Part shown: one piece after another, positions 1 through 59,661 of the stretch | How positions within the stretch are numbered: the first letter of the stretch is position 1 | How the letters are laid out: every line of letters begins with the position of its first letter | Assembly (NCBI GenBank): GCA_001801175.1 | Contig: MGWZ01000063.1 | Span: 1 to 59,661 of the forward strand | Direction of reading: 5' to 3' | DNA: 59,661 nucleotides | DNA from: Gallionellales bacterium RIFCSPLOWO2_02_FULL_57_47 | GTDB taxonomy: Bacteria; Pseudomonadota; Gammaproteobacteria; Burkholderiales; Gallionellaceae | Notes under the pieces: model-generated | What the model was told of the DNA's origin: nothing | The model's input: the letters and a program-made list of their open reading frames with translations, nothing else | Databases searched by the model: none | Program-made: the position numbers and the translations under genes

Positions 1-196
1 CGTCGATGTTGAATTTTGAACTCATACTAACTTGGTATTTCCCTTCCTGCCCATCAATAGGAACCAGATTTATTGCGTTCGCTGGCCCAGGTATCGTCTG
101 CGCAAGGTTGCCTGGCTGATGATCAGGGATTGCAATGACAATAGAGCGCGTAAACATGACGCGCTCGAGTTGTATGGGATGTTGGATGTTGCTCAT
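1..196 (-). CDS. SecB-like chaperone, N-terminal part (runs off the window)
   Basis: This partial minus-strand gene begins with ATG at 196 and continues beyond base 1, so only about 65 residues are visible. The start reads MSNIQHPIQLERVMFTRS. The pattern of a short lead, then QLERV, then a basic/hydrophobic strand resembles the N-terminus of SecB-like proteins. The ATG lies one base after the antitoxin stop codon, so it is the third gene of a toxin-antitoxin operon. In known TAC modules the third gene is a SecB-like chaperone that protects a labile antitoxin. The family call rests on a short stretch plus gene order and is tentative. Confidence 0.5.
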   Translation of the reverse strand, partial: MSNIQHPIQLERVMFTRSIVIAIPDHQPGNLAQTIPGPANAINLVPIDGQEGKYQVSMSSKFNID

Positions 197-197
197 A

Positions 198-605
198 TCA
201 GGCGGCTCTAGACTCTATTTCTGAATTACTAGCAAAATGATCAGCAAATTCTGTAACCGTAGTACAAACTGCAGTTACCTGTGAATCACTGCCTGTCCAA
301 CGCTGTACCGCAACAGTCTTCGCAGCAACAGACTCATTCACAACCTCAATCTGCAGGCGCGCGCCAGATGCTCGACTCAGTTTAACCATCGTTTCAATGG
401 TCATGTTGGTATCGCCACGAAACACCTTGGAGATATACGCGGCACTAGTGCCAATTTTTTCCGCAAGCTTGGCATAGCTCAAACCTGCCAGTCGAATCTG
501 TTTTTCAAGCTTCATCGCAAAATCCAGTTTTGCTGATTCCACCCAATAGACATCGGTCTTTTTTCTTTCGGCAAGGTAGGTTGCCAGTTTTTTGTTAATC
601 GCCAT
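198..605 (-). CDS. HigA-like XRE-family antitoxin with C-terminal extension
   Basis: This protein of about 135 residues has a helix-turn-helix around residues 38-75 (LSYAKLAEKIGTSAAYISKV followed by TIETMVKLSRASG), the usual fold of HigA-type antitoxins that neutralise the toxin and repress their own operon. A polar tail of about 45 residues follows the DNA-binding domain and contains a single Trp (VQRWTG). In TAC antitoxins such a tail is the chaperone-addiction region. Two in-frame ATGs exist, at 611 and 605. The GAGGAG ribosome site touches the first and is well spaced from the second, so 605 is preferred. The gene overlaps the end of the toxin gene, which implies translational coupling. 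Confidence 0.8.
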   Translation of the reverse strand: MAINKKLATYLAERKKTDVYWVESAKLDFAMKLEKQIRLAGLSYAKLAEKIGTSAAYISKVFRGDTNMTIETMVKLSRASGARLQIEVVNESVAAKTVAVQRWTGSDSQVTAVCTTVTEFADHFASNSEIESRAA

Positions 606-1014
606 TTTCATTCTCCTCGATCACGATAAGTTTGTTCTGTTTAACGGCTTCCAAGTATTCATGCTTGAGGCGAATTGCTTTTTTGACATGCTTTTGATCA
701 ACGGCTTGCGTCTTCTTGATCAGACCTGTAGTGCAGATAATAAGAAAATCATCTTCTGCCTTGAAATAGAACAGTCGCAACTTGCCTTTGATCAACTCAT
801 ATATTTTTTCGTTTTTATCTACGCAATGTGACAACACGTCGGGAATATTGGCTAAACCTTCGTGGCTGATTCGTTCCAGCAAAATAAGCAAACCGTCTGC
901 ACTTGCTTGATAACTTGCTTCGGGGTTCGTCAAAAACTCCTTTGCCTCGCAAGCAGCCAAGTTACCCACCGCCCCGACTTTGTACTGATTTGAGTGTATT
1001 ACCAATACTTGCAT
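595..1014 (-). CDS. HigB/RelE-superfamily (Gp49-like) toxin
   Basis: This 139-residue protein carries the core of the HigB/Gp49-like mRNA interferase family at about residues 71-102: IYELIKGKLRLFYF, then a beta strand and TGLIKKTQ, followed by a basic helix. Such toxins cleave mRNA on the ribosome. It is the first gene of a minus-strand operon with an HTH antitoxin and a SecB-like third gene; toxin-first order is typical of HigBA. The annotated ATG at 1014 lies inside a predicted -10 box (1013-1018). Translation may therefore begin a few codons later, or another promoter may be used. Family fairly sure, exact start not. Confidence 0.75.
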   Translation of the reverse strand: MQVLVIHSNQYKVGAVGNLAACEAKEFLTNPEASYQASADGLLILLERISHEGLANIPDVLSHCVDKNEKIYELIKGKLRLFYFKAEDDFLIICTTGLIKKTQAVDQKHVKKAIRLKHEYLEAVKQNKLIVIEENENGD

Positions 1015-1041
1015 AGTATTAACCTATAGGTTAATTGTCAA
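1013..1041 (-). promoter_or_regulatory. Promoter with palindromic operator for the toxin-antitoxin operon
   Basis: On the minus strand a perfect -35 hexamer TTGACA (1036-1041) is followed by a 17-bp spacer and TACTAT (1013-1018) as -10. The spacer contains the perfect 16-bp palindrome TTAACCTATAGGTTAA (1019-1034). A palindrome between -35 and -10 is where an autoregulating HTH antitoxin would bind. Its role as operator is inferred. Confidence 0.6.
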
Positions 1042-1087
1042 TCTCAGTAGAGGGCGGCATTTTGGACAACTCAATACAATCAATACA

Positions 1088-2752
<1,665 letters not shown>

Positions 2753-2947
2753 GGTGTTTGCTTGATGAATTAAAAAATGGGTGTAAGCTTAACCGATAGC
2801 GCCGGAGTTGGGGATATTTGGCAAATCCATTTTCGGCACGGCGCCGCAAGCTGTGTCCGGACGCAGGTAGCGCGCCGACCGGCGTGTGATAAGATGAAAT
2901 CGCTGTTTTTTTAAACGACCATATCGCAAAACGACAGGAGAAGCCAA

Positions 2948-3370
2948 ATGAAAATCACCATGAAGAAGCTGTTGTCGGAACTCAACAAGGACCTGGAATG
3001 GGAATACTCGGCGGCCATCCAGTATACGCAGCATGCCTCCACGATCAACGGCGCGGAATTCGACTCCATCCAGAAAGAGCTGCTGATCCACGCCCAGCAG
3101 GAAATGGCGCATGCCGTGATGCTGTCCGACCAGATCGACTTTCTCGGCGGCGTGCCCACGGTGGATGTGGAGAAGCGCGAGATTTCGCCGGACAGCGTGC
3201 AAATGCTCAAACAGGATTTAAAGGGCGAGGAGAACGCCATCAAGCGCTACAAGGAGCGCATCGGCCAGGCCGAGGAACTCAAGGAATACGGCTTGCGGCG
3301 CGTACTGGAAGACATCCTGATCCAGGAAGAAGAGCACAAGCGCGATCTCGTCAACGCGCTTGCCAAATAG
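2948..3370 (+). CDS. Ferritin-like / bacterioferritin-related diiron protein
   Basis: This 140-residue, nearly all-helical protein has the ferritin-like four-helix pattern. The carboxylate/His ligands appear in order: EYSAAIQYTQH (helix A), HAQQEMAHA (helix B), GEENAIKRYKERI (helix C) and IQEEEHKRDL (helix D), each with the Glu or E-x-x-H expected at a diiron centre. Proteins of this type oxidise or store iron. The N-terminal LLSELNKDLEWEYSA resembles bacterioferritin, but it is shorter than classical Bfr and I see no obvious haem-binding Met. The start is set by AGGAG at 2936-2940. It stands alone between ettA and a convergent small gene. Confidence 0.8.
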   Translation: MKITMKKLLSELNKDLEWEYSAAIQYTQHASTINGAEFDSIQKELLIHAQQEMAHAVMLSDQIDFLGGVPTVDVEKREISPDSVQMLKQDLKGEENAIKRYKERIGQAEELKEYGLRRVLEDILIQEEEHKRDLVNALAK

Positions 3371-3376
3371 AACAGG

Positions 3377-3679
3377 CTACTTGTTCAGCAGAGGGGTAAG
3401 AAACAGGATGACATTGTCGACAAATTCATCTTCGTGGCCTGCCTCTCTCATTTCCCACTTGATCGTATTGAGAAGTTTCGCTTTTTTATAAATATTCAGT
3501 TTATGCTTTGACGCAAAGGTGCGGGTGCGTGCGATCAGGCCGGCGAATTTTTTTTGATATATTTTTGTCGGGATAGCCTTCCCTTTCTGCTGTTCGGGCG
3601 GGAATAGCAAATTTATTTCGCGGACAATTTCCTGTGCAAACAAAACCGCGTCTCCAGCGTTGAACCAATCAAGTATCAT
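3377..3679 (-). CDS. Hypothetical protein (about 100 aa)
   Basis: I do not recognise this small cytoplasmic protein. It begins MILDWFNAGDAVLFAQEIVR, has a basic central part (KIYQKKFAGLIARTRTFASK) and ends in a hydrophobic helix. There is no signal peptide or cysteine motif. The open frame extends upstream to 3721, but AGGAG sits 7 bases before the ATG at 3679 and fixes the start. It converges with the ferritin-like gene (6-bp gap) and diverges from the TPR glycosyltransferase. Good ribosome site and helical composition make it a plausible real gene of unknown function. Confidence 0.55.
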   Translation of the reverse strand: MILDWFNAGDAVLFAQEIVREINLLFPPEQQKGKAIPTKIYQKKFAGLIARTRTFASKHKLNIYKKAKLLNTIKWEMREAGHEDEFVDNVILFLTPLLNK

Positions 3680-3821
3680 GTTGTTTCTCCTGGCATGTTT
3701 CTTAAACAAAAAATGTATCAACTTGCGATTGCCGAACGTGGTTCACGTTCATTCCGCATTGATACTAAACAGCAATCAATCGGGATCAGTTTAGCAAAAA
3801 TCATCTGGAAGAGGTTGTGAG

Positions 3822-6404
3822 ATGGGGATATTTGACCGTTTCCGTTCTGCCGGGCAAGCCGCAGAGCGTGACAAAAACAAAGCAGACACATCTGAGCAGG
3901 ACGCCACACGTTTAATCGAAGAAGGACATGTCCTTGAGGCGCAAGGCCGGGTCGATGAAGCCATGCGGCGTTACCTGGATGCCATCCGGCTGGCCCCGAA
4001 ACTGGCGCGCGCGCACCTCAATCACGGCAACGCCCTGCTGGCGAAAGGCGACTTGAATGGCGCGCTGGACGCTTTCAGCACCGCGATCCAGCACAAACCG
4101 GATTACGCCGGAGCTTATTACAACATGGGCAACGCCCAGTTGAACTATGGAAAGTACAACGATGCGGTGGCGAGCTATCGCCGGGCACTGGAGATCAAAC
4201 CGGATTATGCCGAGGTGCATTGCGCCCTGGGCGTCGCCCTGAAGGAACTGGGGCAGCTCGATGACGCGGTGACGAGTTACCGCCGTGCGCTGGAGATCAA
4301 ACCCGATCTCGCTGAGGCGTATACCAACCTGGGAATTATTTTAGAACACCTGTACAACACAGGAATTGCCCTGCTGAACGATGGGAAATTAGATGCTGCG
4401 GTCGAGAATTTCCACTGCTTATTGAAGATCGAGCCAAAATTGGCCGATGCGCATTACCATTTGGGCAATGCCCTGAAAAAACTCGGGCAGAATGAAAACG
4501 CGGCGGCGAGTTACCATTGCGTGCTGGGGCTAAAGCCCGATCATGCCGAGGCGCACAGCAATCTGGGCGTCGTGTTGCATGATCTCGGACAGTACGATGA
4601 GGCGGTGGCAAGTTACCGGCGGGCGCTGGAAATCAAGCCCGATTATGCCGAGGCGCACAGCAATCTTGGCGCTACACTCAAGGAGCAAGGCAAGCTTGCC
4701 GAAGCTGCAGCCAGTTATAAACGGGCGCTGGAAATCAAGCCCGTTTTTGCAGAGGCGTATAGCAATCTGGGCGTCGTGTTGTATGACCTCGGGCAGCATA
4801 AAGAGGCGGTGGCAAGTTATCGGCGGGCGCTGGAAATCAATCCTGATCTGGCTGTGGCGCATAGTAATCTGGGCTCTGCACTCAAGGAGCAAGGCAAATT
4901 TTCCGAAGCCGATGCCAGTTATAAACGGGCGCTGGAGATCGAGCCGGATAACGCAATATTTCGCGTTGCGCAGATGTTTAATTTGCCGATCGCCCCCCAG
5001 ACGGTAGCGGCTGCTGTTGCTGTTCCGGATGATTTTGATCGATCCCTGAAAAATTTTTCGGATTGGATGCTTGCTGCACGGGGGCAACGCAAACAATTAG
5101 TCGAAGCGTTGAGTTTGCAGCCGACTTTTTATCTTGCCTATCGTTACGGCAACCATGTCGCACTCTTGTCACGCTTTGGAGACATGGTGGCGGCAAGTAC
5201 ACTTCAGAACCCGTTCAAACCTGTTGCAAAGCGGGAAAAGCTGCGGCTCGTGGTGGTGTCGAACCATTTTCGCCGCCACTCGGTCTGGGATGTCATCCTT
5301 CGGGGCATACTCGTGAACCTTGATCGCACCCGGTTTGAAGTGGTGCTTTACAACACTGGCAATGCGGAAGACGGAGAGACCAACCTTGCCAGGTCTCTGT
5401 CAGATGTCTGGAGGGATACCCGCACAGTAGCAGGCTTGAATGGCTGGCTGGATGCAATGGCTGCTGACCAGCCGGATGTAATCTTTTATCCGGAAATCGG
5501 GATGGACCAGATGACGTTGCACCTTGCCACCCGCCGTCTGGCCACGCTCCAGGTCGCAAGCTGGGGGCATCCCATCACCACCGGATTGCCGACGATCGAC
5601 CTGTATTTTTCCGGCGAGTTGCTTGAGCCGCCCGAGGCCGACACGCACTATCGCGAGCGATTGGTGCGCTTGCCGGGCACGGGGTGTTGCACGACCCCGA
5701 TTGAACTCAAGCCGGAAGAGCTGCCTCAACTGGCAGCGGATCTGGCCTTGCGGCGCGGCCCCCGCTTTGTCATTGCCCAGACCCCCTATAAATTCGACCC
5801 TGCCGATGACGCGCTCTTTGCCAGCATCGCCGCCGCTGTGGGTGAATGCACTTTCATTCTGGTCAGCGACCCGCAGTTTCAATGGGCGATGGAGCGTCTG
5901 ATTGACAGGCTGAGCCGGGCATTTATTGAGCGCAACCTTGACCCTCAAAAATACTTGCTGGTAGTCCAGTGGGTGCCGCGCGAGAAGTTTTACACGCTGC
6001 TTGATTTGAGCGATATCTTTCTCGATTGCCTGGCGTTTTCCGGCTATACCACGGCCTGGCAGGCGGTCCAGCGCGGCTTGCCGGTGCTTACGCTGGAAGG
6101 CAAATTCATGCGCCAGCGCCTGGCGGCAGGCTTGCTGCGCAAAATCGGCATGACCGATACCATCGCAGCCACCGCCGAGGAATACATGGCGATCGCGGTG
6201 AGGCTGGCTGCCGAATGCCGCGATCCGGAACGTCGCGATGCTCGCCGACGCGCACTCAAAGCGGCCGCCCCGCTGGCGGACAACGACGTCAGCGTAGTAA
6301 GGGCGTTTGAGCGGAACCTGATTGAAGCGCTGGCTGAAAGGGGACGCCATTTTGAGCCTGAACCCGCCGGGCAACACGCTTCCAGCTTATCAACACCAAG
6401 TTAA
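3822..6404 (+). CDS. TPR-repeat O-GlcNAc transferase-like glycosyltransferase (SPINDLY / GT41 type)
   Basis: This 860-residue protein has two halves. Residues about 30-380 form roughly ten 34-residue TPR repeats of the type AEAHSNLGVVL...ASYRRALEIKPD. Residues about 465-840 form a GT-B transferase resembling bacterial SPINDLY/OGT proteins: KLRLVVVSNHFRRHSVWDVI, VASWGHPITTGLPTIDLYFS, and a nucleotide-sugar half with FLDCLAFSGYTTAWQAVQRG and GLPVLTL. Family members transfer a sugar to Ser/Thr of proteins or take part in cell-surface glycosylation. The TPR superhelix would hold the acceptor protein. A methyltransferase gene follows after 8 bp, suggesting a modification pair. Acceptor and sugar are unknown. 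Confidence 0.85.
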   Translation: MGIFDRFRSAGQAAERDKNKADTSEQDATRLIEEGHVLEAQGRVDEAMRRYLDAIRLAPKLARAHLNHGNALLAKGDLNGALDAFSTAIQHKPDYAGAYYNMGNAQLNYGKYNDAVASYRRALEIKPDYAEVHCALGVALKELGQLDDAVTSYRRALEIKPDLAEAYTNLGIILEHLYNTGIALLNDGKLDAAVENFHCLLKIEPKLADAHYHLGNALKKLGQNENAAASYHCVLGLKPDHAEAHSNLGVVLHDLGQYDEAVASYRRALEIKPDYAEAHSNLGATLKEQGKLAEAAASYKRALEIKPVFAEAYSNLGVVLYDLGQHKEAVASYRRALEINPDLAVAHSNLGSALKEQGKFSEADASYKRALEIEPDNAIFRVAQMFNLPIAPQTVAAAVAVPDDFDRSLKNFSDWMLAARGQRKQLVEALSLQPTFYLAYRYGNHVALLSRFGDMVAASTLQNPFKPVAKREKLRLVVVSNHFRRHSVWDVILRGILVNLDRTRFEVVLYNTGNAEDGETNLARSLSDVWRDTRTVAGLNGWLDAMAADQPDVIFYPEIGMDQMTLHLATRRLATLQVASWGHPITTGLPTIDLYFSGELLEPPEADTHYRERLVRLPGTGCCTTPIELKPEELPQLAADLALRRGPRFVIAQTPYKFDPADDALFASIAAAVGECTFILVSDPQFQWAMERLIDRLSRAFIERNLDPQKYLLVVQWVPREKFYTLLDLSDIFLDCLAFSGYTTAWQAVQRGLPVLTLEGKFMRQRLAAGLLRKIGMTDTIAATAEEYMAIAVRLAAECRDPERRDARRRALKAAAPLADNDVSVVRAFERNLIEALAERGRHFEPEPAGQHASSLSTPS
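4545..4952 (+). repeat. Tandem duplication of a two-TPR unit (2 x 204 bp)
   Basis: Inside the glycosyltransferase gene, 4545-4748 and 4749-4952 are closely similar copies with an exact 204-bp period (68 codons, two TPRs). Both begin with a SNLGVVL...DLGQ repeat followed by a SNLG..LKEQGK repeat. The alternation and high DNA similarity point to a recent in-frame tandem duplication. Confidence 0.85.
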
Positions 6405-6412
6405 GGCCTGAT

Positions 6413-7168
6413 ATGAACCCAATGACTGATCACGTATGGAAAATGCTTGATGCCGATATGCACCTGCAGACCCTCGATCCGAATTATGCGCCCGAAGGTT
6501 TGCTTGAAATGGTGGCCCCGGCTCCAAAACGTGTGCTTGATCTGGGCTGCTTTTGCGGAGGTTCCGGAAGATGGTTGAAGCAGCGTTTCCCCGGCTGCGA
6601 AGTCGTTGGCATTGAAATGCTCGACAGGGCCGCAGCAATGGCCGCGCAAGTATACGACCAGGTGATTGTGGGAACATTTGAACAGGTGGATTTTGCAGCG
6701 CAAGGTTTGAAGCCAGGCAGCTTTGACGCCATCATCGCCGCAGATGTACTGGAGCATATCTATAATCCATGGCAAGCGCTGCAACGCCTCAAGCCTTTAT
6801 TGGCGCCGAACGGGGCGATCTACGTCAGCCTGCCCAATGTGCGCAATTTGAATGTGTTGTCCGCGCTGGCTTCGGGCCAATGGCGTTATGAAGGTGCCGG
6901 GATACTCGACATCACACACATCCGCTTCTTTACGCTGGCGCAGGCGAGTGAAATGCTAAGCCAGACTGGATGGCTCATCCGCGATGGGCGCATGAACCCG
7001 GATCCGCGTTTGATCCCTATGTTCGAGGGAAAAAATCTCGATGAAATAAAGACGGTCAGCATGGGCAAGTTGAAATTGGAAGGCCTTAACAGCATGGATG
7101 TTGTGGAACTGATGGCGGTGCAATTCTTTATTCGCGCGGAGGTCGCGCCAATCAAGAATGAGGCATGA
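6413..7168 (+). CDS. Class I SAM-dependent methyltransferase
   Basis: This 251-residue protein has the Rossmann methyltransferase motifs: motif I VLDLGCFCGGSGRWL (about 40-54), an acidic strand end VVGIEML, then FDAIIAADVLEHIYNPW (motif IV region) and GAIYVSLPNVRN. This is the UbiG/COG2227-like architecture used for small molecules or glycans. It starts 8 bp after the TPR glycosyltransferase on the same strand, so the two are probably co-transcribed and could modify the same glycan or protein. It ends 7 bp from the convergent ATPase gene. The substrate is unknown. Confidence 0.85.
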   Translation: MNPMTDHVWKMLDADMHLQTLDPNYAPEGLLEMVAPAPKRVLDLGCFCGGSGRWLKQRFPGCEVVGIEMLDRAAAMAAQVYDQVIVGTFEQVDFAAQGLKPGSFDAIIAADVLEHIYNPWQALQRLKPLLAPNGAIYVSLPNVRNLNVLSALASGQWRYEGAGILDITHIRFFTLAQASEMLSQTGWLIRDGRMNPDPRLIPMFEGKNLDEIKTVSMGKLKLEGLNSMDVVELMAVQFFIRAEVAPIKNEA

Positions 7169-7174
7169 CAGAAA

Positions 7175-9979
7175 TCAGGGCAGTGGTCCGGCTCTGCGCA
7201 CTACTGCTTTGCGCAGTTCCTCCAGCAACAACATGCCGATGCCGAACGGGACGATAAACAGCCAGACTTCGACGCCCAGCGGCGCGGTGCCGAACAGCGC
7301 ATTGCCCCACGGGGTGTAGTCGATCAACATCAGCAGCAGCAGTTCGAAAGCTATCCCGTACCAGATCAGGCGATTGCGGCGGTGGCCGCGACTGAAAATG
7401 GACATCGCGGGATGGCGGCACAGGAACACGTTGACTACCTGCATCGCGATGATCGCCGAAAGGCAGGCGGTGGTGGCCTGCAGGTACAAATTGGCGTGGA
7501 TGCCCGGCACATTGCCATATTGCCAGCCTCCGCCGTGCAGCACGAAGAAAAATGCCGCCATTCCCGCGATCGCCTCCAGCGGCCCGAGGAACAGGTAGGC
7601 GCGCAGCAGCATTCCCCAGCTGAGCAGCCGTTCGCTGCGCGGGCGCGGCGGGCGGCGCATGATGCCGGGATCGGGTTTTTCCGCGCCGAGCGCCAGCGCG
7701 GGCAGCATGTCGGTGCCGAGATCGACCGCGAGTATCTGGATGATGGTCAGCGGCAGCGGAATCTTGAACAGCACGAAGGCCAGATAGGGCACCATCTCCG
7801 GAATGTTCGACGTGAGGATGTAGGTGAGGAACTTGCGCAGGTTGTCGAACACCGCGCGCCCTTCCTCGATTGCGGCGACGATCGTGGCAAAGTGGTCGTC
7901 GAGCAGGATGATGTCGGCGGCCTCCTTCGCGACATCGGTGCCGGAGATGCCCATCGCGATGCCGACATCGGCGCACTTCAACGCCGGCGCGTCGTTTACC
8001 CCGTCGCCGGTCACTGCGACGATTTCCCCCTTGAGCTGCAGGGCCTGCACGATGCGCATTTTCTGGCCGGCGCCGGTGCGCGCAAATAGCACTCCCGGCT
8101 CATCAAGCAGCAACTGCAGATCGGTTTCCGACATGTGGCGCAGCCGGTCGCCGGTCACCGCGACCGGGTTCTGCGCCAGCCCGATCTCGCGCGCCAGCGC
8201 GCTGGCGGTTTCAGGATGGTCGCCGGTGATCATGATCACGCGGATGCCGGCGGCATGGCAGCGGCTTACCGCCTCGGGAACACCTTCGCGCGGCGGGTCG
8301 AGCAGCCCGATCAGCCCGGTGAAGATCAGTCCGGACTCGTTTGAATGAAGTTCGCGTAGCGATTCGTTTGCTTCCTCTCCCGCATGCGGGATAACCAGCG
8401 ACTTGGCTGCGGTTGTTTGCAGCCTAGTCGAATGGCTAGTTGTATTACCCAGAGGATTGAGGAGAGGGTGTGCGGCATGGTGCGGCAAGCTGCGCCAGGC
8501 GAGAGCGATCACGCGCAGCCCTTGTTCCGTCATCTGCTTATGCGCGCCCAGCAAGCTGCTCCGGCTGGCTTCATCCAGCGGCAGGATTTTGTCTTGCAGC
8601 AGTATTGCACTGCACAGCGGCAATACGCTTTCCGGTGCGCCCTTGCAGTACAGCATGTGCCCCTGCGGGGTATCGCAGATCACCGACATGCGCTTGCGCT
8701 CGGTGTCGAACGGAATTTCATCAAGGCGCGGGAACACAGAGCCTTCCGGCGGCACGCCTTGCAGCAGAGCCACTTCCATCGGGTCGCCCTGCCATACCGA
8801 TTGCCCGTTTTGTTCGACGCGGCGCAGGTCATGGCAATGGCGCATGATCGCGAACAGCGGTTCGGCTTCGACCAGCTCGCCGGGAGTCCGCAGCATGCCG
8901 GAATAGAACACTTGCCGGATGCTCATCCGGTTTTGCGTCAGCGTGCCGGTCTTGTCGCTGCAAATCACGCTGGCCGCCCCAAGCGTTTCCACGGCGGGCA
9001 GGTGGCGCACCAGCGCATTCTTTTTCGCCATGCGCTGAGTCGCCATCGCCAGCGACAGTGTGACGGTGGGCAGTAATCCTTCCGGCACATTGGCGACGAT
9101 GATGCCGATCGCGAATACCAGGTTTTCCCAGAGCGACAGGCCCGCCAGATGACCGATCAGGAAGAACACCGCGCCGAGCAGCATGGCGAACAGCGCGACC
9201 AGCCGGGACAGGCGCACGATTTCTTTTTGCAGCGGCGACAGCGGCTCGCGCGCGGTCTGCGTCAGGCGCGCGATGTTGCCGAATTCGGTGTGCATGCCGG
9301 TGGCATACACCATCGCCATTGCCTCGCCCGAGATCAGCGAGGTGCCGGCATGCAGGATGTCATGCCGCAATGCGGGCTGTTCCTCGGGTTCGGCGGATGC
9401 ATTGCGTGCCATCGGCTTGGATTCGCCGGTGAGGTTGGCGGTGTTGACGCGCACGCCGAACGCTTCGATCAGGCGGCAGTCGGCGGGCACATCGTCGCCC
9501 GCCGCGAGCAGCACCACATCGCCCGGCACCAGTTCCGCCGCCGGCAATTGCACCGCTTTTCCGTCGCGCAACGCGGTGGTGTAGCGCGGCAGCAGGTTGC
9601 GCAATGCCGCCAGCGCTTTTTCCGCGCGGTATTCCTGCCAGAACGAAAACAGCCCGTTGATCAAAATCACGCCGAGCACGGCATAGCCCAGCATCGCCAT
9701 GCCCTGGCCCGGGTCTTTCCATTCGGCGACGAAAGCCAGCCCCGCCGCCAGCCAGAGGATCAGCGCGAAGAAGTGGGTGAATTCCTTGAATAACTTTCCA
9801 ACAAGGGGCAGTTTTCCTGCGAACGGCAGACCGGCGATAAGCGGCTGCGCGGCAATCTCCTCAATCTGGTTTGCGCCGTATCTTGCCAGCCGCTGCACGG
9901 CCTCGGCCTGGCTCAGGCCATCCGCCCCGCTGTGCAGATGCACATAGAGTTCCTCGATGGCATGGCGGTGTGGATTCAC
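7175..9979 (-). CDS. P2-type cation-transporting ATPase (Na/K-ATPase-like subgroup)
   Basis: This 934-residue membrane pump has all P-type landmarks: actuator TGES (184-187), PEGLLP membrane-helix motif (about 299-304), phosphorylation site DKTGTLTQN (Asp342), MITGDHPETA, and hinge TGDGVNDAPALK. The stretch IIVANVPEGLLPTVTLSLAM and ETLGAASVICSDKTG are closest in my reading to the P2C (Na,K/H,K) group rather than typical Ca pumps. No metal-binding Cys domain is present at the N-terminus. The loop between ALAWRSLPHH and FTGLIGLLDPPRE is about 40 residues longer than usual and contains a dispersed repeat (codons about 513-530). The start codon is GTG. The transported ion cannot be told from sequence alone. 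Confidence 0.9.
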   Translation of the reverse strand: MNPHRHAIEELYVHLHSGADGLSQAEAVQRLARYGANQIEEIAAQPLIAGLPFAGKLPLVGKLFKEFTHFFALILWLAAGLAFVAEWKDPGQGMAMLGYAVLGVILINGLFSFWQEYRAEKALAALRNLLPRYTTALRDGKAVQLPAAELVPGDVVLLAAGDDVPADCRLIEAFGVRVNTANLTGESKPMARNASAEPEEQPALRHDILHAGTSLISGEAMAMVYATGMHTEFGNIARLTQTAREPLSPLQKEIVRLSRLVALFAMLLGAVFFLIGHLAGLSLWENLVFAIGIIVANVPEGLLPTVTLSLAMATQRMAKKNALVRHLPAVETLGAASVICSDKTGTLTQNRMSIRQVFYSGMLRTPGELVEAEPLFAIMRHCHDLRRVEQNGQSVWQGDPMEVALLQGVPPEGSVFPRLDEIPFDTERKRMSVICDTPQGHMLYCKGAPESVLPLCSAILLQDKILPLDEASRSSLLGAHKQMTEQGLRVIALAWRSLPHHAAHPLLNPLGNTTSHSTRLQTTAAKSLVIPHAGEEANESLRELHSNESGLIFTGLIGLLDPPREGVPEAVSRCHAAGIRVIMITGDHPETASALAREIGLAQNPVAVTGDRLRHMSETDLQLLLDEPGVLFARTGAGQKMRIVQALQLKGEIVAVTGDGVNDAPALKCADVGIAMGISGTDVAKEAADIILLDDHFATIVAAIEEGRAVFDNLRKFLTYILTSNIPEMVPYLAFVLFKIPLPLTIIQILAVDLGTDMLPALALGAEKPDPGIMRRPPRPRSERLLSWGMLLRAYLFLGPLEAIAGMAAFFFVLHGGGWQYGNVPGIHANLYLQATTACLSAIIAMQVVNVFLCRHPAMSIFSRGHRRNRLIWYGIAFELLLLMLIDYTPWGNALFGTAPLGVEVWLFIVPFGIGMLLLEELRKAVVRRAGPLP
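8391..8443 (-). repeat. Dispersed repeat A, copy 1 (inside the P-type ATPase)
   Basis: The minus strand reads ACAACTAGCCATTCGAC, then GCAAACA, GCCAAG and TCGCTGGTTAT over 53 bp. The same ordered blocks occur in fthC at 58979-59056, in a different reading frame. The copy falls in a non-conserved loop of the ATPase. Confidence 0.7.
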
Positions 9980-10112
9980 GATATTTGCTCAGCGAGCGCG
10001 TGTCTGGTTAAGATGCAAACGCAAAAAAGCCTGGTGCAGGGGTTCCACGAGCATGGTTTCCTCCGCGAGGTGGAATAGGGGAGGGCACAGCTTACCGCAA
10101 AGAGCGCGCAAC

Positions 10113-10261
10113 TATACATAGCGACTAAATCTACTGCGCGACTCCGGGGCGGGGTCGGGCGGTGCTCGCGCTCCTCACATACTGCGGTGTATGCTCCGGG
10201 CACTGCGCTCCGGCCTTCCCCGCCCCGAAGCCGCTCGCTACGATTTCTGTCGCTATGTATA
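10113..10261. repeat. MITE-like palindromic element with 13-bp terminal inverted repeats
   Basis: The ends are a perfect 13-bp inverted repeat, TATACATAGCGAC (10113-10125) and GTCGCTATGTATA (10249-10261). Inside, CGGGGCGGGG pairs with CCCCGCCCCG, and the centre holds CATACTGCGGTGTATG-like symmetry. No coding capacity is seen. The nested symmetry resembles small non-autonomous mobile or REP-type elements. Confidence 0.65.
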
Positions 10262-10480
10262 AAACACGGGGTCATGCTGGATGAACTATATTTGCGCCCG
10301 TCAGGTTGATTCATCCAGTTTTTCCGCAACCCCTTCAAAATCATTTTCCGCCCGGCGGTGTGACACTTGTCGCTCCAGCGCTGCACGCAGAAACGCGCGG
10401 ATAGAATCGGCAGCCGAGCCGGCTAACGTGCTTTCACGATTCCGGACTTGCGAAAGTGTCCTGTAATTTCGGTTAGGTAT

Positions 10481-10501
10481 ACCCACGGTTTTGCCGTGGG
10501 T
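10481..10501. terminator. Hairpin upstream of slt (possible terminator)
   Basis: ACCCACGG (10481-10488) pairs perfectly with CCGTGGGT (10494-10501) around a TTTTG loop. No T-run follows on either strand, so it could be a factor-dependent or remnant terminator, or an RNA structural element. Confidence 0.35.
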
Positions 10502-10596
10502 AATATAACTTGCCTGAAACAGCCGCAGTATGGCCCGGAATGGCCTGACTGCATGATGTGCTATGCTCAGCGAGGTTGTTTTGTTGATGGCTTTTG

Positions 10597-12636
10597 ATGA
10601 AATTCATACTTTATTTTTTGTTGCTGATCGCTTCGTCCGCGCGGGCCGATCAGCCTGCGGAATGGGCGCTGCTACCCCCCGTAGAGTTGCTGCCATCGAG
10701 CATTCGCGCGGCGGGCGGTGCCGGCGCAGGTGCTGGGACGTCCTCCGGCGTACCCCCTGCGGGGGACCCTGATTTTCGTGCCGCGCAGGGTGCGTTTCGC
10801 GCCGGAGATGCGGCAAGGCTGGCGCGTTACGCGAAGCGGCTGGAAAAATCACCGCTGGAGGTGTACGTCAGTTACTACCGATTGCGCCTGGATCTTGAAA
10901 ACGCCGACCCCGGGGCGGTCACGAGTTTTCTTTCCAGGCCGCAAGACACGCCGATGATAGACCGTTTGCGCGGCGAATGGCTGAAACTGCTCGGCAAAAA
11001 ACAGCAGTGGGAGTTGTTCGACGCGGAATATCCGCGCCTGCTGAACGAAGATACCGAGTTGGCCTGCTATGCCATGCAATCGCGCCGCCGCAGCCAGGAG
11101 CAGGCTGCCTTGCGCGAAGCGCGCGGGTTGTGGTTCAGCGGCAAGGATCAACCGGATAGTTGCGCCGTGCTGTTTGAAGCGGCATTGTCCTCCGGCATTA
11201 TCAGCGAACAGGATGTTTTGCAGCGGCTGCGCCTTGCCCTGGAAGCCGGCAATGTGTCGCTTGCGCAAAATCTTGCCGTGCGTCTGGGCGGCAGCTACGC
11301 GGAGTTACCCGCGGCTTTGAAAAACGCGTCGGCCGATCCGGACCGCTACCTGGAAAAACTGGCGCCGGAAAACGCAAATGACAGCCAGCGTACCGTCGTG
11401 CTGTTTGCGTTGCACCGCCTGGCAAAGCAATCACCGGAACTGGCCGCAGCGCGCTGGGCAAATATATCGGCCTATTTCCCCGCAACCGAGCAGCAATATT
11501 TTTATGGCTGGCTGGCTTATGAGGCGGCGCGCAATCGGGATGGGCATGCGCTGCAATGGTTCAAGGAATCCGCAAACACCCCGCTTAACGAGCTGCAATC
11601 GGCATGGCGGGTGCGCGCGGCATTGCGCGCGCAGGATTGGCCCGAAGTATTGGCAAGCATAGACAGGATGGGCGTGCAGCAGCAGCGCGAAGCGGCGTGG
11701 CTATACTGGAAGGCGCGTGCCTTGCAGGAATTGGGCAAGCCTGTCGAGGCGAGAAACCTGTTCGTGCTGTTGAGCGGCGAATTCCACTTTTACGGGCAAC
11801 TGGCAGGCGACGAATTGGCAGATACGCCGGTATTGAGCGAAGCGATGGCGACATACAAACCCGACCAGCATGCTATCGAGGCGATGCTGGAGCTGCCGGG
11901 TATTCAGCGCACCCTGGCGTTGTATCGGATGGAGTTATACAGCGACGCGTTGGAGGAATGGCGCTGGGTGCTGCGCAATTTCAATGACCGGCAGTTGCTC
12001 ACCGCAGCGGAAATCGCGCGGCGCAACAAGATGTATGACCGCGCCATCGGCGCTGCGGACAAGACCGTCAGCGTGCATGATTTCAGCTTGCGCTATCTCG
12101 CTCCTTATCGTGATGTGCTGCAGACACACATTCGCGAACAGGGCCTGGAAGAAGCCTGGGTGTATGGGCTGATGCGCCAGGAAAGCCGTTTTGCCAGCAG
12201 CGCAAAATCCGATACCGGCGCCGCCGGGCTGATGCAGATCATGCCGGAAACGGCGCGCTGGCTGGCGGGCAAACTGGGATTGAAAAGTTATCGCACCGCG
12301 CTGATCCATCAACTTGACACCAACCTGCGCCTCGGTACCTATTACATGAAAACCATACTCTCCCAGTTTGAGGGCAACCCGGTGACGGCTTCGGCGGCAT
12401 ACAATGCCGGACCGCGTCGGGCGGATGAGTGGCGCGGCGACCGGACTCTTGAAGGCGCGATTTACGCCGAGACCATCCCGTTCGAAGAAACACGCGACTA
12501 TGTGAAAAAAGTGATGAGCAACACCGTGTATTACGCCAGTCAATTCAATGCGCCGCCGCGCTCGCTCAAACAGCGCATGGCTGTCGTTGCGGCCAAACCT
12601 TCGGTTAGACAGCAAGCGGCTGCAGATGAAAAGTGA
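10597..12636 (+). CDS. slt: Soluble lytic murein transglycosylase Slt
   Basis: This 679-residue periplasmic protein begins with a signal peptide ([17 protein letters not shown]). A long alpha-helical superhelix (about 45-480) follows, then the C-terminal lysozyme-like SLT domain: [11 protein letters not shown] with catalytic Glu529, [17 protein letters not shown], and the closing motif [16 protein letters not shown]. Slt cleaves the MurNAc-GlcNAc bond of peptidoglycan, forming 1,6-anhydro ends. The open frame begins at a TTG just upstream, but the ATG at 10597 gives the better signal peptide. The stop overlaps the cca start by 11 bp, so the two genes are likely translationally coupled. Confidence 0.93.
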
Positions 12637-13876
12637 AAGCAAAATCTATTGCGTAGGCGGCGCGGTGCGCGACCGCCTGCTTGGGCTTCCGGTTCAGGAT
12701 CACGATTGGGTGGTGGTCGGCAGTACGCCGGAAGAAATGATCGATCGGGGCTTCCAGCCGGTGGGCAAGGATTTTCCGGTGTTCCTGCACCCGCAAACCC
12801 ACGAGGAATACGCGCTGGCGCGCACCGAACGCAAGACCGCGCGCGGCTACAAGGGTTTTGCCGTATACGCCGCGCCCGACGTGACGCTGGAGCAGGACTT
12901 GCTGCGCCGCGATTTCACGATCAACGCCATCGCCCAGGAAGTTGATGACAAGCAAGGCGGGGGCAACCTGGTCGACCCTTATAACGGCATCGCCGATTTG
13001 CGCGCGGGCATATTGCGCCATGTCAGCGCGGCGTTCAGCGAGGATCCGGTGCGCATTCTGCGCGCGGCGCGGTTTGTGGCGCGCTTCGGCTTCACCATTG
13101 CGCCGGAGACCCTGGCGCTGATGCGCGGCATGGTGGCAAACGGTGAAGTGGATGCACTGGTGGCGGAGCGCGTCTGGCAGGAATTGGCGCGCGGCTTGAT
13201 GGAAAAAAATCCTTCGCGTTTTTTTGAAACGCTGCGCAGCTGTGGCGCGCTGGCGAAAATCCTGCCCGAAGTAGACGCGCTGTTCGGTGTGCCGCAGCCG
13301 GAAAAGTATCACCCCGAAATTGATTGCGGAGTGCATACCATGCTGGTGGTGGATGATGCGGCGCAACACGGTTACACACTGGAGGTGCGCTTTGCCGCAC
13401 TGGCCCATGATCTGGGCAAGGGCTCCACGCCCAGGGATATTTTGCCGCGCCACATCGGGCACGAACTGCGCAGTGTGGAGCTGGTGAAGCAGCTTGCGCA
13501 GCGCCTGCGCGTGCCCGCCGATTGCCGCGATCTGGCTTTGCTGGCAGCGCGTTACCACAGCGACATTCACCGAGCGGCTGAATTGCGCGCCGAGACCATC
13601 ATCAAATTGTTTCAGTCGGCGGATGCCTGGCGCAGGCCGGAGCGCTTCGTCCATTTGTTGCAAGCCTGCGCCGCGGACGCACGCGGGCGCAGCGGACATG
13701 AAAATGACGATTACCCTCAGGCCGATTACCTGCTGGAGTTATTGGCCGTTGCACGCGCGCTGGACGCGGGTGAAATTGCCGGGAAATGTGCCGATAACAG
13801 CGCAATCGCTGCCGCCGTACAGCAGGCGCGCATCAAGTCAATAGAGGGGTTGGTGCAGGCGCGGAGCAAGGAATAG
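12626..13876 (+). CDS. cca: Multifunctional CCA protein (tRNA nucleotidyltransferase with HD domain)
   Basis: This 416-residue enzyme adds or repairs the 3'-CCA of tRNA. The N-terminus has the class II nucleotidyltransferase signature [10 protein letters not shown], and the metal-binding DHDW (about 22-25). The [10 protein letters not shown] and [15 protein letters not shown] blocks follow. The C-terminal HD phosphohydrolase domain is marked by [14 protein letters not shown] and ALAHDLGKG, giving the phosphodiesterase/phosphatase activities of the long proteobacterial form. The start at 12626 ([16 protein letters not shown]) is chosen over an upstream in-frame ATG inside slt because it fits the family N-terminus. 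It overlaps the slt stop codon. Confidence 0.95.
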
Positions 13877-13941
13877 CCGGGAGATGGCAGGCAGGGAGCC
13901 TTGCCTGGATGAAACGGGAATTACTTGCGAGTCGCCGCCAG

Positions 13942-16059
13942 TCAGCTTGCCTGCTTGCCACTATTCGGGGGCTTGCCGCTGGGTGGCCTCTGAATTGTCC
14001 GAAAATCCCTCAGGAGCGATTCTTCAAATTTTTCCAGAGGCTCCGGCTTGCCAAACAGATACCCCTGATAGCGCTTGCATCCGGCATTCTCCAGAAAACC
14101 ACGTTGCGTCTCTGTCTCCACGCCCTCAGCAATTGCCTCCATGTTCAGATTATTGGCCATGCCGATAATGGTTTGAACGATCAACACATCGGTGGATTCC
14201 ATGCCGATGCTGCGCACGAAAGATTGATCGACCTTCAATTGGTCGAGCGGCAGTTGCGTCAGGTAAGTCAGCGAAGAATAACCTGTGCCGAAATCGTCAA
14301 TCGAAAACCGCACACCCAGGTGTCTCAGCGCATGCATCCTGGCAACGGTGTCGGCAACGTCAGCGAGCACCACGCTTTCGCTCAACTCAAGCTTGAGGCG
14401 CGAGGGGTTGATGCCTGTTTGTTTGATCAGATTATCCACTTGCGCAACGAAATCGGGTTGGTGGAACTGCCGTGCGCTGACGTTGACCGCAAGCTGCAAA
14501 TCACGGGTTTGCGGGTTGGTCTCCCAGAGTTTGATTTGTTTACACGCAGTTTCCAGCACCCATTTCCCGATCGGCAGGATAAGCCCGGTCTCTTCCGCCA
14601 TCGGAATGAATTGACCCGGGAAAATCACGCCCATATCAGGATGTATCCAGCGCAACAGGACCTCGGCGCCAACCGGTTGGATGTGTTCGTCAACCTGCAC
14701 CTGGAAATACAGGTGCAGTTGCTGTTCTGCAATCGCCCCCCCGAGCGCATGCTCGAATTCGCTTCGCGCCTCAAGTGCACGCTGGGTGTGCGGGTCATAC
14801 AGGCGCACCGTGTTGCGCCCGGCATTTTTTGCCTGATACATCGCGGCATCGGCGCGCTTGTGGACTTCCTCGATAGTAATCCCCGCGTCGCAAAACACCG
14901 TTACACCAATGCTGGCGCTACAGTTGTAGATGAATTGATCAAGTTCATAAGGCTGGCTGAGTGCGCTTGATATCTTTTCGGCGATCCTCAATGCCTGCTC
15001 CGAGGCGGATTTTTCGTTCTCGCCCAATTCTCCCAACAGCACCACGAATTCATCGCCGCCCATCCTCGCCAGGGTGTCGGAAGCGCGCACGTTGGCTTTC
15101 AACCGCCTCGCAACTTCGATCAGCAGCAGGTCGCCCATCCCGTGGCCTTTGGTGTCGTTCAGCGCCTTGAAGTTGTCCATATCCAGAAACATCAATGCAA
15201 GATAATGCCTGGTGCGACTCGACAACGCGATCGCGTGCTCAAGCCGATCGTGAAACAATCGCCGGTTGGGCAATTCGGTGAGAGGGTCGGTATAGGCGAG
15301 GTGATAAACAGTCTGGTCGCGCTCATCGGCAAGTCCTTTCGGATTGCGCGCACTTCTGGGGACAGTTTTCAAGAGCAGCAGCGCCTCCAGCAAAAGCACC
15401 AGCACGATAAACAGCAGGTTTACCTCAACGGTCCCCTGGACCTGCCTGACATCTCCTGTTTGTGCGGCCGTCACCCTGGCAGCCAGCATCCTGTATTCCT
15501 GTTCTGCGGCTCCCGAGACTTCGGCAAGCTGAGCAGCAAATGTTCCTTCAAAGCCGCTCACCATGCGGTCAATCTGTAATGTCGCCGGGCGGTTTTGTGC
15601 CAGCGTGTGCCTGGCAAGCGCAACACGGTATTGCATGCCGATGTCCTGATGTAAACCGAGTATCGATTTCAGGCTGGCGGCTTTGCGATCCTCGTGCGCA
15701 TTCAATGACGAGAAGTGCATGGCTTCAAGTGACTTGCGCGCCTCAGCCTCATGATGCAAGAAATTCCTCAGGTGGACCTTCAAGTCCTGTGCGTCATGAC
15801 CGCGTATCAGGATGTTTTTCCACTCTTGCACCTGTAGACTGAACGCGGCTTGTGCATGATGTGCCCTGTCGCTCTGTTCCTTTTTTGAGGACAAACCCGC
15901 AACGTTGTGATGCAGGGTTGCCTCAAGCTTGTCAATATTGCGATAGAGATCGTACAGGCTGAACAGCAGCACGCAAGGAAGCAAGGCCAGCGCTGCCAGG
16001 AAAGCGTATTTTTTACGCCTTATTCCGGAGCTGATGGCAATCCATTTGTCCTTATTCAC
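13942..16059 (-). CDS. Membrane GGDEF-EAL protein (cyclic-di-GMP turnover)
   Basis: This signalling protein of about 705 residues has a first membrane helix (KYAFLAALALLPCVLLFSLY) near residue 15-35, a helical periplasmic sensor region of about 180 residues, and a second helix (NLLFIVLVLLLEALLLL). GGDEF and EAL domains follow. The GGDEF signature is intact (ARMGGDEFVVLLGE) with an RASD inhibitory site just before it. The EAL motif is AEVLLRW, with DDFGTGYSSL and a full C-terminal lobe, so it may both make and degrade c-di-GMP. The open frame extends to 16239, but GGAGA precedes a GTG at 16059, giving a start right before the first helix. Stand-alone gene. Confidence 0.88.
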   Translation of the reverse strand: MNKDKWIAISSGIRRKKYAFLAALALLPCVLLFSLYDLYRNIDKLEATLHHNVAGLSSKKEQSDRAHHAQAAFSLQVQEWKNILIRGHDAQDLKVHLRNFLHHEAEARKSLEAMHFSSLNAHEDRKAASLKSILGLHQDIGMQYRVALARHTLAQNRPATLQIDRMVSGFEGTFAAQLAEVSGAAEQEYRMLAARVTAAQTGDVRQVQGTVEVNLLFIVLVLLLEALLLLKTVPRSARNPKGLADERDQTVYHLAYTDPLTELPNRRLFHDRLEHAIALSSRTRHYLALMFLDMDNFKALNDTKGHGMGDLLLIEVARRLKANVRASDTLARMGGDEFVVLLGELGENEKSASEQALRIAEKISSALSQPYELDQFIYNCSASIGVTVFCDAGITIEEVHKRADAAMYQAKNAGRNTVRLYDPHTQRALEARSEFEHALGGAIAEQQLHLYFQVQVDEHIQPVGAEVLLRWIHPDMGVIFPGQFIPMAEETGLILPIGKWVLETACKQIKLWETNPQTRDLQLAVNVSARQFHQPDFVAQVDNLIKQTGINPSRLKLELSESVVLADVADTVARMHALRHLGVRFSIDDFGTGYSSLTYLTQLPLDQLKVDQSFVRSIGMESTDVLIVQTIIGMANNLNMEAIAEGVETETQRGFLENAGCKRYQGYLFGKPEPLEKFEESLLRDFRTIQRPPSGKPPNSGKQAS

Positions 16060-16416
16060 CTTGTCTCCATAACCATGGTCCCATGCAATCCACTTCCCCG
16101 ATATTGCCCCAGGCACGCGCCGGTAAAGGCTGAAAACGCAAAACCGGGAATGCTGTCCATTTGCGGCGCAACTTATCAGTACAGTCAATTTGATGTCCAT
16201 GGAACATAGCGCACTAAATGAATGCTGTATATAAGCCAAATAGACTATGCGGCCGGATATGGATATTGCGAATACTCCGCAAAAACGGCTGGCCGTGTGA
16301 ATGGAGATTGCTTCATCAGGGCGCTCAGGACAGCCTGAAGCCAGCCTGTTCGCTGGAAGGCAAGTACATGCAGAACAGGTTAATTAGCGTGCTTCCGCAC
16401 AAACAGCAGAACGGCT
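16060..16416. other. Gene-poor stretch upstream of the GGDEF-EAL gene
   Basis: No recognisable gene or RNA. It includes the possible N-terminal extension of the GGDEF-EAL frame (up to 16239) and a 76-codon plus-strand frame at 16218-16448 whose translation matches nothing I know and lacks a ribosome site. Confidence 0.4.
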
Positions 16417-16639
16417 TTATAACGATCGTGTCAATTCGCCGCGGATAAAGCCTGATAATGACAATGGGCTTGCCATTCCTGCTGCCTCGCTTGGGACAGG
16501 TCTTTTGCCCAGCGCGATCACCTTGAACAGTTCACCCATCTCCGCCGGGCTGGTGAGTTTCTGCAATTGAGCAGAAAGCGGCAGGTAATCGCGCAGGTTT
16601 TCCGGCGAGGTGTCCTGCAACAGGTCGGCGATGCCGCAC
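16417..16639 (-). pseudogene. Duplicated 3' fragment of the midA-like methyltransferase gene
   Basis: The minus strand encodes LLQDTSPENLRDYLPLSAQL and TSPAEMGELFKVIALGK, nearly identical to the C-terminus of the intact midA-like gene at 18016-19242. DNA identity is high across about 135 bp (roughly 16506-16639 versus 18075-18207). Both copies end in LTRSL, but this one carries about 12 additional residues before the end. There is no start codon or N-terminal domain, so it is a truncated relic. It abuts a transposase remnant at 16640 and lies in direct orientation to the intact gene. Confidence 0.85.
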
Positions 16640-16640
16640 G

Positions 16641-16814
16641 GATTTATCACGGCATCTGGATTACCTACACTACAATCCAGTCACGTATCGTCATGTTGCT
16701 AATGTGGTCGATTGGCCTTACTCGACTTTTCATCACTATGTGAAAGAAGGAATGTATCCGGAGGGTTGGGGTGGCATTGTGGAGACGAATGATGGCGAGA
16801 GTTTTGGAGAGTGA
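16641..16814 (+). pseudogene. C-terminal remnant of a REP-associated tyrosine transposase (RAYT)
   Basis: This plus-strand frame reads DLSRHLDYLHYNPV, then VVDWPYSTFHHYVKEGMYP and GWGG, ending in TGA at 16812-16814. This is the characteristic C-terminal block of RAYT/IS200-related Y1 transposases (family pattern YIHYNPVKHG...DWPYSSFHRYV..G.YP..WGG). The catalytic HUH and Tyr regions are missing, so it is non-functional. It is fused directly to the duplicated midA fragment. RAYTs are thought to move REP palindromes, several kinds of which occur in this window. Confidence 0.8.
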
Positions 16815-16859
16815 TCTGGTGCGCAAGCGCACCCTGCTAGGTTAATTCTGACTGATTGA

Positions 16860-17114
16860 TTATTTCGGCGGTACCAATAACCGCCATGGTTCTACATTTA
16901 GTGCATCAGCAATTTTCTCGATATTGCCGAGTGCAACATTCCATACACAGCGCTCCACTGCCGAAATGTAAGTTCTGTCTAAATCGCAGCGAAACGCGAG
17001 TTCTTCCTGTGAAATTGCATTCTCAAAACGAAGCAGCCGAATGTTATAGGCGAGCGTCCCCCTTAAGGATTTTTCAAACTGGTTGTATTTTGGTTTTGAA
17101 ACGCGCTTTGGCAT
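16860..17114 (-). CDS. XRE-family transcriptional regulator (small HTH protein)
   Basis: This 84-residue protein is almost entirely an XRE-type helix-turn-helix: LAYNIRLLRFENAISQEELA, then LDRTYISAVERCVWNVALGN and IEKIADALNVEPWRLL. A basic leader of about 20 residues precedes it. Similar small regulators occur as phage-type repressors or as C proteins of restriction-modification systems, but no such partner is next to it. It lies in a disturbed segment between the two midA 3' ends, divergent from an outer-membrane protein gene, and may be acquired. Confidence 0.75.
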   Translation of the reverse strand: MPKRVSKPKYNQFEKSLRGTLAYNIRLLRFENAISQEELAFRCDLDRTYISAVERCVWNVALGNIEKIADALNVEPWRLLVPPK

Positions 17115-17272
17115 AGCGCGCAGAATCTACTAGCGCGGTGTTTGTATCCACGGTGTTTGCTTCGCATATGTATTCCGGATAGAGTGCCATCCCATGCTGT
17201 TCAGCTTTTTGGTAAAAAGACTTCCAAGAATGGCGTAGGCAAATTGTCTGGCTTATTTCAGGGAAGAAAAAC

Positions 17273-17902
17273 ATGAAACTGAAAACATTAGTTGCAGGTA
17301 TTGTATTGGTGACTACCGCACCCTTGGCAATGGCAGATTCAGATTTATACGGTGCGCTTGATTTGGGACAAAGCACCATGGCTATGGATTGCAGTCTCTC
17401 TGGGGCGATGTCATCACTTGGATTTACCAGCTCAACATGCATGGACAAAGCCACATCTCCCCGTGCCTCCTTGGGCTATCAAATCAATGATAATTTCGCT
17501 ATTGAGGGTGGATATATCGGTATCGGTAAGTTTGAACGTAAGGCAACTGGAACAAATCTGGGCCGTCCTGTTACTTATACAGAAAGCATGGATGTTTCCG
17601 AATTACAGCTTGCCGTTATCCTTTCATCGCCAATAGCTAACAAATTTTCTTGGTTTACAAAGATTGGTTTCGCAAGATGGGACATGAAAAATTCAGGGGA
17701 GTTGGTAGTTGCTGGTGCTGTTACCTCGGATACTCTGCCGTCGGCCACAGGTATCGATTTTCTATGGGGCATAGGTATTAGATACAACATCAACGAAGCA
17801 CTCGCCGTTCGTGTTCAGTATGATCGTCACAATATTGGTGATTCCAATACATCTGAAGCAACGGTCACTATGCCGAGCGTAGGGCTGATATTCAAGTTTT
17901 AA
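17273..17902 (+). CDS. Outer-membrane beta-barrel protein (OmpA/OmpW-like barrel)
   Basis: This 209-residue protein has a clear signal peptide (MKLKTLVAGIVLVTTAPLAMA, cut before DSDLYG). Alternating amphipathic strands follow, such as SPRASLGYQINDNFAIEGGY, KFSWFTKIGFARWDM, GIGIRYNINEALAVRVQYDR and a last strand VTMPSVGLIFKF ending in Phe, the BAM recognition signature. The two Cys near residues 40 and 56 could form a periplasmic or extracellular disulphide. AGGGAAG sits before the ATG. There is no OmpA peptidoglycan-binding domain, so it is a stand-alone small barrel. Function unknown; location in a rearranged island hints at acquisition. Confidence 0.8.
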   Translation: MKLKTLVAGIVLVTTAPLAMADSDLYGALDLGQSTMAMDCSLSGAMSSLGFTSSTCMDKATSPRASLGYQINDNFAIEGGYIGIGKFERKATGTNLGRPVTYTESMDVSELQLAVILSSPIANKFSWFTKIGFARWDMKNSGELVVAGAVTSDTLPSATGIDFLWGIGIRYNINEALAVRVQYDRHNIGDSNTSEATVTMPSVGLIFKF

Positions 17903-18015
17903 CCGTAGCACTCTAGCGCGGTAACCATCTGGCATTGCACCGCATAACCACATTTGCGGCGCATGGTCTGTTGGTTATTGCGCCCTGCTTGGGTTACGTG
18001 GGCCGCACAGTAGCA

Positions 18016-19242
18016 CTATAGCGAACGCGTCAGGTCTCCACGGGCGAATCCACACAGCGGGCCCGCGATATTTTTGCCCAACGCGATCACCTTGAACAGT
18101 TCACCCATCTCCGCCGGGCTGGTGAGTTTTTGCAGCTGCGCAGAAAGCGGCAGGTAATCGCGCAGGTTTTCCGGCGAGGTGTCCTGCAGCAGCTCGGTAA
18201 TGCCGCAGTTGATCAGGAAGAACGCCTGGCTGGTGTAACCCAGCAGCTCCAGGCCGGCATCAATACCGCATTCGGCGATGCCGGTGAAATTTACATGCGC
18301 GGTGATGTCCTGCAAGCCGGGCAGAAAGAACGGGTCGTCATGCGCATGGTGGCGGTAATGGCACATCAGGGTGCCGCTGCTGCGTTGCGGATGATAATAC
18401 TCGCGCGCGCCGAAGCCGTAATCGATGAACAGCATCGCGCCCTGTTCCAGACAATTTGCCAGGCTATTAACCAGTCCGCACGCGGCGAGGCAGATTTCGC
18501 TGACGTAATCGTCCGGAACACTGGCCGCTTCGACAGGCCTGTCCTGAGCCTGTCCTGAGCCTGTCGAAGTGGCGAAGTCGAAGGGCTCAGGACGGGCCTG
18601 TTGCGCGGCATGCAGCAAGACCGCATCTCCGATGGCGCGCTCCTGCCAGATGAAGCCGTTTTCGCTCAGTGCGACGCCGCGTTCGGTGATTGCGCCGTCG
18701 CGCCAGTGCACCAGATGCACTGGCAATGCATCGAGCACTTCGTTGGCGATGATGGCGCCGCTGAAATTTTCCGGCAATTCGTCCAGCCAATGTACACGGT
18801 TCCTCAGGTGCGGCATCCTGTTGTGCAGGGTATCTTGCTGGCGCGCGCGCAAGTCAGCGCTCACCTCAAGGATCGCGTAGCTGTCCGGCAAGTTGCCGGA
18901 TTTCTCCAGTTCGGCAAGCATATCCGCCGCCAGTTTGCCGCTGCCCGCGCCCAGTTCCAGAATATGCGGCGCACTGGATGCCATGATTTCCGCCGCTTGA
19001 CGAGCCAGGGTACGCCCGAACAGCGGAGACAGTTCCGGTGCGGTGATGAAGTCGCCCGCCGCGCCGAATTTGTGCGCTCCCGCGGTGTAATAACCCAGTC
19101 CGGGCGCGTACAGCGCCAGCTCCATATAGCGCGCAAAGGAAATCCAGCCGCCGTGTGCGGCGATATCGCGCCGGATGAATTCGACCAGGCGTGCGCTGTG
19201 ACGGGCGGCTTCCGGGCTGGGTGAGGGTAGGGGAGCGGGCAT
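18016..19242 (-). CDS. MidA/NDUFAF7-like SAM-dependent methyltransferase (COG1565)
   Basis: This 408-residue protein belongs to the COG1565 family, whose eukaryotic member NDUFAF7/MidA methylates an Arg of complex I. The N-terminus has ISFARYMELALYAPGLGYYT and GDFITAPELSPLFGRTLA. Motif I is ILELGAGSGKLAADML, followed by SAILEVSADLRARQ-like and IIANEVLDALPVH blocks, and an acidic FIDYGFGAREYYHPQR motif. Around codons 215-239 a loop contains a cluster of short dispersed repeats (18527-18600). It diverges from the pteridine reductase. Its 3' end is duplicated at 16417-16639. The bacterial substrate is not established. Confidence 0.85.
   Translation of the reverse strand: MPAPLPSPSPEAARHSARLVEFIRRDIAAHGGWISFARYMELALYAPGLGYYTAGAHKFGAAGDFITAPELSPLFGRTLARQAAEIMASSAPHILELGAGSGKLAADMLAELEKSGNLPDSYAILEVSADLRARQQDTLHNRMPHLRNRVHWLDELPENFSGAIIANEVLDALPVHLVHWRDGAITERGVALSENGFIWQERAIGDAVLLHAAQQARPEPFDFATSTGSGQAQDRPVEAASVPDDYVSEICLAACGLVNSLANCLEQGAMLFIDYGFGAREYYHPQRSSGTLMCHYRHHAHDDPFFLPGLQDITAHVNFTGIAECGIDAGLELLGYTSQAFFLINCGITELLQDTSPENLRDYLPLSAQLQKLTSPAEMGELFKVIALGKNIAGPLCGFARGDLTRSL
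18527..18600. repeat. Composite cluster of repeat B inside the midA-like gene
   Basis: Several overlapping copies of the TTCGACAGGCTCAGGACAGG-type element lie head to head here: GCTTCGACAGGCCTGTCCTG, a second CTGTCCTGAGCC, CTGTCGAAG, then GAAGTCGAAGGGCTCAGGAC. The host frame stays open through it, adding a loop around PEPFDFATSTGSGQAQDRPV. Related single 24-bp copies occur in hemF, purD and fthC. Confidence 0.8.
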
Positions 19243-19291
19243 GGTCGGGTATAATTCGCGAAGCAGGCAAGTTTAATGGAGCGCGAGTCTA

Positions 19292-20044
19292 ATGGAACAG
19301 GGGATGCAAGGCAAAGTAGTGCTGGTGACAGGCGGGGCGAAGCGTGTCGGCGAGGCGATCTGCCGCCGCCTGCACGCGGCGGGAGCGCAGCTCGCCGTGC
19401 ATTACCGCAGTTCCGCACAGGAAGCGCTGGCCATGCAGAAGGAGCTGAACAAACTGCGCCCGAAAAGCGCCGCCGTGTTTCAGGCTGACCTGCTCGACCT
19501 GGGCGCGTTGCCGCAACTGGTGCACAAGGTCATCAAAAAATTCGGGCGCCTGGACGCACTGGTCAACAACGCTTCCAGCTTCTACGCCACGCCATTGGCG
19601 GAAGTGGACGAACTGCAGTGGCATGACTTGCTCGGCACCAATCTGCGCGCACCGCTGTTTCTTGCGCAGGCGGCAGCGGCTGAATTGCGCCGTCAGCATG
19701 GTTGTATCGTGAACATCGCGGACATCCACGCCGAACGTCCGTTGCGCGGCCATTTGCTGTACAGCGTTGCCAAGGCCGGGTTGGTCGCACTGACCCGCGG
19801 ACTGGCACAGGAAATGGCGCCGCAGGTGCGCGTCAACGCCGTTGCACCCGGTGTCATCATATGGCCGGAGGGCGAGGCATGGCTGGACGAGGAACAGCGC
19901 CGCAAGATCGTGGCGCACACGCTGCTCAAGCGCGAGGGCGAACCGGAAGATGTTGCCCGCACCGTGCAATTCCTGTTAAACGATTCTCCCTACATTACCG
20001 GGCAACTTATTGCGGTCGACGGCGGTCGCAGCATCAACCTTTGA
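19292..20044 (+). CDS. Pteridine reductase-like short-chain dehydrogenase (FolM/PTR1 type)
   Basis: This 250-residue SDR enzyme carries the cofactor motif TGGAKRVG (about 14-21). Its Arg in place of the classical middle Gly (TGxxxRxG) marks NADPH-dependent pteridine reductases. NNASSFY, the catalytic LLYSVAKAGL (YxxxK) and APGVIIWPEG follow, and the C-terminus SPYITGQLIAVDGGRS is typical. Such enzymes reduce dihydrobiopterin or dihydrofolate-type pterins. It is divergent from the midA-like gene and 9 bp upstream of ttcA, an order I know from other betaproteobacteria. An in-frame ATG slightly upstream cannot be excluded. Confidence 0.85.
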   Translation: MEQGMQGKVVLVTGGAKRVGEAICRRLHAAGAQLAVHYRSSAQEALAMQKELNKLRPKSAAVFQADLLDLGALPQLVHKVIKKFGRLDALVNNASSFYATPLAEVDELQWHDLLGTNLRAPLFLAQAAAAELRRQHGCIVNIADIHAERPLRGHLLYSVAKAGLVALTRGLAQEMAPQVRVNAVAPGVIIWPEGEAWLDEEQRRKIVAHTLLKREGEPEDVARTVQFLLNDSPYITGQLIAVDGGRSINL

Positions 20045-20053
20045 AAGATTCAT

Positions 20054-21037
20054 ATGATTGAAAGTATCCAGGAAATTACTGCAGAAGCCGGCGAGGCGGA
20101 TGCAGTGCAAGGCGCGGGGCGCGCAGCGACCGAGACATATCGAGCGGACAGGCGACCGGGCGAGCACGCCGCAACGCAGCAATGCGCCGCCGCCACCTCT
20201 GAGGTGCATTTCGAGCGCCACTCCACCAATTTCAATCGCCTCAAAGGCCGGCTGGAGCACAATGTCGGCAAGGCGATTGCCGATTTCAACATGATTGAAG
20301 ACGGCGATAGCGTGATGGTATGCCTGAGCGGCGGCAAGGATTCCTATACCTTGCTGGATATTCTGCTCACCCTGCGCAAGCGCGCGCCGATTGATTTTCG
20401 CATCGTTGCGATGAATCTCGATCAAAAACAACCGGGCTTTCCTGCCGATGTGCTGCCCAATTATCTGAAGACCGCCGGCGTAGAATTCCATATCGAAAGT
20501 CAGGACACCTATTCCATCGTCAAGGAAAAAATTCCCGAGGGCAAGACCACCTGCTCGCTGTGTTCGCGCCTGAGGCGCGGCATTATCTACCGCGTGGCGC
20601 ATGAACTCGGCGCGAACAAGATCGCGCTGGGGCATCATCGCGACGACATGATCGAAACATTGTTCCTGAACATGTTCTTCGGTGGGAAACTCAAGGCCAT
20701 GCCGCCCAAACTGGTCACCGACAAGGGTGATCATATCGTGATCCGCCCGCTGGCTTATTGCACCGAAAAGGATATCGCCCGCTATGCGCGCGGCATGGAA
20801 TTTCCGATCATTCCGTGCAACCTGTGCGGCTCGCAGGAAAACATGCAGCGCAAAACCATCAAGGAAATGCTCAATGCTTGGGAGCTTCAGTATCCGGGAC
20901 GCAGCCAGACCATTTTTACCGCCATGCAGAACGTCGCGCCCTCACACCTGCTGGATGGCAGCCTGTTCGATTTCAGGAATATTCATTTGGGCGATGTCGT
21001 GGCGGAAGGTGACGTGGCATTTGATGACGCCGTGTGA
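20054..21037 (+). CDS. ttcA: tRNA 2-thiocytidine biosynthesis protein TtcA
   Basis: TtcA thiolates cytidine 32 of certain tRNAs, using ATP and an iron-sulphur cluster. The PP-loop [14 protein letters not shown], the [11 protein letters not shown] pair and a later CNLCGSQ supply the ATP site and cluster cysteines, followed by [20 protein letters not shown]. The core is full length. The N-terminus is unusual: between IQEITAEAG and [20 protein letters not shown] lie about 40 Ala/Arg/Glu-rich residues, absent from typical TtcA and encoded by GC-rich, repeat-like DNA (about 20095-20205). It is probably co-transcribed with the pteridine reductase; a terminator follows. Confidence 0.95.
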
Positions 21038-21063
21038 AGCCGGCGTAAGCCCGGCTTGTTTTT
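21037..21063 (+). terminator. Rho-independent terminator after ttcA
   Basis: AAGCCGG (21037-21043) pairs with CCGGCTT (21051-21057), followed by GTTTTT. The stem begins within the TGA stop codon of ttcA. Confidence 0.75.
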
Positions 21064-21362
21064 ACGCAAGGATACCCCGAGCATGGTGGTTTGAATTCTT
21101 CCCGCGCACATGTGTAAAACGGGTAGCACAGCCTGTTCGCGACAAGAATGGTCTATGCTATGCTTGCGCTGATTGAATTCGGAAATTTTGTGTGTGGGCT
21201 GCAATTTACGCCTGGCCCGGGTCGACATGAATGATCCCTACCCGGGGTCATGGTTTGGTCTGGAGATTTCCTCACAAACTATTGTTATGCGGCGTAATCA
21301 TTGCGCCAATTTTTGATATATTCCGGTCTGCTCAACAATGAATTTATTTAAGGAGTGAAGTT
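21064..21362. other. Intergenic stretch upstream of yfaZ-like gene
   Basis: About 300 bases with no gene seen. It contains a partial palindrome around GGCCCGGGTCGA...CCCTACCCGGGGTCA (21214-21250) and ends with a strong AAGGAG ribosome site (21351-21356) for the following gene. No confident promoter hexamers. Confidence 0.4.
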
Positions 21363-21926
21363 ATGTTAGCACGCAATTTTGTTGCGCTTTCCCTATTGGC
21401 CGCCAGCACTTCTGTTCTGGCAGACACCGTCGATATCAATCTGCGCGATAACAGCGTCCAATTGCAGTATGCCGCCTCAGTGGGCCGCGATAGTCTCGGA
21501 ACATCCGAGTTGCATGCGGGCTTGCTGTATACCGATAAAAATGACCGGTTCGGCGATTTCGGCCTGGTGGTAAAAGAAGCGGCAGGCAGCAGTGATTCAG
21601 GAATAACCGCGGGTGTCGGCTTGAAGGGCGTCGTGGCTTCGGTAAACGGCAATGATGCTCTGGCCCTGGCTTTGGGGGGGCAGGTTCACTATTCGCTGCC
21701 TGCCGCCCCCCGTCTGGGCATTGCCGGTCAATTGTATTTTTCTCCGAATATTGTCACTTACCGCGATGCCGAGCGCTTTATTGAGGCCGGTGCACGGCTG
21801 GAATATGAAGTCATTCCGCAGGCGGTGGTCTATCTCGGTTATCGAAGAATCAGCTTCAGTCTCATCAACAAGCCCGATGTCATACTCGATGTAGGCTTTC
21901 ATGCGGGTGTCAGAATCGCGTTCTAA
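21363..21926 (+). CDS. YfaZ-family outer-membrane protein
   Basis: This 187-residue protein has a signal peptide (MLARNFVALSLLAASTSVLA). Short antiparallel strands follow, with the YfaZ-type pattern of SELHAGLLYTDKNDRFGDFG and a C-terminal GYRRI...GFHAGVRIAF ending in Phe, typical of BAM substrates. YfaZ proteins are predicted outer-membrane barrels without a defined function. AAGGAG is well placed before the ATG. It converges with the YhcH-family gene, 6 bp away. Confidence 0.78.
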   Translation: MLARNFVALSLLAASTSVLADTVDINLRDNSVQLQYAASVGRDSLGTSELHAGLLYTDKNDRFGDFGLVVKEAAGSSDSGITAGVGLKGVVASVNGNDALALALGGQVHYSLPAAPRLGIAGQLYFSPNIVTYRDAERFIEAGARLEYEVIPQAVVYLGYRRISFSLINKPDVILDVGFHAGVRIAF

Positions 21927-21932
21927 CCCGCT

Positions 21933-22376
21933 TCACACCACCGCAATTTTGAAGATCACCTTGCGGATGTTTCCGGCGCCAACCAGCGGCGCATGCGCAT
22001 CCTCCGGGAAGAAGATGCAGAACGCGCCGGGCGGCACGGCGATCCACGTTGCCGGCACATCGTGGAAGAACTGGATGTCCGTCTTGTAATCGCTCACCGG
22101 GTTGCGGCAATCCGCCAGCGCTTTCCAGCCCATCTCGTCGGTTCCTTCCAGCACCAGCTGAATATCGATGTACTTGCGGTGGCATTCCAGCTTTGCCTCG
22201 GCGCGAGTACGTGCGGGGACGCTCTCCACTATCGCGAACAAGTCATCGCCGACGATGGGATAGCGTCCCGGCGCGAGCGCCATCAAATCGGTGTTGCGGA
22301 TGTAGTCGAACACGCGCGGGAACAGCGGATGCAGCGCGGCATAGCGGTCGGCCTGGGAAAGTGCGGAGAGGATCAT
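21933..22376 (-). CDS. YhcH/YjgK/YiaL (TabA-like) family protein
   Basis: This protein of about 147 residues has the DUF386 cupin-like fold. Recognisable blocks are GRYPIVGDDLFAIVESVPAR, CHRKYIDIQLVLEGTDEMGW and VPPGAFCIFFPEDAHAPLVG, where the His and Glu residues bind a metal in known structures. Members include E. coli TabA (biofilm control) and YiaL/NanQ (sialic-acid related sugar isomerisation). The open frame begins at a TTG at 22397; the ATG at 22376 behind GGAAC is the better start. The physiological substrate here is unclear; no sugar-use genes are adjacent. Confidence 0.82.
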   Translation of the reverse strand: MILSALSQADRYAALHPLFPRVFDYIRNTDLMALAPGRYPIVGDDLFAIVESVPARTRAEAKLECHRKYIDIQLVLEGTDEMGWKALADCRNPVSDYKTDIQFFHDVPATWIAVPPGAFCIFFPEDAHAPLVGAGNIRKVIFKIAVV

Positions 22377-22406
22377 GGTCGTGTTCCGGCTAGGCAAAAG
22401 TTAATA

Positions 22407-22955
22407 TTATTTTCGGCCGGAAAGCATACGGGTCAGTGTGTTATCTCGCAGGATGAAGTGATGATACAACGCCGCCGCCACATGCAGTCCGATGAGGTAA
22501 TACCCCACGGTGCCGACAGTTTCATGCACCTCCTTGATCTGCTTCGCGAGGTCTTTGTTTTCGCTGATCAGCGCGGGCAGTTGCAGGCCGAAAAACGGAA
22601 TCGGTTTCCCGGATGCACTGAGCAGCAGCCAGCCCATCAACGGCAAGCCCAACATCAGCGCATAAAGCGCCAGATGCAACAGCTTGGCGGAAAGCTGCTG
22701 CCAGTTCGGCGGTTCCGGCTGGATGACGGGAGTGGGGCCGGAAAGGCGCGCCGCCAGCCGCAACCAGACCAGCGCGAACACCAGCATGCCGAGCATGAAG
22801 TGCCAAGTCTTTAACACCTCGCGGGGATCGCTGCCTTTTTCGAATAAGTCACGCAGTTCGATGGTTGCATATACAGCGACGAACAATAGGAACATCAGCC
22901 AATGGATGCCGATGGTAAGCGAGCCGTATCGGCTCGTCGTGTTTTTCCAGTCCAT
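22407..22955 (-). CDS. Cytochrome b561 family protein
   Basis: This 182-residue inner-membrane di-haem cytochrome has four helices: IGIHWLMFLLFVAVYAT, WHFMLGMLVFALVWLRLAAR, LLHLALYALMLGLPLMGWLL and VGTVGYYLIGLHVAAALYHH. His ligands lie in GIHWLM, KTWHFM, EVHETVG and GLHVAA. Family members pass electrons from ubiquinol, and E. coli CybB is a superoxide:ubiquinone oxidoreductase. The long open frame starts upstream, but GGAGACTTACC before the ATG at 22955 (MDWKNTTSRYG) fits the family start. Likely follows its own promoter; the next gene downstream is the YhcH gene after 30 bp. Confidence 0.88.
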   Translation of the reverse strand: MDWKNTTSRYGSLTIGIHWLMFLLFVAVYATIELRDLFEKGSDPREVLKTWHFMLGMLVFALVWLRLAARLSGPTPVIQPEPPNWQQLSAKLLHLALYALMLGLPLMGWLLLSASGKPIPFFGLQLPALISENKDLAKQIKEVHETVGTVGYYLIGLHVAAALYHHFILRDNTLTRMLSGRK

Positions 22956-23095
22956 GGTAAGTCTCCATTCAGAGTTTTGGTTTTGAGCGACAGTAAATCG
23001 GGGTTGCAGATATGCTATTGCGGTAGTCCACAACGGCTTCCTGATGATTGGATGTGAATCAGGAATTATGCTGGCAAGCCTTGATGCAGGCAAGC

Positions 23096-24442
23096 TTAAA
23101 TAAACCTCGCCACCATCCCCCTTGCCAGTTCACCCTGCAACGGTATCCGTACGCGATGCCCGCTGCCTGGAGCAACTTTCAGTTCTGCGCCTTCGAGGCT
23201 GCGCATCTCTTTCAACTCGATAATGCAGTTTCCGGAAGGGTGGATGATTTCCAGTCTGTCGCCGACCTGGAATTTGTTTTTCACGTCGATCTCGGCGATG
23301 CCGCCGGCGCAACTGACAATGTCGCCGACATATTGCTGACGGGTGCTTTCGGAGTGGCCGCGCAAGTAGTTCTGTTGTTCGTGGGTGTGGTGGCGTTCGA
23401 AAAAGCCGTCGGTATAGCCGCGATTCGCCAGCGCATCCAGCGCGCCGAGCAGTGCGTAGTTGAACGGATTGCCTGCCACCGCATCGTCTATCGCCTGGCG
23501 GTACACCTGCGCGGTGCGCGCGACGTAGTAGATGGACTTGGTGCGGCCTTCGACCTTGAGCGAATCCACGCCGATCTTTACCAGCCGTTCGACATGCTCC
23601 ACGGCGCGCAGATCTTTCGAGTTCATGATGTAGGTGCCGTGTTCGTCTTCCAGCACCGGCATCAGCTCGTCAGGGTGATCGCCGCGCGAGATCAGGTATG
23701 CACGGTCGGCCAGCGGGTGGCGCGGCTGGCTGCCGCAATCGGACAGCGCGGATGCGCTCAGCGCCTTGTCGAAGTCGAAATCAATTTTTTGAATATCGCC
23801 GGTGCCGTCCTCATTCGCGCTGTCCATCTTGTAATCCCAGCGGCAGGAGTTGGTGCAGGTGCCCTGGTTGGCATCGCGGTGGTTGAAGTAGCCGGACAGC
23901 AGGCAGCGGCCGGAATAGGCGATGCACAGCGCGCCGTGGATGAATACTTCCAGTTCGATATCCGGGCATTGCTGGCGGATTTCCTCGATCTCGTCCAGCG
24001 ACAGTTCGCGCGACAGGATCACGCGCGACAGGCCCAGCGATTGCCAGAACTTCACCGCCGCGTAGTTGACGGTGTTGGCCTGCACCGAGAGGTGGACCGG
24101 CGTCTCCGGCCAGCGCTCGCGCACCATCGCGATCAGGCCGGGGTCGGCCATGATAAGCGCGTCCGGTTGCATCGCGATGACCGGCTCCATGTCCGCCATG
24201 TAGGTCTTCACCTTGGCGTTGTGCGGCATCAGGTTGCTGGCGACGAACAATTTCTTGCCCAGCGCGTGCGCTTCCCGAATGCCGGTTTGCAGCTCTTCCA
24301 TCTGGAATTCATTGTTGCGCGCGCGCAAGCTGTAGCGCGGCTGCCCTGCGTACACCGCGTCCGCGCCGAAGGCGTAGGCGGTGCGCATTTTTTCCAGCGT
24401 TCCTGCGGGCAGCAAAAGTTCCGGTGCGCGCAACTTGCTCAT
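23096..24442 (-). CDS. trhP: tRNA 5-hydroxyuridine modification protein TrhP (YegQ, peptidase U32 family)
   Basis: This 448-residue U32-family protein carries the family signature ELEVFIHGALCIAYSGRC, preceded by LLLPAGTLEKMRTAYAFGAD and followed by RDANQGTCTNSCRW, which supplies the cysteines needed for the prephenate/iron-sulphur-linked hydroxylation. TrhP (E. coli YegQ, about 453 residues) hydroxylates U34 of several tRNAs with TrhO as an alternative route. The upstream open frame is metF read in another frame. The true ATG at 24442 overlaps the metF stop in ATGA, so translation is coupled. It is the last gene of the SAM/folate operon, linking one-carbon supply to tRNA wobble modification. 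Confidence 0.9.
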   Translation of the reverse strand: MSKLRAPELLLPAGTLEKMRTAYAFGADAVYAGQPRYSLRARNNEFQMEELQTGIREAHALGKKLFVASNLMPHNAKVKTYMADMEPVIAMQPDALIMADPGLIAMVRERWPETPVHLSVQANTVNYAAVKFWQSLGLSRVILSRELSLDEIEEIRQQCPDIELEVFIHGALCIAYSGRCLLSGYFNHRDANQGTCTNSCRWDYKMDSANEDGTGDIQKIDFDFDKALSASALSDCGSQPRHPLADRAYLISRGDHPDELMPVLEDEHGTYIMNSKDLRAVEHVERLVKIGVDSLKVEGRTKSIYYVARTAQVYRQAIDDAVAGNPFNYALLGALDALANRGYTDGFFERHHTHEQQNYLRGHSESTRQQYVGDIVSCAGGIAEIDVKNKFQVGDRLEIIHPSGNCIIELKEMRSLEGAELKVAPGSGHRVRIPLQGELARGMVARFI

Positions 24443-25269
24443 AACCCCAATCGTTTCCAGATAGCCAGCGTGGGTGCGGCCTGGTTCAGCGTGTAGAAAT
24501 GCAGCCCCGGCGCGCCGCCCGCGAGCAACTTCTCGCACAGTTGCGCGACGACATCGAGGCCGAAGGCTTGCACCGACTCGTTGTCTTCGCCAAAACCTTC
24601 CAGTATCCTGCGCATCCAGCGCGGAATCTCCGCTCCGCAGGCATCGGAAAATCGCGCCAGCTGGGCAAATTTCACGATCGGCATGATGCCCGGCACGATG
24701 GGCACGGTGATGCCCAGCTTGCGGCATTCATCGACAAAGTAAAAGTAGCTGTCGGCATTGTAGAAGTACTGCGTGATGGCGGAATCGGCCCCGGCGGCCA
24801 TCTTGCGCTTGAAGTTGAGAATATCCTCGCGCGCCGATTTGGCCTGCGGATGAAACTCCGGGTAGGCAGCCACTTCGATGTGGAAGTGATCGCCGGTCTG
24901 CTCGCGTATGAACGCCACCAGCTCGTTGGCGTATTGAAACTCGCCGAGGCTGCCCATGCCGGAGGGCAGATCGCCGCGCAGCGCGACGATGCGCCGGATG
25001 CCCATATCCCTGTAGATATCGAGCATCGCGCGGATGTTTTCGCGCCTGGAGGCCACGCAGGAAATGTGCGGCGCTGCGTTATAACCCTCGGCCTTGATCT
25101 GCCGTATGGTTTCAATAGTGCGGTCCTGCGTCGAACCGCCCGCGCCGAATGTCACCGAAAAAAACTCGGGATGCAACGCCGCAAGCTGCTTGCGCACGGC
25201 CGCAAGTTTTTCGACACCCTCCGGGGTATGCGGCGGGAAAAATTCAAAACTGAATAGTTGTTTGCTCAT
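24439..25269 (-). CDS. metF: 5,10-methylenetetrahydrofolate reductase
   Basis: This 276-residue FAD-dependent TIM-barrel enzyme reduces methylene-THF to methyl-THF, the methyl donor for methionine synthesis. Diagnostic stretches are FSFEFFPPHTPEG, SVTFGAGGSTQDRTI, RRIVALRGDLPSG and AAYPEFHP, then the active-site region ITQYFYNADSYFYFVDECRK and VPGIMPI. Length matches bacterial MetF, without the C-terminal regulatory domain of eukaryotes. It is followed by trhP (ATGA overlap) and preceded by the holin-like gene (7-bp gap) in the metK-ahcY direction, consistent with one SAM-cycle operon. Confidence 0.96.
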   Translation of the reverse strand: MSKQLFSFEFFPPHTPEGVEKLAAVRKQLAALHPEFFSVTFGAGGSTQDRTIETIRQIKAEGYNAAPHISCVASRRENIRAMLDIYRDMGIRRIVALRGDLPSGMGSLGEFQYANELVAFIREQTGDHFHIEVAAYPEFHPQAKSAREDILNFKRKMAAGADSAITQYFYNADSYFYFVDECRKLGITVPIVPGIMPIVKFAQLARFSDACGAEIPRWMRRILEGFGEDNESVQAFGLDVVAQLCEKLLAGGAPGLHFYTLNQAAPTLAIWKRLGL

Positions 25270-25276
25270 GCCGATC

Positions 25277-25660
25277 TCATTTATTGGTTGGCCTCATCAA
25301 CTGTGCGGCGGCTGCAGACAGCGCCCAGGAAAATATACTGTACAGCACCGCGCCCAATACGCCGTGCCAGAAACTGTCCACGACAAAACCGCGCAGCACC
25401 GAACCCACCGCCCAGAACAACAGTCCATTGATCACGAAGATGAACAATCCCAACGTGATCAGGGTGACGGGCAGCGTGAGCAAGAGCAGCAGCGGGCGTA
25501 TCAGCGTATTGACCAGTCCCAGAAAAAATGCCGCGATCAGCGCAGCGCCGAAGCCGTCGACATGGATGCCCGGCACAAAATTCGCCACGGCGACCAATGC
25601 GAGCGCATTGAGCAGCCAGATTAACAGCAACTCCAATTGCAGACTTATATGCGGTTTCAT
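25277..25660 (-). CDS. Four-helix membrane protein of the phage-holin superfamily IV (DUF360 type)
   Basis: This 127-residue membrane protein has four hydrophobic helices: LLIWLLNALALVAVANFVPG, ALIAAFFLGLVNTLIRPLLL, TLITLGLFIFVINGLLFW and a last one ending ALSAAAAQLMRP. This is the YvlD/DUF360 pattern, where NTLIRPLLLLLTLPVTLITLG is strongly conserved. Despite the superfamily name there is no phage context. It sits between tfoX-like and metF, an arrangement I recall from other betaproteobacteria. Function unknown. The start at 25660 (AAAGGA ribosome site) overlaps the upstream stop in ATGA. Confidence 0.85.
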   Translation of the reverse strand: MKPHISLQLELLLIWLLNALALVAVANFVPGIHVDGFGAALIAAFFLGLVNTLIRPLLLLLTLPVTLITLGLFIFVINGLLFWAVGSVLRGFVVDSFWHGVLGAVLYSIFSWALSAAAAQLMRPTNK

Positions 25661-26028
25661 TTGTGCTTTCCTTTGGCGGGTTTGCCCGCTTTTGCGGCCA
25701 GTGCCCGCAATGCCGCGCCATAAGCGGACTGGCACCAGGCGCTCATTTCCGCAGGCGATTCAAGGCTGGATTCCGGCGCAGACCAGTAAGACATTTGCAC
25801 GGTGCGAGTCTGGCTTTGATAAACGAACGGGCGGCTGCCGGCCCGTTCGAAATGCGTCACGTTACCCGCATCCGTCTTGAAGAACAATTCATCATCTGCG
25901 ACCAATGCGAACATCAATCCTTCCCGGTACAAACCATAACCGCCAAACATCCTGCGTGCCGATACCGCTGCCCAATCCGCCATGAGCCCCACCACATAAT
26001 CAACGAATTCATTATGCGTAGAGCTCAT
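25657..26028 (-). CDS. TfoX/Sxy N-terminal domain protein
   Basis: This 123-residue protein comprises only the TfoX N-terminal domain: ARRMFGGYGLYREGLMFALV, DELFFKTDA and YWSAPESSLESPAEMSAWC. A basic tail (KAGKPAKGKHK) follows. Full TfoX/Sxy proteins co-activate competence genes with CRP. Single-domain versions are common in proteobacteria and not proven to act in competence. It lies 12 bp after ahcY and overlaps the holin-like gene by 4 bp, so it is expressed with the SAM-cycle operon. Confidence 0.85.
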   Translation of the reverse strand: MSSTHNEFVDYVVGLMADWAAVSARRMFGGYGLYREGLMFALVADDELFFKTDAGNVTHFERAGSRPFVYQSQTRTVQMSYWSAPESSLESPAEMSAWCQSAYGAALRALAAKAGKPAKGKHK

Positions 26029-26039
26029 GTGCGCAAGGC

Positions 26040-27452
26040 TTAATATCGATAATGGTTGGCCTTGTAAGGGCCTTCCTTGGGTACGCCGATGTAGGCGGCT
26101 TGCTGGTCGGTCAGCGTGCTCAGTTGCGCATTCAGCGTGGTCAGTTGCAGTCGAGCAACTTTTTCGTCCAGATGTTTGGGTAACGTGTATACGCCAATGG
26201 GATAGTCCTTGGTGCGGGTAAATAGTTCAATCTGCGCGATGGTCTGGTTGGCGAACGATGAGGACATCACATAGGACGGATGGCCGGTGCCGCAGCCCAG
26301 GTTCACCAGGCGGCCTTCGGCCAGTAGCAGGATGCGCTTGCCGTCAGGAAAAATCACATGATCGACCTGCGGCTTGATGTTTTCCCACTTGTATTGCTTG
26401 AGCGATGCAACGTCGATTTCGTTGTCGAAGTGTCCGATGTTGCACACGATGGCCTGGTTCTTCATCTTTTTCATATGATCATGAGTGATCACATGGTAGT
26501 TGCCGGTGGTCGTGACAAAAATGTCGCCGTGCTCGCACGCGTATTCCATCGTGACCACGCGGTAACCTTCCATCGCCGCCTGTAGCGCACAGATCGGGTC
26601 GATCTCGGTGACCCAGACTTGCGCAGACAGCGCGCGCATGGCTTGCGAACAACCTTTGCCCACGTCGCCATAACCGACGATCACGGCAATCTTGCCGGCG
26701 ATCATCACGTCGGTGGCGCGCTTGATGCCGTCCACCAGCGATTCGCGGCAGCCGTACAGATTGTCGAATTTGGATTTGGTGACGGAATCATTCACGTTGA
26801 TGGCCGGGAACTTCAGTTCGCCGCGCTCATGCATCTGGTACAGGCGGTGCACGCCGGTGGTGGTTTCCTCGGTCACACCCTTGATTGCGGCCAGGCGTGT
26901 GGAATACCATTTTTTGTCCACTTCCAGCTTGGCCTTGATCGAAGCGAACAGGCAGGTCTCTTCTTCCGAGCCGGGATTGTTCAGCAGCGTAGCGTCTTTT
27001 TCGGCACGCGCGCCCAGATGCAGCAACAGCGTGGCATCGCCGCCGTCGTCCAGAATCATGTTGGAAAGACCGCCGTCCGCCCATTCAAAAATGCGATGGG
27101 TGTAGTCCCAGTACTCGGTCAGTGTTTCGCCTTTGACCGCGAACACCGGCGTGCCGGTCGCGACGATCGCGGCGGCGGCGTGGTCCTGTGTCGAGTAAAT
27201 GTTGCAGGAAGCCCAGCGCACTTCCGCGCCCAGTGCAACCAGAGTCTCGATCAGCACGCCGGTCTGGATCGTCATGTGCAGCGATCCGGTGATGCGCGCG
27301 CCCTTGAGCGGCTGGGTCCTGGAGAATTCCTTGCGGATCGCCATCAGGCCGGGCATTTCGATTTCGGCGATAGCCAGTTCCTTGCGTCCCCATGCGGCCA
27401 GGGACATATCGGCGACGATGTAATCGGTGAATTCTTTTGCAGCAGCGTTCAT
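26040..27452 (-). CDS. ahcY: S-adenosylhomocysteine hydrolase
   Basis: This 470-residue NAD-dependent enzyme splits SAH into adenosine and homocysteine, removing the product inhibitor of methyltransferases. Family landmarks include [34 protein letters not shown], the NAD-binding [18 protein letters not shown], and the C-terminal dimer tail ending [10 protein letters not shown] that reaches into the neighbouring active site. An in-frame ATG lies 4 codons earlier, but its own bases form the GGAG ribosome site for the ATG at 27452 ([12 protein letters not shown]). An SAH riboswitch (27461-27568) lies directly upstream, so SAH should raise its expression. Confidence 0.97.
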
Positions 27453-27460
27453 CTTAAACT

Positions 27461-27568
27461 CCATTCATAAGTGGTTAATGAATGGGTGCAGTTGAAACGT
27501 TGAACCACTGGCTCCGAGCCTGACGGGGGGCTGGTTGCCCAGACCCGCTGCAGCACCCCTCGGAGGGC
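27461..27568 (-). ncRNA. SAH riboswitch upstream of ahcY, with expression platform
   Basis: On the minus strand the leader reads CTCCGAG (27559-27565), the conserved GGGGTGCTGCAGCGGG, a variable hairpin, CCGTCAGG and CTCGGAG (27512-27518). This matches the SAH riboswitch core, with the two heptamers as P1. Downstream, CCATTCAT (27478-27485) can pair with ATGAATGG (27461-27468), burying part of the GGAG ribosome site. The loop of that hairpin holds AACCACT (27470-27476), which is fully complementary to AGTGGTT (27503-27509) next to P1. The two folds exclude each other, a simple translational ON switch. Core assignment from known family; platform inferred. Confidence 0.85.
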
Positions 27569-27585
27569 GGGTAAAACATGAATCA

Positions 27586-27646
27586 CGTAGGGCGGGTTAC
27601 ACCCGCCTTTAAAACTTGTGAGGCGGCGGGTGTAACCCGCCCTACG
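27586..27646. repeat. Nested palindromic intergenic element between metK and ahcY
   Basis: Arms of 22 bp (27586-27607 and 27625-27646, CGTAGGGCGGGTTACACCCG type) are perfect inverted repeats around a 17-bp spacer. Each arm is itself a small hairpin (GGCGGGT-TAC-ACCCGCC). It shares GTAGG...CCTAC ends with the element at 50492-50535. It lies in the transcribed spacer if metK and ahcY are one operon. Confidence 0.8.
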
Positions 27647-27664
27647 CTTGCTTTCCGGATGGGC

Positions 27665-28843
<1,179 letters not shown>

Positions 28844-28882
28844 GGTTTCCAGTTCAATCTGTCGACAAAATAAAAGGCGCGC

Positions 28883-28912
28883 ATTATACCAAATACCCAG
28901 CGTCCGCTGAAT
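28883..28912 (-). promoter_or_regulatory. Predicted metK promoter (extended -10)
   Basis: The minus strand has TTTGGTATAATGCG, a perfect TATAAT (28883-28888) with upstream TG. No strong -35 is seen at 16-18 bp, as often with extended -10 promoters. A CAGCG-GA-CGCTG inverted repeat just upstream (about 28898-28909) could be a regulator site; that part is speculative. Confidence 0.55.
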
Positions 28913-28978
28913 AACTTGATCGAAGCACAGAGACGCGGGACTTATTCACGGCTTCTCGGTAACATTGCCTCCTTGAAC

Positions 28979-29863
28979 ATGACCTACTTTATCGTTAACT
29001 TGATTTTTCGCCTGATCGCGTTGCTGCCGCTACGCACGTTGCACCTGCTCGGCACGCTGGTCGGGCATGCCACGTTTGCCATGTCCAGGGGATATGCCGC
29101 ACGCACTGAAGAGAACTTGCGCCAGTCGCATCTGGCCACGGATGAAAAGCATTTTGCCGCATTGCTTGAGCAGACCATCAGCGAGGCGGGTAAGGGGATG
29201 GTCGAGCTGCCCTGGGTATGGAGCAGGCCGCTGGAACAAGTCTGTGCCACGGTGCAAAGCTGTCAGGGTTGGGAGCATATGGAAGCGGCGCACGCCCGGG
29301 GCAAGGGCATCATTTTGCTTACCCCGCACTGGGGCTGTTTTGAAGTGGTCGGGCTCTATATCGGCCAGCGTATGCCGCTGACGTGTTTGTACCGCTCGCC
29401 CAGGCAGGACTGGCTGGAGAAAATCATGCGTGCAGGCCGGGAGCGCGGGCTGGCGAAATTGGCAACGGCGGATGTCAGCGGTGTGAGGGTGCTCTACAAG
29501 GCGCTCAGGCGAGGCGAGGCGATTGGATTATTGCCCGACCAGGTGCCCAGCCAGGGAGAGGGTGAATGGGTGGATTTCTTTGCGCGCCCGGCATATACGA
29601 TGACATTGAGCGGGCGGCTGGCTCAATCCAGCGGTGCAACAGTACTGCTGGCCTTTGCTGAACGGCTGCCGCGCGGCGCCGGCTATGCGCTACGCATCGA
29701 ACCCTTGCCATTGGACTTTTCCAAACCCGTGCCCCCGCAAATAAATGCAGCCCTGGAGCGCGTGATCGCGATTTCTCCGGCCCAGTACCTGTGGAGTTAT
29801 AACCGCTACAAGATTCCGAGCGGCGCGGTGCTGCCGGAAACAACCAAGGAGCAGCCATGCTAG
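28979..29863 (+). CDS. LpxL/HtrB-family lysophospholipid acyltransferase (first of two)
   Basis: This protein of about 294 residues belongs to the lipid A late acyltransferase family. An N-terminal membrane anchor (MTYFIVNLIFRLIALLPLR) is followed by the catalytic TPHWGCFE (H-x4-E), LYRSPRQDWLEKIM, and GIGLLPDQVP-type and WVDFFARPAYTM blocks. Such enzymes add a secondary acyl chain to lipid A from acyl-ACP at the inner membrane. The start is uncertain: a TTG at 28916 opens the frame, and the ATG at 28979 lacks a clear ribosome site but fits the family anchor. The next gene is a paralogue overlapping by 7 bp. Confidence 0.85.
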   Translation: MTYFIVNLIFRLIALLPLRTLHLLGTLVGHATFAMSRGYAARTEENLRQSHLATDEKHFAALLEQTISEAGKGMVELPWVWSRPLEQVCATVQSCQGWEHMEAAHARGKGIILLTPHWGCFEVVGLYIGQRMPLTCLYRSPRQDWLEKIMRAGRERGLAKLATADVSGVRVLYKALRRGEAIGLLPDQVPSQGEGEWVDFFARPAYTMTLSGRLAQSSGATVLLAFAERLPRGAGYALRIEPLPLDFSKPVPPQINAALERVIAISPAQYLWSYNRYKIPSGAVLPETTKEQPC

Positions 29864-30726
29864 CGCGATCAGGAGTGTTCCTGTTATGGCTGATGCATTT
29901 TCTGCCGTTCCGCGCCATCGTCGCCATCGGCAACGGCCTCGGATTCCTGCTCTATCTGCTGGCTGCCGAACGCCGCAGGGTCGGCACCATCAATCTGAAA
30001 CTGTGCTTTCCCGAGATGAGCGACGAGGCACGCAAGAAACTGGTGCGCGATCACTTCAAGTTGTTCGGCCGCGGCATCATCGAGCGCAGCATTCTGTGGT
30101 GGTCGAGTGCCGGGCGCATCAACAGCCTGATTCGCCTCGAGGGTGTGGAGCACTTTGAAGCGATCAAGGATAAGCCCGCCATCCTGCTTACACCGCACTT
30201 TGTCGGCATGGATGTCGGCGGCCAGTGGATCGCGCAGCAAACAAACACGGTGTGCATGTATGCGAACCAGAAAAATCTCTATCTGACCGACTTGCTTCTG
30301 AAGAAGCGCGCCCGCTTTCGCAACCAGCGGCTGTATTCGCGCCAGCAGGGATTGCGTCCCATCCTCAAGGGGATGCGCGCAGGCATGCCTTTCATATACC
30401 CGCCGGACCAGGATCAGGGGGTCAAGGATGGCGCGTTCATTCCTTTCTTCGGCGTGCCTGCCGCCACGATGTCCTCGGTGCCGCGCATCGCGCAGATGAC
30501 CGGCGCGAAAGTCGTGCCCTGCATCACGCGCCTGTTGCCGGGCGGCGAGGGTTATGTGCTGACCTTCTATCCCGCCTGGGAGAACTATCCGAGCGGCGAC
30601 GATCTCGCCGATACGCGGCGCATGAACGAATTCATCGAAGACCGCGTGCGCGAGATGCCGGAGCAGTATTTCTGGCTGCATAAACGCTTCAAGACCAGGC
30701 CGGAGGGTGAGGCCAAGTTTTATTAG
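29857..30726 (+). CDS. LpxL/HtrB-family lysophospholipid acyltransferase (second of two)
   Basis: This 289-residue paralogue of the preceding gene has an N-terminal hydrophobic anchor (SGVFLLWLMHFLPFRAIVAI), the catalytic TPHFVGMD (H-x4-D), CMYANQKNLYLTDLLLKKRA and IYPPDQDQGVKDGAFIPFFG. Two tandem late acyltransferases would together supply the secondary acyl chains of hexa-acylated lipid A; which acts first cannot be told. It overlaps the previous gene by 7 bp. Its stop codon TAG is the first triplet of a long hairpin element that ends just before the ubiD ribosome site. Confidence 0.87.
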   Translation: MLARSGVFLLWLMHFLPFRAIVAIGNGLGFLLYLLAAERRRVGTINLKLCFPEMSDEARKKLVRDHFKLFGRGIIERSILWWSSAGRINSLIRLEGVEHFEAIKDKPAILLTPHFVGMDVGGQWIAQQTNTVCMYANQKNLYLTDLLLKKRARFRNQRLYSRQQGLRPILKGMRAGMPFIYPPDQDQGVKDGAFIPFFGVPAATMSSVPRIAQMTGAKVVPCITRLLPGGEGYVLTFYPAWENYPSGDDLADTRRMNEFIEDRVREMPEQYFWLHKRFKTRPEGEAKFY

Positions 30727-30800
30727 CTTGTAGCTAGTAGCCTGTAGCTTGTAGCCAACCCCGGTTTTGCTACGAGCTACACGCTACGAGCTACCAGCTC
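30724..30800. repeat. TAG/GTAGC-rich long inverted repeat before ubiD
   Basis: Left arm 30724-30755 (TAGCTTGTAGCTAGTAGCCT...) and right arm 30769-30800 (GCTACGAGCTACACGCTACG...) are complementary over about 32 bp with about five mismatches, some of them G-T tolerant, around a 13-bp loop. The ubiD ribosome site AAGGAG follows immediately. A similar element lies between fis and purH. Confidence 0.75.
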
Positions 30801-30811
30801 AAGGAGTAAGA

Positions 30812-32290
30812 ATGAAATATAACGACCTGCGCGATTTCATCGCGCAACTGGAAAAAATGGGTGAACTCAAGCGCGTTTCCGCGCCAGTCTCACCGCATCT
30901 GGAAATGACGGAAATCTGCGACCGGGTGTTGCGCGCACAAGGCCCGGCAATCCTGTTCGAAAATCCCACCGGGCACAACATCCCCGAAAATAAAATACCG
31001 GTCCTGGCCAACCTGTTCGGCACCCCGCGCCGCGTGGCATTGGGCATGGGCGAGGAGAGCACCCAGGCGTTGCGCGAAGTCGGCAAGATGCTCGCCTTCC
31101 TGAAAGAGCCGGAGCCGCCCAGGGGGCTGAAGGATGCGTGGGAGAAATGGCCGGTGCTCAAGCAGGTGCTCACGATGCATCCCAGGATTGTTTCCTCCGC
31201 GCCGTGCCAGGAAATCGTGTGGGAAGGCGCGGAGGTGGACTTGGGCAAGCTGCCGATCCAGCATTGCTGGCCGGGAGACGTTGCGCCGCTGATCACCTGG
31301 GGGCTGGTGGTGACCAGAGGCCCGAACAAGCCGCGCCAGAATCTCGGTATCTACCGCCAGCAGGTGATTGGCCCCAACAAGACCATCATGCGCTGGCTGG
31401 CGCATCGCGGCGGCGCGCTGGATTTTCGCGATCACTGCGAGAAAAATCCGGGGCAGCCTTTCCCGGTTGCGGTGGTCATCGGCGCCGATCCTGCAACGAT
31501 ACTCGGCGCGGTCACGCCGGTTCCCGATTCATTGTCCGAATACCAGTTCGCCGGTTTGCTGCGCGGCAGCAAGACCGAACTGGTGAAATGCCTGGGCAGC
31601 GACCTGCAAGTGCCGGCCTCCGCCGAGATCGTGCTGGAGGGGGAGATACATCCCGGCGAGACCGCGCTGGAAGGTCCCTATGGAGACCACACCGGCTACT
31701 ACAACGAGCAGGATAAATTTCCGGTATTCACCATTGGGCGCATTACGATGCGCTCTAACCCGATCTACCACAGCACCTATACCGGCAAGCCTCCCGACGA
31801 ACCGGCGATGCTGGGTGTGGCGCTGAATGAAGTGTTCGTGCCGCTACTGCAAAAGCAGTTCCCGGAAATCGTGGACTTTTACCTGCCGCCGGAAGGATGC
31901 TCGTATCGCATGGCGGTGGTCAGCATCAGGAAGCAATATCCCGGTCACGCCAAGCGCGTGATGTTTGGTATCTGGAGTTTCCTGCGCCAATTCATGTACA
32001 CCAAGTTCATCATCGTGGTGGACGACGACATCGACGTGCGCGTCTGGAAAGAAGTTATCTGGGCGATTACTACGCGCGTCGATCCGGTGCGCGACACCCT
32101 GCTGGTGGAAAACACGCCTATCGATTATCTCGACTTTGCCAGTCCGGTGTCGGGGCTGGGCGGCAAGATGGGGCTGGATGCGACCAACAAATGGCCGGGC
32201 GAAACGCAGCGCGAATGGGGCACGCCGATTGTGATGGATGAGGCGGTGAAGCGGAGGGTGGATGAGATGTGGAGCGGGTTGGGGCTGTAG
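30812..32290 (+). CDS. ubiD: UbiD decarboxylase (3-polyprenyl-4-hydroxybenzoate decarboxylase)
   Basis: This 492-residue prenylated-FMN-dependent enzyme removes the carboxyl group from 3-polyprenyl-4-hydroxybenzoate in ubiquinone synthesis. It begins [20 protein letters not shown], and includes [31 protein letters not shown], the prFMN/metal region [20 protein letters not shown], and [14 protein letters not shown] near the end. Length agrees with E. coli UbiD (497). AAGGAG precedes the ATG at 30812; the frame upstream lies in a hairpin repeat. The partner UbiX, which makes prFMN, is not in the window. Confidence 0.96.
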
Positions 32291-32323
32291 GAGCCTCAGG
32301 GTGGGCTCTGCCCGGCCTGTTTT

Positions 32324-32351
32324 TGCAGGTGCGAATGAATTCGCACCTGCA
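32324..32351. repeat. Short perfect palindrome (REP-like) downstream of ubiD
   Basis: TGCAGGTGCGAA (32324-32335) pairs perfectly with TTCGCACCTGCA (32340-32351) around a TGAA loop. A GGTGGGCTCTGCCC fragment lies just before (32300-32313). The stem could act as a transcript-end hairpin for ubiD; no T-run follows it. Confidence 0.7.
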
Positions 32352-32422
32352 TACCCCTCAACTGCGGTTTTTAGGTTGAACCGACCCCCCTGCTACAGCA
32401 AAAAGGTGCGGCTGCGAATTGA

Positions 32423-32833
32423 CTACTTGACGGGAGCGCTTGCGTTTTGCAGCAGCGCCAAGGCTTGGTCTGCATCTTTACGCAAGATGCTTTGCGGATA
32501 TTGTTTGATGAATTCGGCAAAAGCAGCTTGCGCCTGAGCCTTGTCATCTGAATCTGTCAGTTTCATCGCCCTGGTGAAGACCTCCAGTTCATCGGATCCG
32601 ATGGTTTGTCCGGAAGTATCATTTTTCCAGTACATGTCTTCAGATGCAATAAATGCACCGCGAACCCCCCCGGTTGCGGTGGTTGCCCCCAACTGTTTCT
32701 GGGGTGTCAATGACTCGATCTTGCCCCTGAGCCTGTCCCAGAAACTCAATGCTTTGTCGTTTTTTTCACCCGCATGGAGCGCTTGGGAAAAGAGCGCCAG
32801 TCCCAACAATAACAGCATAATTAATTGTTTCAT
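32423..32833 (-). CDS. Small secreted protein of unknown function
   Basis: This 136-residue protein has a clear signal peptide (MKQLIMLLLLGLALFSQALHA). The mature part is soluble: a polar stretch with KALSFWDRLRGKIESL, a Gly/Thr-rich middle, and a C-terminal helical pair (AQAAFAEFIKQYPQSILRKD...QALALLQN) resembling one TPR-like hairpin. No lipobox or Cys. It follows the giant NHL protein gene by about 80 bp on the same strand and may be the last gene of that cluster. I do not recognise a named family. Confidence 0.65.
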   Translation of the reverse strand: MKQLIMLLLLGLALFSQALHAGEKNDKALSFWDRLRGKIESLTPQKQLGATTATGGVRGAFIASEDMYWKNDTSGQTIGSDELEVFTRAMKLTDSDDKAQAQAAFAEFIKQYPQSILRKDADQALALLQNASAPVK

Positions 32834-32912
32834 CGCATTTCCTTTTTATCAGCGGCCGGGTGTCAATTGAACGACTGATCTGACAACCCAGCTACAGTGA
32901 GTCCGACAGCTT

Positions 32913-35900
32913 TTATTCCAGTGAGGGCAACAGTTCCAAGGCCAACGCTTTATACTTTATTTTCATCGAGGGATCCAGGCGTTGTGCTTTGACGAAAGCC
33001 GCCTTTGCCTTCTTTGTGTCGTTTGCCGCCTTGTATGATTTTGCCAGATTAACCCAAACGTAGGGATCTTCCGGGCTTGCCTGCGTCGCAGCAAGATAAG
33101 CCTTTTGTGCCTCGGAATATTTCTCATTGAGCATCAGGACATTGCCGCGATTGTTCAGCGCCGCCGCATTCTTCGGTTCGGAGACAAGAATCTTGTCAAA
33201 ATATTTCATCGCTTCCTCCCGGTCCCCGATTTTGGCCAGAATAATTCCCATTTGCTGATGCGCTTCCATGTCGTCAGGGTTTTTTTCTATCGCCTGAAGA
33301 TAACGCCGGGTCTTGGTTCGGGAGCTGATCTTGAGCATCGACATGAAATCACCCGGGAATTTTTTCTCGACATCCCCTGCAGTAACGTCCATGGTTTTAA
33401 GTGTGGAGCCGGGCAAGGTGGCTGGCTTGAAGGTGTTCCAGGAGTTGTGAACGTCCAGGATCGCGAGCCCCTTGTCTTTCCATTTGTAGTAATTGGCGGC
33501 GCCCAGTTCCCATGCCTTGATGAATGATTTTCCAACGACGGTGACCTCAACCGGAATCCATAACTTGCCTTCGTGGATCACATACATGTCATCCATCGTG
33601 TATCCGTCCGGGTCGGCGTTGATGCCGGTCGAGAACATCATGAGTATGTGGTCCGGCACCTCAACCATCAGCGTGGTGATACCCATGCTTTCGAGAGCGC
33701 TTGAGTAGAACGTCACCAGGTCGACGCAGTCCCCGGATTTGCGCTCCAGTGTCTCACGCGGATACTGGACATAGTCGACAGTATCCGTTTTTAAAGTGGT
33801 CTCCGTCTTTGCAAGGGATATTTGATAAGGATCAATCGGGTTCAAAATATACGTCAGGCCAATGACACCCATGGCATCGAACAATACTGCGGCCAACTGC
33901 GATTCGTCCTTGGTTTCGCTGAACTGTGTGGCGATCGAACGCGCGAAGTTGATTATCGGCGCATCTTTGGGCGTTACAAATGAAGCGACGCGATCATGCT
34001 CATCCCAAGTCATGCGGTGTTTGTCATAAACCGTGATAGTGGGGTTCTTGTTGAAGGCCACCCGTTTGCCGTCCTGAAAATAGCTTGCCTCTACCATCGC
34101 CTGTATCGAGCTGTCTTCAGTGATGGTCAAGATGTTGTTATTGAATACGGCCTTGAGAGTGACTTCTTCACTCTGTTCCGGCAGCAGTTTGTCGATTTTT
34201 ACCTCGGTCGGAAAATCCATGAAATTGTTCAGCAAGAAGCTTACTTTGATATTTTCCATGGTCTTGTTGGTGTAGTTGGTCAGCTTGATGAGTCCGACCC
34301 CGTCTTGCTCGTAGAGTTTGTAGGTGTTGGAAAAGATATCACGCAATTTGACCACTTCAATTTCCAGCGGCGCGGTATTGAATGGCATCGTGGACGCAGT
34401 GACCGCGATCTTGTCAGATTCGGTACCATCAGTGCTGCGAGTCGAAATGTAGTAGGTATATTTGGTATCGGGAATGAGCGAATCCTTTACGAATTCCGGC
34501 AAAGTCGTTTCTCCAATTTGCGTGTATGTATCCCCGTCTTTCTGGTAAATCAGGTAGGCGCTGAAGTATTGGTTATCCAAGGGTTGCCATTGTATTTTGA
34601 GTTGCCATGAGGACGGCGTCACCTGAACGTTTTCCAGAACCGGCGGAACATATTTTTTGGCGGTACCTTTCACAGCCTCGCTCTTCAGACCTACGTATCC
34701 GTAATGCGTTTCCCCGGCCACACGGTAATAGTATGTTTTGTCAGCTTCCATTCCCTGGTCGATATATTGGTTGGTGTTGCTGGTGGCAATCTGGACAAAC
34801 GCAGAGTTTTCACTTTGCGATCTGTAAATTCGATACTGCTTGACGTAGGGTAACAAGGATTCCGCCCAACGCAATTCGATGGCATGCACCGCACCCTGCG
34901 CCGCCAGTTGCTCGGGAGTCCAGAGTTTATGAAGTGTGGTAAAGGCCTGTAATCGTTTGTTGCCGCGCTCCGAAATGACGAAGGTAGTATCGCCTGTTGC
35001 AGTGATTGCCACCGGCTCGGCAAGCTCACCTGGACCGCTGCCGCCATCGGCGAATGAACGGATGTACTGTCCTTTTTGCGAAAACACCTTGACCCGGTTT
35101 GAGTCCAGAACGAATACCTCGTCCTGGGTTGCCATCAGAGACACCGGTTTTGCGAGTATGGCGCTGCCATCCGGCCGCTTGCCAAACACTCCCAGCGGCT
35201 CTCCCTTGGCAGAGTAGATGGAGACTACCGAACGCCCTTTGTCCAAGACATAGAGTCCGTTTTGGGGATCAAGGGCAATTGCAACAGGCTCATCCAGCTT
35301 GCCCGAAACATCGCTGCGAATTTCTTTCAGGAACACCCCGTCGCCGCTGAATGCCTGCACCCTGCTGTTGCCGCTGTCGGCGACAAAGATGATTCCTGTG
35401 CTGGAAATGGCAAAATCCTCGGGGTCATCCAGTTCCCCTTTTCTGCTCCCCCGCGTGCCGATGCTGGCGAGTATATTCCCCGATTCATCCAGCTTTACAA
35501 TTTTTGACTTCTTCCTGTCCAGCGCCCAGACGGCGCCGCTCCTGTCAACGACAACAGACACAGGGGAAAAATCAGCCACCTTGATTTCGCCGGCTACCTC
35601 TCCATTAACGATCTTGACGATTCTGCTGTTCTCGTCACCTGCCTCGATTCCGTAAATTGCTTCCTTGCCATCCCATGCGGTCCTGCTCACCGGCAAAGGA
35701 ATAGCCTGCTCCCATCGCACCGATGTTCTTGACAGGTGTTTAACAACCGGTTCAATACGCACCGCGGCTTCGACCCGGAATATGTCTGCGACACCCTTGG
35801 CGCTGTCGCCAATGATGACCAGCCGATCCTGGTCGGTGGCAAGCCCGGTAATACTTTTAAATTGCGCGCGCCCTTTCCCCCTGGAGCCGAATGAGTACAT

Positions 35901-36698
35901 CTGTTTGCCATTGAAATCATACTTGTGTATGGCAAGCGAGCCCCGCTCCGCCACATAGATACCGTCATGGGCAATGCTGATGGATTGCGGCTTGCCTTCG
36001 ACCGTCAAATGCTTCAAGTACGCGCCATCAGGACTGTATATTTTGATCAGAGCATCATCTGCATCCAGCACATAGATTTGTCCCAAGGCATCGATCGCAA
36101 TTTCAGTCGGCTCAAGCAACTTGTACGGGAGTTCCTTTTCCCTGGCGGCATTGTTTTCGGGAGCGCTGTCAATTTCAAGGGTGGCCAGGAAGACACCATT
36201 GTTGCCGAACATCTGTATTCTTCCATTGCCGCTGTCGGCAACGTAGATGATGCCATCGTGCGCGGCAATTCCATGTGGTGAGCTGAGCCCATCCCCCTTG
36301 CCAAAAAAGCCCCCCTTCTTGGCGCCAAAACTCCCCTTGTATGCACCATGCAAAGCAAACATGGCGACAAGGTTCGTCTCGCTATCAACCACATAGATCA
36401 CCTCTTCGGAAACAGCAACCGCCTCGGGCTGCTTGAGTACCGGCCCGCCTTTGCTGTCCTTTGCCTGAAGGGCAAACAGCTCCTTTCCATTGTTGTCCAC
36501 TACGCTGACGGAACCATCCTTCTTTGCGAAATATAAATTACCACCGCTCCAGCCGAGCAGCTTTTTCATCCCGCCGGCGGCGAGCTCCTGCGCAAGCTCA
36601 ACTTTTGAAAAATCCGAAGCAGACGGGATATCAGCCGCGTCCGCGCGTGCGGCTGCAAACAAGGCCAAGGATAGAATTGTGATAGTGATAATACGCAT
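32913..36698 (-). CDS. Large secreted NHL-repeat / Fn3-like / transglutaminase-like / TPR protein
   Basis: This 1261-residue protein has a signal peptide (MRIITITILSLALFAAARADA). Residues about 25-600 are NHL-type beta-propeller repeats (PHGIAAHDGIIYVADSGNGR, EDFAISSTGIIFVADSGNSR). About 610-790 are two fibronectin-III-like domains (KQYRIYRSQSENSAFVQIAT, KTYYYRVAG). A beta-rich domain is followed at about 900-1060 by a transglutaminase-like domain with RKSGDCVDLVTFYSSALESM, whose Cys (about 988) and VEVPDHILMMF His suggest an active triad. TPRs (about 1110-1250) end the protein. The open frame extends to 36749, but ATG at 36698 fits the signal peptide. It lies 78 bp after the CHASE2 cyclase. 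Role unknown; probably periplasmic or surface. Confidence 0.8.
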   Translation of the reverse strand: MRIITITILSLALFAAARADAADIPSASDFSKVELAQELAAGGMKKLLGWSGGNLYFAKKDGSVSVVDNNGKELFALQAKDSKGGPVLKQPEAVAVSEEVIYVVDSETNLVAMFALHGAYKGSFGAKKGGFFGKGDGLSSPHGIAAHDGIIYVADSGNGRIQMFGNNGVFLATLEIDSAPENNAAREKELPYKLLEPTEIAIDALGQIYVLDADDALIKIYSPDGAYLKHLTVEGKPQSISIAHDGIYVAERGSLAIHKYDFNGKQMYSFGSRGKGRAQFKSITGLATDQDRLVIIGDSAKGVADIFRVEAAVRIEPVVKHLSRTSVRWEQAIPLPVSRTAWDGKEAIYGIEAGDENSRIVKIVNGEVAGEIKVADFSPVSVVVDRSGAVWALDRKKSKIVKLDESGNILASIGTRGSRKGELDDPEDFAISSTGIIFVADSGNSRVQAFSGDGVFLKEIRSDVSGKLDEPVAIALDPQNGLYVLDKGRSVVSIYSAKGEPLGVFGKRPDGSAILAKPVSLMATQDEVFVLDSNRVKVFSQKGQYIRSFADGGSGPGELAEPVAITATGDTTFVISERGNKRLQAFTTLHKLWTPEQLAAQGAVHAIELRWAESLLPYVKQYRIYRSQSENSAFVQIATSNTNQYIDQGMEADKTYYYRVAGETHYGYVGLKSEAVKGTAKKYVPPVLENVQVTPSSWQLKIQWQPLDNQYFSAYLIYQKDGDTYTQIGETTLPEFVKDSLIPDTKYTYYISTRSTDGTESDKIAVTASTMPFNTAPLEIEVVKLRDIFSNTYKLYEQDGVGLIKLTNYTNKTMENIKVSFLLNNFMDFPTEVKIDKLLPEQSEEVTLKAVFNNNILTITEDSSIQAMVEASYFQDGKRVAFNKNPTITVYDKHRMTWDEHDRVASFVTPKDAPIINFARSIATQFSETKDESQLAAVLFDAMGVIGLTYILNPIDPYQISLAKTETTLKTDTVDYVQYPRETLERKSGDCVDLVTFYSSALESMGITTLMVEVPDHILMMFSTGINADPDGYTMDDMYVIHEGKLWIPVEVTVVGKSFIKAWELGAANYYKWKDKGLAILDVHNSWNTFKPATLPGSTLKTMDVTAGDVEKKFPGDFMSMLKISSRTKTRRYLQAIEKNPDDMEAHQQMGIILAKIGDREEAMKYFDKILVSEPKNAAALNNRGNVLMLNEKYSEAQKAYLAATQASPEDPYVWVNLAKSYKAANDTKKAKAAFVKAQRLDPSMKIKYKALALELLPSLE

Positions 36699-36776
36699 GT
36701 CGAACACCGTCCTTAAAAATAAACTTGAAAAAATGATTTTCAGGAACATACCAATTTTCGCGATAAATATAACACC

Positions 36777-38816
36777 CTATTTATCCACCCGGTTAAATAC
36801 ACCATCCCAATCCATTGGGGGAGGATTGTTCTTATAGTACTCGCAACGCTCCAGATATATCTGGCTTGGTTTGTCCCCGGGAATCTCATCAAGTATGGAG
36901 GCAAAATATTTTTCCGCCTCTTCCCACCTGTGCGCGCGATACAGCGCCAGCGCAGCCGCAAATTTTGCAACCCGATTATCTTCCGGTTCTGACAAAGTTC
37001 CAAGCAGCTCATAGACCGTTACCGGGACATGTTTGCCAACCACCCGGATTTTGTCCAGTTCCCTGTATCGATAGGTGTCGCGCGTCAACAGATAGGTGCT
37101 CTCACCCAGCAGAAAACTCACCCCGTAATATTTTGCGGTGCCCTCAAGCCGCGATGCCTGGTTTACCGTATCGCCGATCAGCGTGTATTCCATCTTCTTG
37201 CCATGACAACCGATGTTCCCGGCCACCACTTCACCGGACAGAGCTCCGCCACGAATTACAAAGGGAACCACACCTTCTTTTTCCCAGTTGACGCCAAGTT
37301 GTGCCATCGTCTTTTTCATTTCCAGCATGCAGGCAACGGCAAGTTTTGCGTGATCGGGCTGCGCAAGAGGCGCGCCCCAGTAGACCATGATCCCGTCGCC
37401 GATAAACTTGTCCACCGTGCCGTCAAATCGATCGATCACCTGAACCATCGCGGCAAGATACTCGTTCAGCCTGGTCACGACCTCCTGCGGCGAGCGCGTC
37501 TCGCTGAACGAGGTAAAGCCCTTGATGTCCGTGAACAGCACCGTCACCTGCTTGTTGTCACCGCCGATCTTCGCTGCATCGGGTTCCTTCTCCAGCCTGG
37601 CGACCAGCTTGGCCGACAGATAACTGGAGAACATCGAGCGCATCTCCCTTGCGCTGCGATCCAGCACCAGATACCTGAAACTGCCGCCCGCAGCCAGCGC
37701 AATCATCGCTGCAAGCGGCGGGTAGATCATGCTGACCCAATGGCCTTGAAGAAAGAACCAGTAAGACAGCCACACATAGCCTGCCGAGAGCAGAAATACC
37801 GCAGGGATTGCGGCATGCAGGCGCAGGCGCATGGTCAGGTAGAAAGCAAGCAATCCCAACACGACTGCAAGCGCCATGTCGAGCAGCGCCTCCAGGCCGG
37901 TGCGGCGAATGAAGCGGCCGCTGATGATGCTGTCAGCAACCGCCGCATGCACTTCAACCCCGGGCGTATTGTTGTAAAACGGGGTGACTCTCATGTCATA
38001 GATGCCGAGCGCCGTGGCACCCAGAAACAACACCTTGCCTTTGAGCAGCGCGGGGTCAATCCGTCCATTAACGATGTCAGTGAAGGAGTAGCGCGGATAG
38101 TTGCCAGGCGGCCCGGCATAGTTGATCCACATCGAATAATTGCCGTCTACCGGGATATGCCTGTCGCCCAGCCTGATCTCAAACAAGCCGGGGATGAATT
38201 CTTTTTCACCCAGTGCCGTCATGGCACCCATCAAACCCAGCGATGGCACCAGTTTGCCGTTCTCCTCGATAAGCAGCTTGTTGCGCCGGTTCACGCCATC
38301 GTCCTCGGGCAACAGATTGATGTGCCCTATCCCCGCCGCGGCGCTCTCGATCTCGGGGAGGCTGTGCGTGCTGCCTATCACCCGAAGCTGTTTGTCGAAG
38401 TCAAAAGGCACTGCCAGCACAACATTGCCGGCCTTCCTGATGGCTGCCGCAAATGAACGGTCGATTGCCGGCGTTTCCTTTTCGGAAAAAAATGCATCGA
38501 CGAGCAAAACTTTTGCGCCGGCAGCCGAAAGCCGATCGAGAAGGCGCACATATTGACTTCTGGTCCAGGGGAATCGCCCCAGCTCGGCAATACTCTTGTC
38601 ATCGATTGCGATGATGGCGATGTCAGCGCTGGGCGGAACAGCGCCGCGCAGACTCTTGAACCTCAGGTCGTAAGTCCTGGCTTCAAAAGCCTCCACAAAC
38701 GAATTCTGGTTGTAGTAAAGCGCGATAACGATGAAGACTGAAAAAAAGGCCAGCAAAAATTCCGCGGCCTTTGAATCCCTTCCGGTGAGTTTTGTTTTCA
38801 GAAATGACAGTGCCAT
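36777..38816 (-). CDS. CHASE2-domain adenylate/guanylate cyclase (class III)
   Basis: This 679-residue membrane receptor has one N-terminal helix (EFLLAFFSVFIVIALYY) and a large periplasmic CHASE2 domain (ARTYDLRFKSLRG, IAIIAIDDKSIAELGRFPW, ATALGIYDMRVTPFYNNTPG). Three helices at about 318-385 lead to a C-terminal class III cyclase. Metal-binding Asp residues occur in VLFTDIKGFTSF (about 430) and FIGDGIMVYWG (about 470), and MEYTLIGDTVNQASRLEG closes the active site. It should convert ATP (or GTP) to the cyclic nucleotide in response to an envelope signal. ATG at 38816 is chosen over an upstream TTG. The secreted NHL protein gene follows. Confidence 0.9.
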   Translation of the reverse strand: MALSFLKTKLTGRDSKAAEFLLAFFSVFIVIALYYNQNSFVEAFEARTYDLRFKSLRGAVPPSADIAIIAIDDKSIAELGRFPWTRSQYVRLLDRLSAAGAKVLLVDAFFSEKETPAIDRSFAAAIRKAGNVVLAVPFDFDKQLRVIGSTHSLPEIESAAAGIGHINLLPEDDGVNRRNKLLIEENGKLVPSLGLMGAMTALGEKEFIPGLFEIRLGDRHIPVDGNYSMWINYAGPPGNYPRYSFTDIVNGRIDPALLKGKVLFLGATALGIYDMRVTPFYNNTPGVEVHAAVADSIISGRFIRRTGLEALLDMALAVVLGLLAFYLTMRLRLHAAIPAVFLLSAGYVWLSYWFFLQGHWVSMIYPPLAAMIALAAGGSFRYLVLDRSAREMRSMFSSYLSAKLVARLEKEPDAAKIGGDNKQVTVLFTDIKGFTSFSETRSPQEVVTRLNEYLAAMVQVIDRFDGTVDKFIGDGIMVYWGAPLAQPDHAKLAVACMLEMKKTMAQLGVNWEKEGVVPFVIRGGALSGEVVAGNIGCHGKKMEYTLIGDTVNQASRLEGTAKYYGVSFLLGESTYLLTRDTYRYRELDKIRVVGKHVPVTVYELLGTLSEPEDNRVAKFAAALALYRAHRWEEAEKYFASILDEIPGDKPSQIYLERCEYYKNNPPPMDWDGVFNRVDK

Positions 38817-39215
38817 ATTGTTTTCGCTTCCATAGCCGGACTTGTTAGCCTGGGGTTTCAATCACTCGCTGTTCATGATGACAATAAAGCAGTTTGATGG
38901 CAAGCAGGTATTAGCCGGAAAGATTATCAATTGACAAGTGAATCGGGCTGGGCGCAAGGAGGTGCGGACATGTTATTCGAGGCTTAACGTGCGAAGCCGC
39001 CAGGCGGCGTTCGGATTCAAACCGTTACAGAAAAAGTTTGCGCACAAATCAGTTGCTGATTGATGGCGGTGAAGTATTGCCAAAGGTGCTGAAGCGCAGC
39101 AGGATATTTTGACGCCGGAGTCTGGCACGGCGCATTGCCAGAACAACTGGAGTAACCGGTAAAAGAGCAGGGGAAGCGATGGTTCACGGATGGGCAAACA
39201 CCCATCCACACCGCG
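38817..39215. other. Intergenic region between cyclase and pbpG
   Basis: About 400 bases with no supported gene. It holds a perfect hairpin GGATGGG...CCCATCC (39187-39206) just beyond the pbpG stop, with no T-run, and a strong AAGGAGG followed by a five-codon frame (38966-38983) that I do not consider a gene. Confidence 0.45.
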
Positions 39216-40109
39216 TCATGTGCGGTGTTCGAGCGCGTAAGCGCTCTCCATCCATTTCCTGATGCGGTTGGCATCGCCGATGCGGGTGCGTTTTCCCCAG
39301 GAATTGAGCAGCACGATGATCACCGGGCGCTGATTTATTTTTGCCTCCATCACCAGGCAGAGTCCCGCCTCGCTAATAAAGCCGGTTTTGCTCACGCCGA
39401 TATCCCACGAGGTGCTTCTTACCAGCGGATTGGTATTGCTGAAGCGCAGTTCACGCCCGCCCAGACCATCCACAGAGAGTGTCTCGGCGGTGCTGTACTG
39501 CTGGATCAAGGCATAGCCTTGTGCGGCGGAAACCATCTTGACCAGATCGTTTGCGGTAGAAACGTTGTCTCTGCTCAATCCGGTGGGATCGTAAAACCTG
39601 GTGTTCTGCATACCCAGTTCAAGCGCCTTGGCATTCATGGCTGCCACCGCCGCGGCGGTGCCTCCCGGATAACTTTGCGCCAGAGCCAGTGCTGCCCGGT
39701 TCTCCGAGGCCATCAACGCCATCTTGAGCAACTCGCTGCGGGTGAAAGTCATCCCGATGCTCAACCTTGAGCGCGACCTTTTGCGCGTGCCCGAATCGTC
39801 TTCCGCCACGCACACGGCTTCGTCCATGGGCAGTTGTGCATCAAGCACCACCATCGCGGTCATCAGTTTGGTAATGGAGGCTATCGGTGCGACCGTATCA
39901 GCATTTTTGTTGAACAGCGGGCGCTGGGTTTCCTCATCAAAAATCAGCGCAATATGGGAACGCACTTGCGGTAACGAAACTTTGCTGATTTTCGGAGCCG
40001 GCAATACATTACCAGGCAAGGAATGACTGCGACCGGGTTCGGCTTGTGCAACCTGTGCCGTCAGCGCGCAGCCGAACAGCATCAACATCCAGAGTCTGTT
40101 TTCCATCAT
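39216..40109 (-). CDS. pbpG: D-alanyl-D-alanine endopeptidase (PBP7 type)
   Basis: This protein of about 297 residues, a penicillin-binding protein of peptidase family S11, has an N-terminal signal sequence (LWMLMLFGCALTAQVAQA). The three active-site motifs are SITKLMT (SxxK, Ser about 78), SEN in MALMASENRAALAL, and KTG in GVSKTGFISEAG. It lacks the C-terminal domain of PBP5, as expected for PbpG, which cuts D-Ala-meso-DAP cross-links in peptidoglycan. The frame opens at GTG codons 5 codons upstream; the ATG at 40109 is preferred. Monocistronic between the cyclase block and the ABC exporter. Confidence 0.9.
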   Translation of the reverse strand: MMENRLWMLMLFGCALTAQVAQAEPGRSHSLPGNVLPAPKISKVSLPQVRSHIALIFDEETQRPLFNKNADTVAPIASITKLMTAMVVLDAQLPMDEAVCVAEDDSGTRKRSRSRLSIGMTFTRSELLKMALMASENRAALALAQSYPGGTAAAVAAMNAKALELGMQNTRFYDPTGLSRDNVSTANDLVKMVSAAQGYALIQQYSTAETLSVDGLGGRELRFSNTNPLVRSTSWDIGVSKTGFISEAGLCLVMEAKINQRPVIIVLLNSWGKRTRIGDANRIRKWMESAYALEHRT

Positions 40110-40166
40110 CCAGTCGCTCACCACTTTGATTTAACGCTGCGAAGCATAACCCATATTCAACATAAA

Positions 40167-41963
40167 TCAACCAACAGGCTGTGCTTGTTCTTCCTGCTTC
40201 TGAAGATTCCACATTTGCGCATAAAGTTTGTTCAGGGCCAGCAATTCGCGATGCGAGCCTCGTTCGACGATGCGGCCTTTGTCCATTACCAGTATCTGAT
40301 CCGCATCCACGACTGTGGACAGGCGATGCGCGATGACCAGAGTAGTGCGGTCTCGCGCGATTGCGCGCAACTCGGCTTGAATCGCTTTTTCCGATTTCGA
40401 ATCCAGCGCGGAAGTCGCTTCGTCAAAAATCAAAATCGCCGGATTTTTCAAGATGGCGCGCGCGATCGCGACACGCTGCTTCTCGCCGCCGGACAGTTTC
40501 AGCCCGCGCTCGCCCACCATGCTCTGATAGCCCAGCGGCAACGACTCGATGAATTCATGGATATGCGCGGCCTGTGCCGCGGCGATGATTTCATCCCGGG
40601 TTGCAGCGGGACGGCCATAGGCGATATTGTAATAAATCGTATCGTTGAACAGCACGGTATCCTGCGGCACGATGCCGATCGCCGCGCGCAGGCTGCTTTG
40701 TGTCACCGAACGGATATCCTGGCCGTTGATCAGAATGCGCCCCTGCTGCACATCATAGAAACGGAACAGCAGCCGCGACAGCGTCGACTTTCCCGCGCCG
40801 CTTGGGCCGACCACCGCCACGGTATGTCCTTCCGGAATCGCAAAGTCCACATCAAACAGAATCTGCCGGTCCAGTGCATAGCCGAAACTGACCTGCTCAA
40901 ACTTTACTTCAGCTTTTCCGACCTGCAATAGCCTCGCATATGGCGCATCGGCGATTTCACGATGCTCATGCAGCAGGCTGAACATTTTCTCCATGTCGGC
41001 AAGGGCGTGGCGGATTTCGCGATACACGAAACCGAGAAAATGCAGCGGCATGTACAGCTGGATCATGAACACGTTGACCAGCACCAGATCCCCCATGGTC
41101 ATCGTCCCTTTTACCACCTCATCGGCGGCCAGCAGCATCAGCGCGGTGATGCCGATGGCGACGATGAAGCTCTGTCCGGCGTTCAGGTATGCCAGCGAGG
41201 TGGTGTTGCGCACCGCCGCGATCTCCCAGTGCTGCATATTCTCGTTATAGCGCCGTGCTTCGTATTGTTCATTGCCGAAGTATTTCACCGTCTCGTAATT
41301 CAGCAGGCTGTCGATCGCGCGGCTGTTCGCCTTGGAATCAAGTTCGTTCATCGAGCGGCGCACCACCATGCGCCACTCGGTGACGAACAGCGTGAACGCG
41401 ATGTAAACCAGCAGCGTGATAAAGGTGATCGCGGCAAACCAGATGCTGTACTTGCTGAACAGGATCGCGGCCACCAGGCCGATCTCCAGCAAAGTGGGCA
41501 GGATATTGAACAGCATGAAATTCAGCAGAAAGCCAATCCCGCGCGTGCCGCGTTCGATGTCGCGCGACACCCCGCCGGTCTGCCGGTCGAGATGGAAACG
41601 CAGGCTCAGGCTGTGCAGATGCTCGAATACCTGCAGCGCGACGCGCCGGATCGCGCGCTGCGTTACCTTGGCGAACACCGCATCGCGCAATTCGCCGAAC
41701 AGCGTGCTGAACAGGCGCAGCACCCCGTAGCCGACAACCAGAAACACCGGCACCGCCAATACTGCATGGGGCTTGTCCAGCGCGTCGATGATTTCCTTGA
41801 GCACCAGCGGGACGGACACATTGGCGAGTTTGGAAAGCACCAGCAGACTCAGCGCGATAAACACGCGCCACTTGAATTCCAGCAGATACGGCAGCAGAGA
41901 GCGTATCGTCTGCCAATCGGCACGGTTTTCTTTATTTAAAGTTGAAATCGGGGGGGGGGACAT
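40167..41963 (-). CDS. ATM1-type ABC exporter (fused permease and ATPase)
   Basis: This 598-residue half-transporter has six membrane helices (about 30-320) and a C-terminal ATPase with Walker A GPSGAGKST, signature LSGGEKQRVAIARA and Walker B AILIFDEATSALD. The segment LLNYETVKYFGNEQYEARRY is the hallmark of the Atm1/HMT1 group, which exports glutathione-linked persulphides or metal-glutathione complexes. It would act as a homodimer in the inner membrane. Codons 2-5 contain an uninterrupted run of ten C (MSPPPIS), where slippage would put nearly the whole protein out of frame. No operon partners. Confidence 0.9.
   Translation of the reverse strand: MSPPPISTLNKENRADWQTIRSLLPYLLEFKWRVFIALSLLVLSKLANVSVPLVLKEIIDALDKPHAVLAVPVFLVVGYGVLRLFSTLFGELRDAVFAKVTQRAIRRVALQVFEHLHSLSLRFHLDRQTGGVSRDIERGTRGIGFLLNFMLFNILPTLLEIGLVAAILFSKYSIWFAAITFITLLVYIAFTLFVTEWRMVVRRSMNELDSKANSRAIDSLLNYETVKYFGNEQYEARRYNENMQHWEIAAVRNTTSLAYLNAGQSFIVAIGITALMLLAADEVVKGTMTMGDLVLVNVFMIQLYMPLHFLGFVYREIRHALADMEKMFSLLHEHREIADAPYARLLQVGKAEVKFEQVSFGYALDRQILFDVDFAIPEGHTVAVVGPSGAGKSTLSRLLFRFYDVQQGRILINGQDIRSVTQSSLRAAIGIVPQDTVLFNDTIYYNIAYGRPAATRDEIIAAAQAAHIHEFIESLPLGYQSMVGERGLKLSGGEKQRVAIARAILKNPAILIFDEATSALDSKSEKAIQAELRAIARDRTTLVIAHRLSTVVDADQILVMDKGRIVERGSHRELLALNKLYAQMWNLQKQEEQAQPVG
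41950..41959 (-). repeat. Poly-C tract of ten immediately after the ABC exporter start codon
   Basis: The coding strand reads ATGT followed by ten C and then GATTTC, giving Ser-Pro-Pro-Pro-Ile. Mononucleotide runs of this length at a 5' end are typical sites of replication slippage. Confidence 0.9.
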
Positions 41964-42157
41964 AATCGAGGGTAACAGTGAACGGCGGGAATTATAGCCG
42001 AGTTAATTGCCCTTACCGTGATGCGGCGATGCTGATTTGACTGGATTATATTTTAGCGTGTTGCCTCACGTAAAAAGCTGAGTGAAACCTGATTCGTTGC
42101 CTCACCTTTAGTTGACTTTGGTGGAGTGAATGTTCTACCCTGCGCCTAACCAAAATT

Positions 42158-42175
42158 TTTAACCAAACGGTTGAA
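42158..42175. promoter_or_regulatory. Inverted repeat before tetR-family gene (possible operator)
   Basis: TTTAACC-AAAC-GGTTGAA forms an inverted repeat with one mismatch, ending 8 bp before the regulator's ATG. Location suits autoregulation by the TetR-type protein. There is no clear ribosome site between it and the ATG. Function inferred. Confidence 0.4.
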
Positions 42176-42183
42176 TCACAAAA

Positions 42184-42798
42184 ATGGACCAGAGTACTGA
42201 GCAGATCGTCCTGGAGGCGGCTGCGGCACAGTTCGCCGCCAAGGGCTTTGGCGGCGCCCGGGTGGAGGAAATCGCCGCAGCGGCCGGGGTCAACAAGGCG
42301 ACGCTTTACTACCAGGTTGGCGACAAGGCGGCGCTCTATGGCCGGGTGCTGAACGATATGTTGAGCCGGACAGCCGACCGGATTTGCACAGCCGTGGCTG
42401 CAGAACAAGACCCGGAGCAGATGGTGCGCGCCTATTTGCGCGAGTTCGCCGCCAGCGCGCAGGAGCTGCACCACCTCGCCCCGATCATGATGCGCGAGGT
42501 TGCCGGGGGTGGCGCCTATCTGCCCGACAGCGCCCTGCAGCAGATGGGGCGCATCGTCAACGCGCTGGACCATGCAGTGCGCGCGGGGAGCGCCTCCGGC
42601 GTGTTCCGTAGCGTGAACCCCTTCATCGCCCACATGCTGGTGGTGGGTAGCCTCAGCTTCTTCAATGCGGGCGCCCCGATACGGGCACGTATCGCCGCCA
42701 GCCAGGGGCTTGCCTTCCAGCCGGAAGTGGATATGGAGCACGACGAGATGACCGGACAACTCAGCGCGCTGCTGCTTGGTGCACTCAAAAACGCATAA
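42184..42798 (+). CDS. TetR/AcrR-family transcriptional regulator
   Basis: This 204-residue regulator has an N-terminal TetR HTH at about residues 10-52: QIVLEAAAAQFAAKGFGGAR, VEEIAAAAGVNKATLYYQVG and DKAALYGRVL. The C-terminal ligand/dimer domain is helical (EQMVRAYLREFAASAQELHH, IAHMLVVGSLSFF). It precedes an RND exporter, a LolA-like protein and an outer-membrane barrel on the same strand (gap 22 bp to the exporter), so it most likely represses that operon until a hydrophobic ligand binds. An inverted repeat (42158-42175) may be its operator. Confidence 0.9.
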   Translation: MDQSTEQIVLEAAAAQFAAKGFGGARVEEIAAAAGVNKATLYYQVGDKAALYGRVLNDMLSRTADRICTAVAAEQDPEQMVRAYLREFAASAQELHHLAPIMMREVAGGGAYLPDSALQQMGRIVNALDHAVRAGSASGVFRSVNPFIAHMLVVGSLSFFNAGAPIRARIAASQGLAFQPEVDMEHDEMTGQLSALLLGALKNA

Positions 42799-42820
42799 AA
42801 CCTAAAGGAGAACGTAAACC

Positions 42821-45277
42821 ATGTCCACTTGGCTCCACCGCACCGAACAGGGTTTCGAAAAATTCGGCCATCTTATCTACCGTCGCCGCTGGCTGGCCAT
42901 TGCCGCGATGCTGCTGTTTGCGGCGGGATTCCTGTCGCAGTTGCCCAAGGCCACCATCGACACTTCGACCGAGGGATTCCTGCAAGCCGACGATCCGATC
43001 CTGCTCACCTACAACGCTTTCCGCGAGCAGTTCGGTCGCGACGAGCTGATGCTGATCGCCGTCACGCGCCCCGAGGGGGTGTTCGAACCGGCGTTCCTGG
43101 ACAAACTGCGCGACTTCCATCGCGAACTGGAGAGCGGGTTGCCCCATATTGACGACATCACCAGCCTGGTGAACGCGCGTAACACGCGCGGCGCCGAGGG
43201 GGAACTGATCGTCGAGGACCTGCTGGAGCATTGGCCGGAGACGCCGGAGCAGTTGGCCGTGATCAAGCAGCGCGCCCTGGAAAATCCCGTTTATCGCAAC
43301 ATGCTCCTGTCCGAGGATGCCACCATCACCACGGTGGTGGTGAAGACCAATGCCTACAGCGATGAAGGTACTGGCGATGCACTGGCCGGTTTCGACGAAC
43401 CGGCGACCGATGCCAAACCGGTGCAGCGTCGTTTCCTCAGCGATGCCGAAAACAGCGCGGTGGTGCGCAAGGCCGCCGAGATCGCCGCGCATTATCAGGG
43501 CGCCGACTTCCATATTCAGATGGCGGGCGCCCCGGTCTTCAACGATGTGCTCAAGACCGCGATGCAGGAGAACATCCGCCGCTTCATGGGCATGGCGATG
43601 CTGATCATCGGAGCGCTGCTGTTCCTGATGTTCCGCCGCGTCTCCGGAGTGGTGCTGCCACTGGGCGTGGTGGTGCTGTCGCTGCTCTCGACCGTTGGCC
43701 TGATGGCGGCCACCGGCACCGCCATCAAGCTGCCCACCCAGATACTCCCCTCGTTTCTGCTGGCTGTCGGGGTGGGCGCCACGGTCCATCTGCTCGCCAT
43801 CTTCTACCGCCACTACCAGAAGGTGCACGACAAGGAGGAGGCTATCGCTTATACGCTGGGCCACTCCGGTCTGGCGATTGTGATGACCAGCCTCACTACC
43901 GCCGCCGGTCTTGCCTCCTTCGCTGGCACGCCGGTGGCGCCCATCTCCGATCTCGGCTACTTCGCCTCCGCAGGCGTACTTATCGCACTGGTCTTCAGTT
44001 TGATCCTGTTGCCGGCCTTGCTTGCCGTCATGCCACTCAAGAGCATCAGCACGGCAGGTGCCGCGACACGCCATGCACGCATGGATCGATTCCTGCTGGC
44101 GGTGGCCGATTTCGCGGTGAACCGTTACCGCCTCATCCTCGCGGTCAGTGCCGCCATTTTTGTGTTCGGCCTGGCGGGCGTGATGCAGGTGCGCTTCTCC
44201 CACATGCCGCTCCATTGGCTGCATAAAAACGAGCCGCTACGCCAGGCCACCAGCTATATCGATGAGAAGATGAAAGGGAGCAGCACTGTCGAGGTGATCG
44301 TCAAGACCGGACGCGAGAACGGTCTCTACGAACCGGCGATCCTCAACGGTCTGGAACAAATGCGCACGGAAATGGAGGCGATCCGGCAGGGCGAATTGTT
44401 TGTCGGCAAGACCACATCGGTGGCCGACATCCTCAAGGAGACCAACCGCGCTCTCAACGAAAACCGTCCCGAAGCCTATACGTTGCCCCAGAAGCGCGAC
44501 CTGATCGCACAGGAGTTCCTGCTGTTCGAAAATTCAGGCTCCGATGATCTGGAGGACTTCGTCGATTCGGGCTTTACCCAGGCGCGCTTCACCGCCAAGA
44601 CGCCGTGGCTCGATTCGCTGGTCTATCCGCCATTCATCCGCACCATCGAGGAGAAGGCGCGGGCCATCTTCGGCGACAATGCAGACATCACCATTACCGG
44701 TACCGCCGCGCTGTTCGGCCGCACCTTCGCCGCATCAATCGAGAGCACGGCGCGCAGCTATCTGTGGGCCTTTGCCATCATCACCGTGATGATGATCACC
44801 CTCATGGGCAACCTGCGCATGGGGCTGGTCAGCATGATCCCCAACCTCTTGCCCATCTTCCTCACCATCGGGCTGATGGGCTGGCTCGGCATCCCGCTCG
44901 ACATGTTCACCATGCTGATCGGCTCAATCGCCATCGGCCTGGCGGTGGACGACACCATCCACTTCATGCACAACTACCGCCGCTATCACCACAGCAGCGG
45001 CGACGTGCGGCACGCGGTAGAGCAGACCCTGCTCGGCGCGGGGCGAGCCATGCTGGTGACATCGATCGTGCTATCCACCGGTTTCTTCATCTACATGTTC
45101 TCCAACCTGAGCAACCTGTTCGCTTTCGGCTTGCTCACCGGTTTCACCATCATCACCGCGCTGGTGGCCGACTTCCTGCTCACCCCGGCGCTGATGGCCG
45201 CCATGAGTTCGCGCATGGTGAGCGCGGAAGAAGATCATCGTTATGAAGATGCCGAAGACGAATCCAACGCCGCCTGA
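42821..45277 (+). CDS. RND-superfamily (MMPL/HpnN-like) exporter
   Basis: This 818-residue inner-membrane protein has two repeated halves, each with a helix, a large periplasmic loop and five further helices. First half: WLAIAAMLLFAAGFLSQLPK, loop, then GMAMLIIGALLFLMFRRVSG onward. Second half: LILAVSAAIFVFGLAGVMQV, loop, then LWAFAIITVMMITLMGNLRM. SIAIGLAVDDTIHFMHNYRR is the conserved helix with the proton-relay Asp pair. This is the MMPL/HpnN type that moves lipids or hopanoids rather than the drug-efflux AcrB type, and it has no adaptor gene. AAAGGAG precedes the ATG. The periplasmic loop contains DALAGFDEP (about 187-195), echoed in the barrel protein downstream. Confidence 0.88.
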   Translation: MSTWLHRTEQGFEKFGHLIYRRRWLAIAAMLLFAAGFLSQLPKATIDTSTEGFLQADDPILLTYNAFREQFGRDELMLIAVTRPEGVFEPAFLDKLRDFHRELESGLPHIDDITSLVNARNTRGAEGELIVEDLLEHWPETPEQLAVIKQRALENPVYRNMLLSEDATITTVVVKTNAYSDEGTGDALAGFDEPATDAKPVQRRFLSDAENSAVVRKAAEIAAHYQGADFHIQMAGAPVFNDVLKTAMQENIRRFMGMAMLIIGALLFLMFRRVSGVVLPLGVVVLSLLSTVGLMAATGTAIKLPTQILPSFLLAVGVGATVHLLAIFYRHYQKVHDKEEAIAYTLGHSGLAIVMTSLTTAAGLASFAGTPVAPISDLGYFASAGVLIALVFSLILLPALLAVMPLKSISTAGAATRHARMDRFLLAVADFAVNRYRLILAVSAAIFVFGLAGVMQVRFSHMPLHWLHKNEPLRQATSYIDEKMKGSSTVEVIVKTGRENGLYEPAILNGLEQMRTEMEAIRQGELFVGKTTSVADILKETNRALNENRPEAYTLPQKRDLIAQEFLLFENSGSDDLEDFVDSGFTQARFTAKTPWLDSLVYPPFIRTIEEKARAIFGDNADITITGTAALFGRTFAASIESTARSYLWAFAIITVMMITLMGNLRMGLVSMIPNLLPIFLTIGLMGWLGIPLDMFTMLIGSIAIGLAVDDTIHFMHNYRRYHHSSGDVRHAVEQTLLGAGRAMLVTSIVLSTGFFIYMFSNLSNLFAFGLLTGFTIITALVADFLLTPALMAAMSSRMVSAEEDHRYEDAEDESNAA

Positions 45278-45288
45278 AAGGATCCACC

Positions 45289-46092
45289 ATGAACTACAAA
45301 TATTATTTTTGCGCCACACTCCTGCTTGCCGCCTTTGCCTCGGCCCCCGTTGCCGCCGCCGACCTGAGCGGGCGCGAGATCATGCAGCGTGTCGATGACC
45401 GCGACGACGGCGATAACGGCAGCTCCGAGATGGAGATGGCGCTTATCGACAAGAGCGGCCACGAGCGTTCGCGCAAGATCCGCTCCTTCAACAAGGACAA
45501 GGGCGAGGACAAGCTGCGCATCATGTTTTTTCTCGAACCCGCCGACGTTAAGGACACCGGCTTTCTAACTTACGACTACGACGACCCCAGGAAGGATGAC
45601 GATCAGTGGCTCTACCTGCCGGCCCTGCGCAAGACCAAGCGCATCGCCTCCAGCGACAAGAGCGGCAGCTTCATGGGTTCCGACTTCAACTATGCCGACA
45701 TGACGCGCAAGGATCTTGATGCCTACGACTTCAAGATACTCAAGGAGGAAGAGGTGCGTGGTGCGAAAACATGGGTGATCGAAGCGGTTCCCAAGACACG
45801 CGAAGAGATCGAAGAGACCGGCTACACCAAATCGGTGGTGTTCGTGCGCCAGGACAATTACGTCGTCGCGCGCGCCGTGCACTGGGAAAAGGAAGGTGGA
45901 CGCCTCAAGTACATGGACGCCACAAAGATCGAAAAGATCGACGGCATCTGGACCGTCACCGAAAACTCCATGACCACCAAACAGAGCAACGAGACGCTGC
46001 ACAAGACCGTGCTGCGCTTCTCCAACGTCAAATACAACCAGAATCTCGCCGAGGATATGTTTACGGTGAGGCGGTTGGAGAAGGGGCTGTAG
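45289..46092 (+). CDS. LolA-like outer-membrane lipoprotein-sorting family protein
   Basis: This 267-residue periplasmic protein has a signal peptide (MNYKYYFCATLLLAAFASAPVAAA). The mature domain is the LolA/LppX-type half-barrel found beside RND lipid exporters: DLSGREIMQRVDDRDDG, RIMFFLEPADVKDTGFLTYD, DDQWLYLPALRKTKRIASSD, SFMGSDFNYADMTRKDLDAY. The family is thought to carry lipid or lipoprotein between membranes. It starts 11 bp after the exporter (AAGGA site) and is followed by an outer-membrane barrel, so substrate could pass from RND to this protein to the barrel. That route is an inference from order. Confidence 0.87.
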   Translation: MNYKYYFCATLLLAAFASAPVAAADLSGREIMQRVDDRDDGDNGSSEMEMALIDKSGHERSRKIRSFNKDKGEDKLRIMFFLEPADVKDTGFLTYDYDDPRKDDDQWLYLPALRKTKRIASSDKSGSFMGSDFNYADMTRKDLDAYDFKILKEEEVRGAKTWVIEAVPKTREEIEETGYTKSVVFVRQDNYVVARAVHWEKEGGRLKYMDATKIEKIDGIWTVTENSMTTKQSNETLHKTVLRFSNVKYNQNLAEDMFTVRRLEKGL

Positions 46093-46124
46093 GAGCCGCG
46101 CGCCGCTTTAGGCGCTTACATGCC

Positions 46125-47537
46125 ATGTATTCAAGGTTACTTAACACATTAGCGCTTGCCGCCACTTCATTATTATGGTGCGGAATATCCTGCGCAGAAT
46201 CCTCACTCGATCAAGCGCTCGAAGGGTTCGATGAACCTGCACCATCATCAACCGCGTCCATCAATGACGCGCTGGAAGGTTTCGATGATTTTGCGGTTAC
46301 ACCTGCGAAAAACGAAACCCGGCAGAAGGCCGATGCGCCGTGGCGCTTCTCCGGCGCAACCACGCTCTCGACGACCTGGAACTACGCCCATGACGCCCCC
46401 GCGCCGGGGGAGAGCGACCATCGTGGGCTGTCGCGGTTGCGCGGCAAGCTCAGTCTCGAATTGGATGGCCAGTTGAACGAAACATGGCGCGCGCACTTGA
46501 GCGGCTACACCTTTTACGACGCGGCCTATGCGCTCAAGGGCCGCGATGGATACACCAACGAATTCATCGGCTCGATGGAGAGCGAGGCGGAGCTGGGCGA
46601 GGCATTCGTCCAGGGGCGGCTGCACAGTTCGCTCGATCTAAAGCTGGGGCGGCAGATCGTGGTGTGGGGCAAGTCCGATTCGCTGCGCGTTACCGATGTG
46701 ATCAATCCGCTCGATAACCGGGAGCCGGGGATGGTCGATATCGAGGATCTGCGCTTGCCCCTGACCATGGCACGCGCCGATCTCTATCTCGGCGACTGGG
46801 GCCTCACCGCACTCGCGATTCCCGAGATCCGCTTCAACAAAAATCCGGCCTGGGGCTCCGATTTCTATCCCACGGCAATGCTCTCACCGAAGGAGATCAC
46901 GCCGGAAGACGGCGGCGGCAATACCGAGTACGCCTTCGCCGCGAACGGACTCTTCAGCGGCTGGGATCTCTCGCTCTACTGGGCAAAGCTGTACGATGAC
47001 TCGCCACATGCCGTGGTGGTGAACGGTCTGCCACAATTGCAGCACAGCCGCCTTACCATGGCCGGATTTGCCGTCAATGTGGCGCTGGGTAACTGGCTGG
47101 TGAAGAGCGAAGCGGCACGTTTCAGCGGCGTTCAATATACCGGCGCAACTTCCGCGTACGCACGCAGCGATATCATGCTCGGTGCCGATTACAGCGGATT
47201 TGCCGACACCACTCTTACACTGGAAGCGGTCAATCGCCGCATCGGCGATTACGACATTGCACTGAACAATGCCGGAATCCCCGAGAAGGAGTGGCAAACG
47301 GCAGTTCGCTACCAGGGCGATTTCCTTCATGCGCGCCTCCACCTTATCGTGCTCGCCTCGGCCTTTGGCAAAAGGTTCGACGAAGGGGGTTTCACCCGCC
47401 TTTCTGCAGCCTACGACCTTGCCGACGCTACGACCATTACCGCCGGGGTCATCAGTTATCAGTCTGGAGAGAAATTTCCCTTCGATGCCATTGCCGACAA
47501 TGACCGGATCTTTGTCGATCTGAAATACAGTTTTTAA
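46125..47537 (+). CDS. Outer-membrane beta-barrel protein (DUF1302-like)
   Basis: This 470-residue protein has a signal peptide (MYSRLLNTLALAATSLLWCG). A short linker with two copies of an acidic motif (DQALEGFDEP and NDALEGFDDF) follows, then a barrel of about 400 residues with strands such as GKLSLELDGQLNETWRAHLS, LGRQIVVWGKSDSLRVTDVI, and a final IFVDLKYSF ending in Phe. The VVWGKSD...DVINP signature fits DUF1302-type outer-membrane proteins that accompany RND/LolA-like transporters. The start is the ATG at 46125; the frame upstream overlaps the previous gene in another frame. No strong ribosome site. Probable outer-membrane component of the operon. Confidence 0.8.
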   Translation: MYSRLLNTLALAATSLLWCGISCAESSLDQALEGFDEPAPSSTASINDALEGFDDFAVTPAKNETRQKADAPWRFSGATTLSTTWNYAHDAPAPGESDHRGLSRLRGKLSLELDGQLNETWRAHLSGYTFYDAAYALKGRDGYTNEFIGSMESEAELGEAFVQGRLHSSLDLKLGRQIVVWGKSDSLRVTDVINPLDNREPGMVDIEDLRLPLTMARADLYLGDWGLTALAIPEIRFNKNPAWGSDFYPTAMLSPKEITPEDGGGNTEYAFAANGLFSGWDLSLYWAKLYDDSPHAVVVNGLPQLQHSRLTMAGFAVNVALGNWLVKSEAARFSGVQYTGATSAYARSDIMLGADYSGFADTTLTLEAVNRRIGDYDIALNNAGIPEKEWQTAVRYQGDFLHARLHLIVLASAFGKRFDEGGFTRLSAAYDLADATTITAGVISYQSGEKFPFDAIADNDRIFVDLKYSF

Positions 47538-47657
47538 ACCTGGGAAAAGGTGCGCAGCAGAGAACACAGAGGATGAAGCTTGCAGTACAGCAGGTGGCTA
47601 ATGGCATATTTATACTTTGTGCATGATGGTAATGGATCGCGGTGCTGTAGAGTCCGG

Positions 47658-48587
47658 TCATACCCAGTCTTTGGGCACCAAAAACTCCTCATATAGCTCT
47701 GCTTCAGCCGTGCCTTTTTCGGGATGCCAGTCATAGCGCCATTTCACCAGCGGCGGCATCGAGAGCAGAATGGATTCGGTGCGGCCGCTGGATTGCAGGC
47801 CGAAGATGGTGCCGCGGTCGATTACCAGGTTGAATTCGACATAGCGGCCGCGCCGGTAGAGTTGAAAATCGCGCTCGCGCTCGCCATAGGGTATGTCTTT
47901 GCGGCGTTCCAGGATAGGCACGTAGGCGGACAGGAAATGATCGCCGACGCTTTGCTGGATCGCAAATGCGGTGGCGAAATCCGGTTCGCTCAGATCGTCG
48001 AAAAAGATACCGCCGATGCCGCGCGGTTCGCTGCGATGTTTGAGATAAAAATATTCGTCGCACCACTTCTTGAATTTGGGATGCAGGTCGTCGCCGAACG
48101 GCATCAGCGCATTCTTGCAGGTTTGGTGGAAATGCACCGCGTCTTCCTCGAAACCGTAATAGGGCGTCAAGTCCATACCGCCGCCGAACCAGAACACCGG
48201 CGGTTCGCCCTCTTTCATTGCCACGAACATGCGCACATTCATATGCGTGGTGGGCGCGTAGGGGTTGCGCGGATGCAGCACCAGCGACACGCCCATCGCT
48301 TCCCAGCGGCGGCCCGCCAGTTCCGGGCGGTGCGCCGTCGCGGATGGCGGCATCCTGTCGCCCTTCACATGCGAAAACGCCACGCCGCCGCGTTCCAGCA
48401 CGTTGCCTTCCTCGAGGATGCAGCTTCTGCCTGTCCCGAGCGTGGTCGAGGGGCCGCCACCGCCTTCCGGTCGGTCCCAGCTGTCACGGCGGAATTTCCT
48501 GCCGTCCACCTGCTCCAGCCGTTCGACGATGAGTTCTTGCAGTTTGACAAGGTATTCCCTGACGGCTGCGGAATCGAAGTTGCTCAT
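47658..48587 (-). CDS. hemF: Oxygen-dependent coproporphyrinogen III oxidase
   Basis: This 309-residue enzyme converts coproporphyrinogen III to protoporphyrinogen IX using O2. Family blocks present: [88 protein letters not shown]. Between GGGG and [19 protein letters not shown], eight additional residues (PSTTLGTG, codons 46-53) are encoded by a 24-bp repeat B copy; other HemF proteins run directly from GGGG into R-[SR]. The loop is near the substrate-binding side, so the insertion must be tolerated. GGGGGA precedes the ATG; tsaC lies 12 bp upstream. Confidence 0.96.
48429..48452. repeat. 24-bp repeat B insertion in hemF
   Basis: The coding strand reads CCCTCGACCACGCTCGG followed by GACAGGC, exactly eight codons (46-53), inserted between conserved GGGG and RS of HemF. 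It matches the same family as copies in purD and fthC: CCYTCGRC, a 3-4 bp spacer, then CTCRGGAC. Confidence 0.8.
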
Positions 48588-48599
48588 GTTTCCCCCTGT

Positions 48600-49157
48600 T
48601 TAACTGCGGATAATTTGGCCATCCACCCATGCGCGGATCGTGGAAGGCTTTTTGCGCTTGCCCACGCGCCCCGGCAACACCCACACCTTGCGTCCGAGCA
48701 TACGCCGGCACTCGGCGTAAGTCCTGGCGGGGCGCTGCCCGCTGCGATTGGCGCTGGTGGAAACCAGCGCGCTGTTCACGCCCCGGCAGAGCAGCGCAGC
48801 TTGTGGATGTGCGGTTAACCGCACCGCCAGGGTGCCATGTGAGCCGCGCAGCCAGCGCGGTGTTGAATGATGGGCCGGCATGAGGTAAGTGATCGCTTGC
48901 GCTCCATCGCTCTTCAATCTTGCCTGTTCTTCAGGCGTGAGCGGTTGCAGATAACGCGCCACTTGCTTGTAACCCGCTGCAATCAGGATCAGCCCTTTGT
49001 GCTGCGGGCGTTGCTTGAGCTTGAGCAGGCGCAGCACGGCAGTGCGGTTGTCAGGGTCGCAGCCCAGTCCGTAGCAGGATTCGGTGGGGTAGGCGATCAG
49101 GCCGCCGCGCCTGAGGTGTGCGGCAATGCGGCGATACGATGTGCTATTGCGGAACAA
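48600..49157 (-). CDS. tsaC: Threonylcarbamoyl-AMP synthase (Sua5/YrdC family)
   Basis: This 185-residue single-domain YrdC protein makes threonylcarbamoyl-AMP for the t6A37 modification of ANN-decoding tRNAs. Key parts are the nucleotide-site RRGGLIAYPTESCYGLGCDP, KQRPQHKGLILIAA and LVSTSANRSGQRPA. It lacks the C-terminal Sua5 domain, as in E. coli TsaC. The only fitting start is TTG at 49157, behind AGGAAG in the last codons of purD; the purD stop codon lies immediately before it, so re-initiation is likely. hemF follows after 12 bp. Confidence 0.92.
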   Translation of the reverse strand: MFRNSTSYRRIAAHLRRGGLIAYPTESCYGLGCDPDNRTAVLRLLKLKQRPQHKGLILIAAGYKQVARYLQPLTPEEQARLKSDGAQAITYLMPAHHSTPRWLRGSHGTLAVRLTAHPQAALLCRGVNSALVSTSANRSGQRPARTYAECRRMLGRKVWVLPGRVGKRKKPSTIRAWVDGQIIRS

Positions 49158-50471
49158 CTACTTCCTGTGAACAGCAATCGCGCGCCAGCCGATGTCGCGC
49201 CGCATCTGGCATCCGTCGAAATGAATGCGGTCGGCGAGTTCATAGGCGTGTTTCTGCGCAGCTTTCACCATCGTGCCGAGTGCGACGACGCACAGCACGC
49301 GTCCGCCGCTGGTGACTACGTTGCCGTCATGCAAGGCAGTACCGGCATGGAACACATGCGCGTCTTCCAGTTCTTTTGCCCGTGGCCCAGGCAGCCCGCT
49401 GATGACATCGCCCTTGCGCGGAGCATCCGGATAATTCGCCGCCGCCAGCACCACGCCCAGTGCGGTGCGCCGGTCCCATTCCGCTTCTATCTGGTCGAGC
49501 GTGCCGTTGATGGCATGTTCGACGATCACTGAAAAATCGCTTTTCAGGCGCAGCATGATAGGCTGGGTTTCCGGGTCGCCCATGCGGCAGTTGAATTCCA
49601 GCACCTTGATGCCGCCCTGCGGGTCGATCATCAGCCCGGCGTACAGAAAACCGGTGTAGGTAATGCCTTCGCTTTCCATGCCGCGCACTGTCGGCCCGAT
49701 CACTTCGCGCAGCACGCGCGCATGGATATCCGGGGTGACCACCGGGGCGGGCGAATACGCGCCCATGCCGCCGGTGTTGGGGCCGTTGTCGCCGTCCAGC
49801 AGGCGTTTGTGATCCTGGCTGGTCGCCATCGGCAAAACATTTTTTCCGTCGACCATGACGATGAAACTGGCTTCCTCCCCAGCCAAAAATTCTTCGATCA
49901 CCACGCGCGCACCGTCCCTTCGGCCAGGCTCAGGACTGGCATCGCCCGGCTTGTTATCGGACAGCATCATGTCGATCGCAGCGAACGCCTCGTCCTTGCT
50001 CATCGCAACGACCACACCCTTGCCCGCGGCAAGTCCGTCAGCCTTGATGACGATGGGCGCACCGTGCTTTTCGACATAGGCGCGCGCGGCGGCGATGTCG
50101 CTGAAGGTCTCGAAGAATGCGGTGGGAATGTTGTGCCGCACCATGAAACGCTTGGCGAAATCCTTGGAGGATTCCAGCTGTGCGGCGGCCCTGGTAGGCC
50201 CGAAGATTTTCAGCCCTGCGGCACGGAAGGCATCGACCACGCCCGCCGCCAGCGGCGCTTCCGGGCCGACCACGGTGAGTTCGATGTTTTCGCGCTTGAC
50301 GAATTCGATCAGGTCGGGAATGGCGGTGATGGCAAAATTTTCCACGCCATCTTCCAGCGCCGTTCCGGCATTGCCCGGCGCGACATACACTTTCTGCACC
50401 CTGGCGCCTTGCGCCAGACGCCACGCCAGCGCGTGTTCGCGGCCACCACTTCCTATTACCAGAATTTTCAT
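49158..50471 (-). CDS. purD: Phosphoribosylamine-glycine ligase (GAR synthetase)
   Basis: This 437-residue ATP-grasp enzyme performs the second step of purine synthesis. It begins [20 protein letters not shown] and contains [37 protein letters not shown] and [17 protein letters not shown]. Between NKPGDA and [18 protein letters not shown], codons 179-186 add SPEPGRRD, a 24-bp repeat B copy absent from normal PurD, in the loop before the lid of the ATP-grasp domain. It is in the purH-purD-tsaC-hemF run; 68 bp with a palindromic element separate it from purH. Confidence 0.96.
49914..49937. repeat. 24-bp repeat B insertion in purD
   Basis: The plus strand reads GTCCCTTCGGCCAGGCTC followed by AGGACT, eight codons (179-186) on the coding strand, in opposite orientation to the hemF copy. 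Conserved PurD sequence resumes directly on both sides (GDA and GARVVIEEF). Confidence 0.8.
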
Positions 50472-50491
50472 ATCTACCTCGAAGATCAGCC

Positions 50492-50535
50492 GTAGGTCGG
50501 GCTTTGCCCGACATGGTGGGCAGAGCCCACCCTAC
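50492..50535. repeat. Double-hairpin palindromic element between purH and purD
   Basis: Two adjacent perfect hairpins, GTCGGGC-TTT-GCCCGAC (50496-50512) and GGTGGGC-AGA-GCCCACC (50515-50531), are enclosed by GTAGG (50492) and CCTAC (50531-50535). The bounding motif and design match the element at 27586-27646. Confidence 0.75.
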
Positions 50536-50539
50536 ATGT

Positions 50540-52105
50540 TTAATGTCTGAAGTGGCGGAAGCCGGTAAACACCATCGCCAACCCATGCTCATCGGCTGCC
50601 GCGATGACTTCCTCATCGCGCATCGAACCGCCCGGCTGGATCACGGCTTTTGCGCCTGCCGCCGCCAGCACGTCGATGCCGTCGCGGAACGGGAAGAAGG
50701 CATCTGATGACACCACGGAACCTGTCAGGCTCAGCCCGGCGTTCTGCGCCTTGATGCTGGCAATGCGCGTGCTGTCCACGCGGCTCATCTGACCCGCTCC
50801 CACGCCCAGTGTCTGGCCGTTCTTGCAGAACACGATGGCATTGGACTTTACATACTTCGCGACGCGCCAGGCGAACAGCAGGTCTTGCAGTTGTTCCTTG
50901 CTTGGCTGTGCCTTGGTCGCCACCTTGAGCTGAGCTGCCTGCACGTTCAGCGTATCCGGCGACTGTACCAGCAGTCCGCCGCTGACGCGCTTGAAGTCGA
51001 ACTGGTTATGAGCGTTGGACAACGGCACGGTGAGCACGCGCACGTTCTGTTTTGCCGCGGTGACCTTGAGCGCTGCCTCGGAGGCGCTCGGCGCGATGAT
51101 GAGTTCGACGAACTGGTTGGCGGTGATCTGCGTCGCGCTGTCGGCATCCAGTTCGCGGTTGAAGGCGATGATGCCGCCGAACGCCGAAGTGGTGTCGGTC
51201 GCGTAGGCCAGTTTGTAGGCGTTGAGCGGAGTGTCGGCGATCGCCACGCCGCAGGGGTTGGCGTGCTTGACGATGACACAGGCGGGTTGATCGAAGGTCT
51301 TGACCAGTTCCCATGCGGCATCGGCATCGCCTATGTTGTTGTAGGACAGTTCCTTGCCCTGCAGCTGGGTGTAGTCGGCAATGCCGCCCGCCACCGGGTT
51401 GAGGTCGCGGTAGAACGCCGCGCTTTGATGAGGGTTCTCGCCGTAACGCATCTCCTGCACCTTGGCGAAATTGAAATTGATCTGCGCCGGGAACGCGCTC
51501 TTGGTGCCGTCCGCATCGATCGCGGTGAGATAGTTGCTGATCGCGCTGTCGTAGGCAGCGGTATGCGAAAACGCCTTCTTCGCCAGATCGAAACGCGTGG
51601 CGTCGGAGACGGCTCCGTCATTGGTCTGCATTTCGGCCAGCACCGAAGTGTAGTCGGACGGGTCGGTGACGATGGCAACGTGGCCGTGGTTCTTTGCCGC
51701 CGCGCGCACCATGGTCGGGCCGCCGATGTCGATGTTTTCGATGGCATCCTCCAGCGTGCAACCCGGCTTGGCGACGGTCTCCGCAAACGGGTACAGATTT
51801 ACCACCACCAGGTCGATCGTCGGAATGTTGTGTTTTTTGAGCGTTGCAACATGCTCCGGCAGATCGCGCCGCGCCAGGATGCCCGCGTGTACCTTGGGTT
51901 GCAGGGTCTTCACGCGTCCGTCCAGCATCTCCGGAAAGCCGGTGTAATCCGCCACTTCGGTGACAGGGATGCCGTTTTCGGCGAACAGCCTGGCGGTGCC
52001 GCCGGTGGAGAGGATTTTTACGCCGAGCTGGTGCAGTCCCTGCGCGAATTCGAGAACGCCGGATTTATCCGACACGCTGATGAGTGCCTGTTTGATTGTT
52101 GCCAT
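50540..52105 (-). CDS. purH: Bifunctional AICAR transformylase / IMP cyclohydrolase
   Basis: This 521-residue protein catalyses the last two steps of IMP synthesis. The N-terminal MGS-like cyclohydrolase domain begins [20 protein letters not shown] and has [34 protein letters not shown] and [16 protein letters not shown]. The AICAR transformylase domain has [40 protein letters not shown] and [13 protein letters not shown]. Full length. Upstream, fis lies 107 bp away behind a long inverted repeat; purD follows. Confidence 0.97.
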
Positions 52106-52123
52106 GATGGTTCCAAGTAAAAA

Positions 52124-52204
52124 AGTCGTTAGTTGTTAGTCATTAGTTGTTAGTTGGGGTTGTGCGCTTCGTGGTTTAACTGGCGACTAACGTCTAACGA
52201 CTGG
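52124..52204. repeat. TTAG-rich long inverted repeat between fis and purH
   Basis: Left arm 52124-52154 (AGTCGTTAGTTGTTAGTC...) and right arm 52175-52204 (...GGCGACTAACGTCTAACGAC) are complementary with a few mismatches around a loop of about 20 bp. Both arms have a TTAGT-type three-base rhythm, as in the element before ubiD. Confidence 0.7.
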
Positions 52205-52212
52205 TTTTGGAA

Positions 52213-52464
52213 TCACGCGATTCCGTGCTGCAGCATTTTCTTGCGCAGGGTGTTGCGGTTGATGCCCAGCATTTCCGAAGCGCGCGTCTGGTTGCCGTCC
52301 ACATGTTCCAGCACCATTTCGAGCAACGGTTTTTCAACGCAAGCCATCACCATGCCATACATGTCGCAGCACGGTTTTTCGCCGTCCAGATCCTTGAAAT
52401 ATTCCTTGAGCGCCTTGCGCACGTAGCGTGCCAGGTCATTTTCGTTGATCAAGCAATCACTCAT
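52213..52464 (-). CDS. fis: Fis-family nucleoid DNA-binding protein
   Basis: This 83-residue protein has the conserved Fis C-terminus: LLEMVLEHVDGNQTRASEML followed by GINRNTLRKKMLQHGI, a helix-turn-helix identical in layout to E. coli Fis. The N-terminal part (NDLARYVRKALKEYFKDL) is the activator/inversion arm. Fis bends DNA and adjusts transcription with growth phase. It overlaps the dusB stop by 4 bp in ATGA, the classic dusB-fis operon in which fis is translated after dusB. Confidence 0.95.
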   Translation of the reverse strand: MSDCLINENDLARYVRKALKEYFKDLDGEKPCCDMYGMVMACVEKPLLEMVLEHVDGNQTRASEMLGINRNTLRKKMLQHGIA

Positions 52465-53468
52465 GCAGCCAATTCCCCAAGGTAATGCAGTCGCGTTCCG
52501 CGCTGCGCCTGTTCCGAAAAAAACTCGTCCACTGCCGCCAACTGCCCGGCAGTGCTTTCCAATTGATTCATGCGGTGGCGGAAATGCGCCGAACCGGCCA
52601 GCCCTTTGGTGTACCAGCCGATGTGCTTGCGCGCCACGCGCAACCCGGTGTGCTCACCATAAAATTCGTACAGCTCATGCACATGCGCCAGCAGCACGCG
52701 GTGGATTTCGCCGACTTCCGGCGCAGGAAGATGCTCGCCGGTTTTCAGAAAATGCCCGATCTCGCGGAACAGCCACGGGCGGCCTTGCGCTGCGCGACCT
52801 ATCATCACCGCATCCGCGCCGGTTTGATCCAGCACGAATTTGGCTTTTTCGGGCGTCGTGATGTCGCCATTGGCGATGATGGGTATGCTCACGCTGGCCT
52901 TCACCGCCGCGATGGTGTCGTACTCCGCATCGCCGGTGTAGGCGCAGGCGCGGGTGCGGCCATGAATTGCCAGCGCCTGGACACCGGACGTTTCGGCAAT
53001 TCGGGCGATGCGTATCGCGTTGCGATTCTGTCTGTCCCATCCGGTGCGGATCTTGAGAGTGACCGGGACATTCACCGCGCTGACCACCGCTTCCAGCAGC
53101 CGGGCTACCAGCGGCTCGTTCCGCAACAGCGCGGAACCTGCCATCACGTTGCAGATTTTTTTTGCGGGACAACCCATGTTGATGTCGATGATTTGCGCAC
53201 CGCGATCCACGTTGTGTTTCGCGGCCAGAGCCAGCATTTTTGCATCGGCGCCGACGATCTGAACCGAGACCGGATCGGCCTCGCCTTGATGGTCGGCGCG
53301 ACGCATGGTTTTTTCCGAGCCATACAACAACGAATTGGACGCCACCATTTCGCTCACCGCCATGCCCGCGCCCATGCGCCTGCATAACATGCGGAAAGGC
53401 CGGTCCGTCACCCCCGCCATGGGGGCAACAATCATATTGTTTTTCAGTTGATAGGGGCCGATACGCAT
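52461..53468 (-). CDS. dusB: tRNA-dihydrouridine synthase B
   Basis: This 335-residue FMN TIM-barrel enzyme reduces uridine 17 in the tRNA D-loop. It begins MRIGPYQLKNNMIVAPMAGV and has VQIVGADAKML, the catalytic Cys in DINMGCPAKKI, VTLKIRTGWD, ALAIHGRTRACAYTG, and GADAVMIGRAAQGRPWLF. The conserved C-terminal helix region (HTGLRVARKHIGWYTKGL) places it in the DusB group. fis follows with a 4-bp overlap. Confidence 0.95.
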   Translation of the reverse strand: MRIGPYQLKNNMIVAPMAGVTDRPFRMLCRRMGAGMAVSEMVASNSLLYGSEKTMRRADHQGEADPVSVQIVGADAKMLALAAKHNVDRGAQIIDINMGCPAKKICNVMAGSALLRNEPLVARLLEAVVSAVNVPVTLKIRTGWDRQNRNAIRIARIAETSGVQALAIHGRTRACAYTGDAEYDTIAAVKASVSIPIIANGDITTPEKAKFVLDQTGADAVMIGRAAQGRPWLFREIGHFLKTGEHLPAPEVGEIHRVLLAHVHELYEFYGEHTGLRVARKHIGWYTKGLAGSAHFRHRMNQLESTAGQLAAVDEFFSEQAQRGTRLHYLGELAA

Positions 53469-53717
53469 GTTGGTTTTCCGCGAGGGGGGTGGGATTATAA
53501 ATGAAACCGGGTGGCATGTTATGATTCTGCTGCATGAATTTTGATATCGTGATTGCCGCTGGTTGACAGGCGCGTGCCTGCTCGGTTGCCGCCCTGATTT
53601 GCCCCTGGCTGCTGCCGGGTTTCATGCACAATCCGGGGTTGAATGCCGCCCGTCATATCGACCGGACAGTATCTGCTGGTACAAGCAGCCTTTTAATAAA
53701 CAATAGAGAATATTTTC

Positions 53718-54410
53718 ATGAAAAAACTGCCTGCCCTGATTTTGTTTACCCTGCTTTCTTCAGCTCATGCCGGAGAAGCTGAAATTCGCCAGTCGATGCA
53801 AAGCAAATTTCCGAACATCGGCAAACTCGAGCACATCGTTAAAACACCATACGCTGAGCTGTATGAGATTGTCATTGACGGCCAGCTTTTGTACACCGAT
53901 GAAAAAGGGCAATATCTGTTCGATGGCAGCATAATCGAGACGAAAAGCCGCCTAAACCTGAGCGATGAACGGCGGCGCAAATTATTTGCGATCAATTTTG
54001 ACAAGCTGCAGCTCGGCCTTGCGGTGAAAAAAGTAAAGGGCAATGGCAAGCGCAGGATGGCCTATTTTACCGATCCCAACTGCAGCTTCTGCAAGCGTCT
54101 GGAAAAAGAACTGGCCAAGGTAAGCGATGTCACACTATACGTGTATCTGTATCCGATTTTCCCGAACTCAAGTGAAACCGTGCGCAACGTGCTCTGTGCA
54201 AAAGACCCGGTCAAAGCGTGGGATGACTTGATGTTGAACAGCATCGCCCCAGCCGGCGCGAATTGCGAAACATCAACCGACAAGGTGCTGGCCCTGGGTA
54301 AGGAACTTCGCGTCAACGGCACGCCGAACCTGATTTTTGGCAACGGGACCCAATCCCCGGGTTATTTGCCGGCGGAAGAAATTGAAAAAAATTTGAACGA
54401 TACAAACTAA
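53718..54410 (+). CDS. DsbC/DsbG-like thiol:disulphide interchange protein
   Basis: This 230-residue periplasmic protein has a signal peptide (MKKLPALILFTLLSSAHA). An N-terminal dimerisation region (EIRQSMQSKFPNIGKLEHIV) is followed by a linker and a thioredoxin-fold domain with DPNCSFCKRLEKEL, active-site Cys about 122 and 125, and the cis-Pro loop NGTPNLIFGNG. The active site CSFC differs from the CGYC of E. coli DsbC. Two further Cys are present in NVLCAKD and ANCETS. It should isomerise or reduce wrong disulphides in the periplasm. Followed after 11 bp by the PAS-GGDEF gene on the same strand. Confidence 0.88.
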   Translation: MKKLPALILFTLLSSAHAGEAEIRQSMQSKFPNIGKLEHIVKTPYAELYEIVIDGQLLYTDEKGQYLFDGSIIETKSRLNLSDERRRKLFAINFDKLQLGLAVKKVKGNGKRRMAYFTDPNCSFCKRLEKELAKVSDVTLYVYLYPIFPNSSETVRNVLCAKDPVKAWDDLMLNSIAPAGANCETSTDKVLALGKELRVNGTPNLIFGNGTQSPGYLPAEEIEKNLNDTN

Positions 54411-54421
54411 TAGGACTCATC

Positions 54422-55324
54422 ATGGATCGCACAGCAAACATTTCCCAGGATTTGCTTACCAAGGCCATCAATGAATCGCACGATGGCATTATTATCGCCG
54501 ATGCGCAGCAGCAGGGTTTCCCCCTGGTTTATGCCAACCATGGATTTGAGAATTTGACCGGCTATTCCGCTGACGAAGTCATCGGCAAGAGCTATCACTT
54601 CCTTCAGGGGGGCGATGTTGGGCAGCCGGAAGCGGCGGCAATAAATGCTGCGATTGCCAGCAACGAGAGTTGCGTTGTTACGTTGCGCAACTATCGCAAG
54701 GACGGGTCAATGTTCTGGAATGAGACCAGCATTTCTCCGATGCATAACGCCGAATCCGCCCCCACCCATTTCATCGCTATCCAGAAAGATGTGACGGCCA
54801 GAATTTTGCTGGAACAACAGATGGGCCGCGTCGATCCGCTGGTCGGGATCAGCAACCGCCACCATTTCGACCAGCGATTCACCGATGCGCTGGTCTTTGC
54901 CAAGCGCGCCCACAGCGGGATGTCGGTATTGATAATTGAACCGGATCTCTTCAGCCAGTTCATTCAGCGCTATGGGCAGTCGGCGGGTGACGAGTGTCTG
55001 CGCAGCGTGGGCGATTGCATCGCAAAGTTGTTTGTGCGCACGTCGGATTGCGTGGCGCGATACGAAGGCGGGGAGTTTGCCGTCGTGTCTTTGTCCTTTG
55101 GCGCCGGTGCATTGCGCCAGCACACCCAGAAGCTTTGCGAGCAGGTGCACATGCTGAACATCCCGCACAGCGATTCGCCGCTGGGAGTGGTCACCGTCAG
55201 TGTTGGCGGGGTTCATTGCATGCCGACTCGGGAAACCACGGAGGAAATGCTTATCGGGCTGGCCAATTCAAAATTACAGGCCGCCAAGCGCAGCGGATGC
55301 AACAGCGCGCTCATTATCGGGTAA
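54422..55324 (+). CDS. LOV-like PAS domain with degenerate GGDEF domain
   Basis: This 300-residue cytoplasmic protein has a PAS domain (about 10-130) with strong LOV-type features: PLVYANHGFENLTGYSADEV, GKSYHFLQGGD and LRNYRKDGSMFWNETSISPM. In light-sensing LOV domains the motif is GxNCRFLQ; here the photoactive Cys position is Tyr58. A GGDEF domain follows (about 135-300), but its signature reads ARYEGGEFAVV instead of RYGG[DE]EF, so the first Gly and the acidic residue are changed and cyclase activity is doubtful. It may sense redox or flavin state and act as a c-di-GMP effector. Probably co-transcribed with the DsbC-like gene. Confidence 0.85.
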   Translation: MDRTANISQDLLTKAINESHDGIIIADAQQQGFPLVYANHGFENLTGYSADEVIGKSYHFLQGGDVGQPEAAAINAAIASNESCVVTLRNYRKDGSMFWNETSISPMHNAESAPTHFIAIQKDVTARILLEQQMGRVDPLVGISNRHHFDQRFTDALVFAKRAHSGMSVLIIEPDLFSQFIQRYGQSAGDECLRSVGDCIAKLFVRTSDCVARYEGGEFAVVSLSFGAGALRQHTQKLCEQVHMLNIPHSDSPLGVVTVSVGGVHCMPTRETTEEMLIGLANSKLQAAKRSGCNSALIIG

Positions 55325-55351
55325 GAATTACCGCCGGCCGGATGTTTGCCG

Positions 55352-56557
55352 CTACTGGCCAAGCGCCGGTTCCGCGCCCTTGGGAAACAACACCCACATC
55401 TGGCCGCTCTGCTTCATGCGTCCCGCCTGATTTCCGGCCTGTTCACCGAAACCCCAGAAGAAATCGCCGCGTACCGCACCCCTGATCGCACCGCCGGTAT
55501 CCTGTGCCAGCATCAGGCGGTTCAGCGGCTCGACCGTGTTCGGATAAGTGGTGGCGAGGAACACCGGCGCGCCAAGCGGGATGGTGCGCGCATCGACAGC
55601 CAGGCTGTATTCATTGGTCAGAGGCACACCCAAAGCACCCAGCGGAGCGGGGAGTTCATTGGGCAATTCGCGGAAAAACACATAGCTGGGGTTAAATTCC
55701 AGCAGGCTGTCCAGTTTTTCTGGATTTTTTTGCGCCCACAGCTTGATGTTCTGCATCGAGGATTCCTCGAGTTTGAACGCGCCCATTTCGACCAGCTTCT
55801 TGCCGATGGAAGTGTAAGGGTGGCCGTTCTGCTCGGCATAACCGACTTTCACCAGGCTGCCGTCCGGCAATTCGATGCGTCCCGATCCCTGGATTTGCAG
55901 GAAGAACAAATCGACCGCGTTGTCCACCCAGAATAATTCGCGCCCCTGCAGCGGGGCTTTGCCGTTATCGATCTCGCTGCGCTTGTAATAAGGCACGATG
56001 CGATTGCCTTGCAACCGTCCGCGCAAACGCAAATCCTTCAGTTGCGGATACACATCGCCCAGATCGATGGCCAGCAAATCATCCGGAGCAGCATACAGCG
56101 GATAGCGAAAGCGGGCTGTTTTAACCCGGCTGCCGGCAAGCTTGGGCTCATAGTAACCGGTGATCAATCCCTGCGAAGAACCATCCGGATTGAATACCTG
56201 ATAGGGGGTAAAACCCTCCTCAAAAAATGCGCGCAGCGAGTTGTTGTCCGGCTGTGTCAGCTCATAGGCGCGCGCGCATATCGACTGCCAGCCCGGCTTG
56301 TTCTTCAGCGCGCTGCAGCTTTGCCAAAAGGCCGCCCAGGTTTGCCGCAAGTCTATCGTTTGCCAATCCGGCAACATCTCCCACTTGCTTACCGCAAACG
56401 GCGTGTAGGGCGCAGTGTCGGCAGTCGCCAGCACGACGGGCGGCTTGGGCGGCGCGGTGCAGGCGGCAAGAAAGACCAGAAGCAGGGGCGCCGCGCGCCG
56501 TGCCCATGAAAAACGGGGAAAAAGGGAAAAATGATTAATGTAAAACACGTGGCACAC
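55352..56557 (-). CDS. mltA: Membrane-bound lytic murein transglycosylase A
   Basis: This protein of about 401 residues is a lipoprotein: LLLVFLAAC with the lipidated Cys at about 33. The MltA barrel includes AFFEEGFTPYQVFNPDGSSQ, LITGYYEPKLAGSR, FFLQIQGSGRIELPDG and VGYAEQNGHPYTSIG. The catalytic Asp region is LAQDTGGAIRGAVRGDFFWG. The enzyme cleaves peptidoglycan glycan strands at the outer membrane. The start is GTG at 56557 (a second GTG three codons later is also possible) and overlaps the apaG stop by 23 bp, suggesting coupling. Confidence 0.94.
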   Translation of the reverse strand: MCHVFYINHFSLFPRFSWARRAAPLLLVFLAACTAPPKPPVVLATADTAPYTPFAVSKWEMLPDWQTIDLRQTWAAFWQSCSALKNKPGWQSICARAYELTQPDNNSLRAFFEEGFTPYQVFNPDGSSQGLITGYYEPKLAGSRVKTARFRYPLYAAPDDLLAIDLGDVYPQLKDLRLRGRLQGNRIVPYYKRSEIDNGKAPLQGRELFWVDNAVDLFFLQIQGSGRIELPDGSLVKVGYAEQNGHPYTSIGKKLVEMGAFKLEESSMQNIKLWAQKNPEKLDSLLEFNPSYVFFRELPNELPAPLGALGVPLTNEYSLAVDARTIPLGAPVFLATTYPNTVEPLNRLMLAQDTGGAIRGAVRGDFFWGFGEQAGNQAGRMKQSGQMWVLFPKGAEPALGQ

Positions 56558-56918
56558 TCAGGACGAATTGCGGAATTTCGACTTCAAATTCGGAGCCATC
56601 CTCGGCCTGCATCCGGTAACTGCCGCGCATCGTGCCGACCTGCGTGGTCAGCACCGTGCCGCTGGTGTACTCAAAACCCTGGTTCGGCTTGAGCAATGGC
56701 TGTTCTCCCACCACGCCTTGACCGCGCACTTCCTGCACGTGGTTATGGGCATCGGTAATGACCCAATGGCGGCTGATGAGCCTGGCTGGCACGCTACCGG
56801 TGTTGGTGATGGTGATGGTGTATGAAAAAACGAATCGGTTGCCCGATTCATCGGATTGCTCCGGCAGGTAATTTACCTGCGTTTGTATATCGATGCCATG
56901 TGGATCTATTTTTTCCAT
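56535..56918 (-). CDS. apaG: ApaG family protein
   Basis: This 127-residue single fibronectin-III-like domain matches ApaG: VNYLPEQSDESGNRFVFSYT, ITITNTGSVPARLISRHWVI, VRGQGVVGEQPLLKPNQGFE, YTSGT and MRGSYRM. The bacterial protein has been linked to Co/Mg tolerance and related processes, but the molecular role is not settled. In-frame ATGs also occur at 56927 and 56954; 56918 gives the family length. It is divergent from ilvA and overlaps mltA. Confidence 0.92.
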   Translation of the reverse strand: MEKIDPHGIDIQTQVNYLPEQSDESGNRFVFSYTITITNTGSVPARLISRHWVITDAHNHVQEVRGQGVVGEQPLLKPNQGFEYTSGTVLTTQVGTMRGSYRMQAEDGSEFEVEIPQFVLSVPRVLH

Positions 56919-57011
56919 GCGTGGCATTTGAACCGATTTTGCCTTATGTCGCAAGAGCTTCGCTGCACTTTTATGCTAATCTGCGCGGGAATTTTCCAAA
57001 CAAATATAAAC

Positions 57012-58520
57012 ATGAACGGTTATTTGAAGCGCATCCTGAACGCCCGCGTCTACGACGTGGCGGTTGAAACGCCACTGGAGGCGGCGCCCAATTTGTCGGC
57101 GCGCATCGGCAATACCGTGTTGCTCAAACGCGAGGACATGCAGCCGGTGTTCTCCTTCAAGCTGCGCGGAGCGTACAACAAAATGGCGCAGCTTACGCCG
57201 GAACAGCTCAAGCGGGGGGTGATCGCCGCCTCGGCGGGAAATCACGCGCAGGGCGTGGCGCTCTCGGCGCAAAAACTGGGCTGCAAGGCAGTCATTGTCA
57301 TGCCCACCACCACCCCGCATATCAAGATACAGGCAGTGGCCGGCCGTGGCGCGAAAGTGGTGCTGCACGGCGATTCGTATTCCGATGCCTACCAGCATGC
57401 GCTGGAGTTGGAGCAACAAAGCCGGATGACTTTCGTGCATCCGTATGACGACCCCGACGTGATTGCAGGTCAGGGTACCATCGGCATGGAAATCCTGCGC
57501 CAGCACACCCGTCCGATCCACGCGATTTTCGTCGCCATCGGCGGCGGCGGGCTGATTTCCGGCGTAGCGGCTTACGTCAAGCAACTGCGGCCCGATATCA
57601 GGATCATCGGCGTGCAACCGGTCGATTCCGATGCCATGTATCGCTCGCTGAAAGCCAAACGGCGCGTCACGCTCGACCATGTCGGGCTGTTTGCCGACGG
57701 CGTGGCAGTCAAGCAGGTCGGGCAGGAAACCTTCCGCCTGTGCCGCAAGCTGGTCGATGAAATCATCCTGGTGGATACCGATACCGCCTGCGCCGCGCTC
57801 AAGGATGTTTTCGAAGACACGCGCTCGATACTGGAACCGGCGGGTGCGCTGTCCATCGCCGGTGCCAAGCTGTATGCCGCCCGCGAAAAGCTCAAGGGCG
57901 AAACGCTGGTTGCCATCGCCAGCGGCGCGAACATGAATTTCGACCGGCTGCGTTTCGTCGCTGAACGCGCCGATATCGGCGAGAAACGCGAGGCGATCCT
58001 CGCGGTCACGATTCCGGAAACGCCGGGCAGCTTCCGCAAATTCTGCGCGCTGCTGGGCAAGCGCAACATCACCGAATTCAACTATCGCTACGCCGACCCG
58101 AAACTGGCGCATGTCTTCGTCGGTATCCAGGTGCGCGATCAACTGGAAACTGCCGAGCTGGTGAACAAGTTGCAGCACAATAAATTGGCCACGCTGGATC
58201 TTTCCGACAACGAAATGGCCAAGCTGCACCTGCGCCATCTGGTCGGCGGCCACGCGCCGGAAGTGAAGGACGAAATCATGTTCCGCTTCGAGTTCCCAGA
58301 ACGCCCCGGCGCGCTGATGAATTTCCTCAACAGCATGAGCCACAACTGGAACATCAGCCTGTTCCACTACCGCAATCACGGCGCGGACTACGGCCGCGTG
58401 CTGGTCGGCATGCAGGTGCCGCACCACGACAAGAAAGCGCTGAAAACCTTCCTCGATACCCTCGGCTACCGCTACTGGGACGAGAGCGGCAACCCGGCGT
58501 ACCGGCTGTTTCTGGGCTGA
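57012..58520 (+). CDS. ilvA: Biosynthetic threonine deaminase
   Basis: This 502-residue PLP enzyme makes 2-oxobutyrate from threonine, the first step to isoleucine. PLP-binding Lys50 lies in VFSFKLRGAYN. ASAGNHAQGVALSAQKLGC, AIGGGGLISGVAAYVK and GVQPVDSDAMYRSLK are family motifs. Two ACT-like regulatory domains at the C-terminus (EAILAVTIPETPGSFRKF and MFRFEFPERPGALMNFL) mark the isoleucine-inhibited biosynthetic form. The frame extends upstream to 56856, but MNGYLKRILNARVYDVAVET at 57012 is the family start. fthC begins 3 bp after the stop. Confidence 0.96.
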   Translation: MNGYLKRILNARVYDVAVETPLEAAPNLSARIGNTVLLKREDMQPVFSFKLRGAYNKMAQLTPEQLKRGVIAASAGNHAQGVALSAQKLGCKAVIVMPTTTPHIKIQAVAGRGAKVVLHGDSYSDAYQHALELEQQSRMTFVHPYDDPDVIAGQGTIGMEILRQHTRPIHAIFVAIGGGGLISGVAAYVKQLRPDIRIIGVQPVDSDAMYRSLKAKRRVTLDHVGLFADGVAVKQVGQETFRLCRKLVDEIILVDTDTACAALKDVFEDTRSILEPAGALSIAGAKLYAAREKLKGETLVAIASGANMNFDRLRFVAERADIGEKREAILAVTIPETPGSFRKFCALLGKRNITEFNYRYADPKLAHVFVGIQVRDQLETAELVNKLQHNKLATLDLSDNEMAKLHLRHLVGGHAPEVKDEIMFRFEFPERPGALMNFLNSMSHNWNISLFHYRNHGADYGRVLVGMQVPHHDKKALKTFLDTLGYRYWDESGNPAYRLFLG

Positions 58521-58523
58521 CCT

Positions 58524-59201
58524 ATGCCGCTATCGCTCAAGCAGGTCATCCGCAAGAGCACGCTATCCCGGCGCGAGCATCTTCCCGCTAGCGTTCGCGC
58601 CGCTCACAGCGCGTCCATCACCGAACGTCTGATGCAGTTGCCGGAGTACCGGCAAGCCGAAGCCGTGCTGGGCTACATGAACTTCGGCGCGGAATTCGCC
58701 AGCGAGTTGTGGGTCGAGCGGGTGTTGGCCGAAGGCAAACGGCTGGCGCTACCCAAGGTGAACCACCACACTAACCAGCTTGACCTGTATTGGGTGGACG
58801 ATCCGGAGAACCAGCTGGCGGCGGGATTGTGGGGAATACGCGAGCCGGTCGTGGAACGCTGCGAGCGGCTGAATGGCCTAAATGAGGTAGAATTCGTCCT
58901 GCTGCCGGGTGTGGCATTTGCCCGCGACGGCGCGCGGTTGGGTTATGGCAGGGGTTTTTACGATAAGCTGCTGATGAAACAACTAGCCATTCGACCAAGC
59001 GAGCAAACAGCACTCGCCAAGCCTGTCCTGAGTGAAGTCGAAGGATCGCTGGTTATGTCAAACATGACTCAACGCCCCGTACTGGCAGCAGCAGCGTTTT
59101 CGCTGCAAATCGTCGAATTTATTCCGCAGGAAGCAACAGATGTAAAAGTCGAGTGGATTATTACCGAGCAGGAAACAATAGCTTGTTCTGTAAATGATTA
59201 A
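58524..59201 (+). CDS. fthC: 5-formyltetrahydrofolate cyclo-ligase
   Basis: This 225-residue enzyme returns 5-formyl-THF to 5,10-methenyl-THF using ATP. It begins SLKQVIRKSTLSRREHLPAS, has ALPKVN and GIREPVVERC, and ends its core with VEFVLLPGVAFARDGARLGY and GRGFYDKLL, the ATP/Mg site. Between DKLLMK and RPVLAAAAFSLQ lie about 30 residues, where homologues usually have about 10. This surplus is made of repeat A (58979-59056) with repeat B (codons 167-174, PVLSEVEG) nested in it. The protein nevertheless continues to a normal C-terminus. Operon with ilvA and probably aceE. Confidence 0.93.
   Translation: MPLSLKQVIRKSTLSRREHLPASVRAAHSASITERLMQLPEYRQAEAVLGYMNFGAEFASELWVERVLAEGKRLALPKVNHHTNQLDLYWVDDPENQLAAGLWGIREPVVERCERLNGLNEVEFVLLPGVAFARDGARLGYGRGFYDKLLMKQLAIRPSEQTALAKPVLSEVEGSLVMSNMTQRPVLAAAAFSLQIVEFIPQEATDVKVEWIITEQETIACSVND
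58979..59056 (+). repeat. Dispersed repeat A, copy 2 (inside fthC), interrupted by repeat B
   Basis: ACAACTAGCCATTCGAC, GCAAACA, GCCAAG and TCGCTGGTTAT occur in the same order and spacing as in the ATPase copy at 8391-8443, except that 24 bp are inserted between GCCAAG and TCGCTGG. The repeat is read here in a different frame from the ATPase. Confidence 0.7.
59022..59045. repeat. 24-bp repeat B insertion nested in repeat A of fthC
   Basis: The plus strand reads CCTGTCCTGAGTGAAGTC followed by GAAGGA, exactly codons 167-174. It has the same length as the hemF and purD insertions and is in the same orientation as the purD coding strand. Confidence 0.8.
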
Positions 59202-59227
59202 CGTTGCGATAACGAGAGAGTAAAGAC

Positions 59228-59661
59228 ATGGCAACCTTACCCGATAACGACCCGCAAGAAACCCGAGAGTGGCTGGATGCGCTTGAGTCCGTGCTGGAAA
59301 ACGAAGGCGCGGAGCGTGCGCATTTCCTGCTCGATCAGTTGATCGACAAGGCGCGCAGCGCCGGTGCGGGCGTGCCGTTCAGCGCGACCACACCCTATTG
59401 CAACACCATCCCGCCGGAGAAAGAGCAGCGCTCCGCCGGCAACCATGAACTGGAACACCGCATTCGCGCCGTTACGCGCTGGAATGCGATGGCGCTGGTG
59501 CTGAATGCCAACCGCGACTCTTCCGAGCTGGGCGGGCACATCGCCACCTTTGCCTCGGCGGCGACTTTATATGACGTGGCGTTCAATCATTTTTTCCATG
59601 GCGTAACCGAAGACCACGGCGGCGACCTGGTGTATTTTCAGGGGCATTCCTCGCCCGGCAT
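59228..59661 (+). CDS. aceE: Pyruvate dehydrogenase E1 component (homodimeric type), N-terminal part
   Basis: This partial gene starts with ATG at 59228 and is cut by the window end; 144 residues are visible. It begins MATLPDNDPQETREWLDALE and continues with HFLLDQLIDKARSAG, TTPYCNTIPPEKE, IRAVTRWNAMALVLNAN and LGGHIATFASAATLYDVAFN, then YFQGHSSPG. This is the well-conserved N-terminus of AceE, which decarboxylates pyruvate with thiamine diphosphate in the pyruvate dehydrogenase complex. GAGAGAG lies shortly upstream. It follows fthC by 26 bp. Confidence 0.95.
   Translation, partial: MATLPDNDPQETREWLDALESVLENEGAERAHFLLDQLIDKARSAGAGVPFSATTPYCNTIPPEKEQRSAGNHELEHRIRAVTRWNAMALVLNANRDSSELGGHIATFASAATLYDVAFNHFFHGVTEDHGGDLVYFQGHSSPG

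Follow-up and report, generated by a model that had tools for sequence, protein, structure and literature searches.

A cleanly inserted 24-bp DNA unit in bacterial genes, probably an ultra-small mobile element

A DNA unit of 24 bp, built of two conserved halves on either side of three variable bases (CCCTTCGRC-NNN-RCTCRGGACAGG), inserts as exactly 24 bp at clean sites in genes, in an intergenic repeat, and beside and inside itself, and its genic copies sit in stop-free frames. We have little doubt that the unit is mobile, and our favored account is that it is probably an ultra-small mobile DNA that is non-autonomous and depends on an enzyme supplied in trans, most likely one of the HUH type acting on single-stranded DNA; assignment of the mover to the HUH (Y1) class, taken by itself, is tentative. 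If mobile, the unit would rank with the smallest mobile DNA elements seen so far and would place a lower bound on the size of mobile DNA.

The unit, its sites and its copy number

In the window (the whole 59,661-nucleotide stretch of Gallionellales DNA that was analysed), the hemF, purD and fthC genes contain one exact 24-bp unit apiece, and the same site in relatives, or in sister copies of the surrounding repeat, is without it (Table 1). The original prediction had named units in these three genes; all are present, with coordinates that needed shifts of 1, 2 and 0 bp, respectively, and the fixed length, tolerated reading frame and use of both orientations that it described all hold. The phenomenon is larger than was then thought. 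A fourth site in the window, the nested one at 18525-18596, had gone unnoticed; there the encoded COG1565 protein exceeds PDB 4f3n by 24 residues.

Table 1. Positions of the 24-bp units and associated repeat in the window
Feature	Position	Strand	Context
Three nested 24-bp units (72 bp)	18525..18596	-	inside Methyltransf_28 / COG1565 methyltransferase gene 18016-19242 (-)
Middle-level unit, 24-type, CCCTTCGACTTCG / CTCAGGACAGG	18538..18585	-	split by inner unit
Inner-level unit, CCACTTCGACAGGCTCAGGACAGG	18549..18572	-	23-type core, still 24 bp
24-bp unit in hemF	48430..48453	-	gene 47658-48587 (-); adds PSTTLGTG, or GPSTTLGT in equivalent register
24-bp unit in purD	49916..49939	+	gene 49158-50471 (-), unit antisense to gene; residues SPEPGRRD
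Repeat A, left part	58971..59021	+	larger repeat dispersed over genus; resumes at 59046 past unit
24-bp unit in fthC	59022..59045	-	gene 58524-59201 (+); unit within repeat A

A genome-wide search finds the unit far above chance and not, as could have been the case, at chance level: there are 42 unit matches (those in arrays and composites counted) versus one for the reversed pattern, and the gapped core gives 81 matches versus none for its control. In the window there are four long-form matches, versus 0.03 expected from shuffled sequence; one of the four, at 16478, is a stray with 3 mismatches. When the core is shortened and 2 mismatches are allowed, seven occurrences in the window compare with 4.2 by chance, which is not above chance, and we conclude that the long form carries the signal. 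That short-core result, and the fact that the hemF site lies in a loop that varies within the genus, are what could be said for a chance match or for the usual indels of variable loops; set against the control counts of 1 and 0 and a length of exactly 24 bp at clean junctions, we regard this explanation as practically negligible. Among 34 sites in the genome, 17 are inside Pfam-recognised genes, 6 are at gene ends and 11 have no recognised gene; the genic copies occupy all five stop-free frames, and both orientations relative to the host gene are found.

Empty sites, arrays and nesting

The purD site is empty in most relatives and not filled in all of them: exactly these 24 bp are absent from 22 of the 25 that could be aligned, and the remaining three have, at this same bond, 24-bp inserts that have decayed. 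A solved structure of PurD lacks exactly the 8 inserted residues. On a purD tree the occupancy of the site changes four times, with separate lineages filled at the same place, a pattern for which gene exchange or loss could be another source. The expected empty site in hemF is borne out in part, being clean in 5 of 14 aligned relatives; in three more it is off by one codon, and the other six have different inserts in what is a variable loop. Pfam matches to HemF and PurD span the inserts, and that to FthC ends at residue 153, short of both the end of repeat A and the unit. Other copies of repeat A read GCCAAG|TCGCTGG with no interruption by the unit, so the order of insertion originally proposed for fthC, repeat A first and the unit later, is correct. 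In one relative (G007), two segments that lie 16 bp apart align to fthC (query 11-450 and 539-678) on either side of the stretch made up of repeat and unit, and the source genome is thus 72 bp longer there.

Clean insertions were also found outside the window. Ten relatives were probed at each of tldD, rseP and ate, and, counting those that aligned, tldD has a clean empty site in 5 of 6, rseP site 1 in 8 of 8, and the ate site is empty in 5 of 9, filled in three and occupied by an 18-bp remnant in one. The aat insert is 120 bp, or 5 × 24. A dispersed repeat is present as two empty and two filled copies, the filled ones exactly 24 bp longer with different spacers, one of them intergenic and the other at the 3′ end of an iPGM gene. 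At tldD, ate, rseP, purD and hemF, the cleanly empty sites of relatives show that real insertion events took place, as had been predicted. In the source genome, all inserts that can be compared with a clean empty counterpart measure exactly 24 bp or 5 × 24, the intergenic repeat copy included; the length is therefore a property of the element and not of the reading frame. No target-site duplication was seen at the clean junctions. There are exceptions to the 24-bp length, namely a 26-bp variant in three composite copies and partial repeats of other lengths, and the junctions at rseP site 2 and at the 23-type rlmM site are not clean. A variable-gap scan was noisy and also returned 26-bp and partial inserts, and its counts are not used as support for 24 bp. 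Clean 24-bp insertions of this kind also form a natural experiment in how far proteins such as UvrC, PriA, RseP, PurD and HemF tolerate inserted residues.

Could the unit instead be a functional protein-binding or DNA-uptake site that selection keeps in place? Its conserved halves, free spacer and presence in both orientations would suit such a site. The exact insertions at places that are empty in relatives, the decayed copies at purD and hemF (which speak of no upkeep) and the complete absence of copies from some nearly complete relatives, e.g., G001, G006 and G030, make this very improbable.

Units also lie beside one another. Of 29 same-orientation neighbor pairs no more than 400 bp apart, 15 are spaced at exactly 24 bp, and in 7 of these 15 the spacers differ. 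Self-nesting was found in 8 cases when most of the internal positions at which a unit could be split were scanned under a loosened tandem filter, four of them at the NNNR|CTCAGG bond (one, L291, through re-reading of an ambiguous 48-bp case), and two of the 8 come from a single viral contig (L499). Under a strict tandem filter the scan had found 4 cases, all of them at other bonds; this filter also discarded the window's own nested case, and was loosened for this reason. The idea that all nested copies lie at one internal bond proved to be an artefact of a pattern that searched that bond alone, as wider scans gave other bonds. When the four bases to the left of insertions are compared with CAGG, the genome's own copies match at 1.6 of 4 positions versus 0.83–1.33 at other offsets, and a wide set at 1.33 versus 0.89–1.18, a weak preference in both cases. 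A circle junction or serine-recombinase core, with GG at both ends, was considered and dropped, since GG in the left flank is merely a tendency. No lagging-strand bias was seen, the split of strand against GC skew of the short contigs (a coarse proxy) being 13 to 14.

These patterns are consistent with a weak target preference for purines to the left of the break and C plus pyrimidines to its right. Both ends of the unit, and the NNNR|CTCAGG bond within it, would recreate this preferred target, and we propose this as the reason for the 24-bp arrays and for some of the self-nesting. Diversity of the NNN would need no randomising step: copying may demand intact halves, so that only copies that have them go on being copied, while the spacer is free to drift.

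Candidate movers

The lack of duplication and the precise ends suggest single-strand chemistry of the HUH type, in which a Y1 enzyme encoded elsewhere in the genome or on a passing element would cleave and join single strands. Against it, there is no hairpin for such an enzyme to hold. A GTAG or CGTC tag is absent from the consensus of 40 copies of this genome and from that of 154 copies at loci of the named genomes; TGTC occurs near one end of the unit, without an 8–9 bp stem. RNA folding of six sequences gave z-scores of 0.12 to 1.30, no better than shuffles, for a palindromic stem, and among 147 distinct copies nothing stem-like appeared in the top covarying position pairs. A hairpin with the NNN as its loop, in which C8-G12 and R7-C13 could pair, was rejected when neither folding nor covariation supported it. 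An origin from an RNA gene was likewise set aside, as no Rfam family matched at the units in 15 loci.

The suggested association with RAYT genes was not upheld at the loci examined. Of 47 Y1_Tnp loci, a single one has a unit nearby, in flanks of up to 1.5 kb; this unit is inserted in the neighboring cysS, and the RAYT there has GTAG repeats of its own. A flanking RAYT as mover thus found no support at these loci. Among 11 long orphan Y1 loci, none has a unit in its near flanks (best match at least 7 mismatches). A moderate correlation of counts remains: for Y1_Tnp number against unit copy number, rho is 0.46 (37 genomes, p 0.005) and 0.40 (27 genomes, p 0.04), both uncorrected for kinship, and genomes with a 232–257 aa orphan Y1 protein have a median of 8 copies versus 3.5 (p 0.003), where the groups were set by eye and two of the proteins judged from partial genes. 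No Y1_Tnp match was found in genomes with 63, 35 and 27 copies, which are draft assemblies in which an enzyme could be absent or have been lost, nor in G021, G034 and G036, which have 4–6 copies.

The correlation and the excess of copies with the orphan Y1 protein, together with the absent target duplication that fits HUH chemistry and the intragenic REPs described in PMC3733652, are the case for regarding the unit as a REP-like element of known kind that is mobilised by resident RAYTs, perhaps of subclasses without flanking REPs. The unit has neither the tag nor the hairpin of such an element, and the near flanks of the 11 orphan Y1 loci and the genomes lacking a Y1 match also weigh against it; we consider it possible but doubtful. 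An RNA or short single-stranded DNA intermediate inserted by host replication or repair or by a reverse transcriptase, with no dedicated transposase, would agree with the absence of an enzyme near the loci examined, with halves matched exactly in many phyla (by a search that required exact halves), and with Nostoc SDRs, which are said to have been suggested to move through RNA. The units match no RNA family at 15 loci and have no stable fold, and precise 24-bp ends would require some defined processing step, so that we judge this route unlikely.

A further reading to which we also give little credence takes the unit to be an 8-codon cassette generator that spreads by blunt insertion without any linked or resident transposase. 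One unit, with halves that stay the same from Proteobacteria through to Bacteroidetes, Chloroflexi, Nitrospira and Patescibacteria, would then be inserted into other genes and into itself, often at its own NNNR|CTCAGG bond, by conserved machinery, of the host or RNA-based, that is not known to move DNA, and essential proteins would gain peptides such as PFDxAQDR, PSTxLRTG and PVLSxVEG. Whichever mover is responsible, related genomes hold both empty and filled sites as well as arrays and nested copies, and so the mechanism of very small repeats, a question that dates from the description of REPs and SDRs, can now be tested directly.

Distribution and comparison with known small repeats

Exact matches to both halves occur in at least 119 stretches from many phyla; this search demanded exact halves and so gives no measure of how conserved they are. 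The 27 named genomes have from 1 to 248 copies each and no reversed-pattern matches; the 248 copies are those of a MAG of Methyloversatilis universalis, a culturable species, and Nitrospira bin75 also counts as copy-rich. The distribution of the unit is patchy, with copies in 35 of 61 genomes and 4 of 25 genera. It is rare in viral contigs (51 stretches among 2.9 million contigs), and a phage-borne element was rejected on that account. Its insertion shows how essential proteins of many phyla can acquire inserts of 8 residues, and such inserts pass into databases as odd shared peptides. Among the matches listed, open-access texts gave none relevant to the unit's DNA strings or peptides.

The closest known kind would appear to be the Nostoc SDRs together with intragenic REPs. 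SDRs are known only from a cyanobacterial group, and some have a shared secondary structure; in Nostoc punctiforme, Elhai et al. reportedly found them in 2008 to be 21–27 nt long, dispersed and nested, and proposed them as the smallest mobile elements. The 24-bp unit is similarly dispersed, with exact empty sites and self-nesting, comparable to the clean insertion of SDRs at a defined target bond; unlike them, it is found in many phyla, shows no folding, keeps its halves fixed around a variable NNN and lies in frame within essential genes. Insertion of SDR5 into HIP1 is recorded in PMC4390886.

REPs of the GTAG/CGTC type resemble the unit in being short, present in high copy and in some cases intragenic, and Di Nocera et al. 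(2013, PMC3733652) place some in uvr and other repair genes with the protein frame kept, and mention Rickettsia palindromic elements (RPEs) alongside REPs. The unit differs in having no tag, no 5–13 bp stem and no place beside the RAYT genes examined, and in its exact matches in many phyla; REPs are mostly extragenic, whereas half of the 34 genome sites of the unit are within recognised genes.

The unit shares insertion without target duplication with IS200/IS605 elements (compare PMC6006769), and differs from them in that it lacks hairpin ends and that no encoded or linked transposase and, by the coarse skew proxy, no strand bias were found. MITEs have terminal inverted repeats of 15–30 bp and a target duplication, in contrast to a unit that is 24 bp in all and makes none. 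Transposition of the IS200/IS605 type proceeds through single strands and inserts with no target duplication, at a fixed tetranucleotide on one side and with an orientation bias toward the lagging strand. RPEs are palindromic, mostly longer than 24 bp and known only from Rickettsia and its kin; like the unit they are selfish DNA carried in frame in many protein genes, and they differ from it in that the unit is 24 bp and not palindromic.

Copies of the unit in the window and in the assembly

The three copies of the unit predicted in hemF, purD and fthC are all present, and fitting them to the family consensus, CCCTTCGRC-NNN-RCTCRGGACAGG, gives the positions tabulated below and confirms that their orientations differ. 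The long pattern matched the window 4 times versus 0.03 in shuffles, one of these matches being a three-mismatch stray, and the short core with 2 mismatches was at chance level there (7 vs 4.2). Over the assembly as a whole (G000; 2.81 Mb in 127 contigs) the suggested search for the 24-mer gave results above chance, with 42 long-pattern matches versus 1 for the reversed pattern and 81 gapped-core matches versus 0. Apart from three matches of other lengths, the gapped-core spacers are of two classes, 24-type (three free letters + R) and 23-type (two + R, mostly AAG or AGG); observed arrays of both have a 24-bp period.

A fourth site in the window, in a Methyltransf_28/COG1565 gene, holds three nested units: the outer (CCCGTCCTGAG...CCTGTCGAAGCGG) is interrupted by the middle (CCCTTCGACTTCG...CTCAGGACAGG), which is interrupted by the inner (CCACTTCGACAGGCTCAGGACAGG). 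Between the aligned stretches lie 36 residues in the window protein and 12 in the solved relative 4f3n, an excess of 24 residues, or 72 bp. The same gene contains the second copy of a 136-nt direct repeat (93% identical, copies 1.6 kb apart).

Features of the window, and three loci outside it; unit positions for hemF, purD and fthC are from the consensus fit
Feature	Position	Strand
24-bp unit (hemF)	48430-48453	-
24-bp unit (purD)	49916-49939	+
24-bp unit (fthC)	59022-59045	-
Three-mismatch stray	16478	
Three nested units	18525-18596	-
Methyltransf_28/COG1565 gene	18016-19242	
136-nt direct repeat	16503-16638 and 18072-18207	
Repeat A in fthC	58971-59021, then from 59046	+
Riboswitch aptamer (RF01057)	27477-27567	-
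474 aa ORF	26040-27464	-
Direct repeats	4087-4932	
860 aa ORF	3822-6404	+
Inverted repeat	27586-27646	
tilS composite insertion (L007)	G000:C47:27523-27674	
REPtron (L194)	G000:C123:21709-21954	
Repeat of ~95 bp	L318:10864-10958	

The 40 copies in G000 with ≤3 mismatches merge into 34 sites, 17 of them inside Pfam-recognised genes (purD, hemF, fthC, tldD, a hydrolase, a UvrD-type helicase, gcvPB, tilS, a LytTR regulator, pheT, uvrC, ate, priA, rseP twice, dxs and a NirB-like gene). The unit precedes the Pfam-matched stretch in tldD and gcvPB and follows it in fthC; comparison with relatives shows coding sequence around it in both tldD and fthC. Six further sites are at gene ends (bamB, glyQ, iPGM, pilX, xerC/D-like and 3HCDH), where a start or stop may have been shifted, and 11 have no recognised gene (locus L018 being the only one of these that was scanned). 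Copies of the 23-type are also found in cysS, rlmM, mutS and priA. The tilS insertion is an in-frame composite of at least 4 units, including a 26-bp variant ending CTAAAG. Hosts at loci L023, L019, L003, L074 and L029 are DNA repair/recombination genes (priA, uvrC, UvrD-type, mutS and xerC/D-like), which parallels a remark in a passage of PMC3733652 that REPs occur within genes, repair genes included.

Reading frame is tolerated, as had been proposed: the 17 genic sites use five stop-free frames (PFDxAQDR 3, PSTxLRTG 5, LRxxSGQ 1, PVLSxVEG 5 and CPExxRR 3) and none uses the sixth, which has a TGA, the Pfam-supported frame being assigned wherever a longer antisense frame was listed. This spread is consistent with units inserting anywhere and broken genes then being lost; since zero of 17 would arise by luck with a chance of ~5%, we take the frame argument as supportive only.

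Empty and filled sites

Genus relatives found by hemF-purD and fthC probes were compared as DNA alignments, the check originally suggested for empty sites, and such sites were found. The purD junction lacks the 24 bp in 22 of 25 aligned relatives, and in the other 3 the junction bond holds a different 24-bp insert, decayed. For hemF, 5 of 14 aligned relatives have a clean empty site, 3 more are one codon off, and 6 are occupied by an element of their own, by remnants or by an unrelated loop. Two further probes were compared with 10 chosen relatives, rows from the same genome being merged. Of the 6 relatives that aligned at tldD, 5 were empty and G024 was filled by its own copy with a different spacer; of the 9 at ate, 5 were empty, 3 were filled and 1 had an 18-bp remnant; the first rseP site was empty in 8/8, and 120 bp (5 × 24) of aat were absent from all 9 aligned relatives; the second rseP site and the 23-type rlmM site lie in variable stretches where junctions are not clean. 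No target duplication was seen at the clean sites in these alignments.

The predicted fixed length of 24 bp is exact at the clean sites and in a dispersed repeat, whose filled copies (L016, at the 3' end of the iPGM gene, and L030) have different spacers and are exactly 24 bp longer than its empty copies (L052 and L083), in which GCAATGCGCTACG directly adjoins CTTATTGCACC. Because this holds for L030, where neither side of the unit has a coding signal, the length is not produced by the reading frame. The nested order suggested for fthC also stands: the unit interrupts repeat A there and other repeat A copies run through the junction, so repeat A was there first. Of 37 genus genomes, at least 25 contain repeat A (ACTAGCCATTCGAC...GTCGCTGGTTAT; ~60 bp, dispersed, in frame in fthC), and at least 9 of 10 relatives contain another repeat, found at L318.

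Distribution, repeated site use and arrays

Units were found in 35 of 61 genomes and 4 of 25 genera of the genus and order and, with a tighter pattern, in 9 of 397 in a phylum draw (both counts include G000), so their distribution is patchy. The species-genome collection gave at least 119 stretches, the matches listed including Nitrospira, Bacteroidetes, Chloroflexi, Planctomycetes, Patescibacteria, Binatota and others; that search demanded exact halves and therefore shows presence, not degree of conservation. There are 1 to 248 copies in each of 27 named genomes (reversed pattern 0) and 51 stretches with the unit in viral contigs. Of 152 copies with ≤2 mismatches in the wide frame count (16 weaker ones excluded), open frames of ≥220 codons contain 51, an open frame not being proof of a gene; these 51 are spread across five frames, the sixth being barred by the unit's own stop. 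The NNN spacer is non-uniform (TNC is frequent in the wide set, and TGC and TAC dominate one Chloroflexi genome), a bias that looks like genome-specific populations.

A quick tree of 29 genomes was made from purD and also used for the other genes. On it the filled purD state (4 genomes) requires 4 changes, of which well-supported branches force 3; hemF requires 6 (states set by eye), and tldD and ate 2 each. Such changes reflect either repeated hits at one bond, precise loss or allele exchange. For G018 and G015, two relatives whose decayed purD inserts resemble each other, this likeness favours exchange.

Among same-orientation neighbours ≤400 bp apart at loci from G000, relatives, named genomes and viral contigs, the spacing is exactly 24 bp for 15 of 29; only 3 opposite-orientation neighbours occurred in this count. 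Eight of the 15 pairs have a common spacer and are duplications, and 7 have different spacers and represent a new unit at the old unit's border or an altered spacer. A scan of most internal split positions gave 8 cases of self-nesting, of which 4, including one obtained by re-reading, are split between NNNR and CTCAGG and the other 4 at different positions; it sought gaps of 24 or 48 bp only and hence is no test of length. A free-gap scan, noisy in its output, found partial units and three composite copies with the 26-bp variant. The flanks of 125 copies at named-genome loci and of 30 non-tandem copies in G000 show a weak preference for purines on the left and C, then pyrimidines, on the right, the first C being imposed by the search pattern in the wide set.

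Candidate movers and known repeat systems

The unit shows none of the REP features tested, and no description of it was found when the open-access literature was searched for its DNA and peptide strings. Nostoc reportedly carries mobile repeats of only 21-27 nt (SDRs), described by Elhai in 2008. Those repeats are cited in passages of PMC3116915 and PMC4390886, and the unit's resemblance to them is judged from their description.

The evidence on the suggested association with RAYT or other transposases is divided. Matches to Y1_Tnp (PF01797) number 76 and come from 32 of the 37 genus genomes, and only 1 of 47 Y1 loci examined (45 from the genus, including all six of G000, and 2 of G047; a few overlapping) has a unit copy within reach, an insertion in neighbouring cysS beside a RAYT with its own GTAG repeats. 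That locus, L194, is an ordinary REPtron, its RAYT gene flanked on both sides by GTAGGAGC/GCTCCTAC repeats; the cysS unit is 23-type, with peptide PVRPELVEG. Copy number supported the link, with rank correlations between Y1 and unit counts of 0.46 (p 0.005) and 0.40 (p 0.04; this set includes three genomes of the source genus), kinship being ignored. Genomes with an orphan Y1 protein of 232-257 aa have a median of 8 copies vs 3.5 without (p 0.003; the genomes were grouped by eye, two of them on partial genes), and part of PMC6006769 describes RAYT/Y1 subclasses without REPs. A need for Y1 is opposed by copy-rich drafts with no Y1 match (Nitrospira bin75, 63 copies; Methylomirabilota MAG, 35; Rhodocyclaceae MAG, 27); the drafts G021, G034 and G036, with 4-6 copies each, also have no match. 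Neither a hairpin in the unit nor a strand bias, both expected under HUH transposition, was found. We therefore consider the unit very probably mobile, and its movement by an HUH-type enzyme acting in trans a tentative idea, less likely than not; a route through RNA or host functions is its main rival.

Suppose that a copy must have intact halves to multiply and that ~20 positions have to stay unchanged; a copy would then last ~1/(20 mu), and with ~40 copies, two lineages would meet ~N/2 lifetimes back, ~1/mu, which should be enough to saturate three free spacer letters. By this estimate, which is our own and not a fit, a special randomising step would therefore be unnecessary. A quasispecies treatment of REPINs appears in part of PMC8049555.

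The window also contains an S-adenosylhomocysteine riboswitch aptamer (47.3 bits) upstream of the 474 aa ORF, direct repeats of mostly 102-bp spacing within the 860 aa ORF, and a perfect inverted repeat of 22 bp, CGTAGGGCGGGTTACACCCGCC, around a 17-bp loop.
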